64,000 bases of DNA from Nitrospira sp. (GTDB lineage Bacteria > Nitrospirota > Nitrospiria > Nitrospirales > Nitrospiraceae). The stretch spans positions 620,001 through 684,000 of the forward strand of contig JAVYIN010000005.1 in NCBI GenBank assembly GCA_035968315.1, given 5' to 3'. The notes under the pieces were generated by a model that was not told the origin of the DNA, did not search any database, and was given only the letters and a program-made list of their open reading frames with translations. A program made the position numbers and the translations under genes. Positions 1-64,000 of the stretch are shown here, in pieces. The number at the start of each line of letters is the position of its first letter. Positions within the stretch are counted from its first letter, which is position 1.

Positions 1-53
1 CGGAGCCCGGCACCACCGCCATTACACCGGCGTAATCAGAAAGGACAGCGGGC

Positions 54-1200
54 ATGTTGGAAGAGGTCCGGAGTCGCGTGCGCACCGTGGGCGAACAGGT
101 CTCGGAATTACGGGGGCATCTTTGACCTCGCTCGCATGAGCTCCGATCTCGAAGAGCTTGAGGCCCAAATGGCGGAGCCGTCGTTCTGGAACGATACCCG
201 CGCGGCCGCGGCGGTGAGCCGAAAGAAAGTCACTCTCGAACGCGAACTGACCCAATGGCGAGAGATCGATGCGAAGATCAGCGATTTGCAGGCCCTGCTG
301 GAACTGGCCGAAGAAACCCATGACGAGTCGCTCGAACAGGAACTGACGGCGGAACTCCAGCAGTTCGAACCGAAGCTGGCCGCGCTCCACGTCGAAATGC
401 TCCTCTCCGGAGAGCTGGATCCCAACAACGCGATTGTCGCGATCCATCCCGGCGCCGGCGGCACCGAGTCTCAGGACTGGGCGCAAATGCTCCTCCGCAT
501 GTATGTGCGCTGGGCGGAGACCAGGAAATTCAAAGTCGAGACATTGGATTTGCTCCATGGCGATGAAGCAGGCATCAAGAGCGTGACCATTTCCATCACC
601 GGTCCCTATGCCTACGGCTATCTGAAGGCCGAAGCCGGCGTGCACCGGCTGGTGCGGATCTCCCCCTTCGATGCCAACAAACGGCGGCATACCTCGTTCG
701 CCTCCGTCTTCGTCTATCCCGAACTGAACGAAGACATCGACGTGGTCATCGACGAGAAGGATTTGCGGATCGATACCTTCCGCGCCGGCGGTGCCGGCGG
801 CCAGAATGTGAACAAGGTGGAAACGGCGATCCGAATTACGCACATTCCCACCAACATCGTCGTGCAATGTCAGAATGAACGGTCGCAGCTCCAAAATCGC
901 AACGGCGCCATGAAGATCCTCAAGGCGCGGCTTTATGAAGTGGAGCAGAAGAAAAAGGAAGCGGAGTTCAATGCCATCGTTGGAGAGAAGAAAGAGAATG
1001 CCTGGGGCAGCCAGATCCGCTCGTACGTGTTTCAACCCTATCAGATGGTCAAGGATCACCGGACCGGGCATGAGACCAGCCAGGTAAGCGCCGTGATGGA
1101 CGGCGATCTGGACGGGTTTATCGAAGCCTATCTCAAGAGGAAATTCACGAAGGGCAGTGAACCGCTCACAGCCGTCACCGAACTGGATGACGAGGTTTAA
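54..1200 (+). CDS. prfB: Peptide chain release factor 2, with programmed +1 frameshift
   Basis: Class I release factor that recognises UGA/UAA and triggers peptidyl-tRNA hydrolysis on the ribosome. Reading starts at ATG 54 and runs 23 codons to CTT followed by an in-frame TGA at 123-125; slipping +1 at CTT-T continues in the frame that is open to TAA 1200, giving 381 residues. A Shine-Dalgarno-like CGGGGGC (111-117) sits just before the slip site, as in the known prfB autoregulatory frameshift. The long frame carries the SPF stop-recognition motif ([10 protein letters not shown]) and the catalytic GGQ loop ([11 protein letters not shown], about residue 248). The zero-frame product is only 23 residues. 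An annotation that begins at ATG 136 would lose the true N-terminus. lysS follows 53 nt downstream. Low RF2 is expected to favour the slip, which is autoregulation known for the family. Confidence 0.96.
111..126 (+). promoter_or_regulatory. prfB +1 programmed frameshift site
   Basis: The stretch reads CGGGGGCATCTTTGAC: an internal SD-like GGGGG, then the slippery CTT, then the stop TGA followed by C, the poor termination context used by most bacterial prfB genes. The zero frame is open from ATG 54 to the TGA, and the +1 frame is open from GAC 124 to 1200. Both segments together give a continuous RF2 N-terminus. Confidence 0.95.
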
Positions 1201-1253
1201 GGCCGTTCGCGGGCACACATCGCGCATCACTCATCACTTATCACGGATTGCAC

Positions 1254-2735
1254 ATGGATGAACTGAACGAACAACGACAGCAGCGGATCAAGAAAGCGGA
1301 ACAACTGCGCACCGCCGGCGTGGCGCCCTACGGCACCAGATTCGAAGTGAAGGATCGGGCCGGACAGCTCATCAAGCTGCACGGGGAAAAGACCAAAGAA
1401 GTGCTGGAGCAGGAAAAAGTCGGCTGCACCTTCGCCGGCCGCGTGGTCGCCCTGCGGCGCTTTGGCAAAGCCGGTTTTGCGGTTGTGCAAGACGGGTCGG
1501 ATCGCTTGCAGGTCTATCTCAAGAAAGATTTGCTGAGCGAACAAGCCTACATGGTCACGGAACAGCTCGACCTCGGCGACTGGATCGGGGTCACCGGCAC
1601 GCTCTTCCGCACCAAGACCAACGAGTTTACCGTCGAGGTTCGGGAACTCACCTTTCTGAGCAAGGCCCTTCGCCCGCTCCCGGAAAAGTGGCACGGCCTC
1701 ACGGACGTCGAGACCCGGTATCGCCAGCGGTATGTGGACCTGATCGCCAATCCCGACGTGCACAGCATTTTCGCGATGCGCAGCCGGATCATCGCCGGGA
1801 TCCGGGCCTTCTTGATCGAGCGCGGATTCCTCGAAGTCGAAACCCCGATGATGCATCCCATCCCGGGCGGCGCCGCCGCCAAGCCATTCGTGACCCATCA
1901 CAACGCCCTGGGAGTCGATCTCTATCTCCGCATCGCGCCGGAACTCTATCTCAAGCGGCTGATCGTCGGCGGCTTTCCCCGCGTGTTCGAAATCAACCGG
2001 AACTTCCGGAACGAAGGCATCTCGACGATCCACAACCCAGAATTCACGATGCTGGAGTTCTACGTCTCCTATGCCGACTATCACGACTTGATCATTCTGA
2101 CCGAAGAGCTGGTTTCGACCCTGGCGCAGCAGATGCTTGGCAAAACCGTCATCGAATACCAGGGCAAAGAGATCACGCTGACACCCCCATGGAGGCGCTG
2201 GTCCTATCACCAATCGATTCTGGAAGTGAACAAATTGGATCCCTCGGTCCTGCAAGACCGTGACAAGGCCGCGGCGGCCGCGAAGGCCCTCGGCATTCAG
2301 ATTGATCCGAAGGCGACACTCTTTAACATTGTGAATGAGATCTTTGAAGAAACGGTCGAACCGAATCTGATCCAGCCGACCTTTATCACGGATTACCCCA
2401 TCGAGATCTCTCCCCTCGCGCGGCGGAAGGATTCCAACCCGTCGCTCACCGACCGGTTCGAGCTCTATATCGCCGGGCGCGAGATCGCCAACGCCTTCTC
2501 CGAGTTGAACGACCCGCTCGATCAACGGGAACGGTTCGAAGGACAAGCGGCGCAACGCGAGGCGGGCGATGAAGAAGCGCATCTGGTCGATGAAGACTTC
2601 CTGCGGGCCTTGGAATTCGGAATGCCGCCGACGGCCGGCGAAGGGATCGGCATCGATCGGTTGATCATGCTCTTCACGAACCAAGCCTCGATCCGTGATG
2701 TGGTGCTCTTTCCCCAACTCAGGCCGGAGAAATAG
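1254..2735 (+). CDS. lysS: Lysyl-tRNA synthetase, class II
   Basis: Charges tRNA-Lys in the cytosol. The product has 493 residues, usual for bacterial class II LysRS. An OB-fold anticodon-binding domain (about 55-150, with FAGRVVALRRFGKAGF) is followed by a class II catalytic core: motif 2 (FEINRNFRNEGISTIHNPEF) and motif 3 (GIGIDRLIMLFTN) near the C-terminus are plain. ATG 1254 is preferred to the TTG at 1248, which would only add two residues; no strong SD is visible. It lies 53 nt after prfB and 6 nt before the lolC/E gene, so prfB, lysS, lolC/E and lolD probably share transcription. The leader contains short TCATCAC-type repeats. Confidence 0.97.
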   Translation: MDELNEQRQQRIKKAEQLRTAGVAPYGTRFEVKDRAGQLIKLHGEKTKEVLEQEKVGCTFAGRVVALRRFGKAGFAVVQDGSDRLQVYLKKDLLSEQAYMVTEQLDLGDWIGVTGTLFRTKTNEFTVEVRELTFLSKALRPLPEKWHGLTDVETRYRQRYVDLIANPDVHSIFAMRSRIIAGIRAFLIERGFLEVETPMMHPIPGGAAAKPFVTHHNALGVDLYLRIAPELYLKRLIVGGFPRVFEINRNFRNEGISTIHNPEFTMLEFYVSYADYHDLIILTEELVSTLAQQMLGKTVIEYQGKEITLTPPWRRWSYHQSILEVNKLDPSVLQDRDKAAAAAKALGIQIDPKATLFNIVNEIFEETVEPNLIQPTFITDYPIEISPLARRKDSNPSLTDRFELYIAGREIANAFSELNDPLDQRERFEGQAAQREAGDEEAHLVDEDFLRALEFGMPPTAGEGIGIDRLIMLFTNQASIRDVVLFPQLRPEK

Positions 2736-2741
2736 CCGCCG

Positions 2742-4019
2742 ATGGCGATCCCCTACGAAATCTTCGTCGGTCTGCGGTATTTGCGCGCCAAGCGGCGTAA
2801 TCGAACGATCTCGCTCAATACGTTTGTCTCCATCGCCGGCATCACACTGGGCGTCGCCGCCCTGATCGGCACGGTCGGCATCATGACCGGCTTCAAGGAA
2901 GATATTCAGGCCAAGATCCTCGGGACCACCGCCCATATCATTGTGCAGGACCGGATCAAGGACGGCATGGCCGACTACAACCCGACGACGGAGCGGATTC
3001 AGGACGTGCCTGAGGTTGTGGCGGCAACCCCCTTTGTCTTGAAGCAAGTCTTGCTGACCACGCCAAACGGCGTGCAAGGCATCGTGATCCGGGGCATCGA
3101 CCCGCAGCGCGAAGGCAAGGTGACGGAACTGGCCAAGAATCTGGGCACCGGTGAACTCTCGGACCTCAGCAAGCCGGTGAAAGTACGGCAGCCTCCCGCC
3201 GACGATCCGACCGGTCCAGCCGTCGAAACCGAGAAACCGGGAATCATCCTCGGCAAGGAATTGTCGATGCGGCTGGGGGTTTTTGTGGGTGACACCGTCA
3301 ATGTGGTGTCGCCGGTCGGACCGGTCAGCGCCATGGGCATGGTGCCAAAAATCCGCACCTTTGCCGTCGTGGGCCTGTTCCACTCCGGCATGTACGAATA
3401 CGATTCGTCCCTCGCCTACATTGACCTGGCCGAGGCCCAGAAGTTTTTCAATATGGGAGCCACGGTCAGCGGCATCGAGGTCAAAGTGACCGACGTGTTC
3501 CGGGCCGGCGAGATTGCGCACAATATTGAGGGCTCGCTCGGGTTCGCATACGGCGCCCGCGATTGGATGCAGATGAACCGGAATCTCTTCTCGGCGCTCA
3601 AGCTGGAAAAGACCATGATGTTCCTGCTGCTGGTATTGATCACTATCGTCGCCTCCTTCAATATCGTCAGCACCCTGACGATGATCGTGACGGAAAAGCA
3701 GAAAGAGATCGCGATTTTGAAAGCCATGGGCGCCACCAGGAAAAGCATCCGGCGCATTTTCATGTTGAACGGGTTGATCATCGGATGTTCCGGAACCGCG
3801 ATCGGTATTCCCTTGGGTTATGCCTTTCTCTGGCTCATCCAAACATTTTGGACCTTTGATCCGACGGTCTATTACATCTCCAAAATTCCGGTCCACGTGC
3901 AGGCGCTCGACGTGCTGCTTGTGGCCGGGTCCGCCATTCTTATCAGCTTTGCGGCCACTGTCTACCCCTCACTCCAAGCGGCCAAACTCGAACCGGTCGC
4001 GGCCCTACGGTACGAATGA
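2742..4019 (+). CDS. lolC: Lipoprotein-releasing ABC permease LolC/LolE
   Basis: Inner-membrane subunit of the Lol exporter, which extracts mature lipoproteins from the inner membrane and hands them to LolA. The 425 residues show the MacB/FtsX-like plan: one N-terminal membrane segment (about 25-50), a large periplasmic domain (50-270), then three C-terminal membrane segments (MMFLLLVLITIVASFNIVS; LNGLIIGCSGTAIGIPLGY; LLVAGSAILISFAATVYPS) and the terminal motif KLEPVAALRYE. Only one permease gene is present, followed by lolD with a 4-nt ATGA overlap, so the complex may be a homodimeric LolF-type exporter rather than LolCE. The exact symbol is therefore a convention. Confidence 0.92.
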   Translation: MAIPYEIFVGLRYLRAKRRNRTISLNTFVSIAGITLGVAALIGTVGIMTGFKEDIQAKILGTTAHIIVQDRIKDGMADYNPTTERIQDVPEVVAATPFVLKQVLLTTPNGVQGIVIRGIDPQREGKVTELAKNLGTGELSDLSKPVKVRQPPADDPTGPAVETEKPGIILGKELSMRLGVFVGDTVNVVSPVGPVSAMGMVPKIRTFAVVGLFHSGMYEYDSSLAYIDLAEAQKFFNMGATVSGIEVKVTDVFRAGEIAHNIEGSLGFAYGARDWMQMNRNLFSALKLEKTMMFLLLVLITIVASFNIVSTLTMIVTEKQKEIAILKAMGATRKSIRRIFMLNGLIIGCSGTAIGIPLGYAFLWLIQTFWTFDPTVYYISKIPVHVQALDVLLVAGSAILISFAATVYPSLQAAKLEPVAALRYE

Positions 4020-4726
4020 GCGATACCCTTCTGACATTAGCCGGTTCCGGCGCTTCCGCTCCGATGATTCGGATCACAGGGCTCCACAAATCCTTCGTCA
4101 TGGGCCAGCAGGAACTGACCGTGCTGAAAGGCATCGACCTGGAGATCCCACGCGGCCAAATGGTGGCGGTCGTCGGCGCCTCGGGGGCCGGCAAGAGCAC
4201 CATGCTCCATATTATGGGTATGCTCGACCGGCCGACAAAGGGCACCGTCTACTTCAACGACCAGGATCTCTTTCAATTGTCCGAAGCGCAGCAGGCCGAG
4301 TTCCGCAACCGCCGCATCGGCTTCGTCTTTCAGTTTCATCACCTGCTACCGGAATTCACGGCGTTGGAAAACGCTTGCATGCCGGCCCTCATCCAACGCC
4401 GTTCTCTCGAAGAAGTGGAACAGGAAGCCACGGCCCTGCTGAAGGAAGTGGGGTTGGGACAGCGGCTGTATCATAAGCCGGGTGAGCTGTCCGGAGGCGA
4501 ACAGCAGCGGGTTGCCGTGGCACGCGCGCTGGTGCAGAAACCCGACCTTGTGCTGGCCGACGAACCAACCGGCAATCTCGACACCCACACCGGCGATGCG
4601 CTCTTCGGCCTCCTGCGGGACTTGAACCGGTCGCGCGGAACGACCTTCGTCATCGTGACCCACAACGATAAACTCTCTGCTCAATCCGACCGTATTATCC
4701 ACATGCAGGATGGGATGATCGTCTAA
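4016..4726 (+). CDS. lolD: Lipoprotein-releasing ABC transporter ATPase LolD
   Basis: ATPase that drives lipoprotein release by the Lol exporter. The 236 residues contain Walker A (GASGAGKSTM, about 60), the Q-loop (FVFQFHHLLPEFTALENA), the ABC signature (LSGGEQQRVAVARAL) and Walker B with catalytic Glu (LVLADEPTGNLD), all intact and typical of the LolD/MacB branch. It overlaps the upstream permease by 4 nt (ATGA), implying translational coupling. The first 15-18 residues before the MIRITGLHK stretch are longer than usual, so an internal ATG at 4064 is a possible alternative start. Confidence 0.96.
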   Translation: MSDTLLTLAGSGASAPMIRITGLHKSFVMGQQELTVLKGIDLEIPRGQMVAVVGASGAGKSTMLHIMGMLDRPTKGTVYFNDQDLFQLSEAQQAEFRNRRIGFVFQFHHLLPEFTALENACMPALIQRRSLEEVEQEATALLKEVGLGQRLYHKPGELSGGEQQRVAVARALVQKPDLVLADEPTGNLDTHTGDALFGLLRDLNRSRGTTFVIVTHNDKLSAQSDRIIHMQDGMIV

Positions 4727-4803
4727 ACCTTGGAAAGGCGGTCCGCTGAAGAGTCCTGTCGCGGCCCCTCATCTTTTTCCATGAACATGGTATAGTACTT
4801 TCC

Positions 4804-5421
4804 ATGAAACGTGTAACCGCCTGGAGCTGCGCAGCAACGATGGTTCTCTTGGTATCCCTGACCGGATGCGCGGGCGGGCTTTTAGACACGTGGGAAGGGC
4901 CCGGCGCGAAGGTCTTTCGCCCGCAATCGATCGCGGCACTGCCGCCAATGGCCAGTCAGTACGACAATGCCCGGGAGGACATTCAGGAGGTTCTTGCCGC
5001 GTCATTGGTCAAGACTGGAAGGATTGAGCGTGTCGTGCATGCCGAGCAAGTCACGGATATTTTTCAGGCCTCAAAAGAAGCGTTCGACACACTGGTGTTC
5101 TATTTCTCCCGTTTGGAAATGACCGGCCAGTCCGATCGGGACGCCGCCATCAAGCTCGGGAAAGCGTTGAATGTGGAAGCGTTTCTCGTTCTTCGCATCA
5201 ATGCTTGGGAATATGCCGGGAAAGCGGGAGATAACGTCGGACGTGTGGGGCTGACATTGCGGCTGGTCGATGCCACAACCGGCGCGACCATTTGGAAGGC
5301 CCGCCATGAAAAATCCAGCAGCTACATCTTCAATCGTCCCAACTTAAAAGACGTGGCCGCGGAACTCACGGACGAGATGGTCAAGTACATGCCCCCGACC
5401 GTCCATGGCCCCAAACGGTAG
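4804..5421 (+). CDS. Predicted outer-membrane lipoprotein, function unknown
   Basis: 205 residues beginning with a lipoprotein signal peptide whose lipobox is LTGC (Cys about 22). The mature part (VFRPQSIAALPPMAS..., then an alternating alpha/beta pattern with AIKLGKALNVEAFLVLRI and LRLVDATTGATIWKARHE) resembles the fold of lipoproteins that collect around secretion and curli-type machines (CsgG/GNA1162/DUF799-like), but this is pattern-level similarity only. It lies 77 nt downstream of lolD, the machine that would sort it, and probably has its own promoter (TATAGT at 4791-4796). Convergent with trpA. Confidence 0.7.
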   Translation: MKRVTAWSCAATMVLLVSLTGCAGGLLDTWEGPGAKVFRPQSIAALPPMASQYDNAREDIQEVLAASLVKTGRIERVVHAEQVTDIFQASKEAFDTLVFYFSRLEMTGQSDRDAAIKLGKALNVEAFLVLRINAWEYAGKAGDNVGRVGLTLRLVDATTGATIWKARHEKSSSYIFNRPNLKDVAAELTDEMVKYMPPTVHGPKR

Positions 5422-5475
5422 CGGCCCCTCCCCTTTCAGATCGATCTCTCAATCCTTGAAGAGAATACACGCCGG

Positions 5476-5490
5476 ACCGATGGGATCGGT
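5476..5490. terminator. Weak hairpin between convergent lipoprotein gene and trpA
   Basis: ACCGAT (5476-5481), loop GGG, ATCGGT (5485-5490) forms a 6-bp stem in the 75-nt gap between two convergent genes. There is no T-tract on either side, so the terminator role is an inference from position. Confidence 0.3.
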
Positions 5491-5496
5491 GGCAGC

Positions 5497-6318
5497 CTAG
5501 CCAGTTGGAGTTGACGCAGCCTGTTTCATCGCCGCCTTCAGCGAGCCGACAAACGTCCCTACCTTCGCCGGCATATCGGGAGTCTGCTGGTGAGCGGCAA
5601 TTTGTTTCACGATGGCGCTGCCGACGATAACCCCGTCGGCCATCGCGGATACCCGCGCGGCATCTTCCGGAGTCGAGACACCAAATCCGACCGCGACCGG
5701 TGTCTTCGTCACTTTCTTGATCTTTTGCACATTCTTCCCGACTTCACTCATGTTTTGAATCTGCGCCCCGGTGATGCCGGTCAACGACACATAGTAGAGA
5801 AAGCCTTGCGATTCCTTCGCCACATAGGTGCGCCGATCTGGCGTGCTGGTCGGCGCCAGGAGAAACACAAGGCGAAGCCCGGCCTTCGCGGCCGGACCTT
5901 TCAAGGGGCCCGCTTCATCCGGCGGCATGTCCGGCACGATCAAACCATCGACGCCGGCCGCCGCGGCCTCCTCACAGAAGGTCTCCAGCCCCATCGCGTG
6001 AATCGAGTTGTAATAGACCATGAGGACGATCGGCACCTGCGTCCTATTCCGCAACGACTTCACCAGGGGCAGAATCTTTCTCAGCGTGGTTCCGCTGCGC
6101 AAGGCCCGTTCGGCCGCGAGCTGAATGACCGGCCCGTCGGCAATCGGGTCGGAAAACGGCACGCCCAATTCGATGATGTCCGCGCCGGCCTTCTCGATCT
6201 CCAACACCAGTGGTTCCGTGTCGGCCAATGTGGGATCGCCTGCCATCAAATAGGCGATGAGGGCTTTCTCCCCGGTCCGTTGAAGGCGCTGGAAGGTCGT
6301 TTCAATCCGCCCGGTCAT
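5497..6318 (-). CDS. trpA: Tryptophan synthase alpha chain
   Basis: Cleaves indole-3-glycerol phosphate to indole and glyceraldehyde-3-phosphate; works as the alpha2beta2 complex with TrpB. The TIM-barrel protein has 273 residues. The two catalytic acids are in the standard places: Glu in [16 protein letters not shown] and Asp in [13 protein letters not shown]. The phosphate-binding end ([20 protein letters not shown]) is intact. Its start overlaps the trpB stop by 4 nt. It is the last gene of the trp cluster and is convergent with the upstream lipoprotein gene. Confidence 0.97.
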
Positions 6319-7520
6319 AGTGTTACTCCGCGCATTCTCGCCACTTGCTGGACATCCTTGTCTCCGCGGCCCGACAAATTGGCGATGATGATATTCGATT
6401 TTTTTAGGGTCGGCGCCAGCTTCACCACATGGGCAATGGCATGGGCGCTTTCGAGCGCCGGCACGATCCCCTCTTCCGTCGCCAGCAAATCGAACGCCGC
6501 CAAGGCTTCTTCGTCCGTCGCATAGGTGTACTGCACCCGCTTCATGTCGTGATAGAGCGCATGCTCCGGCCCGACGGCGGCATAATCCAGCCCGGCTGAG
6601 ACGGAATGGGTCAGATTGATCTGCCCGTCTTCATCCTGCAACAGGTAGGTCATCGTGCCCTGGAGCACGCCCGGCTTTCCGCCTGAGAAACGGGCCGCAT
6701 GCTTGCCGCTTTCAATGCCGGTGCCCCCGGCCTCCACGCCGATCATCTTCACTTTCTTATCCTTCAAGAACGCGTGAAAGAGCCCGATCGAATTGCTCCC
6801 GCCACCGACACAGGCCACGAGATAGTCCGGCAGCTTGCCTTCCGCCGCCATGATCTGCTTTCTGGCCTCACGTCCGATGATGGCCTGAAAGTCGCGGATC
6901 ATCATCGGATAGGGATGGGCGCCTAAGACCGACCCCAGGATGTAGTGCGTGGTGCGGACGTTCGTCGTCCAATCGCGCATCGCCTCGCTAATGGCATCTT
7001 TCAAGGTGCGGCTACCGGCATCGACTCCGGTGACCTTCGCTCCGAGGAGCCGCATACGAAACACATTCAGCGCCTGCCGCTGCATGTCTTCGGTGCCCAT
7101 GTAAATTTCGCATTGCAACCCGAACATGGCTGCGGCGGTCGCGGTCGCGACGCCGTGCTGGCCCGCGCCGGTTTCGGCGATGATGCGGGGTTTCTTCATG
7201 CGCATCGCCAGCAGGACCTGGCCGATGGCGTTGTTAATCTTGTGCGCGCCGGTATGGCAGAGGTCTTCCCGCTTCAGATAGATCGTGGCGCCGCCCAGCT
7301 TCTTCCCGAGCCGCTCGGCTTTATACAGCGACGTGGGCCGCCCGACATATTGCTTCAGATAATAGGCCAATTCCGCTTGGAAACGCCGGTCTTTCCTGGC
7401 CGTCGCATACTCCTGCTCCAGTTCAAGCAGCGCGGGCATGAGCGTTTCAGGAACATAGCGGCCTCCATAAGGCCCGAACCGTCCATGGCTGTCTGGCACT
7501 GTGGTCATGGTGCAATTCAA
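6315..7520 (-). CDS. trpB: Tryptophan synthase beta chain
   Basis: PLP enzyme that condenses indole with serine. The 401 residues include the PLP lysine in [18 protein letters not shown] and the glycine-rich phosphate loop [12 protein letters not shown]. The C-terminal NLSGRGDKD signature is present. This is the classic TrpB1 type that pairs with TrpA, not the longer TrpB2. It overlaps trpA by 4 nt and follows trpF by 39 nt. An alternative start at the internal Met ([12 protein letters not shown]) would drop four residues. Confidence 0.97.
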
Positions 7521-7559
7521 TCCTTTCGGAAAATGATGCGCCGAGTATAGACGGGACGA

Positions 7560-8189
7560 TCAGACGGACACAAGCTGGGCGGCGCGGATAAATGCCCGGA
7601 CTTTCGCGTGATCCTTTTTCCCCGGGCTCGCTTCCACCCCGCTGCTGACATCGACGCCGTACGGGCGTACGGACCGGATCGCCTCCGCGACATTGTCCGG
7701 GGTCAATCCGCCAGCCAACAGCACGGGCGATGATCGGGCGACCTCCGCCGCAAGGCTCCAGTCCACCGTTTGTCCCGTTCCACCATAGGCCTGATCGGAA
7801 AAGGCGTCGATGACGAACCCTCTGACATTCGCCCGCCCATGAAATTCCGCCAGCGCTAAAAAAGATCCCCGGTCCTTGAGCCGGACCGCTTTCATCGCGG
7901 GGCGCCCAAGATCCTGGCAGTACGTAGCCGGCTCATCGCCATGCAACTGCGCGAGCCCGAATCCACAATGATCTACCAGGTCACGGACGGCGCTCGCCTC
8001 TTCGTTCACAAAGACGCCGACCGGCACGACGAAGGGCGGCAGCCTGGCGATAATCCGTTTGGCCGCCGCGGCATCGACATACCGGGGACTCTTCCGGTAC
8101 ATGATGAAGCCCAGCGCATCGGCTCCCGCCTCGACCGCCACCAGGGCGTCTTCCTCATTCGTGATCCCGCAAATTTTTACCGTGACCAT
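7560..8189 (-). CDS. trpF: Phosphoribosylanthranilate isomerase
   Basis: Amadori isomerase converting N-(5'-phosphoribosyl)anthranilate to CdRP in tryptophan synthesis. 209 residues, typical of the monofunctional enzyme. The general base Cys is in VKICGITNEEDA at the N-terminus and the general acid Asp in GFVIDAFSDQAYGGTGQTVDW; the phosphate-binding stretch LLAGGLTPDNV and GVDVSSGVEASPG follow. It sits 17 nt behind trpC in the same operon, as a separate gene rather than the trpCF fusion of enterics. Confidence 0.96.
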   Translation of the reverse strand: MVTVKICGITNEEDALVAVEAGADALGFIMYRKSPRYVDAAAAKRIIARLPPFVVPVGVFVNEEASAVRDLVDHCGFGLAQLHGDEPATYCQDLGRPAMKAVRLKDRGSFLALAEFHGRANVRGFVIDAFSDQAYGGTGQTVDWSLAAEVARSSPVLLAGGLTPDNVAEAIRSVRPYGVDVSSGVEASPGKKDHAKVRAFIRAAQLVSV

Positions 8190-8206
8190 TTATTGTTCCG
8201 GATGGG

Positions 8207-9034
8207 CTAGGCCGGCTGCTTGGCGGCGGTCAGGGTTCCGAGAAGATCGCGCACCTTCTCCGCCGTTTTCTCCGCCTTGATCAAGGATTCCCCGACCAGC
8301 ATGGCATGGACGCCCGCCTCCACGAGCCGCACGACATGCTCGCGTGTATGAATGCCGCTTTCGCTCACGATGATCTTGTCCGATGGAATCCGCTTGGCGA
8401 GCCGAAATGTCACGCCCAAGTCGGTGGAAAACGTCTTCAAGTCGCGATTGTTAATCCCAATCATTCTGGCAGCAGGCACCCATTCCAACACCGTATCGAG
8501 TTCCCGCTCGTGATGGGTTTCGAACAGGACATCCATTTTGAGCTCGGTGGCCAGCGCATGGAAATCGATCAGCTGCCGCTTCTCCAATGCCGCGACAATC
8601 AACAAGACCGCATCGGCGCCATGCGCGCGGGCCTCATAAAACTGGATGTCGCCCACCATGAATTCCTTGTTGAGCGCGGGCATCGGCACGGCCTTCTTGA
8701 TCTCGGCAAGATACCGGAGGTCGCCCTGAAAGAATTCCTTATCGGTCAGGACCGAGAGCGCCGACGCGCCATGCTCGTGATAGGTCCGTGCAATGGCGAG
8801 ATAATCGAATTGGTCGGCGAACTCCGGCCGGAGCAGGCCCAGGCTCGGCGAAGCCTTTTTCACTTCCGCGATCAAGGCCGGACTCTGGGCGGTCTTCGTC
8901 GCGTCGAGGGTGACCGCGAATCCAAGCGGCGAAGACAGATCCCGAATGACGGCTTTCAAATCCGCCAGATAGCTACGGCTTTGTTTATGCCGCAACTCCG
9001 CCTTTTTATGCTCAAGAATCCGGTCGAGAATCAT
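8207..9034 (-). CDS. trpC: Indole-3-glycerol phosphate synthase
   Basis: Ring-closing enzyme of tryptophan synthesis. 275 residues form a TIM barrel: LIAEVKKASPSLGLLRPEF carries the catalytic Lys, VLTDKEFFQGDLRYL and MPALNKEFMVGDIQ follow, and the phosphate site is IIVSESGIHTREHV with HAMLVGESLIKA. Start ATG 9034 overlaps the trpD stop by 4 nt, so translation is coupled. Not fused to trpF. Confidence 0.97.
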   Translation of the reverse strand: MILDRILEHKKAELRHKQSRSYLADLKAVIRDLSSPLGFAVTLDATKTAQSPALIAEVKKASPSLGLLRPEFADQFDYLAIARTYHEHGASALSVLTDKEFFQGDLRYLAEIKKAVPMPALNKEFMVGDIQFYEARAHGADAVLLIVAALEKRQLIDFHALATELKMDVLFETHHERELDTVLEWVPAARMIGINNRDLKTFSTDLGVTFRLAKRIPSDKIIVSESGIHTREHVVRLVEAGVHAMLVGESLIKAEKTAEKVRDLLGTLTAAKQPA

Positions 9035-10050
9035 CCTGCCGCCTTCTGTGTAAATGCCACCAGCCGGTCGAGCTTCTCCGCCGCCGCTCCCGAATCGAGC
9101 GACTGTTGCGCGACCCGCACCCCGTCTTTCAAGGTCCTCGCCTTCTGCCCCGCCACGATGGCGGCGGCGGCGTTGAGGACGACGATGTCGCGCTTGGGCC
9201 CCTTCTTGCCCTGCAGAATGTCCCGCGTGATGCGGGCATTGTCTTCCGGCCCCCCGCCAACGAGCTCCCGCTTGGGAACCCTGGGCAAGGCAAACTCCTC
9301 AGGCGCGACAAAATAATTCGAGACCACGCCGCCTTTGCCTTCCGATACCTTCGTCCGGTCGCAGAGCGTGAGTTCGTCGAGCCCATCCATGCCATGCAGC
9401 ACAAAACAATGTTGCGACCCCAGCTGCAACAGCACCTTCGCCAGCACCTCGGTCAGCTTCGCGTCATACACGCCCAGCACTTGATGGGTCGCGCCGGCCG
9501 GATTGGTCAGCGGCCCCAGCACGTTCAGAAGCGTGCGAATTCCCATCTCTTGTCTCGGCCCGGCGCAATGTTTCATGGCGCCATGGAACAGCGGCGCAAA
9601 CAAAAACCCGATCCCGACTTCATTCACGCAATCCGCCACGCGGTCCGGAGACAGATCGATCTTGACGCCGAGCGCGCTCAGGACGTCTGCGCTGCCCGAT
9701 TTGGAGGAAATGGACCGGTTGCCGTGTTTGGCTACCGTGAGCCCCGCTCCGGCTGCCACGAATGCGGCGGTCGTCGAAATATTGAACGTATGGGCGCCGT
9801 CGCCGCCCGTGCCGCAGGTATCGACGACGATCGAACTGCCGACACGAATTTTCGTCGCGCGGGCGCGCATGGCGCGGGCCGAGCCGGCGATTTCATCGAC
9901 GGTTTCGCCTTTCTGCCGAAGGCCCATCAGATAGGCGGCGATCTGGGCAGGCGTCGCCGCCCCCTCCATGATTTCGCCCATGACCTCTTCCGCTTCCTTT
10001 TCGGAAAGGTCCGCGCGATCCGCCAATTTGGCCAGGGCATCTTTGATCAT
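9031..10050 (-). CDS. trpD: Anthranilate phosphoribosyltransferase
   Basis: Transfers phosphoribose from PRPP to anthranilate. Start at ATG 10050 gives MIKDALAKLADRADLS and 339 residues, matching the family; the reading frame stays open upstream to 10221 but those 57 extra residues overlap trpG and look non-coding. Motifs: the PRPP loop VVDTCGTGGDGAHTFNIST, the KHGNRSISSKSGSADVLSAL stretch and NVLGPLTNPAG. It is 23 nt behind trpG and overlaps trpC by 4 nt. Confidence 0.96.
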   Translation of the reverse strand: MIKDALAKLADRADLSEKEAEEVMGEIMEGAATPAQIAAYLMGLRQKGETVDEIAGSARAMRARATKIRVGSSIVVDTCGTGGDGAHTFNISTTAAFVAAGAGLTVAKHGNRSISSKSGSADVLSALGVKIDLSPDRVADCVNEVGIGFLFAPLFHGAMKHCAGPRQEMGIRTLLNVLGPLTNPAGATHQVLGVYDAKLTEVLAKVLLQLGSQHCFVLHGMDGLDELTLCDRTKVSEGKGGVVSNYFVAPEEFALPRVPKRELVGGGPEDNARITRDILQGKKGPKRDIVVLNAAAAIVAGQKARTLKDGVRVAQQSLDSGAAAEKLDRLVAFTQKAAG

Positions 10051-10073
10051 AGGAGCCGTACAATCCGCAGAGG

Positions 10074-10637
10074 CTAGAGTTTCAGGAAATTTCTCAGGAG
10101 GTCTTTGCCGGCCTTCGTCAGAATCGATTCGGGATGGAATTGGACCCCTTCCACGCCGAGCGTCCGGTGGCGCATGCCCATGATCTCGCCTTCGGCCGTC
10201 TGGGCCGACACTTCGAGACAATCCGGCAGATTGAGCGGGTTCACTAACAGCGAATGGTAGCGTGTCGCCTCAAACGGATTCGGCAGGCCTTGATAGATCG
10301 TTTTCCCGTCGTGCGAGATCATGGAGGTCTTGCCGTGCATCAACCGTTGCGCGCGAATCACTTCGCCGCCGAACGCCACCGCCAGCGATTGATGGCCGAG
10401 ACAAACACCCAGCATCGGAACCCGCCCGGCAAATTGCCGGATCGTCTCGACGGAGACGCCCGCTTCCTTGGGCGTGCAGGGGCCGGGAGAAATCACGATC
10501 CGGCTCGGATGCAAATCCTCGATCTGCTGCAGCGAAATCTTGTCGTTCCGGAACACGCGCACATCTTCGCCCAGCTCGCCAAAATACTGCACGAGGTTGT
10601 AGGTGAAGGAGTCGTAGTTGTCGATCATTAACAGCAT
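10074..10637 (-). CDS. trpG: Anthranilate synthase glutamine amidotransferase subunit
   Basis: Class I glutaminase that supplies ammonia to TrpE. 187 residues. N-terminal [19 protein letters not shown] is the family signature; the catalytic Cys is in [17 protein letters not shown] and the His/Glu pair in [13 protein letters not shown]. The same subunit may also serve PabB for folate, as in many bacteria (known for the family, not seen here). It follows trpE by 19 nt. Met 4 is an alternative start. Confidence 0.96.
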
Positions 10638-10656
10638 GGCAACCCGTTCACTCTCG

Positions 10657-12153
10657 TTATTCCAGCCCTCGTTCCGCCAGCTCGATGGCTTTCATCATCG
10701 CCCGGGCCTTATTGCAGGTTTCTTCATACTCATGCTCGGGATTCGAATCCGCAACGATGCCCGCTCCGGCTTGAATGAAGGCGCGGCGTTTGGACACGAC
10801 CACGGTTCGGATGTTGATGCACATATCCATATTGCCGGAAAAGCTGATGTAGCCCACCGCGCCGGCATAGGGGCCGCGCCTGGTCGGCTCCAACTCCTCT
10901 ATGATCTCCATCGCCCTGATTTTCGGGGCGCCGGAAACGGTCCCCGCCGGGAAGCAGGCCCGCAGCACATCGTACACCGACTTGGATGGAGCCAGCCGGC
11001 CGGTGACGTTGGACACGATGTGCATCACATGCGAATAGCGCTCGACATTCATGAGCGACTCGACCTTCACCGTTCCGCTTTCCGCCACACGCCCGACATC
11101 GTTCCGCCCCAGGTCCACGAGCATGATGTGTTCGGCCCGCTCTTTGGTATCCGCCAGCAGCCGGCGCTCCAGTTGCTCGTCCTCCTCAACCGTCGCCCCG
11201 CGCCGCCTGGTGCCGGCAATGGGACGAACCGACACGAGGCCGTCCTCGCAACGCACGAGAATTTCAGGCGACGATCCGACCAGCTCCACACCCGCGATGC
11301 GAAGATAGTACATGTACGGGGATGGATTCACGACCCGCAACGCCCGATAGAGCTGAAAGGGCGGCGCGTGCAGATTGGTTTCCCAGCGTTGCGACAAGAC
11401 GCATTGAAAAATATCTCCGGCCTTGATGTATTCCTGTGTCCGGCTGACCATTTTTTCAAAGTCCGCCTTGCTCATGTTCGGCGTAAAGGTAATCGGCGTG
11501 CGGCGCCGCTTCGGCGCCTTTTGCCGCAACGGTTTCCGCAACCGGGCGATCATGCGCTCGATCCGTGCCGTCGCATCGCGATAGGCCTGGCGAATGCCCC
11601 GCTCCGACGCGGATTTCACATGGGCGTTCGCCACGACTTTGATTTTCTGGGCCACGTTGTCGAAAATCAGCAGCGTATCGGTCAGCAGAAAGGCAAATTC
11701 CGGCAGATTCAGGCTGTCCTTCCGCCGGAAGGCCAGATCCTCGAACGTCTTGACCATGTCGTAGCCCAGGTAGCCCACCGCCCCACCGACAAAGCGCGGC
11801 AGCCCCGGCACCGTCACCGGCCGATAGGCGTCCATGAACTCCCGCAACCGGTCGAGCGGCGCGCCTTTGCAGGCGATGCGGCGGCTCCGTGTTCCCTTCT
11901 TGATGACGAGGTCGCCGCGGTCTTCCACCATCACGATCGGCGAGCCGCTGCCGAGGAAGGAATAGCGGGCCCACTTCTCTCCGCCCTGCACACTTTCCAG
12001 CAAATAGGCGGACGGGCCATGATCGATCTTCGCGAAGGCGGAGACCGGCGTTTCATGATCGGCCAGAATTTCCCGGTACAACGGAATGAGGTTGCCCTCT
12101 TTCGCGTAGCTCCGGAACTCATCCACACTGAGCGAATAGGTCGGCGTCGCCAT
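10657..12153 (-). CDS. trpE: Anthranilate synthase component I
   Basis: Chorismate to anthranilate, committed step of tryptophan synthesis. 498 residues: N-terminal regulatory domain containing [16 protein letters not shown], with the LLES element that binds feedback tryptophan in characterised enzymes, then the chorismate-binding domain ([25 protein letters not shown] kept in pieces, [39 protein letters not shown]). Feedback inhibition is therefore likely. It follows the LysM lipoprotein gene by only 14 nt, so that gene is probably the first of the trp transcript. No leader-peptide attenuator with a run of Trp codons was seen just upstream. Confidence 0.97.
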
Positions 12154-12167
12154 GGAAGCTTCGTTCG

Positions 12168-12836
12168 TTACTCGTTTCCAACGATCAGTTTCTGCCCGAC
12201 TTCAATGATATCGTCCGGCAGCTTGTTCCACTTCTTGAGCTTCTCGATCTCGACGCCATACCGGCGGCTGATGCGGAACAGCGTTTCCCCCGGTTTCACC
12301 ACATGCACCATGGAGCCGGCCGCCGGAGCGGTTTTCGATGCGGGTTTCGCCGGTTCCGTCAGGTCGAGGAAACCAGAGCCATCCTTCGTCAATTCCTGCA
12401 TGCTGTGCTCCGCCTCGCGAGGAACGGAGGCCGCGGCCTCCGCCTTCTTCGCTTTGCCGGAGGACTGAGACATTTTCCGCATGTCTTCCATCGCCTTGCG
12501 CTCTAAGACCGCGGCTTCGCGGATCGCTTCCGTTTCTTCCTGCAAGCGTCCCATCTGTTCCCGCGCAGACTGCACTTGCGCGGAGAGTTCGCGGTTACGG
12601 GCTTCGAATTCGGCCAGCTCCTTCTTCGTCCGTTTGACTTCGCTGTCCAGCTCGACCGTGCGCTTCTCTTCCTGCGCCAACAGCCGCTGGAAATTCAAGC
12701 TCCTGGTCTTTTCAGCGTTATATTTCTCCTCCAGCACGACACACCCGTTCAAGAGCAGCGTGGTACAGACTACTGCCAGGCCCATGGCCACCATTCTGGG
12801 TCTCAGATCGTCCACTCGCAAACCCTCCCTGTTCAT
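12168..12836 (-). CDS. LysM-domain lipoprotein with coiled coil
   Basis: 222 residues. Signal peptide with lipobox LLNGC (Cys about 32), then a long predicted coiled coil (about 40-130, rich in Glu/Lys/Arg, e.g. EAIREAAVLERKAMEDMRKM), a Ser/Pro/Ala-rich linker and a C-terminal LysM (VVKPGETLFRISRRYGVEIE to VGQKLIVGNE) that binds peptidoglycan. Likely tethers or spaces the envelope. An internal ATG at 12794 (MVAMGLAVVC) would give a shorter signal peptide. Only 14 nt separate it from trpE, an unexpected partner; whether they share one mRNA cannot be seen directly. Confidence 0.85.
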   Translation of the reverse strand: MNREGLRVDDLRPRMVAMGLAVVCTTLLLNGCVVLEEKYNAEKTRSLNFQRLLAQEEKRTVELDSEVKRTKKELAEFEARNRELSAQVQSAREQMGRLQEETEAIREAAVLERKAMEDMRKMSQSSGKAKKAEAAASVPREAEHSMQELTKDGSGFLDLTEPAKPASKTAPAAGSMVHVVKPGETLFRISRRYGVEIEKLKKWNKLPDDIIEVGQKLIVGNE

Positions 12837-13053
12837 CGTGCGCCTCCTTTGCCGGCCTCCGGCACCCGCCGGATTGACGGCTCACCCAAAATGCACAATG
12901 CGCATGGACGCATTGCCAGCCGCCGGGGTTCATTAGAATACGGTCCAACGCCGTGAAAGTCAAAGCGAATTGGCCCCCTCGGGGGTTTGACCCTCCCCTA
13001 TCGCTATGTTACCGTCCCACCGAACTCGCTTTCTCACAGAGACAGGCTTGCCC

Positions 13054-14010
13054 ATGACGGATCAACGCCCCTTTGCATCCCCGGCCAGAACCATGGTCGT
13101 CCAGGGAATCACCCTCCACTTGGCTCAGCCGATGACGTCCCTGCAAGAATGGATCGGGAGCCGGGAGCCGTTGCAGCAGCTGCTGGCCTGCTGGCTGATG
13201 GTGGATCCCCGCGATCTGCCGCTCTCGCCCCGCATTACCGGCCCACCAGGGATCGGCAAGACAACCTTGGCCATGTCCGGCGCCAAGGAGCGCAAACAGG
13301 ATCTCTATGTCTTTCAATGCACCGCCGACACGAGGCCGGAAGATCTGCTGATTACGCCGGTCCTCGCGGAATCCGGCACGATTGCCTACCATGCGTCCCC
13401 GCTCGTGACGGCCGTGCTGACGGGCAGCATCTGCGTCCTCGACGAAGGCAACCGGATGAATGAAAAAAGCTGGGCGTCGCTCGCCCCGCTCCTGGATCAC
13501 CGCCGCTGTGTGGAGTCGATCATCGCCGGCATTCTCATCCAGGCCCACGAGCATTTCCGCTGCTGCGTGACGATGAACGAAGACGCCTCGACCTATGAAG
13601 TGCCCGACTATATTCTCTCCCGGCTCCAACCGACCCTGGGCCTGGGCTTTCCCTCGCGGGAGGACGAGCTGGCGATCCTGCGCTACCACCTGCCGTTCGC
13701 CGCGAACGAAGTCTTGACCCTCGCCGTCAGCTTCCTCCAGGAAGCCCACCAGCTCAATCTCGAATACTCGATCCGGGACGGGCTGCATCTGATTCAATAT
13801 GCGATCAAGCGGCTGGCGCAGAATCCCGCCCACCCGGCCGCCATGGACCGGCTCTGGCAGGAAGCCCTCGTGAAAGTGCTGGGGCCGGAATCGCTCAACC
13901 TGGAAGAACAGTCGCGGCGAAGAACCCGCGCCCTGGGCGAGCATTCCCTTCCCAAAGGCCTGGGCGACTTCTTTTTTGAAGAAGATGATCCTCTACACCC
14001 GGGACGTTGA
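13054..14010 (+). CDS. MoxR-family AAA+ ATPase
   Basis: 318 residues from ATG 13054 ([14 protein letters not shown]), chosen over ATG 13006 because the extra 16 residues look non-conserved. Walker A is [13 protein letters not shown] (about 66), Walker [16 protein letters not shown], and sensor 1 the TMNE segment after FRCCV; this is the AAA_5/MoxR plan that remodels or inserts cofactors into partner complexes, usually with a von Willebrand-type partner. The next gene starts on the nucleotide after its stop codon, so the two form a unit. A specific target cannot be read from the sequence. Confidence 0.85.
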
Positions 14011-17974
<3,964 letters not shown>

Positions 17975-17985
17975 GCTGGATAGGA

Positions 17986-19266
17986 TTAGCTGACAGGATT
18001 GAGTGCGGGCGGTTCGACAGACACCGGGGTTTTCTCTTCCTTATAGATGTTCACGCTGCGAATCGACCGCGGGTCTGCCTCGTGCACCACCATGCGGCAA
18101 TGGCCGATGTGCAGTTCTTCTCCGGCTTTAGGAATGCGGCCCAGCTCGCCTTGAATGAGCCCGCCGATGGTCAAGGCTTCATCCCCCAGATCGACCTTGA
18201 AGAAATCGTTGACCTTCCGCACCTCGGTCCTGCCGTGAACGAGGATCTGATTCTTGCCGATGCGCTTGATGAGCTCTTCGGTAATGTCGGTTTCATCGAC
18301 GATTTCACCGACCACTTCCTCCAGGAGATCCTCCAGCGTCACCAATCCCATGACCCCGCCAAACTCGTTCACGACAATGCCCATATGCCGCTTTTCCTGC
18401 TGAAACTGTTTCATCAGGTCATCGGCCGTCTTGCCCGCCGGCACGAAGAGGGCGGGATGCGCGATATCTTTCAGTTTGACGTCCGTCCGTCCCTTGGCCA
18501 ATTCCGTGAGCGCCTTGGTCTTGTACAGAATCCCGGTAATGTTGTCGAGCGTCCCGTCATAGACAGGAATGCGGGAGTACTTCGAGTTATAGAGCAGCTC
18601 CTGCGCTTCTTTGAGCTGTAAATTCCCGTCCAATGAGAAGACATAGATGCGCGGCGTCATGGCGTCTTCGGCCGTAATATCCTTGAGCTGAAACACATTC
18701 TTGATCATCTTCACTTCTTCGGATTCGATCTGGCCCACCCGGCCGCCCTCATCCAGCATGATCTTGAGTTCTTCCTCGGTGACCAGCGGAAGGGTCAAAC
18801 CTTTGCCTCCGGTCAGCTTATGGATCAGCGGGACCATCACAAACAACAGAGGTTTCAGCATGAGCTGCACGCCATACACAGGATAGGCCATGTTCAGCGT
18901 GACCGGCACGGCAAATTTGGCCGCCAAGGTCTTGGGAATCACGTCCACCGATACCAGGAGAACGAAGGTCAGCACCCCCACCGTCACGGCAATGGCTTCG
19001 TCAAACGAGGTCTTTCCCCCGTACGCATTCAAGGTGATGAAGGTTGCAAACATAGGGATAGCCGTTCCCACGAGCCGGTCGCCGACCAGGATGGTGGACA
19101 ACAGCTTCTGGGGATCGCTCCTGAGCGCAAGAGCCATTTCTGCCCGTTTATCGCCGTTCTTGGCAATGGCCCGGAGACGGGTTTCGTTGACCGCAAAGAA
19201 TCCGATCTCAGCCGTTGAAATAACAGCAGATAATCCGATCAATCCTAAGAGGATGAGGATATCCAT
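17986..19266 (-). CDS. CorC/HlyC-family membrane protein (DUF21-CBS-CorC)
   Basis: 426 residues. N-terminal DUF21 transmembrane domain with four hydrophobic helices (DILILLGLIGLSAVIST at the start, VLTFVLLVSVDVIPKTLAAKF, MLKPLLFVMVPLIHKL), a paired CBS module (about 200-320, MTPRIYVFSLDG... and NEFGGVMGLVTLEDLLEEVV) and a C-terminal CorC_HlyC domain (DEALTIGGLIQGELGRIP). Members are linked to Mg2+/Co2+ efflux (MpfA/CorC); the haemolysin name is historical. Convergent with ligA across a 12-nt gap. Confidence 0.9.
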   Translation of the reverse strand: MDILILLGLIGLSAVISTAEIGFFAVNETRLRAIAKNGDKRAEMALALRSDPQKLLSTILVGDRLVGTAIPMFATFITLNAYGGKTSFDEAIAVTVGVLTFVLLVSVDVIPKTLAAKFAVPVTLNMAYPVYGVQLMLKPLLFVMVPLIHKLTGGKGLTLPLVTEEELKIMLDEGGRVGQIESEEVKMIKNVFQLKDITAEDAMTPRIYVFSLDGNLQLKEAQELLYNSKYSRIPVYDGTLDNITGILYKTKALTELAKGRTDVKLKDIAHPALFVPAGKTADDLMKQFQQEKRHMGIVVNEFGGVMGLVTLEDLLEEVVGEIVDETDITEELIKRIGKNQILVHGRTEVRKVNDFFKVDLGDEALTIGGLIQGELGRIPKAGEELHIGHCRMVVHEADPRSIRSVNIYKEEKTPVSVEPPALNPVS

Positions 19267-19513
19267 GGCGGCCTTTGATTAGAAACGGCGAGCCACAATG
19301 GCTCGTCCAGATAGATAAGGAGTCTGACTAGGCCTCATGGCCCCCATCATCCCCATAAAGATGCGATCAATGGCGATAGACCATGTAGCGGGAATCGATC
19401 TCATTGAGGACAAGATGTATCACAGGTCCATGACCAGGGCAAGCTATTCGCAAAAAGAGGCAGTAAAATCAAATGGTTCCACATTCGTCGATCAATGCAA
19501 CGGGACAGAAGCG

Positions 19514-20194
19514 TCACCCGTCGTCCCGCACTACAAACGACTGCACATTATAATGAGCATCCACAGAATTCGAGGCCGCCTGGGCTTGGGATTCGGTTAA
19601 AAACTGTCCCACCTGCACCCGATAGCGCCGCCCCTCTGGCAAATCGACCTGGGTAATCCGCCCTCCCGGATACTGGGATTTGAGGCGATCAAACAGCCCC
19701 CGCGCATTCTGCAGATCAGCAAAGGATCCGACTTGAATCCGCAACACCCCCATCCCTTCAGGCCGTTCGACATAGCTCACCACGCGCAGCTCGATCTGAT
19801 CGGTCCCGTTTCCGATCATCCCAATCGCCTGCGCCCCGGCTAAGGAAAGGTCCAGCACCCTCCCCTTCGCAAATGGACCGCGATCGTTAATGCGAACGGT
19901 GACTTGCCGATTCGAGGTCAAGGAGCGTACGACGGCCACGGACCCGAGGGGCAGCGTCCGATGCGCGGCCGTCAGTTTATGCATGTCGTAGCGCTCGCCG
20001 TTGGCCGTCTTGTTTCCGTCGAATCCTGGCCCATACCAGGAGGCAGTCCCTCGTTCCACAAATCCGATAGGATAGCCTGGAAATCGTTCGACGGGAGGCG
20101 CTTGGGTGCGGCAAGAGGACAGGAGGGAACAGAGCGCACAAAGGAGCAGCCACCGGACAGCGAAAGGCCGCTCACTGGGCTGGAAGGCCCTCAT
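19514..20194 (-). CDS. rlpA: RlpA-type septal ring lytic transglycosylase (lipoprotein, SPOR)
   Basis: 226 residues. Lipoprotein signal with lipobox LLSSC, then the double-psi beta-barrel of RlpA (GTASWYGPGFDGNKTANGE, LPLGSVAVVRSLTSNRQ, VRINDRGPFAKGRVLDLS with the catalytic-type Asp), then a C-terminal SPOR domain (about 148-222, LRIQVGSFADLQNARGLFDR) that binds denuded septal glycan. Expected role: cutting naked glycan strands at the division septum or cell pole. It follows the ACT-domain gene by 3 nt on the same strand, so the two are likely co-transcribed. Confidence 0.92.
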   Translation of the reverse strand: MRAFQPSERPFAVRWLLLCALCSLLSSCRTQAPPVERFPGYPIGFVERGTASWYGPGFDGNKTANGERYDMHKLTAAHRTLPLGSVAVVRSLTSNRQVTVRINDRGPFAKGRVLDLSLAGAQAIGMIGNGTDQIELRVVSYVERPEGMGVLRIQVGSFADLQNARGLFDRLKSQYPGGRITQVDLPEGRRYRVQVGQFLTESQAQAASNSVDAHYNVQSFVVRDDG

Positions 20195-20197
20195 CGA

Positions 20198-20608
20198 TCA
20201 AAACTCGTCGAGTGACTCATCGCGCAAGACCGCCAGCGCTTTGGCCGTATTGGAGACCGTCAAAACCACGATCGCGCGTTTTCCCTCCCGTGAGGGGGTA
20301 CAGTAGCCGCACTTGATGTTGATGCGGTTTTTCATGAGCAGATCGGCCACATCCATCAAGGCGCCCGGTTTGTTTTCAAGGCTGAGAATCAGAGCCGTCT
20401 CTTCGCCAAACCTGATCTTGGCCGCTTTAAGCGCCGCCTTGGCGCCATCGACATCGGCGACCAGCAACCGAAGCTTTCCCGTTCCGGTCACCTCGGGAGC
20501 CGAGAAGGCTTTGATATTGACGCCGGCTTCGCCCAAGACAGACGCGACCCTGGCGATGACGCCGGGCTTGCTCTGACCGCTAATGACCAATTGTGTAGTC
20601 GTCGGCAT
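20198..20608 (-). CDS. Tandem ACT-domain protein
   Basis: 136 residues from ATG 20608, preceded by GGAATGGAG as SD; the frame is open up to 20818 but the upstream part is not ACT-like. Two ACT repeats: TQLVISGQSKPGVIARVASVLGEAGVNIK (N-terminal half) and LILSLENKPGALMDVADLLMKNRINIKC (C-terminal half). Stand-alone ACT pairs bind amino acids and act as allosteric or regulatory subunits; the ligand cannot be told from sequence. The next gene downstream is rlpA, 3 nt away. Confidence 0.88.
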   Translation of the reverse strand: MPTTTQLVISGQSKPGVIARVASVLGEAGVNIKAFSAPEVTGTGKLRLLVADVDGAKAALKAAKIRFGEETALILSLENKPGALMDVADLLMKNRINIKCGYCTPSREGKRAIVVLTVSNTAKALAVLRDESLDEF

Positions 20609-20613
20609 ACGTA

Positions 20614-20826
20614 TTACTCCATTCCACCTTCCCGCTCTTCCCCCTGCGGCTTCTTCAACGGAGACCAGGAATTGCAGCGATGGGTCCCGCAAGGACAGGG
20701 GCCGAGTCTTCCAATATTTTGATAACTGCCCGCTGAATGGAATGAGCGCCGGACTCTGATGGCGGCTCCCCTCACGGACCACCGCCGCGTCTGACGGCAG
20801 ATATGCAAGGACTTCCAATTATTCAT
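20614..20826 (-). CDS. Possible small protein upstream of the ACT gene
   Basis: 70 codons from ATG 20826 with a good SD (GAGGAGCGAGGT) and a stop 5 nt before the ACT-domain start, an arrangement consistent with coupling. Composition is odd: rich in Arg, Cys, Trp and Pro (GPCPCGTHRCNSW in the second half could bind a metal). An overlapping frame is also open over the same bases. No family is recognised. It may be a genuine small protein or just the leader of the ACT transcript. Confidence 0.3.
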   Translation of the reverse strand: MNNWKSLHICRQTRRWSVRGAAIRVRRSFHSAGSYQNIGRLGPCPCGTHRCNSWSPLKKPQGEEREGGME

Positions 20827-20926
20827 CGCGACCTCGCTCCTCAGGTTCCTCGAACGAGTACGATCGTAGCCGATCCGAACCTTCCCACACCGCGCGGGAG
20901 GCGCCCCCGCAAACGGTGGCAACCCC

Positions 20927-21334
20927 CTATTGGACCTGAACGACTCCGTTCACAAAACCATATTCGTAGATGCTGCTGAAGCGAAGATCCGCCGAGACGG
21001 CCATCTTCTCCGCCTGCGCACGGGTCCCGCGTGGAATCAGCAGATAGTGCGGAACACCGGGCATCGCAGCCCGCTGCCATTTCCGATAGGTATCCGGATC
21101 GGACAGCGACTCGTCCGTTTCAACTTCGGCGGACCATAAAACATGTTTGCCTTGCGGGCTGAAATCCCAGCCCTGAATATCCGATTCTTGGGGCAAGTCA
21201 GTCCAGGGTTGATGATCCAGACCGGTCTTGATCGTCACACGGCATTGAAAGGCCTTCGCCCACCGTTGCGCCACTTCACTGACGACTTGATCGTGCAGCG
21301 TTTCAATGCGGCTTTCTCGAAGAATGGTGCTCAT
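20927..21334 (-). CDS. Hypothetical protein, possibly PD-(D/E)XK-like
   Basis: 135 residues. MSTILRESRIETLHDQVVSE opens with a helix, followed by strands GKHVLWSAEVETDESL and GVPHYLLIPRGTRAQAEKMA. The order helix - strand - E-x-E strand (AEVETDES) - helix - hydrophobic strand resembles a degenerate PD-(D/E)XK nuclease core (as in Uma2-like proteins), but the motif is incomplete and I would not call a nuclease. SD GGAGGTTT lies just upstream of the start. Function unknown. Confidence 0.65.
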   Translation of the reverse strand: MSTILRESRIETLHDQVVSEVAQRWAKAFQCRVTIKTGLDHQPWTDLPQESDIQGWDFSPQGKHVLWSAEVETDESLSDPDTYRKWQRAAMPGVPHYLLIPRGTRAQAEKMAVSADLRFSSIYEYGFVNGVVQVQ

Positions 21335-21508
21335 ATAAACCTCCTATAGCCCCGTCGCTCTTCTGAGGGGCTTATAGTCTGTCGATATCCAAAGGGGGTG
21401 CCTTCCCTCTGATATACACGTCCATCAATCGTGATCTACGGCCTCCCTCTTGCCAGCCAAGGGAGCCACGGTCATTTAGGCCTCAGCCCACAGACGAATC
21501 GCTTTCTA

Positions 21509-24500
21509 TTATGAACACCCGTTGGTCGCACCGCAACTGACACATTTGAGGCACGTGCCGTTTCTGACCATCGTAAACTGCTTGCACTCCGGGCAGGGAT
21601 CGCCTTCGTAGCCCTTCACCTTGGCGCTCTGCACTTCAGTCAGGGTCAAGGTCTCGCGCAGAATCTCCACTTTTCTGGCCATGCTGTGCGCGTGGCCATG
21701 CCCGTTGCCATTGCCGTGGCCATTCGACCCGTTCCGGCGAATCGGCAGATGTTCGATGCTCACCGAAGATTTTGCCAGGGCTTCGAGATCGGCCTCTTCA
21801 TCCACACACTCGGGATCCTGCTCGTCCTTCTTCATCGAATCCATGCGCAGATCTTCGTCCTTGACCTGCGCCAAGTCGTACCGATCCAAATAGGTCACGG
21901 CCAATTCACGGAAGATGTAGTCGATAATCGACGTGGACATCTTGATCCGATCGTTCAACTTGACCGGTCCATTGGGCTCGAATCGGGTGAAGACAAACGC
22001 TTCCACGAATTCTTCCAAGGGCACGCCGTGCTGCAAGCCCAAGGAAATGGCGATGGCAAAACAGTTCATCAAGCTCCGGAACGCGGCCCCTTCCTTGTGC
22101 ATATCCAGGAAGATTTCGCCCAGAGTCCCGTCCTCATAGTCGCCGGTCCGCAGATAGAGCTTATGCCCTCCGACAATCGCCTTTTGCGTGTAGCCGTTCC
22201 GCCGTCCCGGCAAGGGACGCCGTTTGGCCAGATACCGGACCAGCACGCGCTCCGTGATCTTTTCTGCCGCGGCCGTCACCGTGTCCGCCGACACTTCGGC
22301 GGTTTTCTCTCCGTCGCTGGACGAACTGAGCGGCTGGCTCAGCTTCGACCCGTCCCGGTACAGCGCCACGGCCTTGACCATGCTCTTCCAGGACAACAGA
22401 TAGGCCGACTTGACGTCTTCCAGCGTTGCCTCGGCCGGCATGTTGATAGTCTTGCTGATCGCGCCGCTGATGAACGGCTGGGCCGCCGCCATCATCCGGA
22501 TATGGGCATCGACGGCAATGTAGCGTTGCCCGATGCGGCCGCACCGGTTGGCGCAATCGAACACCGGCAAGTGCTCCGCTTTCAAATGCGGCGCGCCCTC
22601 GACCGTCATGGTTCCGCAACAGTAATCGTTCGCGGCGGCGATGTCTTCCTGGGTAAAGCCCAAGGCCTTCAGCATATTGAAGTTGGGCTCGGCCAGCTGG
22701 GCCTCCGTCAAATGCAACTTCTCAAAACAGAAGGCTTCGCCCAGCGCAAATTTATTGAAGACGAATTGAATTTCAAAGGCCTGCGCCAGCCCGCTCTCCA
22801 CTCGCTCGAGCGCGGCATCGTCAAATCCTTTTTGCCGCAGCACCTCGTGGTTGATAAAGGGCGCGCCTTTGAGGGTCTGGGCACCGACGCAATAGCGCAC
22901 CACATCCTGAATCTGCTGCTCGGAATAGCCCAGCGTCGTCAAGGCCGACGGAATGCTCTGGTTGATGATTTTGAAGTAGCCTCCGCCAGCCAGCTTCTTG
23001 AACTTCACCAGCGCAAAATCCGGCTCGATACCGGTCGTATCACAATCCATCACCAGGCCGATCGTGCCGGTCGGCGCGATCACCGTTACCTGGGCGTTCC
23101 GATAGCCATAAGCGCTGCCGAGTTCCAGCGCGCGATCCCAGGCCCGGCGCGCGGCAATGAGGAGGTCCGGCGGGCAATGTTCCGGCTGAATGGCCATAGG
23201 CACGATGGTCAGCCCTTCATACTCCTCGGCGGCGGTGTTGTACGCCGCGCGGCGGTGGTTGCGAATGACCCGCAACATCTGGTCGCGATTCTTGGCATAG
23301 CCGGGGAACGGCTTGAGTTCCGCCGCCATTTCAGCCGAGGCGCCATAGGACTCGCCCGTCATGATCGCCGTGATCGCACTGCAAATCGCCAAGGCCTTCG
23401 GCGAATCGTACGGAATCCCCTGCCGCATCAGCACCGTGCCCAAGTTGGCATAGCCTAAGCCCAGCGTGCGGAACTGATAGCTCTTCTCCGCGATCGATTG
23501 GCTGGGGAACGACGCCATCAGCACACTGATTTCCAGCACGATCGTCCAGAGCCGGACGGCATGGCGGAAATCGTCCATGGCAAACTGGCCGTCGGGCGTA
23601 TAGAAGTGCACCAGATTCAGCGACGCCAGGTTGCAGGCCGTATCGTCCAGGAACATGTATTCCGAACAGGGATTCGAGGCATTGATCCGGCCGTCTTCCG
23701 GGCAGGTATGCCATTCATTGATGGTCGTATCGTACTGCGTTCCCGGATCCGCGCAGATCCAGGCCGCCCAGGCGATCCGGTCCCACAGGTCGCGCGCCTT
23801 CACGGTCTTGCACACCTTGCCGTCGTTGCGCCGCGTCAGATGCCAATCCGCGTCGTTCTCCAGGGCGCGGAAGAACTCGTTCGGGATGCGCACGCTGTTG
23901 TTGGAATTCTGCCCCGAGACCGTCTGATACGCCTTGCCGTCCCAGTTCGTGTCGTACTCGTGGAAGACGAAATGCGTGAACCCCTGCTGCGCGTACGAGT
24001 ACATGCGCTGCACATAGGCCTCAGGCACCATGTCGCGGCGTGCCGCCGCCAGCGCGTCGCGCAAGACGGGATTCTTCTTGGGATCGATCTCCACCTTCGC
24101 CTGGCCGTCGCCGGAGACGACATGGCAGGCCTTCAGCACCGCGTTCAGGCGCTGGGCGCAAATCTTGGAGCCCGTCACCATGGCCGCGACTTTTTGCTCT
24201 TCGACGACTTTCCACTCGATAAATTCTTCGATGTCGGGATGGTCCAAGTCCAAGCACACCATCTTCGCGGCGCGCCGCGTCGTTCCGCCGGACTTGATCG
24301 CCCCCGCCGCCCGGTCGCCGATTTTCAAAAACGACATCAGGCCGGATGAGCGTCCGCCCCCGGACAGCTTCTCCCCATCGCCGCGCAACCGGGAGAAATT
24401 GGTCCCGGTTCCGGACCCGTACTTGAACAGGCGGGCTTCACGCACCCACAGATCCATGATGCCGTTATCGTTGACGAGATCGTCTTCGACGGATTGGATA

Positions 24501-25051
24501 AAACAGGCATGCGGCTGGGGATGCTCAAACGCATTCGTCGCCTTCACCACTTTGCAGCTCTTGGGATCGACATAATAATGCCCTTGCGCCGGACCGGAGA
24601 GTCCGTAGGCATAGTGCAACCCCGTATTGAACCACTGCGGAGAATTCGGCGCGGCCATCTGCCGGGCCAGCATGCAGGCCACTTCGTCGTGAAACGCCTC
24701 GCTGTCTTCCGCCGTCTTGAAATAGCCGTACGCCTTCCCCCAATGGGTCCAGCATCCGGCCAATCGCTCAAACACCTGGCGCGCATCGCGCTCCCCGCCG
24801 AGCACCGGCTTGCCGGCCGCATCGAGGAGGGGCTGTCCCGCCTGGTCCAGCTGAGGAATCCCGGCCTTGCGGAAATATTTCTGGGCCAGGATATCAATGG
24901 CCAACTGGGACCACTGCTCCGGCACATCGATATTATCCAGCTTAAAGACCGTGGAGCCGTCGGGATTTCGAATCTCCGACGACCGCTTCACGAACGTGAG
25001 ACCCTCGTAGGGACCCTGACCACGACGGGTAAATCTCCGCTCAATTCTCAC
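21509..25051 (-). CDS. nrdJ: Vitamin B12-dependent ribonucleoside-diphosphate reductase (class II)
   Basis: Makes deoxyribonucleotides with adenosylcobalamin, with or without oxygen. 1180 residues, starting at GTG 25051 behind a strong SD (AGGAGGGGG). Features in order: N-terminal RNR domain ([25 protein letters not shown]), [15 protein letters not shown], the barrel with [12 protein letters not shown] and the catalytic cysteine loop [41 protein letters not shown], a TSCPD-like region, and a C-terminal double CxxC (CPECKQFT...CLKCVSCG) that serves redox recycling or zinc binding. No intein is visible. Upstream DNA carries an NrdR-like box and DnaA boxes. Confidence 0.97.
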
Positions 25052-25192
25052 AATCCCCCTCCTTTGAAAGAGGCTCGATGCGCCAAGAAACGTAACAACA
25101 TGGATCAGCTCACAAATGGGTCATTAGGAACGTAACAAAGTGACGATTATCTTCGAGGAACGACTACATATAGCTATTGGTATTTTTTGTCA

Positions 25193-25208
25193 ACACAAAA
25201 TGTTGTGG
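25193..25208. promoter_or_regulatory. NrdR-like box upstream of nrdJ
   Basis: ACACAAAATGTTGTGG matches 13 of 16 positions of the known NrdR box (acaCwAtATaTwGtgt) and lies 142 nt upstream of the nrdJ start. NrdR represses ribonucleotide reductase genes when dATP is high. NrdR sites normally come in pairs about three helical turns apart; the second candidate (ACTACATATAGCTATT, 25163-25178) is weak, about 9 of 16, so the pairing is uncertain. Confidence 0.5.
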
Positions 25209-25234
25209 GTTAGCTGGGGAATCGGAGGAAAACC

Positions 25235-25297
25235 TGGGGATAACCAAAGAACCACTCTGGGAGCGTATTTATGCAAATTTAAGCGAAGTTATCCACA
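25235..25297. promoter_or_regulatory. DnaA boxes upstream of nrdJ
   Basis: TTATCCACA at 25289-25297 is a perfect DnaA box. TGGGGATAA at 25235-25243 is its inverse with one mismatch (TTATCCCCA), and TGTGGGTTA at 25204-25212 is a weaker inverse match (7 of 9). DnaA is known to regulate E. coli nrdAB through such boxes; control of nrdJ here is inference. No dnaA or dnaN is in the window to suggest an origin. Confidence 0.5.
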
Positions 25298-25330
25298 GGG
25301 TGGATGGGGGGAAAACGAGGCAGTCGCCCA

Positions 25331-25702
25331 CTAGAAGGCCAATCGGCCTATTTTAATCGTCGCTTCTTCAACTCCTTGCAGGGGAATAAACTGGCCTGCG
25401 ACACCCAGCACGACCACTTTTGTGTCCATCACAGTCGTCTCGTAGCGGCTGGCCAGACCGAAATTCTGCCGCCTAGTATAGGGCAGCACGACATCCTGCA
25501 GAATCTTCTTGCTCTGGCTCTCAAACACCTGGCGAATAAACTGCTGCTCCCGAGTGGAGGCCGCCGTGTTCGTCCGGCTCATCGCCTTGTTCAACTCACG
25601 CTCCACAAACTGGAGATAGTCGGTCATCGAGGGATTCGAGAGTGCCAGCCCCACAGCCCCGGCAAGCAGAACCACGATGATCGCTAAACGCTGAAGACTC
25701 AT
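25331..25702 (-). CDS. DUF4359 secreted/membrane-anchored protein
   Basis: 123 residues from ATG 25702 behind SD AAAGGAGG; an ORF start at 25774 would run through that SD. One N-terminal hydrophobic segment (LAIIVVLLAGAVGLALS) is followed by NPSMTDYLQFVERELNKAM, the start typical of DUF4359, and a small soluble domain ending FIPLQGVEEATIKIGRLAF. Known in cyanobacteria and other groups; function unknown. Upstream of nrdJ on the same strand, separated by the 279-nt regulatory region. Confidence 0.8.
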   Translation of the reverse strand: MSLQRLAIIVVLLAGAVGLALSNPSMTDYLQFVERELNKAMSRTNTAASTREQQFIRQVFESQSKKILQDVVLPYTRRQNFGLASRYETTVMDTKVVVLGVAGQFIPLQGVEEATIKIGRLAF

Positions 25703-25850
25703 TGGACGATCCTCCTTTGGAAGGAACCGGCCCTCGGCCTTTCGCCGGGCCTCTCCGTGGTTTGACAAACCCACACCGGCTCATTAGCCTAGCGCCCCAC
25801 AAGACCATTGCGCCGGTGAGACCACCCAACTGCACATCACGGAGGATGCC

Positions 25851-26141
25851 ATGTTCGTCTGGAGCAAACGCCTCGTCGCCGGGTTATTGGGAGGATTTGT
25901 ATTACTGCTCCTCCTCTTCCTGTTAGAAGGGTCGCCGGACAACAGCAGCGGCCTCAAAATCCACACCACCAGATGGATGGCGCTCAACTATGCCGGCCTC
26001 ATCATCTGGGTCTTCGTCTGGATGATCGACCAGGCGCGGGTCCGGGGCAAGAATGTGTGGCTCTGGCTGCTCCCCTTTCTCTTTGCCCCGCTTCCAACGC
26101 TGATGCTGTTCGTCCTGTTCCTCCAGCGCCGCCTGTCGTAG
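25851..26141 (+). CDS. Small integral membrane protein
   Basis: 96 residues behind a clean SD (GGAGG, 6 nt before ATG). Three hydrophobic segments: LVAGLLGGFVLLLLLFLL (about 8-25), MALNYAGLIIWVFVWMI (43-59) and LWLLPFLFAPLPTLMLFVLF (71-90), linked by short charged loops. No family recognised. Convergent with the AmpG-like gene. Confidence 0.7.
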   Translation: MFVWSKRLVAGLLGGFVLLLLLFLLEGSPDNSSGLKIHTTRWMALNYAGLIIWVFVWMIDQARVRGKNVWLWLLPFLFAPLPTLMLFVLFLQRRLS

Positions 26142-26156
26142 CAGGACGCCTGCTGG

Positions 26157-27413
26157 CTACGCAGGCACGGTGACCGGGCGCGATTGGACAAGGCTCACTC
26201 GCTCCCGCACCCGCCAGACCGCCCACAAACCGGGCAGCGCGACGACGAAGGTCAAGAAGAAGAACTGCGCCCAGCCCACCAGTCCGACAAGATCCGCCGA
26301 GGGGCGCCCGGCAAACACCCGGCCGAGCGCCTCCAGCGACGAAAGGAGCGCAAACTGCGTGGCCGTATAGCGCGGGTCGCAGAGCGTCATCACCAGCGCG
26401 ACGAATGCCGCCGTCCCCATGCCCCCCGTGATATTTTCAATTAAGACCGCCGTCACCAGCAACGCCGAACTCTTTCCGGCCCAGGCCAGCACCATAAATC
26501 CCAGATTCGAAATGGCCTGCAAGAGGCCGAACGCCAGCAGCGAACGCACCAGTCCAATCCGCGCCATCAAGAGCCCGCCCCCCAGGGCGCCCAAGAGCGT
26601 CGCCACAATGCCCAGCCCCTTCACAAAGCCCACCTCACCGGACGAGAAACCCAGCTCGCCGATCAGAAATGCAGTCTGCAGGGCCGAGGCAAAGGCGTCC
26701 CCCAGCTTGTAGAGCACGATCACGCCAAGAAACCCGAGTGCATGAGGCCGCGAGAAAAATTCTTTGAGGGGCGCCCCGACCGCCTCCGCCAACGTATGAG
26801 GCGCCGTGGCAATCCGCACTGGCTCGGGGCTCATGAAGATGGTGACAGTGCCAGCCAGCATCATCGCGGCCAATAGTAAATACGTCATCGGCCATCCGAC
26901 CACATCGGCCACCACGAGAGCCCCGGCGCCAGCCACGAGCAACGCGATCCGATAGCCGTTCACCCAGACCGCCGCGCCAAAACCGCGCTCCTGCGCCTCG
27001 AGCGCATCCGTCCGGTAGGCGTCAAACACAATATCGAGAGAGGCAGACAGAAAGGCCACGAGTAGTGCGAACGCCGCCAGCAGCTCCGGATGATGCCGTG
27101 GACTGGTGGAGGCCATCAAGACCAAACCCAGTGCCACACAGAGCTGCGCCACCAGCATCCACCCCCGGCGGCGCCCCAACCAGGGTGGTACGAGCCGGTC
27201 GATCACCGGCGCCCAGAGAAACTTGAGCGTGTATGGCAGGCCGACGAGCGTGAAAATGCCGATCGTCTTGAGATCCACGCCCTCCACCGTCAGCCAGGCC
27301 TGCAGCGTGCCGGCCGTGAGCGCCAGCGGCAGGCCCGAGAGAAACCCGAGCGGAAACATCACCGCCAGACGGCGGTTCAAGAAGGCTTTGGGAAACAGGG
27401 CAAGCAGACTCAT
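26157..27413 (-). CDS. ampG: AmpG-like MFS permease (muropeptide transport)
   Basis: Inner-membrane MFS transporter, probably importing anhydro-muropeptides for cell-wall recycling. 418 residues with about 12 hydrophobic segments; the N-terminal FPLGFLSGLPLALTAGTLQAWL and GLPYTLKFLWAPVIDR blocks are characteristic of AmpG. Start ATG 27413 (MSLLALFPKAFLNRR) aligns with usual AmpG N-termini; a GTG at 27473 would add 20 residues. The hydrophobic second half ends at residue 418 without the extra helices found in enteric AmpG. Confidence 0.85.
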   Translation of the reverse strand: MSLLALFPKAFLNRRLAVMFPLGFLSGLPLALTAGTLQAWLTVEGVDLKTIGIFTLVGLPYTLKFLWAPVIDRLVPPWLGRRRGWMLVAQLCVALGLVLMASTSPRHHPELLAAFALLVAFLSASLDIVFDAYRTDALEAQERGFGAAVWVNGYRIALLVAGAGALVVADVVGWPMTYLLLAAMMLAGTVTIFMSPEPVRIATAPHTLAEAVGAPLKEFFSRPHALGFLGVIVLYKLGDAFASALQTAFLIGELGFSSGEVGFVKGLGIVATLLGALGGGLLMARIGLVRSLLAFGLLQAISNLGFMVLAWAGKSSALLVTAVLIENITGGMGTAAFVALVMTLCDPRYTATQFALLSSLEALGRVFAGRPSADLVGLVGWAQFFFLTFVVALPGLWAVWRVRERVSLVQSRPVTVPA

Positions 27414-27535
27414 AATCACTGTGGCGGCTACAGGATGACGACGTAGACCGACCCGTAGAATAGCACCGAACACAACAACTGTCGCAGGAGAATCTCGAAT
27501 CGCGCGAAAATACCGCTGGCGTGATGCGTCAGAGA

Positions 27536-27943
27536 TTAGCAGGGCTGGCCGTTAAAGAGGCAGGGCTTATAGCGCAGGATGTCGAAGTCCACATTCTCCT
27601 GATACACCCGCTCATTGCCGTTCACCCCATCCTCCTCCGGATCATTCCACATCGTGTGGTTCCACCAATAGAAGAGCGGGTACTCATCCGTCTTATAGAT
27701 CGGATTGCCGTAGTTGCTGCGGGCATACTCCTGCACGGACCGGCCCGTCACATAATCCACCTGGCCGTCCCCTTTTAAGGAATAGAGCATCAGAAACAAG
27801 CGGGCTTCGTGGTCGTAGAGTTCGTCGAGACGAGTCGTGAGGTCCGGTTCAACCGGCAAGATCTCGCGGGACGCAGTGTGGCCAGGGAGTATCAGTACGA
27901 TGGCAACCAGCACCGTGAACATCCAGGTGGAACGTGTGATCAT
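27536..27943 (-). CDS. Small secreted protein, unknown
   Basis: 135 residues from ATG 27943 with SD GGGAGGT. Signal peptide MITRSTWMFTVLVAIVLILP with likely cleavage near HTASR. The mature part is acidic and aromatic (YARSNYGNPIYKTDEYPLFY, WWNHTMWNDPEEDGVNGNER) and ends CLFNGQPC, so the two cysteines could form a disulfide in the periplasm. No family recognised. Confidence 0.7.
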   Translation of the reverse strand: MITRSTWMFTVLVAIVLILPGHTASREILPVEPDLTTRLDELYDHEARLFLMLYSLKGDGQVDYVTGRSVQEYARSNYGNPIYKTDEYPLFYWWNHTMWNDPEEDGVNGNERVYQENVDFDILRYKPCLFNGQPC

Positions 27944-28124
27944 CCTGGCACCTCCCGCAAGGTGCGTCACTCTATCGAGCGAACCGGATACTGTCAATCC
28001 TCAGATCTGTAGAGTCCTCCGCGCGCAATCGCACACAGGGCCTGAACTGAATCAGTTATGAGGGAGGAGATCCGGTAAGCCGTGAGGAGGAGAGTCGCCC
28101 AGACTGGTGATTTGATAGACAGGG

Positions 28125-28442
28125 CTAGGACAAGTCAATCTGCCCGCGATTCTTTGATCGCCGTCCAGGCGTCCGATCCAAACGGGCGTTACCCCAAATG
28201 ATCACGTGGTAACAAGAGCTCCGACTGACGCGCGTGCACTCCGTGGCATATAAAACCCCGCTTAGCTCCTCACGCCGCTCGAAAGTGTAGAATGTCCCCG
28301 TTTTTCCTCCACAAGCCTGCGTCAGCACCCGTTCAAACGCGGCATAATCCCCGTCGTCGTCACAGAGCGTCATCCGGGCATTCGCCCGGTTCAAGACGTG
28401 GTAGACGATGTCGGCTGACCCAGGGCGTAATGGTCGGCCCAT
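28125..28442 (-). pseudogene. REP-associated tyrosine transposase (RAYT) fragment
   Basis: From ATG 28442 the protein opens MGRPLRPGSADIVYHVLNRA and continues ANARMTLCDDDGDYAAFERVL, the N-terminus of Y1-type REP transposases, normally about 230 residues. Homology-like sequence stops near 28316; the rest of the 105-codon frame is unrelated and lacks the catalytic HVH motif and tyrosine. It is therefore a 5' remnant. A short flanking motif, GGTTCCTGACAC at 28479-28490, recurs inverted at 28780-28791. Confidence 0.75.
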
Positions 28443-28469
28443 ACCAAGCCTCAATTCATGGTCGTCAAC

Positions 28470-28898
28470 TCAAACAATGGTTCCTGACACCTTTTCCCAT
28501 CCGCCGAAGAACACGCTCATCAAAGCGGCCAGCCCGCCGCCCAGACTATGACCGGTGAAGGTAATGGTCGCCGTAGGATTCGCGGCTTGGACTTGCAAGT
28601 AATATTCGGCGGCCTGCAGAAGCTGAACGGATCCAAAGCCGGTGGCAAGGCCTATGTCCGCCACAATATCTCCGGTGATATCTTTGTCATAGGTGCCGGC
28701 ATAGGAGATGACAATGTCGGTGCCGCGCTGGAATGAGATGGCTTCGAAGCCAGCGGTAGTTGGAAAATTTGGCGTCGTTGTGTCAGGAACCGGAAAGAAA
28801 GGGCTCCACCCCTGCGGAACGGGTATCCAATTGATTTCATCGCGTGTCGTACGATATGCGTGGCCCGCCATTAACGCATATTCAATCGTGGTGGTCAT
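28470..28898 (-). pseudogene. Class 3 lipase, 3' truncated
   Basis: 142 residues from ATG 28898 (SD TAGGAG). MTTTIEYALMAGHAYRT and the nucleophile elbow TFTGHSLGGGLAALMS identify a Lipase_3 alpha/beta hydrolase. The frame ends with FFGGWEKVSGTIV only 22 residues after the catalytic serine, so the catalytic Asp and His and any C-terminal repeats are missing. The last seven or so codons read through the GGTTCCTGACAC motif next to the RAYT fragment, suggesting that an element inserted or deleted the 3' end. Probably inactive. Confidence 0.75.
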
Positions 28899-28954
28899 AT
28901 TTGCTCTCCTAAAACGTGTTTGCCGGATCGGCTCGATAGATCTGGTGGTTTGCC

Positions 28955-29644
28955 TTATTTCGGTGACGTGCTTGGAGCAATTGGGATAGGAGCCTTAGGC
29001 CCACTCGGATACTGTGGACACCGCTCCCCTACTAACGGCTCCCGCAGGATCGTTTTGTATTCGGGTTGTTCCAACTCACCGTTCAGTTTCTTGACAAGCT
29101 CCGCTGTGACGATGGACTGCGCCGTGAGGATTTTCTCCTTGCCTTTGGAATTGACGACCAAATTGATGTCCTTGAATTCTGTCGGGAGTTCTTCCAACGC
29201 GATGCGCGTCCATGCCTTGCTGTCGTATCGGAAGATCACGTACGGCGGGTTCGGTCGCCCCCATTTGTTGTACGACAGGCATAAATTTGGCGCGGTCACG
29301 ATGTACGGGGTGCCGTTGAGAATGTGCAACGCCAGTAGCTCGAAGTTGGCACGCCCGATGTCTTCGCCATATTCACTCTTAAACACAATGGTCGTGCTGG
29401 TATTGGGCAGGGTAAACGTCAGAGTTTGTTCTTTGATCGGCGCTGATTGTCCGATCTCATGCCGCCCGCCATAACTTTGCGAACGATTGACGATGATCTT
29501 GCTGCCATCGTGCAGCAGCACTTCTTCTTGCCAGCTGGGATCACCAAAGCCCAGAAATCCTGCCCAGGCACTGCCACTGATCCCCATGATCACCACCAGA
29601 CAAATCGCCTGGCCAAGCCGCAAGAGCCCCTGTCGGTCATTCAT
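28955..29644 (-). CDS. Secreted hypothetical protein
   Basis: 229 residues from ATG 29644, choosing the start that gives a signal peptide (LGQAICLVVIMGISGSAWAG, cleavage after AWA). The mature domain is mostly beta with a GSKIIVNRSQSYGGRHEIGQ stretch, TLPNTSTTIVFKSEYGED and a C-terminal Pro-rich tail (PSGPKAPIPIAPSTSPK). Two cysteines could pair. No family recognised. It sits 56 nt upstream of the truncated lipase on the same strand and may once have been a partner. Confidence 0.7.
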   Translation of the reverse strand: MNDRQGLLRLGQAICLVVIMGISGSAWAGFLGFGDPSWQEEVLLHDGSKIIVNRSQSYGGRHEIGQSAPIKEQTLTFTLPNTSTTIVFKSEYGEDIGRANFELLALHILNGTPYIVTAPNLCLSYNKWGRPNPPYVIFRYDSKAWTRIALEELPTEFKDINLVVNSKGKEKILTAQSIVTAELVKKLNGELEQPEYKTILREPLVGERCPQYPSGPKAPIPIAPSTSPK

Positions 29645-29675
29645 GTCGCCCCCCCCCTGCACGTATACGACAGCC

Positions 29676-29996
29676 CTATCCTTTCGCCTTCCCCTGCCGC
29701 GCATCCCGCATACTCAACAACACTTGCTGAATCTGCTACTGCAACCGCGCCGGTACATCCACCCCCATCGCCACACGGGTCACGAGATGGCCGTCCAATC
29801 CCTTTGGCGCCGCCTGGCTGTCTTTCGCCGTCTTGGCAATCGCCCCGAGCAACGCTGGCTCGATAAAGCCGAAGTCCACTTAGGTAATGCCAATCGCGAC
29901 ATAGCCAGATTGATAGCTAACCGTAGTAAACGATCTGATTGCCGTCAAGCGAATCGGGTAATCCTCCTGCCCGTCACACCTATCGCTTGCCTCCGA
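29676..29996 (-). pseudogene. Decayed gene remnant with internal TAA and TAG
   Basis: One minus-strand frame reads like coding sequence but is interrupted: a segment ending SYQSGYVAIGIT, then TAA (29880-29882), VDFGFIEPALLGAIAKTAKD... to VDVPARLQ, then TAG (29736-29738, one base from CAG), QQVLLSMRDARQGKAKG after QI, and a normal stop at 29676-29678. Codon choice is normal throughout. No start or N-terminal domain is visible, so it is a C-terminal remnant of an unrecognised secreted protein. The upstream limit is approximate. Confidence 0.5.
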
Positions 29997-30026
29997 ATGG
30001 TACTGGGCCCCCCTCTCGCCCCTCCC

Positions 30027-30062
30027 TTGCCCGTGTCGCAACCCCTCCCCTATAATGCGCGG
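30027..30062 (+). promoter_or_regulatory. Sigma-70 promoter of mtaB, possibly leaderless
   Basis: TTGCCC (30027-30032), an 18-bp spacer and a perfect TATAAT (30051-30056). Transcription would start about 7 nt after the -10 box, that is at the ATG (30063) itself. No SD precedes the start codon, so the mRNA is predicted to be leaderless or nearly so. Confidence 0.55.
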
Positions 30063-31412
30063 ATGCTCACGAAATCCGCACCACCACGCGCCTCGCTGCA
30101 CACGCTCGGCTGCCGGCTCAACCAGGCGGAAACCTCGATCCTCGGGGAACGGCTGCGGCGGGACGGCTATCAACTGGTGGAATTTGGCCAGCCGACCGAT
30201 TTGCTGGTGCTGAATACCTGCTCCGTCACGGAAGATGCCGAGCGCACCTCGCGCTATCTGATTCGCAAGACCTTGAAACATTCGCCCCATGCCTTTATCG
30301 CCGTAACCGGCTGCTATGCACAGACCGGAACGGAGGGGCTCAAGAAACAAGCGGGCATCGACCTGATCGTCGGCAATCAATACAAGCTGGACCTGCCCAG
30401 CTATCTCCCGCCGAGCGATCAGCTCCAGAAACGGGCGACCCCCGAAGTGCATCGGACCAAGACCATTGCGCGCGATGACTTTGAGCTCGACCTGTACGCG
30501 CAACCGGACTCCACCAGGGCGCCGCTCAAGATTCAGGACGGCTGTAGCACGATGTGCAGCTTCTGCATCATTCCCTTCGCCCGCGGGCAGGAACGCAGCC
30601 GGATGCTGGCCGATGTGCTGCGCGAGGCCGAGCAGCTCGCTGCTCAGGGTTGCCGGGAAGTCGTGTTGACCGGCGTGAATATCGGGCAGTACCGGCAGGA
30701 CGGCGCCGACCTTTGTACCGTGATCCGGTGGCTGGAACAGATTGCCGGGCTTGAGCGCATCCGCATCTCCTCGATTGAACCGACGACGGTCACGGATGAA
30801 CTGCTCGATCTCATGGCCTCATCCTCGAAACTCTGTCCCTATCTCCATGTTCCCCTTCAGAGTGGAGACGACAGGATTCTGTCGGCCATGAACCGGTCCT
30901 ATTCGGCAGGCGACTATCGGAATCTGATCGAGCGCGCCCTGCGCAAGATTCCCAACCTGGGACTCGGCACGGACATCATGGTGGGCTTTCCCTGTGAAGA
31001 TGACGAGGCCTTCGACAAGACGCTTCAGCTGGCGACCGATCTGCCCTTCGCCTATTTTCACGTCTTCCCCTATTCGCCTCGTCCGGGAACTGCAGCCATC
31101 AAGCTCCCCCATCCGGTGGATCCGGCATTGGTGAAGCGGCGCACGGCCATCCTGACGGCTCGCTCCCAGGCCAAACGGCTGGCCTTTCACGACCGGCACA
31201 TTGGCACCACGGTCCCGGTCTTGTTTGAATCCGGACTCCAGGAAGGCTATGGTGTGGGGACGACTGCGAACTTTTTGAAAGTTGCGGTGCCATCGACCAG
31301 TGACATGACGAATCAGGTCCACCGGGTGACGATCACGGCCGCCAGCGAACGCTGGGCCATCGGCCTGATCACGAATTCTCACGCAGGCGCCGTACCATTG
31401 CCGATCGTATGA
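30063..31412 (+). CDS. mtaB: tRNA (N6-threonylcarbamoyladenosine-37) methylthiotransferase
   Basis: Radical-SAM enzyme that turns t6A37 into ms2t6A in tRNA. 449 residues from ATG 30063 (MLTKSAPPRASLHTLGCRLN); a frame open further 5' is spurious. N-terminal UPF0004 domain (HTLGCRLNQAE, NTCSVTEDAE, VTGCYAQ) with three Cys for the auxiliary cluster, then the radical-SAM motif (QDGCSTMCSFCIIPFARG, CxxxCxxC), then a short TRAM region. The CSV/GCRLN pattern favours MtaB over MiaB. It overlaps miaB by 4 nt. Confidence 0.92.
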   Translation: MLTKSAPPRASLHTLGCRLNQAETSILGERLRRDGYQLVEFGQPTDLLVLNTCSVTEDAERTSRYLIRKTLKHSPHAFIAVTGCYAQTGTEGLKKQAGIDLIVGNQYKLDLPSYLPPSDQLQKRATPEVHRTKTIARDDFELDLYAQPDSTRAPLKIQDGCSTMCSFCIIPFARGQERSRMLADVLREAEQLAAQGCREVVLTGVNIGQYRQDGADLCTVIRWLEQIAGLERIRISSIEPTTVTDELLDLMASSSKLCPYLHVPLQSGDDRILSAMNRSYSAGDYRNLIERALRKIPNLGLGTDIMVGFPCEDDEAFDKTLQLATDLPFAYFHVFPYSPRPGTAAIKLPHPVDPALVKRRTAILTARSQAKRLAFHDRHIGTTVPVLFESGLQEGYGVGTTANFLKVAVPSTSDMTNQVHRVTITAASERWAIGLITNSHAGAVPLPIV

Positions 31413-32743
31413 CACACAAAGCTACGCCCCATTTAGTCCATATCGAGACCTTCGGCTGCCAGATGAACGAGTCGGACAGCGAGTTGGTCCGTTCACTGCT
31501 CAAGCAAGACGGGTTTGCCTTCACTGACGATCGCGAGCGGGCGGACGTGATGCTGATGAATACCTGCGCGATTCGCGAGAACGCGCACAATAAAGTCTAT
31601 GGCCATCTTGGCGAGCTCCACGCGATCAAGAAGGAACGGCCGCTCGTCGTCGGCGTGCTCGGCTGCATGGCGCAAAGTCTGAAAGACGAGCTGACCAAGA
31701 AAGTCCCGTTGATCGACGTGCTCGCGGGCCCCGATGCCTATCGGCAGCTGCCCATGCTGATCTCCAACGCCCTCCAGGCTCAGGAACAGGGTTTTTCAAA
31801 GAAAGCCTTTGCGCTCGATCTGTCGGAATATGAAACCTACGACGGGGTCATGCCGGATCGCGAGGGCGGGACCAATGCCTGGATCACGGTCATGCGCGGC
31901 TGCGACAACTTCTGCAGCTTCTGCGTCGTCCCCTACACCAGAGGGCGCGAACGGTCGCGCGACCCGCAGAGTATTCTGGCCGAAGCGCAGCAAGCGGCCG
32001 CTCTGGGCTACAAGCAAATCACCTTGTTGGGACAAAACGTGAACTCGTACCGGTCTGACGACTGGGACTTCGCCAAGCTCATCCTGGCGGTCGCCGATAC
32101 GCCTGGCATCGAACGGGTCCGGTTCACCTCGCCCCATCCCAAGGATTTTCCCCGTCCGCTCCTGGAGGCCATCGCCACCCATCCAAAGATCTGCAAACAC
32201 ATCCACCTGCCGCTGCAATCCGGCAGCGACCGCATCCTGGATCTCATGGGCCGGCTGTATACGACAGACGACTATCGCAAGCTCGTCGATCAGATCAGGC
32301 AGCTTATCCCCGATATTGTGCTGACGACGGATATCATCTGCGGATTCTGCTCGGAAACGGACGAGGAGTTCAACCAGACCTATCGGCTGGTCGAACAGGT
32401 CCGGTTTCATTCAGCCTTTGTCTTCGCCTATTCCGAGCGAAAAAATACGATCGCCGCAAGGAAATATCCCGACGATATCTCTAATGATGTCAAGAGCTTG
32501 CGGGTGCAGCGGTTGGTCGATCTTCAGCGAGAGATCGGCGCGGCCCTGAACCGGAAATACATCGGCCAGAGACTTTCCATCCTGGTCGAGCGCGATGCCA
32601 CCAGGTCGCCGGATCAATGGATGGGAAAAACAGACGGCAACATTGCCGTCATCTGGAACAAGGGAACCGAGCCGCTTCAGCCAGGCCTGTTCACCACTCG
32701 ATTGATCACCGACGCCACAACGGCCGCTCTCTTTGCGGAGTAG
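31409..32743 (+). CDS. miaB: tRNA-2-methylthio-N6-dimethylallyladenosine synthase
   Basis: Methylthiolates i6A37 in tRNAs reading UNN codons. 444 residues. UPF0004 domain with IETFGCQMNESDSELV, NTCAIRENAHNKVYG and GVLGCMAQ; radical-SAM motif MRGCDNFCSFCVVPYTRG; C-terminal TRAM domain with LVERDATRSPDQWMGKTDGN. The Cys set for both 4Fe-4S clusters is complete. The start overlaps the mtaB stop by 4 nt (ATGA), so two paralogous methylthiotransferases are translated from one mRNA. Confidence 0.96.
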   Translation: MTHKATPHLVHIETFGCQMNESDSELVRSLLKQDGFAFTDDRERADVMLMNTCAIRENAHNKVYGHLGELHAIKKERPLVVGVLGCMAQSLKDELTKKVPLIDVLAGPDAYRQLPMLISNALQAQEQGFSKKAFALDLSEYETYDGVMPDREGGTNAWITVMRGCDNFCSFCVVPYTRGRERSRDPQSILAEAQQAAALGYKQITLLGQNVNSYRSDDWDFAKLILAVADTPGIERVRFTSPHPKDFPRPLLEAIATHPKICKHIHLPLQSGSDRILDLMGRLYTTDDYRKLVDQIRQLIPDIVLTTDIICGFCSETDEEFNQTYRLVEQVRFHSAFVFAYSERKNTIAARKYPDDISNDVKSLRVQRLVDLQREIGAALNRKYIGQRLSILVERDATRSPDQWMGKTDGNIAVIWNKGTEPLQPGLFTTRLITDATTAALFAE

Positions 32744-32984
32744 CCAGCCACTTGCCCGTTGGTTCGGCTCTGGAGTCAGTCCCCTCTGGGTTAATTCTTC
32801 CCATCACATAAGGACATTCCTGCACAGCCCAGCCAACATGACGAACATTTTTTGACATCGCTTCGTCAAACTTTCCACGCACGCCGCACTAAAATTCCCC
32901 CTGCAAGTACTGAGAAAGAATTTCCCGTAAGGACTCCTTTTCTTCAGCCTAACCGGTCACGGAAAGAGACAGATCGTCTAGACT

Positions 32985-33020
32985 ATTGAATTTACTGACT
33001 AAATTGCTCTCGAATTCAAT
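32985..33020. repeat. Inverted repeat, possible activator site
   Basis: ATTGAATT (32985-32992) and AATTCAAT (33013-33020) form an 8-bp inverted repeat with a 20-bp spacer in an AT-rich intergenic region, centred about 130 nt upstream of the expected start of the sigma-54-type promoter. The position suits an enhancer-binding protein; the role is inference. Confidence 0.35.
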
Positions 33021-33108
33021 CTTCTTTTCATCTCCGGTCAAATTGATTTCCCCCATCAACTCCTCGGATTTTGCATTTTTATCCAACCATTTTCACCTGA
33101 TGTCACAA

Positions 33109-33124
33109 AGGCATAACCCTTGCT
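33109..33124 (+). promoter_or_regulatory. Sigma-54 (-24/-12) promoter
   Basis: AGGCATAACCCTTGCT matches 15 of 16 positions of the RpoN consensus TGGCAYRN4TTGCW, with GG at 33110-33111 and GC at 33122-33123 exactly 10 bp apart. The predicted start is about 33135. Downstream lie a possible 27-codon peptide (33186) and the lipoprotein gene (33342). Confidence 0.6.
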
Positions 33125-33185
33125 ATTTGAGCTGACTACTTATGAAGGACCCATTATCCACCACTCACATTAATCGGATTCGAAC

Positions 33186-33269
33186 ATGACACTCGAAAGC
33201 ATGATTTCGGCAGGGGTATTCGGATGGCTCGCCATGGGCATGGTGCTCATGGGCCTGGGCATCTGGTAA
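33186..33269 (+). CDS. Possible 27-residue membrane peptide
   Basis: ATG 33186 to TAA 33269 encodes MTLESMISAGVFGWLAMGMV followed by LMGLGIW. It is a single hydrophobic helix with a short acidic N-terminus, the usual form of bacterial single-span miniproteins. The SD is weak (GGA 10 nt upstream). It lies about 50 nt downstream of the predicted sigma-54 start and 72 nt before the lipoprotein gene. Composition alone cannot prove expression. Confidence 0.35.
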   Translation: MTLESMISAGVFGWLAMGMVLMGLGIW

Positions 33270-33341
33270 CTCCGGCAGCCCATTCATCCGGCCGCCACAG
33301 CGGCCACGACAGCCTGCTTGCGTGCGGAAAGGAATTCTCCC

Positions 33342-34238
33342 GTGTCCGTCAGAATCTCCACCCGCATCAGTCTCTCTTCTGTACTTCTCCTGTCATGTGC
33401 CGTCCTGACAGCAGGCTGCTCCTTCTCCTCCGGCATTCAGCCCATCCATCAGACCGCAAAAGGGTCGATCTATTTCGAGGACATATCAGACTGGTCCTTC
33501 GATGCCGATCATCCCACGATGATCGATCGCCAGACCATGTTGAAGGTCCTGACCGGCCTCCTTGTGAATGATGCGTCTCCCTCTTCCAAGCCAACCAACA
33601 TGCCCGCGAGTGGCAGCAAGCCGATGAGAGTATTCAGCGATGAGGACGCCGAGTTTCTTGCTCCCCTGCTAGCCCAAGGATTATCGCAAGCGAAACCGGA
33701 GCAACTGGTCGGTTTCCGTGTGTCCTCATCGGCAGGGTCAGGCGCTGAACCCACCGCGGGCACCCTTTATGTGCAGCAAGGGGCCGTGCATCTCACCCTC
33801 ACCTCGTCAAAGGGCCTTACCAAGGCCATAGGATTTTCACCCCGCTCAGCCGCCAGAATCGAAGCGGCTAGCCCTGCGGTCACACATGGGGTTCAGGGAG
33901 TACCCTCCATCGTGATCGAGTATCCGATCTTGGCAAAAATCGCCGGTGCCGCCGCCGCTCCTGTCGCCAAGCCGGATCAGCCGGCCAGCCAAAACACGGC
34001 AGGTCTCACCGCCGACGAGTTTTTGCTGAACAAGATGGAGGAGCTTCGCCGGGCAAAAGAGGCCGCCGCCCTCAAAGACTCAGAAATCAGCATGCTGCGG
34101 AAAGAAAATAGCTGGATGAAAGAGAAGTTGAGAGAGAAGAGCGCTCAGGTCAACGCCCTAAAAGCGGGCAAGGCCGCATCGACCACCACCTCTACCCCCA
34201 AGCTAAAACACAAGGCTGAGCTGCAGCCCACCCGATAG
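33342..34238 (+). CDS. Predicted lipoprotein with C-terminal coiled coil
   Basis: 298 residues if started at GTG 33342, which has GGAAAGGA 8 nt upstream; a TTG at 33318 would lengthen the signal peptide. Lipobox LTAGC after a hydrophobic LSSVLLLSCAVL. The mature region contains a DDAD-like acidic stretch, a central domain (LVGFRVSSSAGSGAEPTAGT, YVQQGAVHLTLTSSKG), a Pro/Ala linker and a C-terminal helix rich in Glu/Lys/Leu ([20 protein letters not shown]) predicted to coil. No family recognised. It may be driven by the sigma-54-type promoter upstream. Confidence 0.7.
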   Translation: MSVRISTRISLSSVLLLSCAVLTAGCSFSSGIQPIHQTAKGSIYFEDISDWSFDADHPTMIDRQTMLKVLTGLLVNDASPSSKPTNMPASGSKPMRVFSDEDAEFLAPLLAQGLSQAKPEQLVGFRVSSSAGSGAEPTAGTLYVQQGAVHLTLTSSKGLTKAIGFSPRSAARIEAASPAVTHGVQGVPSIVIEYPILAKIAGAAAAPVAKPDQPASQNTAGLTADEFLLNKMEELRRAKEAAALKDSEISMLRKENSWMKEKLREKSAQVNALKAGKAASTTTSTPKLKHKAELQPTR

Positions 34239-34249
34239 AGGCTCCCCTT

Positions 34250-34957
34250 CTATAACACTTCAAGCAATTCCGGCTGAAGCAGCACCACATCGCTCGACAA
34301 CGGCTGCCGGAAATTCATCCGGCAATAACAGGCATAGGTCACATAGGTATCCTGGAGACAGTACCGGGCCAGCTCCATCCCTTCCCCCTGCTCCCACATC
34401 GCCGCCACCTGCGAGCCGCTCCCGGATTTCGTCTCCACGTTGAGCGCCCTGGCCAGCACGTCCAGCTTGACCCACCCGCGGGTGTCCCAATTGCTCCAGA
34501 TCGCCATCGTGTCGTACACCGGCTCCGTCCGGAACTTGGCCAGATTGATATCGAGGCTGGGCTTCACCTGGTTGATGATCGAGCGTTTCTTGATGAAGGG
34601 CAGGTCGAACCCTAACCCGTTATGGGTGATAAAGAGTCCGGGCCGGTCTTGCGCCAGGCGGGCCCAGAACTGGCGCAGCAGCTCCCGCTCATTCGGCCCA
34701 TACCAGGCCACCGCGCTCCGCGCCTCCATTTGATCGGAAAATTCGAGCAGGCCGATACAGACAATCCGGCTGAAGGTCCCGTCAAAGGCCGACTTGGCGT
34801 ACAACTCATCGTCCGCATGGCGCTGTTCCTCCGCGGCCCCGGCGGCAAAGAGGTCAAAATCCCCCGTTGGCTCGCCCGACGAAGGCTCTTTCCCCAGCAG
34901 TCTCGCCCACTCCTCTCTCGGAGCCTGGACCGTTTCGATATCCAGCACCACTTTCAT
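34250..34957 (-). CDS. Predicted 3'-5' exonuclease, PolB-like (RNase H fold)
   Basis: 235 residues from ATG 34957 with SD AGGAAGGAG. DEDD signatures: MKVVLDIETVQAP (exo I, D-x-E), LFITHNGLGFDLPFIKKRS (exo II) and RYCLQDTYVTYACY (exo III, D). This is the stand-alone PolB-type exonuclease family (DUF2400-like naming varies). It overlaps the MutT-like gene by 4 nt and belongs to a minus-strand group mutY - mutT-like - exonuclease, suggesting DNA or nucleotide quality control. Confidence 0.85.
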   Translation of the reverse strand: MKVVLDIETVQAPREEWARLLGKEPSSGEPTGDFDLFAAGAAEEQRHADDELYAKSAFDGTFSRIVCIGLLEFSDQMEARSAVAWYGPNERELLRQFWARLAQDRPGLFITHNGLGFDLPFIKKRSIINQVKPSLDINLAKFRTEPVYDTMAIWSNWDTRGWVKLDVLARALNVETKSGSGSQVAAMWEQGEGMELARYCLQDTYVTYACYCRMNFRQPLSSDVVLLQPELLEVL

Positions 34958-35355
34958 GACACACTCCTTCCTGCGTCCCGCCGCAAGGCCTCGAGGATCA
35001 CCTCGTCCGCCGGGGGAAATTGGAATTGCGAGAATTCGTCCGGCAACACCCAGCGGAGCTCCGTGCCGTCCATCGGCTCGGCCTCCCCCGCCTCGATCAC
35101 GCAATGAAAAAAATGCAGCTCGACGGTTTTCTCCGGATACGAATGCCGGACCACCTCGTACGGACGCAGGCCTGCGATCCGAACATTCAATTCTTCAAAC
35201 AACTCGCGGTGCAAACAGGCTTCCAGCGTTTCACCCGGCTCCCGTTTCCCGCCGGGAAACTCCCAGAATCCGCCAAGATGCGCGCCGGGTTTCCGGCGGG
35301 CGATCAAATACCGGCCCTCGCGATGAATCAGTCCTGCCGCGACTTGAATCGCCAT
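34954..35355 (-). CDS. mutT: MutT-like Nudix hydrolase (8-oxo-dGTP type)
   Basis: 133 residues. Start MAIQVAAGLIHREGRYLIAR, then the Nudix box GGKREPGETLEACLHRELFE ELNV with all metal-binding acids (G-x5-E-x7-REU-x-EE; the terminal G is replaced by N). FWEFPGGKR is characteristic of 8-oxo-dGTP diphosphatases. It lies 10 nt behind mutY, and could alternatively be the severed C-terminal recognition domain of MutY, which is itself MutT-like; the intact Nudix box argues for an active enzyme. GTG 35358 adds one residue. Confidence 0.85.
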   Translation of the reverse strand: MAIQVAAGLIHREGRYLIARRKPGAHLGGFWEFPGGKREPGETLEACLHRELFEELNVRIAGLRPYEVVRHSYPEKTVELHFFHCVIEAGEAEPMDGTELRWVLPDEFSQFQFPPADEVILEALRRDAGRSVS

Positions 35356-35365
35356 CACTGTGAGC

Positions 35366-36094
35366 CTACGAACGGGAGCGGGACTGCGGGTCGAACGGAT
35401 AGGTCCGGCAAAACGACTTCATCGGGCACAGCAAACAGTAGGGATCTCTCGCCGTACAGACCATCGCGCCGAAATCCATGATCGCCTGATTAAAATCGTA
35501 GCCCTTCCCGCGCGGGATCAGGGCTTCCGAAAGTTCCCAGAGATGCGCTTTCTGGGTCTTGGGATCCCCCTGGGCGACGAACACACGATGGAGCACGCGA
35601 ATGACATTCGTGTCGAGAATCGGCGCATCTTCGTTGAAGGCAAACGACCGGATGGCGCCGGCGGTGTACCGCCCAATCCCCTTGAAGGACAACAGCTCCT
35701 CGGCGTCATTAGGCAGCTGGCCGCCATAGCGCTCGACCGTTTCACAGGCAATGCTGTGCAGCCGCTCCGGTCGGATGTTGTACCCCAAGGGATACCAGGT
35801 TTTTTTCACGTCCGCGACCGGAGCATCGGCCAGGTGCTCGAAACTCGGATAGCGATCCAAAAACTCGTGATACTTGGGAATCACGCGGTCCACCTGCGTC
35901 TGCTGCAACATCACTTCCGATACGAGAATGTGATAGGGGTCTGAGGTCTTTCGCCAAGGCAGGTCGCGGCCATGCTCGCCGTACCACTTGAGCAGCCGCT
36001 GTTGAAACCGGCGTTTCAGCGCAGGAGGGAGCGCGGGAAACTTGGACACCGCCTTCTTCTTACGGGAGGACGACTTGGCTGATTTGGCGCGCAT
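35366..36094 (-). CDS. mutY: A/G-specific adenine glycosylase, short form
   Basis: Removes A mispaired with 8-oxoG. 242 residues, against about 350 in E. coli: the N-terminal catalytic and Fe-S parts are present but the C-terminal MutT-like domain is absent. Seen: catalytic Glu in HILVSEVMLQQTQVDRV, HhH (LLSFKGIGRYTAGAIRSFAF), catalytic Asp in APILDTNVIRVLHRV, and the 4Fe-4S ligands C-x6-C-x2-C-x5-C in CTARDPYCLLCPMKSFC. A basic tail precedes the domain (RAKSAKSSSRKKK). The adjacent Nudix gene may stand in for the missing domain. Confidence 0.93.
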   Translation of the reverse strand: MRAKSAKSSSRKKKAVSKFPALPPALKRRFQQRLLKWYGEHGRDLPWRKTSDPYHILVSEVMLQQTQVDRVIPKYHEFLDRYPSFEHLADAPVADVKKTWYPLGYNIRPERLHSIACETVERYGGQLPNDAEELLSFKGIGRYTAGAIRSFAFNEDAPILDTNVIRVLHRVFVAQGDPKTQKAHLWELSEALIPRGKGYDFNQAIMDFGAMVCTARDPYCLLCPMKSFCRTYPFDPQSRSRS

Positions 36095-36275
36095 ACATAT
36101 CCGAGGTGCCTAAATGATGCGGCATTGTAGGAGGCCTGTTGCCGCAAAATCAAACCACCTGTTGGACCCCCGTCAACACAACCCTCGTTCGTGCGTTGCA
36201 CTCGATCAGAAGACCGGCCTACTCAATAGGCTATTCTCGTGGTAGCCTGGTAGAAGACTTTCAAGGAGGGTCCAC

Positions 36276-36746
36276 ATGAATCGACAACCGACGGTCATGG
36301 CACTTCCGGAATCCTCTTGCTCTTGGCGCCTTACCTTGCTCGCCGGAGCGATCGGTCTGTTGCTCCTTCTCCGGACCATTTCAGCACAGGCAGGCGATCA
36401 GCCGGTCCCCTGGGAATGTTCAAACTATGCCGGCGAGGCTCAAACCCGGTGCCTGAACACGTTCATCGAATTGCAGCGTGAGGAAATCGGCAAACTTAAA
36501 GGTCAGCTTCAATTTCAAGAAGGCGCCGCCCAGCAACTCAAACAACAGGCGGCAGCCACTGAGCAATACCGGCAACCAGTCGCTCCGCCCGTCATCGTTC
36601 CAGCAAACCCGTACCTCTATTCCTACATCTACCCGCCGGCTCTGGGATTAGGCCTCTACATCGGCCGCCCCTGGATCTACGGCGGGTCCTACTACCGCCC
36701 CTACTGGGGCCCCTATCTCCATGGCCACTGGAGACATCACCGGTAG
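36276..36746 (+). CDS. Secreted Tyr/Pro-rich protein
   Basis: 156 residues behind a perfect SD (AAGGAGGGT). Signal peptide with hydrophobic LTLLAGAIGLLLLLR and cleavage near AQAG; a short Cys pair (WECSN...TRCLN) then a Gln-rich helix (LKGQLQFQEGAAQQLKQQAA) and a repetitive C-terminus of Tyr, Pro, Gly and Trp (YSYIYPPALGLGLYIGRPW...YYRPYWGPY) ending in a His-rich tail. Likely a periplasmic or surface protein; no family recognised. Confidence 0.75.
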   Translation: MNRQPTVMALPESSCSWRLTLLAGAIGLLLLLRTISAQAGDQPVPWECSNYAGEAQTRCLNTFIELQREEIGKLKGQLQFQEGAAQQLKQQAAATEQYRQPVAPPVIVPANPYLYSYIYPPALGLGLYIGRPWIYGGSYYRPYWGPYLHGHWRHHR

Positions 36747-36759
36747 AAGCCACTCGTAC

Positions 36760-36975
36760 TTATGGTTCGTTCTTGGCGGCAGCGGCAAAGAGCCGATACA
36801 AGAGAATTCCCGAGACCACCGCGAGGGCCAGCCCCGCGACCACTCTCGTTTCGAAACTGATCGGGCTCATGAACATATGGTAGAGCTGCGGCAGCGCGAC
36901 CGGACAGATCACCGCCAGTCCCAAGGCCAGCATCTGCCCCCCAAGGTAGATCGGCTCTCCAGGCTTTCGCTTCAT
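36760..36975 (-). CDS. Small membrane protein
   Basis: 71 residues from ATG 36975, which has GGGGAA 7 nt upstream; ATG 36993 is an alternative. Two hydrophobic segments, GGQMLALGLAVICPVALPQL and VVAGLALAVVSGILLYRLFA, with a polar loop containing HMFMSPISFETR. Likely an inner-membrane protein. No family recognised. Convergent with the Tyr/Pro-rich gene. Confidence 0.6.
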   Translation of the reverse strand: MKRKPGEPIYLGGQMLALGLAVICPVALPQLYHMFMSPISFETRVVAGLALAVVSGILLYRLFAAAAKNEP

Positions 36976-37113
36976 TCTAAATTCCCCATGCAATAATCAG
37001 CGGTTTGATTGACTTCACTCCCCTTCGCCACTAGCCTGAGAGGACAATACAGCACAGGTACGCAAGGCAGATGGGACCTTATTTACAACCGTCCCTTGCG
37101 AAGGAGCCATGAT

Positions 37114-37440
37114 ATGGTCACAAGAAAATTTCCACGGTTTCTCACACGCCTGTCCAGCGTGCTGGTTCAACGGGACAAGCTGCGCTACGATGCCGCCGTC
37201 TGCGACGTTTCGATCAAAGGCTGCCGCGTAGAAAGCCCCATCAAGCCCTTTACCGGCATGCAACTGGAAGTCTCCTTTCAGCTGCCTGGTGAAGCCACGC
37301 CGATCACGATCAGCAATGCCACCGTGCGCTGGACCGGCTCTCATGGCATCGGCATTGAGTTTCTCAAGATCGAACCGGCCCAGGAAGCACGCCTCAAGTC
37401 CTTAATTTCGCAGATTACCACAAACAAGAGCGCCGCCTAA
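37114..37440 (+). CDS. PilZ domain protein (c-di-GMP receptor)
   Basis: 108 residues from ATG 37114, the in-frame start with SD AAGGAG 7 nt upstream; the adjacent ATG at 37109 is out of frame. The PilZ ligand motifs are present: RKFPR (RxxxR) at residues 4-8 and DVSIKG (DxSxxG) about residue 31, followed by a beta barrel (GMQLEVSFQLPGEATPI, TVRWTGSHGIGIEFL). A single-domain PilZ protein would report c-di-GMP to a partner, consistent with the c-di-GMP riboswitch and HD-GYP-like gene near 62000. Confidence 0.88.
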   Translation: MVTRKFPRFLTRLSSVLVQRDKLRYDAAVCDVSIKGCRVESPIKPFTGMQLEVSFQLPGEATPITISNATVRWTGSHGIGIEFLKIEPAQEARLKSLISQITTNKSAA

Positions 37441-37512
37441 CCGTCTCTCGCCCGCTTCTCCGGTCTTGCGCCAGTTGCATTTTCAGCGGACGCCTCCGTA
37501 TGCTCGCTCCTC

Positions 37513-37716
37513 ATGGACCCGTCTCAGTTAACCGCCCAACAGTTGAAAGAGCTCGTGCAGGGGCTCGTCGATGACCGGATTCGCGAACTGATCGGCGATC
37601 CCGACCTTGGGCTCTCCCTCGGCGACGCCTTGCGAGCCAGACTCAAAGAGTCGCTCCAAAGCCGGGAACGGCTGTCAGGGGAAGACGTGGCGGACCAACT
37701 CGGACTCCGCTGGTAA
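37513..37716 (+). CDS. Predicted antitoxin of RelE/ParE pair
   Basis: 67 residues, mostly helical and acidic (ELVQGLVDDRIRELIGDPD, LGDALRARLKESLQSRERLS). It lies 6 nt upstream of a RelE/ParE-type toxin on the same strand, the usual antitoxin position and size. No ribbon-helix-helix or HTH motif is obvious, so DNA binding is not certain. It would neutralise the toxin by complex formation. Confidence 0.75.
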   Translation: MDPSQLTAQQLKELVQGLVDDRIRELIGDPDLGLSLGDALRARLKESLQSRERLSGEDVADQLGLRW

Positions 37717-37722
37717 CGATCG

Positions 37723-37983
37723 ATGGCCTGGTACCGCATCGCCTTCCGCCCATCAGTCGTCCAGGACCTCTCCCACATTGATCAGCCGATGGCGCAACGG
37801 CTTTTCGACAAGACCAAATGGATCGCGTCCAACGTCGACAACCTCCGGCATGAACCGCTCTCGCCGGATCTGCCGGGCCTCTCCAAATATGCCGTGGGGG
37901 ACTGGCGGATTTTTTATTCGATTGACCGGGGGGATGCGCTGCTGGAAATTCACGCCATCGTCCGGCGCTCCGCGCTGCGCTGA
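37723..37983 (+). CDS. RelE/ParE-family toxin
   Basis: 86 residues. AWYRIAFRPSVVQDLSHID opens with the strand-helix of the family, then RLFDKTKWIASNVDNLRHEP and the central LPGLSKYAVGDWRIFYSIDR; the C-terminal LLEIHAIVRRSALR carries the conserved His/Arg patch. Family members cleave mRNA on the ribosome (RelE) or inhibit gyrase (ParE); which applies here is not decidable from the sequence. Paired with the gene 6 nt upstream. Confidence 0.85.
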   Translation: MAWYRIAFRPSVVQDLSHIDQPMAQRLFDKTKWIASNVDNLRHEPLSPDLPGLSKYAVGDWRIFYSIDRGDALLEIHAIVRRSALR

Positions 37984-38005
37984 GCGGGCGCCTCGGCCTA
38001 TTCCG

Positions 38006-38548
38006 CTACTCCGGCATCCGGTCGGCCACATTCCCGAGCTGCAGCAAGAACCGGCCCGCCTCGGCGTCCTTCACATAGCGGCGCAAGGCGTCCGCCACGA
38101 CGGGAAAAGCCATCTCGTCCCAGGGAATCGCATGGCGGGGGAAGAGCCGCACTTCGAGACTTTCCGACCCGGCGCCAAACTCGAGCGCCATCATCCGCCC
38201 GCGAAACACCATGTAGACTTGCCCGATATGCGGCATGCTGAGCACCGCGTAGAGCGAGACGATCTCCACGTCCGCCAGCGCTTCTTCTTTCGTTTCGCGC
38301 GCGGCCGCTTCCTCCGTGCTTTCCCCGATCTCCATGAATCCGGCGGGAAAGGTCCAAAATCCCAGGCGCGGCTCGATGGCGCGGCGGCACAAGAGGATGT
38401 CATCCCCCCATTCCGGAATACAGCCTGCGACAATTTTGGGATTATGGTAATGAATAGCCTGGCAATGTTCGCACACGTAGCGCAGCACATTGTCGCCGGG
38501 GGGGATCTTCTGGCTGACGGGCGCGCCGCAGGCGCTGCAATATTTCAT
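38006..38548 (-). CDS. Zinc-ribbon Nudix hydrolase
   Basis: 180 residues from ATG 38548 (the frame is open far upstream but overlaps another gene). N-terminal zinc ribbon YCSACGAPV...RYVCEHCQ, then a Nudix domain: GFMEIGESTEEAAARETKEE with the metal-binding acids intact and the final Gly replaced by Leu. The ribbon-plus-Nudix plan recalls NudC/ADP-ribose-type pyrophosphatases, but the SQPWPFPxS specificity motif of NADH pyrophosphatase is not seen. Divergent from the methyltransferase gene, with TCAC-type repeats in the gap. Confidence 0.85.
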   Translation of the reverse strand: MKYCSACGAPVSQKIPPGDNVLRYVCEHCQAIHYHNPKIVAGCIPEWGDDILLCRRAIEPRLGFWTFPAGFMEIGESTEEAAARETKEEALADVEIVSLYAVLSMPHIGQVYMVFRGRMMALEFGAGSESLEVRLFPRHAIPWDEMAFPVVADALRRYVKDAEAGRFLLQLGNVADRMPE

Positions 38549-38644
38549 AACGAGTGACGTGTGATACGTGATGGGTGACGAGCGAGAAAAGAATCCGCCG
38601 CGCGTCGCGCCTGTCCCGCATGTCTTGCGAGGAGTTCGATAAGC

Positions 38645-39841
38645 ATGGATAGCACAAACCAGCGCTGCTTTGCACCCTGCCCGCGCGGCCTCGAACGGCT
38701 GCTGCAACAGGAACTGGCCGCCATCGGCGCCACCGACCTGCGCCAGACCGAAGGCGGCGTGGGATTTTCCGGCGATCTGAAGACCATCTACCGGGCCAAT
38801 CTCGAAAGCCGCCTCGCGAGCCGCATCCTGCTGGAAGTGGCGCACGTCCCCTATCGCCACGAACAAGATATCTACGCCGCCGCTTGCGCCATTCCCTGGC
38901 CGCAGTGGTTCCAGGCCTCGCGCACCATCAAAGTCAAAACCAGCGCACAGCACTGTCCGCTCAAAAGCATCGACTTCGTCACCCTGCGGATCAAAGATGC
39001 CATCTGCGACACCTTCACCAAGCTGAAGGGCACCCGCCCCAGTGTGAACTCCAGCCGTCCGGACATTCGCATCGACGCCTTTCTCGATGCCACCCATCTC
39101 ACGCTCTACCTCGGCACCACCGGGGACTCCCTCTTCAAGCGCGGCTTCCGCCAATCAACCGTCGAGGCGCCCTTGCGCGAGAATCTCGCCGCTGGCATCG
39201 TGCAGTTGACCGGCTGGAACGGCACCACGCCGCTGCTCGACCCCCTGTGCGGTAGCGGCACGATCCCGCTCGAAGCCGCCATGATGGCCAGACACATCGC
39301 CCCCGGTCTCGGCCGGCACTTCGCCTTCGAACTGTTCTCGAATTTCGACGCAGCCCTCTGGAACACCATCCAAGCCCAAGCCAAGGCCAAGCAATTACCC
39401 GCGAGCCCTGCTCCCATCTATGCCTCCGATCGGGACGCCCAGGCCGTGCACATCGCCACCGAGCAATTCACCCGTGCCGGAGTCGCCCGGGACATCACGC
39501 TCACCCACATCGATCTCTTCGACCTCACCCCGCCAAAAGAGCCCGGCATCATCGTCATGAATCCGCCCTACGGCGTCCGCCTCGGCACCCAAGCCGATCT
39601 AGACGTCTTCTATCCCAAACTTGGCTCCTGGCTCAAAACCCGCTGTGTCGGCTGGCGCGTCTATCTGTTTACCGGGGACCTCCGCGCACCCAAACTCATC
39701 GGCCTGGCCCCCTCGAAACGCACCCCCCTCTTCAACGGCGCCATCGAATGCCGCCTCTATGAATTCCTCATCGTCCAAGGCGGGGCCAGACGCCGTCTCG
39801 TGCCTGTAGAACATCCATCGGGCAATCCCACACCCAGCTGA
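38645..39841 (+). CDS. rlmL: THUMP-domain class I RNA methyltransferase (RlmL/YcbY type)
   Basis: 398 residues. N-terminal CFAPCPRGLERLLQQELAAI with a THUMP domain (about 55-165), then an UPF0020/RlmL-like SAM fold: DPLCGSGTIPLEAAMMA (motif I) and the target loop IIVMNPPYGVRLG (NPPY, motif IV) that is diagnostic for N2-guanine/N6 methylation of nucleic acids. Likely 23S rRNA m2G methyltransferase. The symbol is a family-level guess. No SD of note; divergent with the Nudix gene. Confidence 0.85.
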   Translation: MDSTNQRCFAPCPRGLERLLQQELAAIGATDLRQTEGGVGFSGDLKTIYRANLESRLASRILLEVAHVPYRHEQDIYAAACAIPWPQWFQASRTIKVKTSAQHCPLKSIDFVTLRIKDAICDTFTKLKGTRPSVNSSRPDIRIDAFLDATHLTLYLGTTGDSLFKRGFRQSTVEAPLRENLAAGIVQLTGWNGTTPLLDPLCGSGTIPLEAAMMARHIAPGLGRHFAFELFSNFDAALWNTIQAQAKAKQLPASPAPIYASDRDAQAVHIATEQFTRAGVARDITLTHIDLFDLTPPKEPGIIVMNPPYGVRLGTQADLDVFYPKLGSWLKTRCVGWRVYLFTGDLRAPKLIGLAPSKRTPLFNGAIECRLYEFLIVQGGARRRLVPVEHPSGNPTPS

Positions 39842-39995
39842 GCTGATGCTCCACCGTGCGTGCCTCGCTTAGCCTCCTGGCAGCCCTCAGGCCCCGCCTG
39901 CCTTCCCCTTGACTTGCCTCCGCATCGACCTATCTGAAGGAGGACACACATTCACCGTGTCCCGACTCATGGACGAGACGAAGGGAAGGAGCCAT

Positions 39996-42392
39996 ATGAA
40001 CAACGAGATAACCGTGCTGACCCTGCCGATATTACCCATCAAGCGGACGGTCTTGTTCCCAGGGGTCATGATGCCCCTGACCATCGGCCGGGAACGGTCG
40101 ATGGCCGCCGTCAACGCCGCGATGAAGACCGAAGAGAAGATGATCCTGGTCGTCGCGCAGCGCGACCCGCAGACCGATGAACCGGGCCTCGCCGATCTGT
40201 ACCCCATCGGCACCAAAGCCATTATCAGGCAGGTGGCCCAATCCCCTGAGGGCACCATCCACGCCATGGTCCAAGGGTTGGACCGCGTGGTGCTGATCGA
40301 AGCAGAGCAGACCACCCCCTACATGACCGCCCGCGTGCGCGCGCTGGATCGGCCCTCCGACAGCAGCACCGAAGTGCAGGCCTTGCATCGGGCCATTCAA
40401 GAACTGGTCACGGACCTGCCGCGCTTGATTCAAGCGCCGGGCATGCAGGAAGCCAGCGTCGCCCTCAGCAACGAAGAGGACCCGGTCGCCCTCGCGTACC
40501 GGATTGCCTCGCTCGTCAACCTGACCGTCGCCGAAGAGCAGAAACTCCTGGAGACCTCCTCGACCGCCGAATTGCTGCGCGGCCTCTATGCGGCCCTGTC
40601 GCGGGAAATTCAAATCCTCCAGGTGCGCGACAAGATTACCAGCGAAGCCCAGGCCAAGATCGGCAAGAACCAGCGCGAATACATTCTGCGCGAACAGCTC
40701 AAGGCCATTCAGCAGGAACTGGGCGAGAGCGACGGGGAAGAACACGACATCGCCCACCTGAAGAAACAGATCCAGGAGGCCGACCTCCCCGACCCTGTCC
40801 GGAAAGAAGCCGAGCGGGAAGTGGCGCGCCTCGGGAAAGTGCCGCCGTCCTCGCCGGACCATCAGGTGCTCAGGACCTATCTGGAACTCGTCCTCGAACT
40901 GCCCTGGAAGAACGCCTCCGAGGACCATCTGGATCTCGCCAAGGTCCGGCAGGTGCTCGAAGAGGATCACTACGGCATCAAGGAAGTGAAAGAACGCATC
41001 GTCGAACACCTGGCGGTCTTGAAGCTCAATCCGACTGCCAAGGCGCCGATCCTCTGCCTCGTCGGCCCTCCAGGCGTCGGCAAGACCAGCTTGGGGCAGT
41101 CCATTGCGAAAGCCATGGGCCGCACCTTCGAGCGGTTCAGCCTCGGCGGCGTGCATGACGAAGCCGAATTGCGCGGCCATCGCCGGACCTATGTCGGCGC
41201 CTTGCCGGGCCGGATCATCCAGGCCGTGCGCCGGGCCGGCGTCAACAATCCGGTCCTCATGCTCGATGAAGTGGACAAGATGGGCCGCGACTTCCGGGGA
41301 GACCCGGCGGCCGCGCTCTTGGAAATCCTCGATCCGGCGCAGAACCATACGTTCCGCGACCACTATCTGGATCTGCCGTTCGACTTGTCGAAGGCGTTCT
41401 TCATCACGACGGCGAACACCCTCGACACGATCAGCCAGCCCTTGCTGGACCGCATGGAGATCATCCGCCTGCAGGGCTACAGCGAACGGGAAAAGGCCGA
41501 AATCGCCCGCCGCTACCTCTGGCCGCGACGGCTGAAGGAGGCGGGCCTCGACGCCAGCCAGGCCTTGCTGTCCGACGAGGTCTTGAACCTCGTCATCAGC
41601 CGCTACACGCGCGAAGCGGGCGTGCGCCAGCTCGAACAGATGCTGGGACGCCTCACGAGAAAAGTGGCGCTAACCTTCGCCGACCTGCCGGAAGGAGCGG
41701 AGCGGCAGCCGGTCGAGATTCGCGCCGGCCTGCTCGGCGAATGGCTGGGCTCGGAACGGTTCATGCCGGAAGAGGCGCGGAAGAATCTGCCTCCGGGCGT
41801 GGCGACCGGGCTGGCCTGGACACCGACCGGCGGCGACGTGCTCTATATCGAAACCACCCTCTTGCCCGGCAGCCATGAACTGACCCTCACCGGCCAGTTG
41901 GGCGACGTGATGCAGGAGTCGGCGCGCGCGGCGCGCAGCTATCTCTGGTCGCATGCCGAAAGCATGGGGCTGGATATCTCGCGCTTCAAACGCAACGGCG
42001 TCCACATCCACGTGCCGTCGGGGGCCATTCCGAAAGACGGCCCGTCAGCCGGCATCACCATGGCGACGGCCTTGGCCTCCAGCTACGTGGGGAAAGCCGT
42101 GCGGAGCGATACGGCCATGACGGGGGAAATCAGCTTGAGCGGATTGGTCTTGCCGGTGGGCGGGATCAAGGAAAAAGTCCTGGCGGCGCATCGCGCCGGG
42201 ATCAAGCGGATCATTCTGCCGAAGGCCAACGAGAAGGACCTGAAAGACGTGCCGCAGGAAGTGCGGGACGAACTCACCTTTATCCTGGTCGAACGGATCG
42301 AAGAAGTGCTGCCGGCCGCCTTCAATCAAGAGGCGGCCGCATCGGCAGGCAGTGAGCGGGATGAACCCCTAGCGACCTCGACCGCCTCGTAA
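39996..42392 (+). CDS. lon: ATP-dependent protease Lon
   Basis: Degrades damaged and regulatory proteins in the cytosol. 798 residues from ATG 39996 (SD AAGGGAAGGA; an upstream TTG at 39909 is spurious). LON substrate domain (about 1-200, LPILPIKRTVLFPGVMMPLT), AAA+ core with Walker A GPPGVGKTSLG (about 356) and Walker B VLMLDEVDKMG, and the Ser-Lys dyad protease domain: Ser in PKDGPSAGITMA and Lys in GGIKEKVLAAHRAG. Promoter-like TTGACT...TATCTG lies near 39909-39936. A strong hairpin follows before the convergent gene. Confidence 0.97.
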   Translation: MNNEITVLTLPILPIKRTVLFPGVMMPLTIGRERSMAAVNAAMKTEEKMILVVAQRDPQTDEPGLADLYPIGTKAIIRQVAQSPEGTIHAMVQGLDRVVLIEAEQTTPYMTARVRALDRPSDSSTEVQALHRAIQELVTDLPRLIQAPGMQEASVALSNEEDPVALAYRIASLVNLTVAEEQKLLETSSTAELLRGLYAALSREIQILQVRDKITSEAQAKIGKNQREYILREQLKAIQQELGESDGEEHDIAHLKKQIQEADLPDPVRKEAEREVARLGKVPPSSPDHQVLRTYLELVLELPWKNASEDHLDLAKVRQVLEEDHYGIKEVKERIVEHLAVLKLNPTAKAPILCLVGPPGVGKTSLGQSIAKAMGRTFERFSLGGVHDEAELRGHRRTYVGALPGRIIQAVRRAGVNNPVLMLDEVDKMGRDFRGDPAAALLEILDPAQNHTFRDHYLDLPFDLSKAFFITTANTLDTISQPLLDRMEIIRLQGYSEREKAEIARRYLWPRRLKEAGLDASQALLSDEVLNLVISRYTREAGVRQLEQMLGRLTRKVALTFADLPEGAERQPVEIRAGLLGEWLGSERFMPEEARKNLPPGVATGLAWTPTGGDVLYIETTLLPGSHELTLTGQLGDVMQESARAARSYLWSHAESMGLDISRFKRNGVHIHVPSGAIPKDGPSAGITMATALASSYVGKAVRSDTAMTGEISLSGLVLPVGGIKEKVLAAHRAGIKRIILPKANEKDLKDVPQEVRDELTFILVERIEEVLPAAFNQEAAASAGSERDEPLATSTAS

Positions 42393-42398
42393 TCTCAC

Positions 42399-42425
42399 CA
42401 GGCCCCGGTTCAACACCGGGGCCTG
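42399..42425. terminator. Hairpin terminator between convergent lon and FAD oxidoreductase
   Basis: CAGGCCCCGGT (42399-42409), loop TCAAC, ACCGGGGCCTG (42415-42425): an 11-bp perfect, GC-rich stem just 6 nt after the lon stop. There is no T-run, but the position between convergent genes suits a shared, bidirectional stem. Confidence 0.6.
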
Positions 42426-42447
42426 CCCCATCATGGCACAGGCCTCC

Positions 42448-43797
42448 TCACTTTCTGAGGACGCACTTCTCATACAGATCCTTCAGCTTGGCCGCCGGAT
42501 CATACCGGACCTTGAGCGCGCGGTAGGCCGGTTCGTTGTACAACTGCCAGAAGTCGTCGCGCGAATAGTACGCATCTGAGTAGAGGGACTTTTTGCCGTG
42601 GAGGGCCCGCACGGTGGCTTCGACTTTCTTATTGAAATACCCCTCTTCATGGTCGGTCTTCACCGCGTCCCAGAATCCGAAATTGACGTACAACATGCCG
42701 GGAGTCATCGGGTACAACGGATAGGAGGCCGTTGGATCGTAGGCTGCGACCGGACAGATCCACACCGGGGTGATCCCAATCTCCCGATTGAAGAACGCGG
42801 CAAACGTCGGCGCCTGCTCCAGCGGAATTTCCACGTCCTGAATCACGAGCTCCTGCCGGCCGGTCAGCGCGCCGGCGATCCGCTGGGCGACGGGTGAGCG
42901 ATTGAACCGGTTGCGCACCTGCCAATAGACAGTGGAGCAGAGACGCTTCCGGCCCCACAGCCACCGGACGAGCGGATGCTGGACGAAGAAATGTTTCGAG
43001 CACCAGAACCAATCGGTGTCCCATCGCCACAGGTAATCGTGCGCCGTCAGGTAATCCACCGTCTTCTGCTGGATCGATCGATAGTAGATGTGCTGATAGG
43101 TGTAATCGCTCACCCATTCAGCCTGATCGACCCATTCCCCGGTCGTGATATAGAGCTCCCGCCCGCTGAACATCGTGCCATCCACGAAAGCCACCTGCCC
43201 GTCCCGGCAGATGCGCCCCAGGGCCTGGAAATAGGTCTCCGGATCGGAATACCGCTCGTGCCGGAGCCGGACAAATTTCTTGACGGGAATGAGCGCGAGG
43301 GTGACGGTGAGCGCATAGCCCAGCGTGCCGTAGGAATTCGCAAACCCGAAGAACAGATCTCGGTGCTCGTTCTCTTTGGTGGCCGACACGACCCTGCCGT
43401 CAGGCAGGAGAATATCCATGGCCAGGACCGTTTCGTGGACGAAGCCGTACTTGAATGAGGACGATTCAATGCCGATCCCCGCCAATGCTCCGCCGATAGT
43501 AATCGACTTCAGTTGGGGGACCACGCAGGGCATCAGTCCGAACGGCAGCGTTTCGCGGACCAGCTCCTCGTAGGTCGTCATCCCTTCGACTAAGGCAGTC
43601 CTGGCCTGCTCGTCCACGCGGATCACATGGTTGAAGTCGCGGACGTCCAGCTTCTGCCGCGGCTCCTGCACCCGCTGACGGAAGAGATTGGAGGTGGGTT
43701 TGTCGAGGGCCAGCGATCCGGTTTGGCTAGACGCGCGCAGGGACTCCGCCAAGGCCGCTCGCTTGCGGGCATGGTCTTCTAGCGAGATCATCGCCAT
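42448..43797 (-). CDS. FAD-binding oxidoreductase, DWARF1/TmsA-like
   Basis: 449 residues. N-terminal FAD_binding_4 domain (about 25-175): RDFNHVIRVDEQARTALVEG and IGGALAGIGIESSSFKYGFV, then a second half with FGFANSYGTLGYALTVTLAL. This is the DWARF1/DHCR24 type that reduces C=C bonds. Its start overlaps by one nucleotide the stop of a CFA-type methyltransferase. In actinobacteria such a pair (TmsA reductase with TmsB methyltransferase) builds 10-methyl fatty acids, so reduction of a 10- or 11-methylene fatty acyl chain is a strong hypothesis. Plain steroid-like activity is less likely. Confidence 0.8.
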   Translation of the reverse strand: MAMISLEDHARKRAALAESLRASSQTGSLALDKPTSNLFRQRVQEPRQKLDVRDFNHVIRVDEQARTALVEGMTTYEELVRETLPFGLMPCVVPQLKSITIGGALAGIGIESSSFKYGFVHETVLAMDILLPDGRVVSATKENEHRDLFFGFANSYGTLGYALTVTLALIPVKKFVRLRHERYSDPETYFQALGRICRDGQVAFVDGTMFSGRELYITTGEWVDQAEWVSDYTYQHIYYRSIQQKTVDYLTAHDYLWRWDTDWFWCSKHFFVQHPLVRWLWGRKRLCSTVYWQVRNRFNRSPVAQRIAGALTGRQELVIQDVEIPLEQAPTFAAFFNREIGITPVWICPVAAYDPTASYPLYPMTPGMLYVNFGFWDAVKTDHEEGYFNKKVEATVRALHGKKSLYSDAYYSRDDFWQLYNEPAYRALKVRYDPAAKLKDLYEKCVLRK

Positions 43798-44906
43798 CAG
43801 CGCACCGCCTCATAGCCGCCCAACAGGCCATGCTTCGACATCACGATCTGCCAGAGATGGATGGTTCTGGCGCGGAAGGCCCCCGCGAGAGACAGGAGAT
43901 AGTACCGCCACATGCGGAAGAACCGCTCATCGAAGGTCTGCTCCCATTGCGCCTGATGCCGGTCGACGTTCTCCTGCCACGCCAGAAGCGTCCGGTCATA
44001 GTCGGGCCCGAAATTATGCCAGTCCTCCAACACAAAGAGCCCGTCCATCGCCTCGCCCAGTTGCGCGGCCGACGGCAGCATACCGCCTGGGAAAATGTAG
44101 CGATCGAACCAGGGATCGCCGGTGGTCACCGAGGCATTGTTCCCGATGCTGTGGAGCAGAAACAGCCCATGCGGCTTGAGCCGCCGATGGGCCACCTCCA
44201 TCAGCGTGCGATAATTCTTGTACCCGACATGTTCGCAGATGCCGATGGCCGCCACCTTGTCGAACTCCCCGGTGGCCTCACGATAGTCCTCGAGTTTGAT
44301 GTCGACGGGCAGTCCCGCGCACCAGCGGCGCGCGTAGGCGACCTGCTGCTCGGAAATGTTGTGGGCCACCACCGAACAGCCATAGTTGGAGGCGGCGAAA
44401 TGGGCGAACCCGCCCCACCCACACCCCAGCTCCAGCACACGGTCGCCTTTTTGAAGTTGCAGCTTCCGGCAGATCACATCCAGCTTCTGTTCCTGCGCCT
44501 CCTCCAGGCTCTTCACGCCCTTCCAATAGGCACAGGTATATTGCATGCTCGGGCCGAGCATCTGTGCGTAAAACTCGTTGCTCAGATCGTAGTGCCGTTG
44601 CGCCACAAGTTTTGAGCGGCTCGGCGTCTGCATATTGAAGAGGCGGGCTTTGAACCCGTTCAGAATCAGCCGCGTATCGCGCACGGCTTTGTCGAGTTCG
44701 ACCGCATGAATCCGGAAAAAGAACTCGTCCAGCCGGTTGGCATCCCACCAGCCATCCATATAGGACTCGCCGAGCCCGAGCGAGCCCTCGGCCAGGATCC
44801 GATCGTAGAATTGATCGTGGTGGACTTGGATATCACCCGGTTGGGTCCCGTTGATGTGCACCTGAGCTCGCTCGAGCAATTCCTGAACGGTGTGCTGTGC
44901 GTGCAT
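43797..44906 (-). CDS. CFA-family fatty-acid methyltransferase (cyclopropane synthase or TmsB-like)
   Basis: 369 residues from ATG 44906 (SD GGAGG...AGGGGAG; a frame open to 44957 is rejected). SAM motif I LELGCGWGGFAHFAA, the active-site loop GICEHVGYKNYRTLMEVAHR and the FIFPGG-like YIFPGGMLPS motif identify the cyclopropane-fatty-acyl-phospholipid synthase family. Acts on unsaturated acyl chains of membrane phospholipids. The overlapping FAD oxidoreductase suggests a methylene-to-methyl pathway rather than a cyclopropane end product; sequence alone cannot separate these. Confidence 0.9.
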   Translation of the reverse strand: MHAQHTVQELLERAQVHINGTQPGDIQVHHDQFYDRILAEGSLGLGESYMDGWWDANRLDEFFFRIHAVELDKAVRDTRLILNGFKARLFNMQTPSRSKLVAQRHYDLSNEFYAQMLGPSMQYTCAYWKGVKSLEEAQEQKLDVICRKLQLQKGDRVLELGCGWGGFAHFAASNYGCSVVAHNISEQQVAYARRWCAGLPVDIKLEDYREATGEFDKVAAIGICEHVGYKNYRTLMEVAHRRLKPHGLFLLHSIGNNASVTTGDPWFDRYIFPGGMLPSAAQLGEAMDGLFVLEDWHNFGPDYDRTLLAWQENVDRHQAQWEQTFDERFFRMWRYYLLSLAGAFRARTIHLWQIVMSKHGLLGGYEAVR

Positions 44907-45137
44907 CTCGACGCTCCCCTTTCCTCCACCGGGCGGCAGAGTCTTTGCGCAGGCCAAAACGGAGTGACGTACTTCAACGCGGGGCTATTCTACGGTATCC
45001 GCAGGGTCCCTGAGAAGGAGAAAACAGAGGGGACAGTACCGGGAAAAGGGGCAGAATGAGCCGAACGGGACGAACCGTGAGCCACCGCGCCGCAGCCTCA
45101 CAGCTCCAGATCCAACACCGAAACCTCGAGCCCTGCG

Positions 45138-45674
45138 CTATAGATCGGCGAGGCCAAGCGTCCGTTTCCAATGCTCCACATACGCCCAGTCGATATGCAG
45201 CTCAGACTGGCGCACGTGGATTTTCTCCAGATCGGCGAGATCCTGCAGCCGCCCCGCCAGCGTCTTTAAGATGATCAGATCTTCCACCGTGAGAATGGGA
45301 ACCGACAGCGAGGCAAACGAAACCCGGCGGGCGCGACCCAATGCCGTTTGAAGATAGGTGGAATCCGCCAGGAGCAGATCGACGAGGATTTCCTGATCGC
45401 GGCGAATTCCCACGATTCGCCAAATCGACAGTCCATGAAACACCATCGGTGCAGGATGTATCACCGTGGCATCGAACAATGGCGACACCAGCGCATGGAG
45501 CGTATCCCGGGACGGCCGATCGAGAAGAATGAGAAGATCAATATCGGTTGTGGCCCGTGGCTCGACCAAGGCACTGTACGCCCAGCCTCCTGCAAGCGCA
45601 TAGGCCACACCACGACGATTGAACTCGGTAATGAGGTCGGAAAGGGCGTGAATTAGGATCGGCTCTGCCGCCAT
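45138..45674 (-). CDS. Nucleotidyltransferase-fold protein
   Basis: 178 residues. Pol-beta nucleotidyltransferase motifs: ALAGGWAYSALVEPRATTDIDLLI (G-G and D-x-D), with a third acid candidate in QEILVDLLLADSTY. C-terminal half is helical (ILTVEDLIILKTLAGRLQDL). The family includes AbiEii/MenT-type toxins and simple nucleotidyltransferases. It overlaps the preceding 65-residue gene by 22 nt, so the two form a pair of possible toxin-antitoxin or accessory nature; target unknown. Confidence 0.75.
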   Translation of the reverse strand: MAAEPILIHALSDLITEFNRRGVAYALAGGWAYSALVEPRATTDIDLLILLDRPSRDTLHALVSPLFDATVIHPAPMVFHGLSIWRIVGIRRDQEILVDLLLADSTYLQTALGRARRVSFASLSVPILTVEDLIILKTLAGRLQDLADLEKIHVRQSELHIDWAYVEHWKRTLGLADL

Positions 45675-45850
45675 GCCTGCTCTTTGGCCAGTCGAATCTC
45701 GTGCATCACCTGGACGAGTCCATCGCCCTGCGGATGGTCCTGTCGCAGCACGGCCTGACGCAAGGCCAACCCCAATTCCGTCAATTCGATCGTCCGGCGC
45801 AAATTGTCAGCAATCCGCGCAGCATCATGGTGTGGACTTACTTGTGGCAT
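45653..45850 (-). CDS. Small partner of the nucleotidyltransferase
   Basis: 65 residues from ATG 45850; the frame is open to 46042 but the earlier part lacks a start with an SD. MPQVSPHHDAARIADNLRRT is followed by a helical, charged region (LGLALRQAVLRQDHPQGDGLVQVM). Its 3' end overlaps the nucleotidyltransferase start by 22 nt. Size, position and overlap suit an antitoxin or an AbiE-like partner, but no domain is recognised. Confidence 0.55.
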   Translation of the reverse strand: MPQVSPHHDAARIADNLRRTIELTELGLALRQAVLRQDHPQGDGLVQVMHEIRLAKEQAWRQSRS

Positions 45851-45998
45851 CGTCAGCCGCCTTAGATAACAAGGGGATCTGTGCCAGAGTCTACTAGACA
45901 CCTTCCTTGGGCGCAAGCAGGAAGACCGGACTAACCGAATCGAAGCCGTCCAGCCGGAAGAAGAGAATACCCGCTCGCCAGGAGAAGCTCCGCGTCGA

Positions 45999-46217
45999 TC
46001 AGTCCGGCTGAGGCCGTTGATACCGGATCGAGTAGTGCCCACATTTCATGCAGGCGACGGAGTACGACGGGAGAGAGAGATGGTAGAGCTTGTGGATATA
46101 ACTGGGCGGCACCGTCGAGTCAGGGTGCCCTTGATTGCGCTGGGTGTCGAGCGCCCGCCCACACTGGCCATTCGCACAATTCACAGTTTCCGGAACGATG
46201 GGAGCATTTATAGTCAT
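45999..46217 (-). CDS. Small zinc-ribbon protein
   Basis: 72 residues. Two cysteine knuckles, NCANGQCG (C-x4-C) near the N-terminus and ACMKCGHYSIRY (C-x2-C) near the C-terminus, make a likely four-Cys zinc site. Pro/Tyr-rich middle. No family recognised. It lies opposite the start of the HigB remnant region. Confidence 0.55.
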   Translation of the reverse strand: MTINAPIVPETVNCANGQCGRALDTQRNQGHPDSTVPPSYIHKLYHLSLPSYSVACMKCGHYSIRYQRPQPD

Positions 46218-46378
46218 GCGAGCACCATAGCAGGGTCATCGCGCGAAGTCCAAGGGGTGTAAGAATCGGAAGAAACACGTTTCGGCTGATCGCAGCCATT
46301 CATTATAATCGGAAGAAGCTGTACATCCGGCACATCCTGACGCACGCAGAATACGACCGGAACACGTGGAGGACTTGA
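46214..46378 (+). pseudogene. HigB-type toxin, N-terminally truncated remnant
   Basis: The frame is open from 46214 and lacks a start codon, but from about 46264 it reads IGRNTFRLIAAIHYNRKK, LYIRHILTHAEYDRNTWRT and stops at 46378, the C-terminal half of HigB toxins (the FRLIAxIxY and RxxxTHAEYD blocks). The first 45 or so residues are missing and no start fits. The intact higA gene begins 4 nt later. The toxin is therefore probably dead. Confidence 0.7.
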
Positions 46379-46381
46379 TCC

Positions 46382-46852
46382 ATGCTTGCCAAATACATTC
46401 AGGACGCCCATACCGACTACCGCCGCATCCGGCAGCGGATTCCACTCGGTCCGCTACGGACTGAAGCCGATTATAACCGCGCCGTGGCCGTCCTCGATGA
46501 AATCCTGGATAAAATCGGTCAGCAAGAAACCCACCCCCTGGCCGACCTGGCGGAGATGCTTGGCCTCTTTATCGAAGCATATGAGGACGCCCATGTCCCC
46601 TTCTCCGACTCATCCGCCTCCGAAATCCTCCGCACCTTGATGGAAGAGCATGCGCTCAAGCAATCGGACTTGTCAGAGATCGGCAGCCAGGGCGTCGTCT
46701 CAGAAATCCTCTCCGGCAAGCGAGACCTGAACGTCCGCCAAATCACCCAATTGGCCGCCCGCTTCGGTGTCTCACCCGCGCTCTTCATGCCTGTTCCGAA
46801 GAAACCCACCAAACGCCCTTCGTCCCGAACACGCGTAGCAAGCCGGCGGTAA
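46382..46852 (+). CDS. higA: HigA-type antitoxin, XRE family
   Basis: 156 residues. N-terminal helical part (YNRAVAVLDEILDKIGQQET, PLADLAEMLGLFIEAYED) and C-terminal HTH (about 90-140: LRTLMEEHALKQSDLSEIGS, VVSEILSGKRDLNVRQITQL) in the manner of HigA. SD GGAGGAC lies 9 nt before ATG. Its toxin gene upstream is a remnant, so this antitoxin appears to be orphaned or acts as a regulator. It marks the left edge of the AT-rich defence-like segment. Confidence 0.85.
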   Translation: MLAKYIQDAHTDYRRIRQRIPLGPLRTEADYNRAVAVLDEILDKIGQQETHPLADLAEMLGLFIEAYEDAHVPFSDSSASEILRTLMEEHALKQSDLSEIGSQGVVSEILSGKRDLNVRQITQLAARFGVSPALFMPVPKKPTKRPSSRTRVASRR

Positions 46853-47218
46853 CTCAGTCTGCTGATCCGAGTCCTCGCCACGATCGGCCATCGGGCAGAA
46901 GCCCGGGTGAAAAATGCAGCAGCCTAATCTGCACCACCCCCCATATTCTTGAGCGAAAAGCGGTCCTCAGGTGCCAAGTCAAGCAACGACCCTGATTCCC
47001 GGTTCTCTCCACCTATCTCACTTGATCAAAAAATACGCTAAAAATCAGAATACCCCATCTGTGTCATTGCTTTCTTATCCATACATGGGTAGGTGTTGAG
47101 CGAACATTCGGATAGGCGAAATGACTCCTATATCCATTTTCCTCTTCTGACGAACTTCCTTTCTTGACTTGAAGGAGGCGGGAAATGATAGGTTGCAAGG
47201 CGGTTGAGGAATATTCCT
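46853..47218. other. AT-rich intergenic region before the methylase operon
   Basis: No ORF or RNA gene is seen in this 366-nt gap. Base composition falls from GC-rich to AT-rich between about 46980 and 47200. A weak promoter candidate (TTGACT at 47164-47169) precedes the methylase start, which is overlapped by a 12-bp palindrome. Confidence 0.5.
47207..47218. promoter_or_regulatory. Palindrome over the methylase ribosome-binding site
   Basis: AGGAATATTCCT at 47207-47218 is a perfect 12-bp palindrome ending one base before ATG 47219 and containing the SD (GAGGA, 47206-47210). It could be an operator for autoregulation, or could pair in RNA to hide the SD. Role inferred. Confidence 0.35.
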
Positions 47219-48304
47219 ATGGTTGGAATCGATTTATTCTCAGGTGCCGGAGGTATGTCTATCGGTGCTACAATGGCAGGGGTCAGAATTTCCCTTGCCA
47301 TTGAGGCAGATCGATCTGCAGCGGCAACTTATGCTCAAAATCATCCAAACACCCCAGTCCTCCAAAAAGACATTCGGCTAGTTGACCCACTGAGCATTCC
47401 CCAGATTTCCAAACTTAAAAGAACAAAAGAACCAACTGTCATATTTGGCGGCCCACCATGCAGAGGATTTTCAACCTCAAATCAGCGAACCCGCTCAGCT
47501 TCAAACCCCTCAAATTGGTTATTTCGAGAATACACACGTTTCGTCAAAACTATCCATCCTGACTGGATTGTCTTCGAGAACGTACGAGGCATTATTGAAA
47601 CAGAAAGAGGTGCCTTTCTTGAGCATATAATGCGTGAGCTCAAAAAGATTGGCTATACCCTCTCTTTCGGAGTTCTCAACGCTAAGGACTTTGGTATTCC
47701 CCAAGACCGATCACGGCTTTTCATCATTGGGTCTCTCCATGGCGTTTCGTTACCACTACCCAAAGGAAAATCCCACCGCCAAATTACGGTACAAGAGGCT
47801 TTGAGTGATTTGCCTGAATTGGAAAATGGCGCAAGTTCCGATATGCTTCGGTATCCGGTCAAGGCTAGTACTTCGTATGCAAAAATGTTGCGTGGCACAT
47901 TGACCCACTGCAGTGGTCATCTTGTAACCCGCAACGCATCCTATGTACTGAGTCGTTACCGCCATATTCCGCAAGGAGGAAACTGGGAACAGATTCCTAG
48001 CCGTCTGATGAAAAATTATGCTGATCCTTCCCGATGTCATACTGGGATCTACTACAGACTAAAAGAGAATGAGCCTTCTATCGTAATTGGGAACTTCAGA
48101 AAGAATATGCTCATTCACCCAAGGCAAGACCGAGGGCTGTCTGTCCGCGAAGCGGCCAGGCTTCAGTCTTTCCCTGATTGGTTCCGGTTCACCGGATCAA
48201 TAGGCTTTCAACAACAGCAAGTGGGGAATGCCGTCCCTCCGTTTTTAGCTAAAGCAATTTTCCAAGAACTACTTTCTATTAATCAATCCGGTGATTGCAC
48301 ATGA
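47219..48304 (+). CDS. DNA (cytosine-5) methyltransferase
   Basis: 361 residues from ATG 47219 (a TTG 15 nt upstream is the alternative). Motif I DLFSGAGGMSIGAT, motif IV GGPPCRGFSTSNQ (catalytic Cys; PCR replaces the usual PCQ), motif VI FENVRGIIET, motif VIII QDRSRLFIIG, motif IX-like REAARLQSFPDWFRF and motif X QQVGNAVPP are all present. Target specificity cannot be read off. Codon use and GC are lower than the flanks. First gene of a four-gene operon; the next gene overlaps by 4 nt. Confidence 0.92.
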   Translation: MVGIDLFSGAGGMSIGATMAGVRISLAIEADRSAAATYAQNHPNTPVLQKDIRLVDPLSIPQISKLKRTKEPTVIFGGPPCRGFSTSNQRTRSASNPSNWLFREYTRFVKTIHPDWIVFENVRGIIETERGAFLEHIMRELKKIGYTLSFGVLNAKDFGIPQDRSRLFIIGSLHGVSLPLPKGKSHRQITVQEALSDLPELENGASSDMLRYPVKASTSYAKMLRGTLTHCSGHLVTRNASYVLSRYRHIPQGGNWEQIPSRLMKNYADPSRCHTGIYYRLKENEPSIVIGNFRKNMLIHPRQDRGLSVREAARLQSFPDWFRFTGSIGFQQQQVGNAVPPFLAKAIFQELLSINQSGDCT

Positions 48305-49329
48305 CCCTGGCTCACCTATTACCGTTGGAAGCATGCCTAAAGGAAGTATCGGCCTCATCGAGGAATGAATTTCCAACCCCACAAATTGACTATTTCCAAC
48401 GATATCGCTCCGTTAAGGAGTGGTTAATTAACAATGTGTACAAGCATATTGGGGCTACTCTTGCAACCGATGGAGGAATCTATACGGATCATGGCCCCGA
48501 TCACTTCGACCAGGTTATTGTTTACGCTGGGCTAATGATTGGTGCCGAAGAGCCCAAATGCGTTCCGGATCGATTGAAGCCCTACGAGGTATACGTCCTT
48601 CTCATGGCTATCCTGTTACATGATGCGGGCAACGTCTATGGACGTATCGGTCATGAAAAGAAAGCCTTCAAACTCCTCAGTGAAATGGGAGCGTTGGCTG
48701 GGGATGATAACGTCCAGAAGAAAGACATTGCCGATGTGGCACAGGCGCATGGCGGGGAAACACCAACAGGAGATAAAGATACAATTGGAATCCTCAAAGA
48801 ACATAGTCGGCATGCGACGGCCAGCTTCAGAGCACAGGTCTTAGCGGCTCTCCTTAGATTTGCCGATGAGGTCTGTGAAAACCGTGGTCGTGGGGCACGA
48901 GTACTTCTTGATGGAGGAGCCATTAGCAAGAAGAGTGAAGTCTATCATGCGTATGCTGAGTCAGTAACAACTGCGTGGCCTGATAGAGGCGCCAAAACTA
49001 TTGATATTAAATATGACATCCCGATCAACCGAGCAACACGTTTATGGGGAAAAGGTGACGGTGAAACATATCTGATCGATGAGATCCTGCTCCGGTTAGA
49101 AAAAATGGACCTCGAGCGAAAATATTGCACTCGTTTCATGTTCCCGGTATTTAGAGTGGATCGAATTGATGTGACGATCAATATTAACGGAGAAGACATG
49201 ACTCCAATCCAAACACATCCCATTCGACTTGAGGAGTCTGGGTACCCATCCTCTCCTGAAAACCTAGCCAAGAGATACCCCCATCTGCTTGGGCAAACAC
49301 TTCACAAATGTCTCCAAACTAAGATTTAA
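48301..49329 (+). CDS. HD-domain phosphohydrolase of the methylase operon
   Basis: 342 residues from ATG 48301, overlapping the methylase stop (ATGA). Metal site of the HD family: TDHGPDHFDQV (about 62), LLMAILLHDAGNVYGRIGHE (the HD pair, about 107) and further D residues in LLRFADEVCENRG. C-terminal part is mixed alpha/beta. HD proteins in conflict systems cleave nucleotides, ssDNA or cyclic messengers; here it is the candidate effector or second-messenger hydrolase. Similarity to Cas3/HD-CE-type domains is a pattern-level impression. Confidence 0.75.
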   Translation: MTLAHLLPLEACLKEVSASSRNEFPTPQIDYFQRYRSVKEWLINNVYKHIGATLATDGGIYTDHGPDHFDQVIVYAGLMIGAEEPKCVPDRLKPYEVYVLLMAILLHDAGNVYGRIGHEKKAFKLLSEMGALAGDDNVQKKDIADVAQAHGGETPTGDKDTIGILKEHSRHATASFRAQVLAALLRFADEVCENRGRGARVLLDGGAISKKSEVYHAYAESVTTAWPDRGAKTIDIKYDIPINRATRLWGKGDGETYLIDEILLRLEKMDLERKYCTRFMFPVFRVDRIDVTININGEDMTPIQTHPIRLEESGYPSSPENLAKRYPHLLGQTLHKCLQTKI

Positions 49330-49335
49330 GCATCT

Positions 49336-51126
49336 ATGGATGTCATTGGCCAAAATCCTTTTTCCGTTCAAACTCCAGAAGGCATGTCAGCCCAAGAGAT
49401 AGTAGATTTGTTCGTTGACATCTTCTCAGATTACTTCAACGTCCAAAAGACTGGACATGCATTTCTTCACGGGCCTCGCGGGTCAGGCAAGAGCATGATG
49501 CTGCGCTTTATGGCACCTGATTGCCAAATGATAAGTCGAAACGTGTCCCTTAAACAGCTCCCTTACTTCGGTGTATATGCCTCAATTAAAGCTACAGATC
49601 TAAGACTTAGTGAATTTGCTCGTCTCAAAGATAAATTCGCTGAGGTTATCCTTGCAGAACATGCAATGGCTCTTTTTTTCGCCACAAAAACAATTTTCGC
49701 AATTGATTCTGCAGTTAGTATTAGCAATCTGTCCGAAGCAGAATCCAAAGAAGTTTTCCAGACTTGCTCGCGAATCCTTGAGCGTTTGCAACAAGCAGGT
49801 TGGACTCCGAAATCAGAGGCTGAGAAACCAACAACTCTTGCGGATCTCGTAAAGCTCTTTGACAGCCTCTACTTAAGGACCATCGCATACCTCCGAACAG
49901 TTTCATTCACAGGGAAGGATATGCCGTACTCCGACGCATTGTTGGGATTTCATGATTTCCTACTTCCACTTTTCAAAGATCTCTCTAGCCTAAGCTTCAT
50001 GCCCAGCGGCCCTATATTTCTGATGATCGATGACGCAGACAATCTCAGCGAAAAACAAACCCAAATACTTAACACCTGGGTATCTTCCCGAAGCACAGAC
50101 TTCGTTTGCCTTAAAATCGCCACCCAATTGAACTACAAGACCTATCGCACAATCAACGAAGGCAAGATAGCCTCACCACATGATTTCTCAGAAAGTAATA
50201 TTACCAGCATCTATACCTCTCCCAAAGAGCGGTATCCAAACTGGGTTAAAGAGATTGTAAGAAAACGGCTGCAAAGAGCAGCCATCACCGCATCTCCCGA
50301 AGAATTCTTCCCAGAGGACAAGGCGCAAGAGGCTAAAATTGAAGAAATAGCCAAAGAGCTTAAAGCCAACTGGCCAAAGTTTGGTCGTGGGTATCGTCCA
50401 GAAGACGACGCTTATCGCTATGCCAGACCAGAGTATATTAAGCGGTTAAGGGGAAGCAGCAAGCAAGGATCCACCTATCGTTACGCAGGGTTCAAACAGA
50501 TCGTTCATATTTCTTCTGGTGTTATTCGTCACTTCCTTGAGTCCGCGTCTCTTATGTACGGTGAGCAAAGAAAACATTCCAAACATGGCACGGTACAATT
50601 TATTGACCCCAGAATTCAGCACGACATTCTCAAGGGACAGTCAGACAATTTCATGATGGCCGAGTTCGACAGATTAGCGATAGACGAGCAACAAAATCCC
50701 GACAATGTTACGAAAACTCAACGCCTCAAAAATCTCGTGACAGTTTTGGGTGGCTTATTCCAAATGATCCTTGTCTCCAACGCAGCCGAACGTCGGATAT
50801 TTTCATTTGCTCTTTCTGACGAACTAGATCCCGAAGTTAAGGAAGTCCTGAAACTTGGGATTGAGAATGGATACCTCTATGAAGCTGCAATCGGCACAAA
50901 GGAAGGAACAGGGCGAACTAGACTCTACGTTCTAAGCCGTATGATGGCACCCCATTTCCTACTCGACCCAACCGGCTTCTCCGCATATAAGTTCGTCACC
51001 AACGAATTTTTGCGAAGTGCTATCCTACATCCCACCACAACCCTGCGCAGCATTAAGAACCGAATAGATGATGAAGTAATTGGCAGTTCTCAACGAGATC
51101 TCTTTTCGGAGGAAACTTCTTCGTGA
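49336..51126 (+). CDS. Large P-loop ATPase (ORC/STAND-like) of the methylase operon
   Basis: 596 residues. Walker A GPRGSGKSMMLRF (about 45), Walker B IFLMIDDADNLS (about 237), then a helical C-terminal half containing a probable winged helix (GYLYEAAIGTKEGTGRTRLY). The plan of Walker A close to the N-terminus, DD box and long helical tail is that of ORC/STAND ATPases used as sensors in defence systems. Codons are AT-rich. It begins 6 nt after the HD gene and overlaps the next gene by 4 nt. Confidence 0.75.
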   Translation: MDVIGQNPFSVQTPEGMSAQEIVDLFVDIFSDYFNVQKTGHAFLHGPRGSGKSMMLRFMAPDCQMISRNVSLKQLPYFGVYASIKATDLRLSEFARLKDKFAEVILAEHAMALFFATKTIFAIDSAVSISNLSEAESKEVFQTCSRILERLQQAGWTPKSEAEKPTTLADLVKLFDSLYLRTIAYLRTVSFTGKDMPYSDALLGFHDFLLPLFKDLSSLSFMPSGPIFLMIDDADNLSEKQTQILNTWVSSRSTDFVCLKIATQLNYKTYRTINEGKIASPHDFSESNITSIYTSPKERYPNWVKEIVRKRLQRAAITASPEEFFPEDKAQEAKIEEIAKELKANWPKFGRGYRPEDDAYRYARPEYIKRLRGSSKQGSTYRYAGFKQIVHISSGVIRHFLESASLMYGEQRKHSKHGTVQFIDPRIQHDILKGQSDNFMMAEFDRLAIDEQQNPDNVTKTQRLKNLVTVLGGLFQMILVSNAAERRIFSFALSDELDPEVKEVLKLGIENGYLYEAAIGTKEGTGRTRLYVLSRMMAPHFLLDPTGFSAYKFVTNEFLRSAILHPTTTLRSIKNRIDDEVIGSSQRDLFSEETSS

Positions 51127-52136
51127 AGCTTTCAACTAAAATCTCTCTTGCCGAACTGCATAATTATGCTCCGGATAAGATTGATCTCTTCATTGGGTGT
51201 GCAAGCTTCGAGAAGCGATCCCAGTCTCTCGCAAGAGCGATCACGCCAAATCGGGTCGGTCATGCCGTGTTTTGTGTAAACGAAGATTATGCCGAATCTG
51301 CCAGCAAGAATATCGAGGCCTTGAAGAATCTCTATCCGTCAAAGCACGAGATACTGAATATTCGAACTGACGCCCCCCTATTGGCAGCAGATCATTTTTC
51401 TGAAACTCTGGCTGCTGCCCCCATAATATCTGGGGGAACCATATTTGTTGATATTACAACATTTACTCACGAGCAATTGCTTATACTCATTCGGATACTC
51501 CGCAACTCAGTGCATAGATTTAAGATCATTGCTGGCTATACTGGCGCCAGCCAATACGCAACAGATCTACCTGACGAACAAAAATGGCTCAGCAAAGGTG
51601 TAGATGATATCCGCTCAGTCCTTGGGTATCCAGGCAATCTACTACCATCGAGAAAACTGCATCTAGTTGTATTGGCAGGTTTTGAGAGCGAGCGAGCCGA
51701 GAAGGTCATTGAGGCCTACGATCCAGCAATTATCTCACTAGGCATAGGAGAGCAATCAGCCTCCATAAGCAAAGAACACCATGCTACCAACGCAGTGTTT
51801 CACAGAAAACTCCTGGAGCTCGTCGAAAAAAAGGCCACCGTAATTGCAAAGGTTGAACAATTCCAATTCTCATGCATCGACCCTCTTGATACTAGACGCA
51901 CAATTCTAGAACAGGCAAAGAAATTCCCAGGTCACAACACCGTAATCGCCCCCATGAACACAAAGATATCAACTCTCGGCACTGCCTTAGCTGCATTTGA
52001 AGAAGAATCGCTGCAAGTCTGCTACGCTCACCCTAAGGCTTATAATACTCATACATATTCCCTACCGGGATCAGATTGTCGCTTATTTGATCTAACGGAT
52101 GAACTTGACGCAATGACATCCCCTGCTGAATTATAG
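51123..52136 (+). CDS. Unknown alpha/beta protein ending the methylase operon
   Basis: 337 residues, starting at GTG 51123 that overlaps the ATPase TGA. Not recognised. Two Rossmann-like halves can be seen: KIDLFIGCASFEKRSQSLAR, HAVFCVNEDYAESASKNIEA and GGTIFVDITTFTHEQLLILI in the first; KLHLVVLAGFESERAEKVIE, HNTVIAPMNTKISTLGTALA and ESLQVCYAHPKAYNTHTYSL in the second. Such repeats resemble nucleotide- or second-messenger-binding folds (for example CARF-like), but no diagnostic motif is present. Probably soluble: no membrane segment. Confidence 0.7.
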   Translation: MKLSTKISLAELHNYAPDKIDLFIGCASFEKRSQSLARAITPNRVGHAVFCVNEDYAESASKNIEALKNLYPSKHEILNIRTDAPLLAADHFSETLAAAPIISGGTIFVDITTFTHEQLLILIRILRNSVHRFKIIAGYTGASQYATDLPDEQKWLSKGVDDIRSVLGYPGNLLPSRKLHLVVLAGFESERAEKVIEAYDPAIISLGIGEQSASISKEHHATNAVFHRKLLELVEKKATVIAKVEQFQFSCIDPLDTRRTILEQAKKFPGHNTVIAPMNTKISTLGTALAAFEEESLQVCYAHPKAYNTHTYSLPGSDCRLFDLTDELDAMTSPAEL

Positions 52137-52259
52137 CCACGCCTATGCTTTCGTCTGTTGACCGGAATCACCTCCCCCTCCTGAGAATAAAATTTTAACA
52201 TTCTGAATTGTTCAAAATTTGGCAAAACCTGAGACCGCCTAGTGTTACCGGCACAGATC

Positions 52260-52688
52260 ATGACCGACGCTTACAATCTCCACCGCTTCCTCGACGCACA
52301 AGCGCACACCTACAACACAGTCCTTGCTGAGCTGCGGGCCGGAAGAAAGCGTAGTCACTGGATCTGGTTTATCTTTCCTCAAATCACAGGTCTTGGCCGC
52401 AGTAGCATGGCGCAGCAGTTTGCCATTGCCTCTCTCGACGAGGCCAAGGCTTACATACAGCACGCTATCCTTGGTCCCAGACTCCGAGCATGTACGCAGC
52501 TTGTTCTCGACGTGGAGGGGCGTAGCGCTGAAGAGATCTTCGGGTATCCCGACCATCTGAAATTCCGCTCCTGCCTGACCTTGTTTTCGACCGCTGCCAC
52601 CGACAACGCACTCTTCAAAGACGCCCTGCTCAAGTACTTCGACGGCCAGCCCGACCAACTGACGCTCGATCTTTTGGTGCAGCAATAG
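52260..52688 (+). CDS. DUF1810 family protein
   Basis: 142 residues from ATG 52260 (a start at 52242 would add six residues). The RKRSHWIWFIFPQITGLGRS block and ARAYIQH-like DEAKAYIQHAILGPRLRACT, then HLKFRSCLTLFSTAA, are the DUF1810 signature. Function unknown in the family. Back to high-GC composition, so it may mark the right edge of the island. Confidence 0.88.
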   Translation: MTDAYNLHRFLDAQAHTYNTVLAELRAGRKRSHWIWFIFPQITGLGRSSMAQQFAIASLDEAKAYIQHAILGPRLRACTQLVLDVEGRSAEEIFGYPDHLKFRSCLTLFSTAATDNALFKDALLKYFDGQPDQLTLDLLVQQ

Positions 52689-53025
52689 GTTTCCTCCGCC
52701 TTTCCCCAGTGTGGCCGATGCGCATCGCCCAACCACAACCGGCACAAGTGGTCCGTCCCGTCTCCCCTCCTTGATCATGGGCCAACACACGTTATCTATA
52801 TAGTGGGCGGAGGTTGGTGAGAGGAACACTCAATGGAATCGAGGTCGGGTGTAGGGGCGGTGAGCAGGCCCACCGATGGGTGGGAAGTCTAAAACCCCTC
52901 CGAGATCTCAGCAATTGACACACATCTCTCAGAACCTGCTTCCGCTCCGCTTTTTTATTGTCTATCCCTCAGCCTTTTCCCCTCGCAACGCCCATTCTTG
53001 ACGAGAGCCAAATTATGATTATCCG

Positions 53026-53120
53026 GTAGATAGGGGCTGTGAGCGCAGCTCGAAGACTCCACTGCCCATCTCTTCGAGCGAAGGGTTGCCTCCCACGTCG
53101 CTCACACCCCCTGTTTTTTT
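53026..53120 (+). ncRNA. Candidate small RNA with intrinsic terminator
   Basis: Nested stems: outer GGGG-C-TGTGAGCG (53033-53045) pairs with CGCTCACACCCC (53099-53110); inner GCTCGAAGA (53048-53056) pairs with TCTTCGAGC (53071-53079). The outer stem is followed by CTGTTTTTTT (53111-53120), an intrinsic-terminator tail. A possible -10 (TATGAT, 53014-53019) puts the start near 53026, giving about 95 nt. The CCTCCC stretch in the 3' loop could pair with ribosome-binding sites. Not 4.5S RNA (no GGAAG core). No family recognised. Confidence 0.5.
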
Positions 53121-53234
53121 AAGCATCACGGGCACGGGAGTTTTTCTGACTCACCGTTTCCCTATGCGCGATGGTCCAGTGTCCGGCATGCGCAGACAAT
53201 ACCCCTCTCATAGAGCCTCATCTTCCTTCTCCAC

Positions 53235-53451
53235 GTGCGGCGGAGACGACCCTCCACCTGCGACATGCACGAAGGCGCGGGCACCACGCTTGTTGATCAG
53301 CTGCGGCCAGCTCCTGGCTGGCAATGCCGATGTTCGAAGATCCGTTCAGGCGACGCATTGAACGGAACAAGTTTCGGCGTTGAGCAGATGATCCACGTAG
53401 CGTGGTCGCGCCACAGTGCCGGAGCAGGCGGAGGGATCGTCTCCGCCGCAC
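53235..53451. repeat. 217-bp MITE/REP-like inverted-repeat element
   Basis: Terminal arms GTGCGGCGGAGACGACCCTCC at 53235-53255 (shown here in short as GTGCGGCGGAGACGA + CCCTCC) and its inverse at 53430-53451 match at 21 of 22 positions, with one extra base. Inside, ACCACGC (53283-53289)/GCGTGGT (53400-53406) and TCCGTTC (53341-53347)/GAACGGA (53360-53366) nest symmetrically around the centre. The whole can fold as a long cruciform. No ORF of its own is convincing. Mobile or REP-like origin is inferred. Confidence 0.6.
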
Positions 53452-53549
53452 ACCCCTCCCCCTTCCTTGACACCCCTTCCGGCGGCTCGTATGCTCAAAA
53501 TTGCCGGTAACGGTTTATTCTGATTCGGATGTGCCGGAGGGACACCTCG

Positions 53550-54884
53550 ATGGACTTCCCGAGCAGTCCTCCCTGTCTGCGGCTCCTGTCCCGGCTCATC
53601 GCGGTTGGCGCGATGTTCGCCGTCTTGCTGACTGCCCCGCTTTCTGTGCGCGCCGAATCGTCCGTAGTGCTCGCCACCTATGACGGGATCATCAATCCGG
53701 TCTCCGCCGAATATCTGCACGATGCGCTCGCGTCGGCCCAAGAAACGAAGGCGCAGGCGCTGGTCATCCGCCTCAATACGCCCGGCGGCCTCGATACGTC
53801 GATGCGGCTCATCATCAAGGATCTGACCGGCGCCACTGTGCCCGTGATCGTCTATGTCGCGCCCTCCAGCGGGCGGGCCGCCTCGGCCGGGGTCTTTATC
53901 ACGATGGCCGCGCATGTGGCGGCGATGGCGCCCGGCACCAACATCGGCGCCGCCCATCCCGTGTCCGTGGGCGGGGGCGAGATGGATGCGACGATGAAGG
54001 AGAAGGTGGAGAACGATTCCGTGGCCTATCTCAAATCAATCGCCGAGCAGCGGGGCCGGAACGCCGCCTGGGCGGAAGAGGCCGTCCGGAAGAGTGTGTC
54101 GGTGACGGAACGGGAGGCCGTGAAGCTGAAGATCGTCGATCTGATTGCCGAAGACATCCCGGCGCTGCTCAAACAGCTGGACGGCCGCACGGTTCCCCTC
54201 TCCAGCGGACCGGCGGTGCTGCACACGGCGGATGCCACGGTGCGCGAATTCCCGATGGGGCTTCGCCTCGAACTGCTCAAGACGCTCAGCGATCCCAACA
54301 TCGCCTATCTGCTCATGACCATCGGCACGATCGGCATCATCGCCGAGCTCTATAATCCCGGCGCGATTCTGCCGGGCGTCGTCGGGGCCATCAGTCTGAT
54401 CCTGGCCTTTTACTCCTTTCAGTCGCTGCCGGTGAACTATGCGGGCGTGCTCTTGTTCCTGCTCGGGATCGTCTTCTTCATTCTGGAAGCCAGCGTGACC
54501 AGTTACGGCTTGCTGGGCATCGGCGGGGTCGTGTCGATGCTCCTCGGATCGGTGATGCTAATCAAGACCGATGCGGAGTTTCTGCAGATTTCCTGGTCGG
54601 TCATCCTGCCGGTGGTCCTCCTTGTGGGAGCCTTCTCCCTCTTGATCGTCGGCATGGGCCTGCGGGCGATGGGGCGGCGGCCGGTGACCGGCCGGGAGGA
54701 AATGGTCGGGCTGGTGGGCATTGCCAAGACGGCGCTGGCGCCGCACGGCCAATTGGCGGTCCATGGCGAACTCTGGGAAGCCACCAGCGACCAGCCGCTC
54801 CGGGCGGGGGACGAAGCCGAAGTGGTGCGCATGGATGGCTTGCGATTGTACGTGAAACCCCTCTCCACACAGAAAGAGGCCTGA
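53550..54884 (+). CDS. nfeD: NfeD-family membrane protein with ClpP-type serine protease domain
   Basis: 444 residues from ATG 53550 (GGAGG 9 nt upstream). Signal/anchor ([17 protein letters not shown]), a ClpP-like protease domain ([30 protein letters not shown] with the catalytic Ser about 112; a Lys follows), four C-terminal membrane segments and a soluble NfeD OB-fold ([21 protein letters not shown]). These proteases cleave the C-terminus of stomatin-type partners. The slipin gene follows after 1 nt, the usual pair. Confidence 0.93.
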
Positions 54885-54885
54885 T

Positions 54886-55659
54886 ATGCTGTTCAGTCCA
54901 TTTGCCGCCGTGCTTCTCGTCTTGATCCTGATTCTGATGGGGTTCAACGTCCTGCGGGAATACGAACGGGCGGTGATCTTCCGCTGGGGCCGGCTGTCGC
55001 GCGGGCTCGTCGGGGGCAACGGGCCCGGCGTGGTGATCATCCTGCCGTTTATCGACAAACTGGTGCGGGTCAGTTTGCGCACGGTGGCGATGGATGTGCC
55101 GCCCCAGGACGTGATCACCAAGGACAACGTCAGCGTCAAGGTGAACGCCGTCATCTACTTCCGGGTGGTGGACCAGGAGCGCGCCATCATTCAAGTCGAA
55201 GATTATCTCTATGCCACCTCCATGATGTCGCAAACGACGCTCCGGAGCGTGCTGGGGCAGAGCCAGCTCGACGACCTGCTGTCGAAGCGGGAGCAGATCA
55301 ACGCCGACCTCCAGCGGATCATCGACCAGCAGACGGAGCCCTGGGGCATCAAAGTCACCGCCGTGGAAGTGAAGAACGTGGACCTGCCGCAGGAAATGCA
55401 ACGGGCCATCGCGCGCCAGGCGGAAGCGGAGCGCGAACGGCGCGCGAAGGTTATCCATGCCGAAGGCGAATTCGAGGCCTCGCGCCGCCTGGCCGATGCC
55501 GCCGATGTGATCAGCCGCAACCCGGCCGCCTTGCAGCTCCGGTATTTGCAAACGCTGGTGGAAATCGCGGCGGAGAAAAACTCGACGACGATCTTCCCGA
55601 TCCCCATCGACACCATCGCGCCGTTCCTCAAGGGTTTTGAGAAGAAACCAGAGCCGTAG
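54886..55659 (+). CDS. Slipin / stomatin-like SPFH protein
   Basis: 257 residues. One membrane segment ([18 protein letters not shown]) then the SPFH domain: [32 protein letters not shown]-like [20 protein letters not shown] and [15 protein letters not shown], and the coiled region [20 protein letters not shown]. Assembles membrane microdomains and is a likely NfeD substrate. Starts 1 nt after the nfeD stop. Confidence 0.94.
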
Positions 55660-55811
55660 CTTGTGTGTCCCAGGGGCTATGCCTCCGTCCCCCTGTCATA
55701 GGCAGGACGCTCCCCCGCTCCTTGCCCTTCCGCAGGGGCCTATGTAAGGATTGGACCTATCGTTCGACTCCTGAATAGATGCGACGCCCATCCAGCTAAA
55801 GGAGATCCCCT

Positions 55812-56231
55812 ATGCCTCCCAAAATCGATATCGGCCCGATTGTGAAAGTCACGAAGACGGACGAGGAATGGAAGAACCAGCTGTCGCCCCTGGCCTATCG
55901 GGTGTTGCGGCATGAAGATACGGAACGGGCCTTTACCAGCCCCCTCCATGAGAATCATCTGGCAGGGCTGTACCACTGCGCCGGCTGCGATCTGCCCCTG
56001 TTTTCATCCGAACACAAATTCGACAGCGGCACGGGCTGGCCGAGCTTTTGGCAGCCGATCGACCCGAAGGTGCTGGAGACGCGCACCGATTCCAAATTTT
56101 TCATGACCCGCATCGAGGTCCACTGCGCCCGCTGCGGCGGCCACCAGGGCCATGTCTTCGACGACGGTCCCAAGCCAACCGGCCTCCGCTATTGCATCAA
56201 CGGTGTCTCGCTCACGTTCGTCGCCGGCTGA
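55812..56231 (+). CDS. msrB: Peptide methionine-R-sulfoxide reductase
   Basis: Reduces methionine-R-sulfoxide in proteins. 139 residues. Zinc cysteines in CAGCDLPLFSSEHKFDSG and CARCGGHQGHVFDDGP, substrate loop GTGWPSFWQP, and catalytic Cys in LRYCINGVSLTF. No signal peptide, so cytosolic. SD AAAGGAG precedes ATG. Confidence 0.97.
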   Translation: MPPKIDIGPIVKVTKTDEEWKNQLSPLAYRVLRHEDTERAFTSPLHENHLAGLYHCAGCDLPLFSSEHKFDSGTGWPSFWQPIDPKVLETRTDSKFFMTRIEVHCARCGGHQGHVFDDGPKPTGLRYCINGVSLTFVAG

Positions 56232-56311
56232 TTGCCGCTCGAATGAGTGATAGCACTGCCCTCCGGATCGCTGTACAATCGACTAGAGTTCATCCCGGAG
56301 TCGTGGTCCCT

Positions 56312-57598
56312 ATGATTCGATCGCTGCCGTTGTCTGCGCTTTCGCTGCTGTGCCTCACGCTCCTCTCCTGTGGCGAGGAGTCGCATCTGCCATCGGTCCA
56401 GACCGACCCCTGTTCGTTAATTACCGCAGCCGAGGCGGAACGGGCTCTGGGCGAACGGGTTCAGGCTGGGGCACTCACCGATCCGAACACCTGTGTCTTC
56501 AAAGCCAGCCGCAACAACTCCAATGCCGTGACGGTGCAAGTGGATGAAACCGCAGGCAAGGACCGCCGCACCTGGTTCAATAAAGAGCGGCTCCGGCGGG
56601 ACAGCGATCTCCTTCCCGGTTTGGCCGACGGCGCGGTGCGGGTCTATTCGCCGCCCTCCTTGGCGCGGTTGAGCTTCATCCGCGGACAGGCGCTGGTGAC
56701 GGTCATGGTCTCCTCCCTTTCTCAGACCAATCTTCCGGACTCGGTCACGCAACTGGGCAAGATGGCCGCGGCTCGCTATGGCGGCTCGACGTTCGTGGCG
56801 GGGGACTCGGCCGGCTCTGTACCGCCCTCCGCACCGGCTGCCTCCATGCCGCCGGCCGCCACGGCTCGCACCAGCCAGGCGGCGATGACGCAGACGCTTC
56901 CCGCTGTCTCGGGCACTTCGTCCGGGCCGGCCAAATCCGTCCCGATCGACCTGGCCGGCCTGACCGGCACCTGGCATGCGCACGCGCTGCAGGGCGCGAT
57001 CAAGCATGAACTGCTGCTGGTGATTCAGCCGAATCGCACCTGGACGCTTTCGTCGATGATGCAATTCGACGGGGTCGTGAACGCCGACGCCGGCCGCTGG
57101 TCGCTCGAACGGTCGAACACCTTCAAGGGCCTCGCCTGGAAGGGCACCTATCTCACGAGCACCCCGCAATCGTTCTCCAGCACCGGCAGTCTCCATGCCA
57201 CGTGGAGCCGGCTGCAGCCGGACCAGGATCCCGCGCAGATTCCCGCCGAGCTCTGGGAGCTGCGGCACGAGGCGACGAGTGTGCCCGTGTTTCAACTGAA
57301 GACGGTCGATCCCGCGCTCGTCGGACGCTGGGAAGGCACCGGCACCTACGCCGGAGGCCCCGCGTCGTTTGTCTGGTCGATTAAACCCTCGGCCGCGGCG
57401 GATCTCCTGATTATCGAAACGCTGCGCGGGACGATCGTGACCAAAGCCGGCGTCCCCCGGCTGCAACCGGCGCAGAAGCGGCAGCGCACAGTCGATATCG
57501 TGGCCTTCCATGAGGGCGGATTGACCACGAGCGACGGAAAGACCAGTATCCGCTGGACGAAGGTCCTCCCTCCTCCGGCCCCCTCCCCGCAACTGTAG
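56312..57598 (+). CDS. Predicted lipoprotein, function unknown
   Basis: 428 residues from ATG 56312 (the frame extends to 56048 but lacks a signal peptide there). Lipobox LLSC after a hydrophobic LSALSLLCLTL. First domain (SLITAAEAERALGERVQAGA, TCVFKASRNNSNAVTVQVDE) resembles the periplasmic DUF3558 type by its AEAExALGExV motif, a guess; a Pro/Ala/Ser linker; then a second domain with GLTGTWHAHALQ and YVG-like VGRWEGTGTYAGGP repeats. Envelope-exposed; role unknown. Confidence 0.7.
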   Translation: MIRSLPLSALSLLCLTLLSCGEESHLPSVQTDPCSLITAAEAERALGERVQAGALTDPNTCVFKASRNNSNAVTVQVDETAGKDRRTWFNKERLRRDSDLLPGLADGAVRVYSPPSLARLSFIRGQALVTVMVSSLSQTNLPDSVTQLGKMAAARYGGSTFVAGDSAGSVPPSAPAASMPPAATARTSQAAMTQTLPAVSGTSSGPAKSVPIDLAGLTGTWHAHALQGAIKHELLLVIQPNRTWTLSSMMQFDGVVNADAGRWSLERSNTFKGLAWKGTYLTSTPQSFSSTGSLHATWSRLQPDQDPAQIPAELWELRHEATSVPVFQLKTVDPALVGRWEGTGTYAGGPASFVWSIKPSAAADLLIIETLRGTIVTKAGVPRLQPAQKRQRTVDIVAFHEGGLTTSDGKTSIRWTKVLPPPAPSPQL

Positions 57599-57646
57599 CT
57601 TCTCATGAATGGTGTGCTGTCTGACGGTCGGCGGGAGACGCGGGCC

Positions 57647-58060
57647 TTACAAACCGGAGACGGACGCCCGCAACACTTCGCGGATCTTTGCCGCCAAGCT
57701 GGATGGCCCATAGGGTTTCGTGATCAGCCATCCGCCCATGATGCCCTCGAAATTGGCCGGCGACACGACCCCGGAAATGAACAGCACCGGCAAGCCCGGC
57801 CGTTGCGCGCGAAGCTGCTGCGCCAGCTGCGGTCCTGACAGCTTCGGCATGGCAATGTCCGTCAGGAGCAAGGCGATCCGCTCCCGATGCTCCGCGAACA
57901 GGCGCAGGGCCTGCTCGCCATTTTCCGCGCAGAGGACGGGAAATCCCTGCTGTTTCAACATTTCTCCGGTGACGTAACAGACCGCCGGTTCGTCATCGAC
58001 GACCAGGATGGTGCCCGCTGCCTGTTCCGCTCCGGCTGGACCGGCCGCTGTCTTCTTCAT
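57647..58060 (-). CDS. Single-domain response regulator
   Basis: 137 residues, one REC domain. Acidic pair ILVVDDEPAV, phosphoacceptor Asp in ALLLTDIAMPKLSG, Thr/Ser position LFISGVV and the Lys in WLITKPYGPSS are all present. No output domain, so it would act by protein contact, CheY-like. Possible partner of the hybrid kinase 1.4 kb downstream; this is inference. Confidence 0.92.
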   Translation of the reverse strand: MKKTAAGPAGAEQAAGTILVVDDEPAVCYVTGEMLKQQGFPVLCAENGEQALRLFAEHRERIALLLTDIAMPKLSGPQLAQQLRAQRPGLPVLFISGVVSPANFEGIMGGWLITKPYGPSSLAAKIREVLRASVSGL

Positions 58061-58084
58061 GCCTTGTTGTTACACTCCGGTCTC

Positions 58085-58624
58085 TTACTGCAAGAACTGC
58101 CCGACCTGCCCCGCCAGCCAGAGCACCAGCACCATCGCTCCGACCACCGCACTGAGACAAACGAGCAACACGCCGCCCACGGCCAGCCAATCGCCCGCCG
58201 TCGACCGGGGCGGCGACGGCCTGGCATAGTCCGCCAGGAGCCGCGCATTGAGACGATTGCTCTGGAACCAGATCGAGAACGCATCCCCCGCGACGGGAAT
58301 CATGCCGACGATCCCGTTGATCATCAGATTGATCCCCATGCGCAGCAAGACGATCTTCGGCACCTGCAGCCGGGCCGCGATGAGGAGAATGACCGATCCG
58401 ATCGCGCTGGCAAACACATCCCCGATCCCGGGGACCATCCCAAACAGCGGGTCCAGGCCGATACGAATCCGCGTCCCAGGGATCGCAATCGCCGAGTCGA
58501 GCACCTTGGCCAACAGCTCGGCGGCCGACCGCAAGGCCTGGCGTTCGGGATCCGCGTCGTTCATCCCCGCATCCATCGAGTCTTCTTCGAACACCTGACG
58601 GTCAGGAAAAGATAGCCCTGTCAT
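58085..58624 (-). CDS. DUF4112 membrane protein
   Basis: 179 residues. Core signature LLDS-like AKVLDSAIAIPGTRIRIGLD and PLFGMVPGIGDVFASAIGSV, then a helix pair INLMINGIVGMIPVAGDAFS, and a C-terminal hydrophobic helix (VGGVLLVCLSAVVGAMVLVL). Function unknown. It lies 24 nt upstream of the receiver gene on the same strand. Confidence 0.88.
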   Translation of the reverse strand: MTGLSFPDRQVFEEDSMDAGMNDADPERQALRSAAELLAKVLDSAIAIPGTRIRIGLDPLFGMVPGIGDVFASAIGSVILLIAARLQVPKIVLLRMGINLMINGIVGMIPVAGDAFSIWFQSNRLNARLLADYARPSPPRSTAGDWLAVGGVLLVCLSAVVGAMVLVLWLAGQVGQFLQ

Positions 58625-58747
58625 GAGCTCACCCTACCATGTTCCTCTTGCAGGATCAGCCCACCAATGACGGGCCGGCATTCGGCTCTACTCGACCGGG
58701 CTCTAATACTCACGACCCGATAGCCGGAGGCACAGAATACGGAGAGG

Positions 58748-59335
58748 TCAAACGAGCCGGACAAATCGCACCACCTCCGAGGCCCGGACGAACCCGACCA
58801 ATTGCGCTCCATCCGGCCCCACCAGCAGAGGCACGCCGGATTGCCCCGTCTGCCGCCACTCATCATCCCATCGGTCTACCGTCTGCAGCACCTCCGCAGA
58901 AGCATCCTGCAGATCCTCTTCGGTCACCCCCGCGCAACTCCTGAGCAGGGCAGGATCCGAGAGATCGGCTCCGTCTCTCCAGAAAGCGCCATACAGCGCG
59001 CGCACCAGCGATTCCCCCTGCTGCCGATCGCGTGCGAGCACGGCTGCCGCCGTACGAATCGCCGCCCGCGTGTTGGGCTTCCCGCCCGGCACCGTAATGG
59101 GCAACGCCGGCGCGAGCCGCCCGACCATCGCCACTTCCTGACGAAGCTCCGCGTGCATCGCGCCCGCCCATTTCGCCATCGGCACCGGCAAATACGGGGC
59201 ATGCTGGACGCCCCGCCACTCCACCTGTTCGGCAAGTCCCAACTCCCATAACTGCTCATGCATCGCATAGCAGAAGGGGCAGTTGAAGTCGCTGTAGAGC
59301 ACCACCCGCTGTGTTCCTCCATTCGGCATCGCCAT
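58748..59335 (-). CDS. DsbA-family dithiol oxidoreductase (FrnE-like)
   Basis: 195 residues from ATG 59335; ATG 59329 is also usable, while the frame open to 59410 is not. Thioredoxin motif CPFC in YSDFNCPFCYAMHEQLWELG, with a helical insert (RALYGAFWRDGADLSDPALL) and cis-Pro region GVPLLVGPDGAQLVG. No signal peptide, so a cytosolic FrnE/HCCA-isomerase-type enzyme rather than periplasmic DsbA. Substrate unknown. Confidence 0.88.
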   Translation of the reverse strand: MAMPNGGTQRVVLYSDFNCPFCYAMHEQLWELGLAEQVEWRGVQHAPYLPVPMAKWAGAMHAELRQEVAMVGRLAPALPITVPGGKPNTRAAIRTAAAVLARDRQQGESLVRALYGAFWRDGADLSDPALLRSCAGVTEEDLQDASAEVLQTVDRWDDEWRQTGQSGVPLLVGPDGAQLVGFVRASEVVRFVRLV

Positions 59336-59462
59336 CTCCCCCTTGGGGTCTATTCTAGCTCGGCATACCCTAATGGAAACGGGCGCAGGAGGTCCATTCG
59401 ATTGTTCCAATCGTCATGATTGAAGGCATCTATCGGGGGAAGACGGAAATTTCCGGCGTGGG

Positions 59463-61379
59463 CTATGGCGTCGGGCCTTCCAGAAAACGGTCGAGCATGG
59501 TTCGCAGCACCGTGAGCGTCACAGGCTTGGTCATCACGTCATCCATGCCGGCCTGCCGGCACCGGTCAATGGCATCCTGCGACACATGCCCGGTCAGCGC
59601 AATGATCGGCACCCGGGTGCCGCGCTCCTGTTCCCGCTGCCGAATCAAACGCGCGGCCTCATAGCCGTCCATCTCCGGCATGTCGCAATCCAGCAACACC
59701 GCGTCATACGAGGCGCAGGCCAGCATCTCGACGGCCTCCCGCCCGTTAGGCACCACCTCGACCTGATATCCGAGTTTCTGCAGGAATTTGCTCGCCACCA
59801 CTTGATTGATCTCATTGTCATCGGCAACCAGGACTCTTGGCACGGCGTTCCGCCGGATCCCGCTGTCGGCAGGCCCGCCCACAGTCCGTTCGAGCGGCAG
59901 CGACAAGACCGTCGTATAGCAAAACGTGGTGCCCTGTCCGATCCGGCTCTGCACGGTGATCTCGCCATCCATCAGCTCCACCAGCTGGCGGCAAATCATC
60001 AGCCCGAGGCCGGTTCCGCCAAACCGGCGCGCCGTCGAGGCATCCGCTTGCGAGTAGGCCTGGAACAATCGCGCCTGCTGTTCCTCCGTCATGCCGATGC
60101 CGGTGTCCGTCACGCTCCATCTCAACAGCATCCGGCCCGCCATATCCCCGGTGGATTCAGGTTGTTCGACGGAAACCTCCACGCCACCCGTCTCGGTAAA
60201 CTTGATGGCATTGCCGACGAGATTGAACAATAACTGCCGCAGCCGGACAGGATCGCCGCGCAGCTCCTGGGGAACGCCGGGCGCAACCTTGACCGCCAGC
60301 GCCAGGCCTTTCTGCCTGGCCAGCTCCGAAACCAGCGTGACCACATCCTCGATCAACGACCGCAGATCCACCTCCGCCGTCTCCAGCGTCAGCTTGCCCG
60401 CTTCAACCTTCGAAAAGTCGAGAATGTCATTCACCAGCCCCAGCAGGGCTTGGGCCGATCGCTCCATCGTCTGGATCAATTGCCGCTGGGACTCGGTCAA
60501 GGAGGTGTCTTGCAACAGTTGCGTGCAGCCCAGCACCCCGTTCATCGGCGTGCGCAGTTCGTGGCTCATCGTGGCCAGAAAAATCCCCTTGGCTCGGGCC
60601 GACTCCTCCGCCGCTTCCTTCGCCCGCCGCAAGGCGACGTCCGCCGTGATATCGAGGCCGTAAGCGCGGACTTGCTCCAATTCCCCGAGCGGAAAGAAGG
60701 ACCAGGCAATGACGCGGCCGGCCACCGCATGCTCGATCCGGGCCGACGGGGCGCGCGCGCTCAGACAGTTGCGGAGAATGGCGGACAGGTTGGCCGGCAA
60801 CACCGCCTCGACGCCGGTGTGGAGCGCCCCGCATTGCGTGATGAGCTCCACCATCGCGGCGTTCGCATACCGCATCGTCCCATCGGCCTCGAACTCGACA
60901 ATCGGGTTCGGCGCATCCTCGGCCAGGTGTGCCACCCGCTGCACATCGCGCTGCGCCTCGATCGCGGATGTCAGATCGCGGCAGACAATCACCGCGCCGA
61001 TCCGTCTGCCCCGCTGCAGGCGAGGCCAGAACGAGCTCGACAGTTCATAGTGGAGGTCGCCGCGCTTCCACAGGTGCGACACCAGCATCATGACTTCGCC
61101 TGTCTGCACCACATGCTCCACCGGACAGAGGGCCGGGGCGTGGTCTGCCGGCAACAGACAGCCCATCAGATCATGAAACGACAGGCCCAGCACCTGGCGC
61201 GTCCGGCCCACCATCTGTTGTGCCATGGGATTGAGGGCCAGAATGCGGCCCTCGCGATCGGTAAGAAACACACATTCCCCAGACGCCTCCAGAAGAAGCT
61301 GGGCATCCTCACGGGTCGGCATCCACGTGACCTCGCCGCCGTCCTGAGGCTCGTGTTGTGACGGAGAGGGAAGACTCAT
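59463..61379 (-). CDS. Hybrid sensor histidine kinase (PAS-PAS-HisKA-HATPase-REC)
   Basis: 638 residues, no membrane segment, so cytosolic. PAS 1 (about 25-140, [20 protein letters not shown]), PAS 2 (about 155-270, [20 protein letters not shown]), HisKA with phospho-His in [18 protein letters not shown], HATPase ([38 protein letters not shown]), and a C-terminal receiver ([28 protein letters not shown]). Overlaps the HD-GYP-like gene by 4 nt. The two are likely one signalling unit. Confidence 0.93.
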
Positions 61380-62617
61380 GCCGCGACCCGCCGCAAGATC
61401 GATTCGATATCGACATGCTCCCGCCTGGGGTCACGGACATCCTGAATGGCTCGCCCGCCTTCCCGCTCCCGGGAGAGATCCACCTCAACCGGCGGCGCGC
61501 ACGAACGTCCATTGGAATCACGGAACAGATAAATCGTCGGCAAATGCGCCTTCCCCGGCGTGATGGCGCCCACCACTCCCCATTCGCCCGTATTCAAGAC
61601 CACGATGCTATAGAGCGGATACACGCCGAGCGTCCGGATTAAATGCGCCACGCTCTCCTGCAAGGATTGCAGCCGCTGATAACGCTGATACAGCTGCGTC
61701 ATCGCCTGGCCCGCCGACATTGGCGGCAGGCCGGACTGGCCGGTCAAGAGCTCATCGTACTGATCGGCTACGCCCACAATCCTGTGCGGCCGCTCTCGCC
61801 CAGCCGGCGGGACAGGCGATGGGTCTGATACCTCGCCCACGTCATGATGGTGCCGGAGCATGCACAGAATCACCTCATCGCTGATCCCGCTCTTTTCAAG
61901 AATCACAATCCCCTGACTCGGATGACTGTCATACAAGGCCGTTTGCGCCGCCGTCATCGTCTTGGTCCGTTTGATCAGGTTCCGGGGAAGCCGGATCAGG
62001 CCGATATCGTGCAGCAGCCCGCCCACTCCGATTTGCCGCAAGGCCTCGCGCGGATAGCCCAGGGCCTGTCCCAAAATAATCGAGAGCATGGAAACTGTGA
62101 CTCCATGCTCATACAGGGTCGGATCGGATTCTTGCAGGCTGATCACGGCATAGCAGGCCGCTTGGCGCTCCAGAATCACGCCGATCATCTCTTCGACCAG
62201 CTGGCAGGCCTCCGTATATGACACCAGTCCGGTGGCCCGCGTTCCCTCGAAGAGCCGGTTCAGTCGGCCCATCCATTCAGTGCGCCGCTGTTTGGCCAGG
62301 GCCAAGTTTTCCGCCAGGACCACCGGGGTTTCTACGGTAGTATGCCTTGCTCCTATTGCCTCGGAAGATGCGGCTTGAGGATCCAGCCCCTCATTGGAAG
62401 ATGCCGGCTGATGGCCGTCTGACCCCACGGCCTCCAGCCCCTGGTCGGTATCGATCGTCACCTCTGCGACGCCGGCTCGACGGAGGCTCTCGATATCGGC
62501 GCTGTCGCGGACCTTGAAGTGATGTCGTAAAAATGGTGTGAGAAGCCAGGAGCGATCGATCCCGATCACATACATCCCGACCCTCAGCTCATGCAGCGGG
62601 ATCCGCCGTTGTGCCAT
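61376..62617 (-). CDS. HD-GYP-like protein with degenerate GYP motif (DUF3391)
   Basis: 413 residues. N-terminal DUF3391 (PLHELRVGMYVIGIDRSWLL, SADIESLRRAGVAEVTIDTD), then an HD-GYP domain: EHGVTVSMLSIILGQALGYP and IGVGGLLHDIGLIRLP (H and HD), HPSQGIVILEK, and RHHHDVGEVSDPSP where the usual HHE-x-xDGxGYP is expected. The metal ligands look mostly kept but GYP is lost, so c-di-GMP phosphodiesterase activity is doubtful; it may bind c-di-GMP or a protein partner. Overlaps the kinase gene by 4 nt. Confidence 0.85.
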   Translation of the reverse strand: MAQRRIPLHELRVGMYVIGIDRSWLLTPFLRHHFKVRDSADIESLRRAGVAEVTIDTDQGLEAVGSDGHQPASSNEGLDPQAASSEAIGARHTTVETPVVLAENLALAKQRRTEWMGRLNRLFEGTRATGLVSYTEACQLVEEMIGVILERQAACYAVISLQESDPTLYEHGVTVSMLSIILGQALGYPREALRQIGVGGLLHDIGLIRLPRNLIKRTKTMTAAQTALYDSHPSQGIVILEKSGISDEVILCMLRHHHDVGEVSDPSPVPPAGRERPHRIVGVADQYDELLTGQSGLPPMSAGQAMTQLYQRYQRLQSLQESVAHLIRTLGVYPLYSIVVLNTGEWGVVGAITPGKAHLPTIYLFRDSNGRSCAPPVEVDLSREREGGRAIQDVRDPRREHVDIESILRRVAA

Positions 62618-62957
62618 GCGCTATTCGCACTCCATTAAATACACGAACGTATTCACTTACATTATCGGCAAGTGCGACCTAACCTTAACTTCCAGTACAG
62701 GCCGGACCGGTCGGTTTCTGTTCGAGCCTGTCGGTTACACCTGGTTCTTTCACGCGCCATCGTATCGCACGAAACTTTTTTGACCTGGAATAGCTCGGCA
62801 GACCAGACTGAGACCGCCGGCGGCGGCCTTTTCTCAGACTCTCATCCTATTGTTCCCTGTTCGGCTCTCTCTCAGGCTGTTGTGGGCGAATAGGTGCCGG
62901 CAGTTTCTGCTATACTGATGACTGTCGGGAGTGGATCGGATTCTGAGATCGTTCCCG
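62618..62957. other. Divergent promoter region between HD-GYP-like gene and riboswitch
   Basis: 340 nt with no gene. AT-rich near 62630-62680. A -10-like TATACT at 62911-62916 lies about 40 nt before the aptamer and is the likely promoter of the riboswitch transcript; no good -35 is visible. Confidence 0.45.
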
Positions 62958-63052
62958 GCGCGTGACAAAGGCAAACTGCCCGAGAGGGCAGGACGCAAAG
63001 CCAAGGGACCTAACCAGGAACGGACGATGTTCCAGGGTCAGCCTAGCCGCCA
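62958..63052 (+). ncRNA. c-di-GMP-I (GEMM) riboswitch
   Basis: Aptamer hallmarks: GGCAAAC (62970-62976), hairpin CTGCCC-GAGA-GGGCAG (62976-62991) with a GNRA tetraloop, the conserved GGACGCAAAGCC (62991-63002) that binds the ligand, tetraloop-receptor CCTAACC, and a second helix GACC/GGTC (63007-63010 with 63036-63039) with inner GGAAC/GTTCC, closing at GCCTAGCCGC. It lies 108 nt upstream of the rod-like gene at 63161. No clear terminator follows, so control may act on translation. Confidence 0.92.
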
Positions 63053-63160
63053 CAACTGTATCCGCCTCGCAGACGACTGGCGCGCCAGCTCACTTCTGGA
63101 TCTTCTCCCTCCTCCCCGGCGTCACGCATATTCACCGTGTGGTTCGATGGGAGGTGCCGT

Positions 63161-63514
63161 ATGATGTCCGCCATAGATACTGCGCTGTCTGGAATGGCCG
63201 CCTTTTCGAAAAAAATCGAAGTGACGGCGCACAACGTCGCCAACGTCAATACCGACGGCTTCCACAAGTCTCGAACCGAGTTCGTGGAACTGAAAACCGG
63301 CGGTGTGCTGCCGGTCGTGCAAAAAGACGACTCGGCCGGTCCTGCCGTCCTCAAGGACACCGGCTATGGAGCGGCTCAAGTCGAATTGTCCAATGTCGAT
63401 CTCGGAGAAGAAGCGGTCAGCCAGATCATCGCGCAACGCGGCTTTGAAGCGAATCTCAGCACGCTGAAAACCGCCAATGACATGCTCGGGAGCATCTTAG
63501 ATATCAAGAAATAG
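63161..63514 (+). CDS. Flagellar basal-body rod-like (FlgC-type) small protein
   Basis: 117 residues; SD GGGAGGT precedes two possible starts (63161, 63164). N-terminal rod signature (ALSGMAAFSKKIEVTAHNVA, NVNTDGFHKSRTEF) and C-terminal Flg_bbr_C (NVDLGEEAVSQIIAQRGFEA, LKTANDMLGSILDIKK). About 15 residues shorter than usual FlgC. No other flagellar gene is in the window. Under the c-di-GMP-I riboswitch, so synthesis is likely tied to c-di-GMP. May serve the flagellar rod or a related structure. Confidence 0.85.
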   Translation: MMSAIDTALSGMAAFSKKIEVTAHNVANVNTDGFHKSRTEFVELKTGGVLPVVQKDDSAGPAVLKDTGYGAAQVELSNVDLGEEAVSQIIAQRGFEANLSTLKTANDMLGSILDIKK

Positions 63515-63598
63515 CCGGCTCGACGGTCGGGCATACGTCCTCTGGCCTGCCGGATGCCCACATAGCAATCCCGTTCGCCTCTATGCTATGTGGACACC

Positions 63599-64000
63599 AT
63601 GAACCAGCCGCATGTCCTGCTCCTGACGCCCCCGCTCACACAACTGAATACCCCCTATCCCGCGACCGCCTATCTGACGGGGTTCCTGCGATCGCAGGGG
63701 ATCCCCTGCGATCAAGCCGATCTCGGCATCGACATGGTGCTCAGGCTGTTCTGCCGGGAGGGCCTGACCTCTGTCTTCACCGCCATCCGGCAGCGGCAGG
63801 ATGATCTCCCCGGTGAAGCGCAACAGATGCTGGCCCTTGAACAGGCCTACCTGAACGCCATCGATCCGGTCATTGAGTTTTTGCAGGGACGGAATCCTTC
63901 GCTCGCACCGCTCCTGGCGCGAACCGGTGTCTTGCCGCAAGGCCCCCGCTTCGCCGGACGAACCGGAAAGACAGCCCGCTCGCGCAGCCTGTCCGAGCTC
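63599..64000 (+). CDS. B12-binding/radical-SAM-type protein, 5' part only
   Basis: ATG 63599, open to the window end (134 codons). MNQPHVLLLTPPLTQLNTPY is followed by PATAYLTGFLRSQGIPCDQA and DLGIDMVLRLFC, the Rossmann start of cobalamin-binding radical-SAM enzymes, where the PPxxxxPYPAxxYLxG block is characteristic. The CxxxCxxC motif would lie beyond the window. The -10-like TATGCT (63582-63587) precedes it. Confidence 0.75.
   Translation, partial: MNQPHVLLLTPPLTQLNTPYPATAYLTGFLRSQGIPCDQADLGIDMVLRLFCREGLTSVFTAIRQRQDDLPGEAQQMLALEQAYLNAIDPVIEFLQGRNPSLAPLLARTGVLPQGPRFAGRTGKTARSRSLSEL

Follow-up and report, generated by a model that had tools for sequence, protein, structure and literature searches.

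In actinobacteria, the BfaA and BfaB proteins are both needed for the formation of 10-methylstearate (PMC5660069, Machida et al.), and together they yield this fatty acid in E. coli and in yeast (PMC5660069, PMC7791843). BfaB forms a methylene group that is subsequently reduced by BfaA, and the earlier name of the system was tms (PMC7791843, Blitzblau et al.). Another operon, tmpBA, is known from Desulfobacter, Marinobacter, and Thiohalospira (PMC7791843), and the TmpB proteins from Desulfobacter and Thiohalospira are proven methylene makers. In the E. coli Cfa enzyme, bicarbonate is bound by Glu239, His266, and Tyr317 (PMC11387697).

We analyzed a 64,000-nucleotide stretch of a Nitrospira sp. 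contig (the window), where a TmsA/TmsB-like gene pair had been proposed from the letters of the sequence. Both open reading frames, their families, and their adjacency were as this sequence-only reading had described them: the coordinates matched, and the products belonged to the Pfam families CMAS (257 bits) and FAD_binding_4 (54 bits). Namely, a methyltransferase gene of the E. coli Cfa subfamily (P0001, 369 aa; 43797..44906, minus strand; ATG start; assigned from the ORF and NCBIfam PRK11705) came first, and a FAD oxidoreductase gene (P0002, 449 aa; 42448..43797, minus strand), assigned as a BfaA/TmsA ortholog from the ORF and homology, was located directly downstream. The same order and adjacency recurred in other Nitrospira, for example in the congener Nitrospira sp. 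WB-IL-20 (G026). The reported one-base overlap was present for the ORF starts in the window, where a TGATG at the junction contained the methyltransferase stop and the reductase start with one base in common. However, the overlap depended on the start codon, since the Met-Ile start (ATG-ATT/ATC) conserved in most reductase relatives corresponded to M3 of the window ORF at 43791. Judging from these relatives, the reductase probably starts there, a few bases past the methyltransferase stop, and with this start the genes do not overlap. Upstream of the methyltransferase ATG, we read a GGAGG ribosome-binding region from the sequence (44907..44930, minus strand), and a TTG at 44957 was an alternative start of this gene.

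On one flank of the pair, an RlmL-like gene and the Lon gene were located on the plus strand and were unrelated to it. The reductase and Lon genes converge, and between them we read a perfect 9-bp inverted repeat with a loop of 7 from the sequence (42400..42424); this repeat is a possible shared terminator of both, without a T run. Promoter and terminator scans at the locus gave signals at the chance level only. As a separate observation, the region 45138-52136 of the window was a possible defence island with genes for an AbiEii/DUF2204-like nucleotidyltransferase, an HTH protein, a cytosine DNA methylase, an HD-CE protein, an ORC-CDC6-like ATPase, and an unknown 337-aa protein.

P0002 was 45-50% identical over nearly the full length to proteins from Nonomuraea, Nocardia, Tsukamurella, and Variovorax. 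The Tsukamurella gene (45% identity to P0002, which had 46-50% to other relatives) was located at a locus with the order recR, YbaB, amidase, pseudouridine synthase, SRPBCC protein, FAD, methyltransferase, dnaX. This was essentially equal to the bfaAB layout drawn by Machida et al. (PMC5660069). By comparison with this gene, as the representative of a bfaAB-like locus, P0002 is, as judged by sequence, an ortholog of the actinobacterial BfaA (TmsA). The family signature DYLWRWDTDWFWCS (residues 254-267 of P0002; 42997..43038, minus strand), invariant in the first 10 sequences, was common to P0002 and the actinobacterial BfaA relatives, and RWDTDWFWCS was invariant in 48 of 48 sequences. The AlphaFold model of P0002 (mean pLDDT 91) had a VAO/PCMH flavoprotein fold. 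The earlier label of a DWARF1-type FAD oxidoreductase was thus right as to the FAD_binding_4 domain (PF01565, 54 bits, the only Pfam match) and too specific as to DWARF1, since the nearest solved folds found by Foldseek were cytokinin oxidase and DprE1 from the wider VAO/PCMH group. A TmpA-type (geranylgeranyl-reductase-like) identity was ruled out by the match to FAD_binding_4 only and by the orthology to BfaA. We accepted P0002 as a BfaA-family member, with a presumed reductase activity, because of the orthology, the locus layout, and the fold. The TmsA/BfaA-type half of the proposed pair was therefore upheld by the 45-50% identity, the bfaAB locus synteny, and the shared signature.

Since the reductase appeared to be orthologous to BfaA/TmsA, methylene formation followed by reduction, as previously suggested for this pair, was the best reading of its function. 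We consider it likely that the pair is an operon whose products modify membrane acyl chains in two steps, with a methylene intermediate on the way to a mid-chain methyl branch. At the first step, the E. coli-type Cfa would transfer a methyl group from SAM to a monounsaturated acyl chain bound in a phospholipid. The pocket beside the bicarbonate-binding Glu appears to be altered (Met-Phe to Ile/Leu-Cys) and, because of this, the carbocation-like intermediate could lose its proton elsewhere, giving a methylene branch and no ring. At the second step, the FAD protein would convert the methylene by reduction into a saturated methyl branch, as expected from the published activity of BfaA, and the reductant would probably be NADPH. 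If the BfaB rule applies, with the methyl going to the distal of the two double-bonded carbons, one would expect 8-methyl- and 12-methyl-16:0, or a 10-methyl acid from a delta-9 chain. An 11-methyl product would need a delta-10 chain or an attack on the proximal carbon of a delta-11 chain. Our literature search yielded no relevant publication on bfaA in Nitrospira.

The TmsB-like half of the proposal had to be replaced. P0001 scored 545.5 bits against NCBIfam PRK11705 (cut-off 400) and 257 bits against Pfam CMAS, and matched the E. coli Cfa structure (PDB 6bqc) with E=4.7e-121. Membership in the TmsB/BfaB group was ruled out by the PRK11705 score above the cut-off and by the identity of ~35% to BfaB versus ~51% to E. 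coli Cfa. The locus also did not have the bfaA-then-bfaB order, with the methyltransferase gene being upstream in the window. The bicarbonate-site residues of P0001 were intact (Cys125, Glu225, His252, Ile254, and Tyr303), and the counterparts of E. coli Cys139 and Ile268 were kept among them. On the other hand, the alignment placed Ile223-Cys224-Glu225 (44232..44240, minus strand), where the Glu is the bicarbonate ligand, at the position of Met237-Phe238-Glu239 of E. coli Cfa. P0001 thus exceeded the PRK11705 cut-off and had the bicarbonate ligands of an E. coli-type Cfa but lacked the Met-Phe-Glu motif. P0001 and the BfaB type both deviate from Met-Phe ahead of the catalytic Glu, which is a correlate from our analysis rather than a published definition. 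In place of a TmsB-like protein, the window encoded a Cfa of the E. coli subfamily whose active-site motif was altered, and the two genes were in the reverse of the bfaAB order.

The PRK11705 score of 545 bits, the ~51% identity to E. coli Cfa, and the complete set of bicarbonate-site residues were also what one would expect if P0001 were a typical cyclopropane synthase, merely co-transcribed with a FAD protein that acts on another lipid. We regard this as unlikely, and the active site provided one of the reasons. Our comparison covered 65 columns in which solitary E. coli-type Cfas (n=36, originating from E. coli K-12, plasmids, and other Nitrospirota) were conserved and in which the solved enzymes of Aquifex (7qos) and Lactobacillus (5z9o) had the same residue. 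Only Met237 and Phe238 (2/65 columns) were lost in all three FAD-paired methyltransferase lineages. These positions were occupied by Ile/Leu-Cys in the window's group, by Leu-Thr in the BfaB type (29/29 sequences), and by Thr/Val-Leu in the beta/gamma type. Among the solitary E. coli-type Cfas, Met was present in 36/36 and Phe in 33/36, the latter being absent from three. The two solved cyclopropane synthases (7qos and 5z9o) retained Met-Phe, and the mycobacterial CmaA1 and UmaA retained the Phe. The naive chance of at least two columns being lost in common across the lineages was 0.014. P0001 has thus lost a motif that nearly every solitary E. coli-type Cfa and both solved synthases retain, which speaks against an ordinary cyclopropane synthase. 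The loss of Met-Phe was our main new sequence evidence suggesting that P0001 has stopped closing the cyclopropane ring, as a correlation that came from scanning the three FAD-paired lineages against the solitary Cfas.

The distribution of the genes provided further reasons. Among 175 Nitrospiraceae genomes, where absences were based on whole-genome searches, the reductase was found in 27, a high-scoring E. coli-type Cfa in 26, and both in 25 (Fisher p ~7e-27, a statistic that ignores relatedness). The three exceptions (G156, G165, and G147) had a partial match to one gene only. Wherever both genes were whole in this family, the Cfa adjoined the BfaA-type reductase, and the co-inheritance (25 shared of 27 and 26) ruled out a chance adjacency. 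In other Nitrospirota families, we examined 26 loci with an E. coli-type Cfa, and none of them had a BfaA-type neighbor within 1.5 kb. In one congener (G025, maybe N. lenta), a scar of the pair was present (L226:5768-5978), which retained the start of the methyltransferase, a small inverted piece, and the end of the reductase interrupted by a stop codon. The fragments of both ends and the stop codon indicated that the pair was lost there.

Among the matches listed, the reductase relatives had an adjacent methyltransferase of three kinds: the BfaB type in actinobacteria, with the reductase gene first; a separate type in beta- and gamma-proteobacteria, with the methyltransferase gene first; and the E. 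coli-type Cfa in Nitrospiraceae, as well as in MAGs assigned to Deltaproteobacteria (Myxococcota), Acidobacteriota, Verrucomicrobiota, Patescibacteria, and Woesearchaeota, although the taxon labels of MAGs may be wrong for single contigs. The paired E. coli-type Cfas formed one clade of 26 rows (support 100/98) that included MAGs of Myxococcota, Acidobacteriota, and Verrucomicrobiota. A second branch of paired Cfas consisted of three Patescibacteria-labelled rows with a reversed gene order. As reconstructed, the Cfa tree needs two changes of the pairing label, although the pairing of E. coli-type Cfas could still have had a single origin. The near-perfect co-inheritance, the separate clade of the paired Cfas, and the presence of the same reductase family next to three different CFA lineages among the matches listed all counted against a cyclopropane synthase that is merely co-transcribed with an unrelated gene, and they fit a methylene-then-methyl operon better. 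We give about an even chance to a broader proposal, in which an E. coli-subfamily Cfa turned methylene-forming after pairing with a BfaA-type reductase. This would be a third type of mid-chain methyl-branching operon, present in several phyla, and the same two residues (Met237-Phe238), altered independently in the FAD-paired CFA lineages, would act as a switch that decides whether the ring closes or a methyl branch forms.

Several other genotypes were observed during the comparison. In L100, L116, and L143 (Patescibacteria-labelled or unlabelled MAGs), the reductase was followed by an E. coli-type Cfa, that is, in the reversed order and on a separate branch; this was perhaps a second pairing event, and an odd one for small-genome bacteria. 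Some gamma-proteobacterial MAGs, including L103 and L125, had, among the matches listed, BfaA homologs without a CFA gene within 8 kb. Since such homologs occur, the BfaA-type reductase may have other partners or substrates. In L103 and L125, the reductase was located after an ammonium transporter and an NADPH-dependent FMN reductase, which was assigned by Pfam in L103 and was represented by an ORF of similar size in L125. A 38-kb plasmid of Prescottella sp. R16 (L027) carried two facing bfa-like pairs with identical TetR and Rieske neighbors and broken reading frames, which is an inverted duplication. On a Streptomyces virginiae plasmid (L293), genes for a fatty acid desaturase, a nitroreductase/quinone-reductase family protein, and an E. 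coli-type Cfa were located in a row; this Cfa was on a very long branch, and the three genes were possibly a further desaturase-reductase-Cfa set.

The sequence-only reading had called the pair the obvious candidate for the synthesis of 11-methylhexadecanoic acid, the marker lipid of Nitrospira. Both the enzyme classes and the genus were right for this, and 11-methyl-16:0 was reported at >20% in N. moscoviensis, N. bockiana, and N. calida, whereas it is not a marker in N. defluvii or N. marina (PMC3660363 Table 3; see also PMC5516240). However, the assignment now seems rather improbable. We found a genome (G112) where the 16S region was an exact match to the probe Ntspa1026, with 2-3 mismatches in two congeners. 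This probe is presumably aimed at N. moscoviensis. In PMC6981482, it was listed for sublineages 1 and 2. G112 also had a full NiFe hydrogenase gene, as did one other congener tested. The identification of G112 as N. moscoviensis was strong but not proven. With a 10-sequence profile, no reductase homolog was found in this genome, and a whole-genome search found no E. coli-type Cfa. As far as the identification holds, the pair was thus absent from a species that makes the methyl-branched lipid, and it is very likely that the 11-methyl-16:0 of N. moscoviensis has another origin. Moreover, the reductase was present in only 27 of the 175 Nitrospiraceae, and the pair is unlikely to be a general source of the branched marker lipid in Nitrospira. 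The marker monoenes of the genus are cis7 and cis11 (PMC3660363 Table 3), and by the regiochemistry of BfaB these would give 8- and 12-methyl acids, in agreement with another origin of the 11-methyl acid. G112 possessed three other full CFA-family genes, two of them beside a fatty acid desaturase. This desaturase-CMAS-CFA cluster (L223; 11674-12972, 13081-13986, and 13965-15029) was a better candidate than the pair for the source of the N. moscoviensis 11-methyl-16:0. Its CMAS-like member was found in 1 of the 175 Nitrospiraceae, and the relatives of its CFA-like member were more widely spread. The pair may make 11-methyl-16:0 in some other species; for N. japonica, N. lenta, and KM1, no fatty acid reports were found in the open-access literature. 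A tempting assignment was thereby corrected, and N. moscoviensis appears to rely on a different gene set for this marker.

In Rhodobacter, CFA-family enzymes initiate the synthesis of furan fatty acids, and the fold of P0002 was common to the oxidases cytokinin oxidase and DprE1. Both points would suit a FAD protein that is not a reductase but an oxidase or desaturase of the methylated chain, on the way to conjugated or furan fatty acids. Such a role is very improbable, since the closest characterized family was BfaA, a methylene reductase (PMC7791843, PMC5660069), and no further furan-pathway gene was recognized beside the pair.

If the methylene-then-methyl reading is true, automatic labels of cyclopropane synthase may hide makers of methyl-branched lipids next to BfaA-type genes in Nitrospira and several other phyla, and the reading of membrane lipid biomarkers of nitrifiers would change. 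The two-residue change would be a direct mutagenesis target for the choice between cyclopropane and methyl branch, useful for branched oils.

In comparison to the known systems, the pair resembled the actinobacterial bfaAB (tmsAB) in being a two-gene operon with a CFA-family methyltransferase, a conserved bicarbonate site, and an orthologous reductase; it differed in that BfaB was ~35% identical to P0001 and the reductase gene came first in bfaAB. The tmpBA operon shared with the pair the order of methyltransferase first and reductase second, whereas TmpA was geranylgeranyl-reductase-like and not homologous to BfaA. The beta- and gamma-proteobacterial pairs of CFA-like and BfaA-type genes (e.g., on Variovorax plasmids) had the gene order and the reductase family of the pair in the window, but their methyltransferases belonged to a third lineage that was ~33-41% identical to P0001. 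E. coli Cfa was from the same subfamily as P0001 (51% identity), had a similar length, and contained all the bicarbonate-site residues. However, it had Met237-Phe238 where P0001 had Ile223-Cys224, and its GVT motif (195-197) was AHN in P0001 and Ala-Tyr-Asn in most relatives. Thus, the pair was most likely a hybrid that joins the reductase of the bfa operon to the gene order of tmp. Its combination of a BfaA-type reductase with a re-tooled E. coli-type Cfa, unlike the known bfa and tmp combinations, would most likely produce mid-chain methyl-branched acyl chains.

Follow-up and report, generated by a model that had tools for sequence, protein, structure and literature searches.

The stretch of Nitrospira sp. 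DNA analyzed here (the window; 64,000 nucleotides) carries a compact four-gene cassette at 47219-52136, which represents one version of an apparently unnamed immune-type family with a varying predicted effector enzyme. The encoded products are a C5 cytosine DNA methyltransferase (MT), an HD-CE metal-dependent hydrolase (HD) as the predicted effector, an ORC-CDC6-like/STAND-type ATPase (ORC), and a stand-alone tandem CARF protein (CARF6) as the predicted ligand sensor. With slightly better than even confidence, the cassette was interpreted as a mobile, methylation-guarded immune-type module in which HD is an exchangeable effector.

All four genes are located on the forward strand: MT at 47219..48304 (ATG start), HD at 48301..49329, ORC at 49336..51126, and CARF6 at 51123..52136 (GTG start). 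The MT reading frame opens also at a TTG codon at 47204. The tight coupling reported in the initial annotation was found at all three junctions, namely ATGA at 48301 between MT and HD, a 6-nt gap (49330-49335) between HD and ORC, and GTGA at 51123 between ORC and CARF6. The lower GC content noted there was also confirmed: GC per kb was 0.44-0.48 across the cassette (47001-52000), compared to 0.575-0.605 (43001-47000) and 0.61-0.65 (53001-62000) on either side. A scan for promoters and terminators gave about as many signals as in shuffled sequences.

MT matched PF00145 (E 2e-65) and PADLOC MTase_II (E 6e-114). The catalytic motifs PPC (Cys81 at 47459-47461), ENV, and QxRxR were all present, with residues invariant or nearly so across 13 sequences, and the methylase is complete as annotated. 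The annotation had recognized no restriction nuclease; likewise, no cognate restriction endonuclease or nuclease family was matched by the four products or the three scanned neighbour genes. ORC matched PF24389 in two stretches (E 3e-106), and its Walker A (49471-49494) and Walker B (50017-50034) residues were invariant in 13 sequences, in agreement with the large Walker A/B ATPase described before. A PDB profile search with ORC returned one TetR chain only (E 0.17).

HD matched PF24391 (HD-CE) with an E-value of 8.5e-26. Residues H64, H68, H107, D108, H118, H150, and D189 were invariant in 9 aligned sequences. These include the conserved H...HD...D metal ligands of HD phosphohydrolases (H64, H107, D108, and D189; the H107-D108 dyad lies at 48619-48624). 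By computation the metal site is intact, and the HD assignment of the initial annotation was borne out.

CARF6 matched the PADLOC CARF6 profile (E 9e-85), a label that reportedly originates in a 2020 CARF classification paper. Its AF2 model (pLDDT 89.8) had Can1 as its nearest structural match (Z 15.8 over 233 residues, rmsd 3.1), and the fold list was headed by Can1, Cam1, Csm6, Can2, and Csa3. The unknown protein with two Rossmann-like halves is therefore a protein of two CARF domains by profile and predicted fold. At the positions that we take to be the CARF motifs, residues were conserved in both halves. The SAKe6 designed proteins were rejected as relatives, with 17 residues and no stretch passing alone. 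CARF6 is predicted to be a nucleotide-sensor-type protein that binds a ligand. CARF proteins are best known from type III CRISPR, where they read cyclic oligoadenylate. No CARF-ligand cyclase was found in the cassette, and no CD-NTase was matched in the operon. The window's genome, at 99.97% completeness, gave no match to the Cas10 palm family tried (PF22335) or to SMODS (PF18144); PF18144 gave two matches in Cryomorpha (G146). The missing cyclase counts against the immune-type reading. Since the genome lacks a Cas10 palm or SMODS match, the pairing of a tandem CARF with an ORC-type ATPase raises the question of what else CARF reads.

Co-occurrence of the four families in order had been suggested as a check. 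All four were found together at 14 loci including the window, 13 of them in the same order, and the association beyond chance was confirmed. Neither rarity of the combination nor a match to a named system or housekeeping complex was found. Strong PF24389 genes numbered 23 in 939 sampled genomes, and 22 were examined, with the 23rd left out as an apparent near-copy. CARF6 was adjacent or fused in all 22, and ORC with CARF6 is the fixed core of the wider family. The most divergent CARF6 assignments (L065, L074, and L076-L079) came from a custom profile at E 6e-26 to 9e-7, and the L065 candidate also has a sub-threshold match to Pfam Peptidase_S66. Weak PF24389 matches were rejected as family members: 10 of the 11 genes under 66 bits that were fetched, out of many more, had no CARF6 (L047-L049, L068-L071, and L080-L082), the exception being L079. 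For L069, the custom ORC profile also found nothing.

The effector slot varied among the 22 genes. It held HD in five (one a remnant), PRTase in six, a kinase in six, a calcineurin-like phosphoesterase in three, TIR in one, and another product in one. The single TIR was fused in front of ORC (L043), and L066 and L078 were kinase-ORC-CARF6 fusions with kinase matches below the Pfam cut-off. In sister cassettes L040 and L042, the PRTase matched PADLOC PRTase_III-A and PF24390. When the effector labels were placed on the ORC tree, only 6 changes were needed against a minimum of 5, which indicates that effector exchange is old rather than frequent. An adjacent MTase was found in 15 of the 22 genes; the seven genes without one show that methylation is not essential to the ORC and CARF6 core. 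MT was absent from L032 and L037 and non-adjacent in L075.

The cassette lies in a polymorphic, probably horizontally acquired segment (46999..52259, no strand assigned; break-points uncertain by a few bases), as judged from a genome comparison, the GC drop, and CARF6 rarity. Among 59 relatives searched, G014 had the flanking proteins most similar to those of the window. Its allelic site aligned at 46265-46998 (92%) and 52260-52958 (88%), not at 46999-52259, in place of which it carried 1,345 bp with a different 290-aa frame. The AT-rich block coincides with the segment absent from G014, and of 146 relatives only 2, counting the genome of the window itself, had a CARF6 match. Because of this GC drop and rarity, gain of the segment here is favoured over a possible loss in G014. 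Such cassettes also occur in Cryomorpha and Agrobacterium, and they were found on plasmids and in viral contigs. The viral-contig scan with the HD product (P0002) alone gave no match, the scan with CARF6 added no contig, and a genome-contig search with one protein alone found only 2 loci.

The initial annotation did not recognize the combination among named systems. No named system was matched in the sources searched; no PADLOC model matched HD, and ORC gave only mad8 (E 0.003). The parts are not all new, however: Pfam contains HD-CE and ORC-CDC6-like as well as PRTase-CE, and PADLOC lists CARF6 among defence-candidate protein families. In a search of open-licence papers, the titles and abstract openings among the matches listed contained no description of an MT, HD, ORC, and CARF6 cassette.

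The tandem CARF fold is shared with Can1/Can2, Csm6, and Cam1 of type III CRISPR, Can1 being the closest. However, the CARF chain of the cassette has no effector domain, the predicted effector is encoded separately, and, unlike the setting of these ancillary proteins, the genome has no Cas10 palm match. By profile, the window's CARF6 belongs to the PADLOC CARF6 families, including CARF6--CARF_STK_AAA, but that is a protein family name, whereas the cassette is a multi-gene unit. The kinase fusions look like the proteins combining kinase, AAA+, and CARF that are described in PMC4012209. Retron type III-A has a PRTase effector like that of the two sister cassettes, whose PRTase neighbours are instead MTase, ORC, and CARF6. 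BREX and type II restriction-modification likewise join a self-marking methyltransferase and an ORC/STAND-type ATPase, and PMC12839542 describes ORC-Cdc6 ATPases in BREX; the cassette differs by its lack of a nuclease match.

The proposal of a methylation-guarded immune system is partly supported. The immune-type reading is supported because MT is complete, HD and the ATPase are real, CARF6 is of the sensor type, the families co-occur in order, the cassette is mobile, and the slot is exchanged in an effector-like way. The most likely roles are a swappable effector for HD, the switch for ORC and CARF6, and the self-mark for methylation, because PRTase, phosphoesterase, kinase, or TIR fills the slot elsewhere and HD-CE is also fused to STAND+TPR, WD40, or HSP90-like ATPase domains.

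In the following scheme, the defence role, its trigger, the ligand of CARF6, the substrate of HD, and self-marking by methylation are inferred. MT, judged by its family, would mark host DNA at one motif. ORC and the tandem CARF would form a fixed sensor-switch, in which the ATPase may act on incoming DNA that lacks the mark, or on the replication of that DNA, and activation may be permitted or restrained by a nucleotide ligand bound to CARF6. Upon its release, HD-CE would hydrolyze a phosphorylated nucleotide or an oligonucleotide; the most likely outcome would be depletion of one of the cell's nucleotide pools and a halt to phage replication or to the cell itself. Because one switch is found with HD, PRTase, phosphoesterase, kinase, or TIR, the family offers a clean test of immune-switch re-arming.

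HD could instead be an off-switch, an (oligo/cyclic) nucleotide phosphodiesterase that destroys the CARF ligand, in which case ORC itself, or a host factor not seen here, would be the effector. We consider this improbable. In its favour, the structures that best matched the HD model (AF2, pLDDT 85.9) were PPX/GppA (Z 11.9) and phosphodiesterases of cyclic nucleotides, among them PDE9 (Z 10.7, 228 residues), and the HD profile matched PDEB1 at E 0.004. The model is mostly helical, however, and a Z below about 13 may then reflect no more than a common arrangement; Foldseek with this model gave nothing at E 0.001 or better. Calcineurin-like phosphoesterases, which replace HD in 3 of the 22 genes, include cyclic-nucleotide phosphodiesterases. 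However, none of the kinase, PRTase, and TIR proteins that can occupy this slot is a phosphodiesterase that would degrade the ligand, and HD-CE is found as well in proteins that have sensor-type domains but no CARF match on the same chain.

An addiction or maintenance module is quite unlikely. Here, methylase loss would expose the genome to a DNA-sensing ATPase, and the cassette would stabilize a plasmid or prophage and defend against phage only secondarily. The plasmid and viral-contig locations and the overlap of MT with the remainder of the operon are consistent with it. However, no mobile-element gene was recognized among the three neighbour genes scanned in the window, several members have no MT, and effector exchange and CARF are left unexplained.

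Thymidylate synthase (ThyX, in one case an extra ThyA) abuts 5 of the 14 HD cassettes and also lies beside some PRTase and phosphoesterase cassettes. This adjacency was unexpected and was counted in favour of the immune-type reading; Vsr was also observed among the neighbours of such cassettes. A complex with no immune role that serves the replication, repair, or epigenetic regulation of mobile DNA, with ORC as initiator or loader and HD plus thymidylate synthase in nucleotide metabolism, would suit these neighbours and the ORC/CDC6 similarity, but it is very unlikely given the kinase, retron-type PRTase, and single TIR in the same slot, the CARF protein, the patchy occurrence, and HD-CE in STAND/WD40 proteins.

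Returning to the immune-type reading, we tentatively raise a broader and rather doubtful extension. In a general non-CRISPR immune class, the fixed switch of ORC and stand-alone tandem CARF might drive any one of several effectors (HD, PRTase, phosphoesterase, kinase, or TIR), and an attack by the effector on the thymidine-nucleotide pool would be bearable only because the cassette often brings along ThyX or an extra ThyA as antidote or reserve. A mechanism that acts on nucleotide pools can be tested directly through the thymidylate synthase partners.

A dUTPase beside the PRTase cassette L040 was rejected as cargo; it was the sole dUTPase found in that genome, which makes a housekeeping gene that merely happens to be adjacent the probable explanation. 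The genome of L072 (G584) has a second dUTPase copy, so that the dUTPase there may be cargo; a dGTPase adjoins L072.

The four genes at 47219-52136 on the forward strand encode a C5 cytosine methyltransferase (MT), an HD-CE hydrolase (HD), an ORC-CDC6-like ATPase (ORC), and CARF6. Their tight linkage and low GC content, described in the initial annotation, were confirmed: MT and HD overlap by 4 nt, HD and ORC are 6 nt apart, ORC and CARF6 overlap by 4 nt, and GC per kb was 0.44-0.48 across the cassette compared to about 0.6 around it. Among 59 relatives, genome G014 had the most similar flanking proteins (94% and 92%). In nucleotide alignment, 46265-46998 and 52260-52958 matched G014 at 92% and 88%, and 46999-52259 had no alignment; G014 carries 1,345 bp there instead, with a different 290-aa frame. 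CARF6 was matched in just 2 of 146 relatives, one being the window's own genome. Therefore, segment 46999-52259 is polymorphic and was probably gained in the window's genome. Nearby, an HTH protein gene at 46382-46852 (+) matched PADLOC PD-Lambda-2_B (E 7e-19) and is also present in G014. A second variable patch, 45065-45938, likewise could not be aligned to G014 and holds a weakly matched AbiEii/DUF2204-like nucleotidyltransferase gene at 45138-45674 (-).

In profile searches, MT matched PF00145 (E 2e-65) and displayed the PPC, ENV, and QxRxR motifs, in agreement with its description as a complete methylase. HD matched PF24391 (E 8.5e-26), with H64, H68, H107, D108, H118, H150, and D189 invariant in 9 aligned sequences, and ORC matched PF24389 (E 3e-106), with Walker residues invariant in 13. 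CARF6 matched its PADLOC profile (E 9e-85). Its predicted model (pLDDT 89.8) came closest to the solved structure of Can1 (6sce; Z 15.8 over 233 residues, rmsd 3.1); Cam1, Csm6, Can2, and Csa3 came next, and the ring nuclease Sso2081 ranked below them (Z 10.3). Thus, the fourth protein, left as unknown in the initial annotation, is now identified from its profile and model as a tandem CARF, which differs from Can1 in that the chain has no effector domain. Separately, the presumed target-recognition region of MT was unevenly conserved across 13 distant cassettes: its second half (residues about 236-295) exceeded the catalytic half in conservation, and its first half (about 176-235) did not. A DNA motif common to the MTs of distant cassettes is possible, the conservation being seen among cassette MTs alone.

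Two cyclase families that could supply a CARF ligand, PF22335 (Cas10 palm) and SMODS, were searched in the window's genome, and neither was matched; a type III CRISPR host would encode a Cas10 cyclase. The results were different in other genomes carrying such cassettes. The Cryomorpha genome (G146) had two SMODS matches. PF22335 matches were obtained in genome G590 (E 2e-29 and weaker) and, at sub-threshold level only, in G147. Since PF22335 also matches the E. coli control, the G590 matches may be other cyclase-fold proteins.

The cassette is real, mobile, and conserved. Searches from ORC or HD queries found all four families adjacent in 14 loci: the window, Cryomorpha (L031), plasmids of Yoonia (L033), Rhizobium (L034), Agrobacterium (L035), and Spirosoma (L036+L095, spanning the record's start), seven viral contigs (L051, L052, L053, L083, L087, L088, and L089), and a genome from the phylum of Magnetospirillum (L073). 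The order MT-HD-ORC-CARF6 held in 13 of the 14, with MT last in L087, so the co-occurrence of the families in order was borne out. PADLOC confirmed ten of the CARF6 proteins besides the window's. Other loci were partial: L032 and its apparent copy L050 have an HD tail alone without MT, L075 has HD-ORC-CARF6 with the closest C5 MT about 3.5 kb off, and the L037 record stops within ORC and has no MT ahead of HD. In L037, labeled as bacteriophage, the genes ahead of HD and ORC in the same direction encode three large proteins of 834, 303, and 705 aa without assigned identity rather than a methylase, possibly another partner set. A PHROGs scan matched 8 of ten neighbor proteins, and the families beside L087, L083, L088, and L052 included head protease, tail, portal, terminase, and integrase. 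The flanking genes of L083 and L087 are alike by eye and the cassette versions clearly different, MT being first in L083 and last, with Vsr and ThyX, in L087; this site is likely a cargo hotspot.

The PF24389 search covered 146 relatives plus 395 genomes from the Cryomorpha phylum and 398 from the Magnetospirillum phylum. Of 23 genes scoring at least 66 bits, 22 were examined; the remaining one, in G664, shares coordinates and nearly its score with that of G815. CARF6 was beside or fused to ORC in all 22, assigned by our own profile in L065, L074, L076, L077, and L078 (E 6e-26 to 9e-8); below 66 bits it was found in 1 of 11 fetched (L079). The cassette belongs to this modular ORC+CARF6 family. 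The slot beside the core held HD in five of the 22 (tail alone in G147), PRTase in six, protein kinase in six, calcineurin-like phosphoesterase in three, a TIR domain fused ahead of ORC in one (L043), and a ParA-like domain in one (L041). PRTase was assigned by PF24390 in L040, L042, and L076, by PADLOC PRTase_III-A in L040 and L042, and by our own profile in the others. The kinase is a separate frame in L044 and fused to ORC in L045, L046, and L067; in L066 and L078, kinase, ORC, and CARF6 form a single chain of about 1,240 aa, with the Pfam kinase match below cut-off. An MTase gene adjoins 15 of the 22, that of L064 recognized by eye alone. The PRTase-type loci L076, L077, and L079 showed no adjoining methylase and share related proteins with a HAD domain, which was tested against Pfam in L076; L077 and L079 also have a PfkB-type kinase. 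These loci are possibly a sugar- or nucleoside-phosphate variant.

When 33 ORC domains were placed on a quickly built ML tree, all 15 rows of HD type fell into one clade (SH-aLRT 99). Effector labels required 6 changes compared to a minimum of 5. PRTase taken by itself required 3 and phosphoesterase 2, several of these rows being long branches, and well-supported branches alone require just 1 each. The HD clade has mixed sources, as horizontal transfer would give; L075, which comes from a different phylum, is paired there with the window's row.

HD was read as the predicted effector because its slot holds a kinase, retron-type PRTase, phosphoesterase, or TIR domain in sister loci, and because HD-CE elsewhere appears mostly in sensor-effector architectures. 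Among 398 genomes of the Magnetospirillum phylum, HD-CE occurred at 16 places in 15 genomes, 2 of them these cassettes. In seven fetched of the other 14, it was joined to an HSP90-like ATPase (two), WD40 repeats (one), or a STAND NTPase with sub-threshold TPR (one), was of the iHD-CE/wHTH type (two, one LmuA-like), or was truncated by the contig end (one). A less likely alternative, an off-switch role, is suggested by an HD fold that appears phosphodiesterase-like. The best structural matches of the predicted model (pLDDT 85.9) were PPX/GppA (Z 11.9 over 190 residues, rmsd 4.1) and cyclic-nucleotide phosphodiesterases, among them PDE9A (Z 10.7 over 228 residues, rmsd 4.5). In a mostly helical model these values may reflect no more than a common helix arrangement; the best Foldseek E-value was 0.002.

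A defense role for the cassette is predicted and likely. In the portions of the sources consulted, a kinase + AAA+ + CARF fusion family (PMC4012209), CARF with restriction systems (PMC11090510), and ORC-Cdc6 ATPases in BREX (PMC12839542) are described; the MT-HD-ORC-CARF6 cassette does not appear in those portions or in those of PMC5512222, PMC7159879, and PMC11229360. As the initial annotation held, the combination apparently stands outside named systems in the literature and databases searched, though its parts are already catalogued.

Thymidylate synthase lay within 10 nt of, or overlapped, 5 of the 14 complete cassettes: ThyA in L031 (4-nt overlap with MT), ThyX on the cassette's strand in L051 and L087, and convergent ThyX in L034 and L035. 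At 39001-60000 in the window, neither thymidylate synthase nor Vsr was matched. The Cryomorpha genome has two ThyA, so that of L031 is extra. ThyA and ThyX catalyze the same reaction without homology, so what unites them is dTMP. The enzyme Vsr repairs T:G mismatches arising from deaminated 5mC. It adjoins ThyX or HD in three of the 14 cassettes (L035, L051, and L087), consistent with an active 5mC methylase; its partner in L035 could be a second C5 MT that lies beyond it.

In the reverse direction, 200 plasmid records with ThyX like that of L034 (E up to 1e-30) were collected; 176 were named Borrelia, Borreliella, or Candidatus, and 12 of the 24 others were read. ThyX was beside an ORC+CARF6 cassette in 7 of the 12 (5 of 10 without the query-leading L034 and L035): HD type in L034 and L035, PRTase type in L091 (one small gene between), L097, L100, and L101, and phosphoesterase type in L093. 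Neither this cassette nor a PDC-M65-like pair was beside ThyX in L094 and L098. In the rhizobial plasmids L092, L096, and L099 (3 of 12), a conserved two-gene pair directly follows ThyX; that of L092 matches the PADLOC candidate system PDC-M65A/B, and the others are 69-78% identical to it. ThyX thus also appears to accompany a second predicted defense system. In the Rhizobium plasmids L097 and L101, arranged ThyX-MTase-PRTase-ORC-CARF6, the ORC gene is in pieces and apparently decayed.
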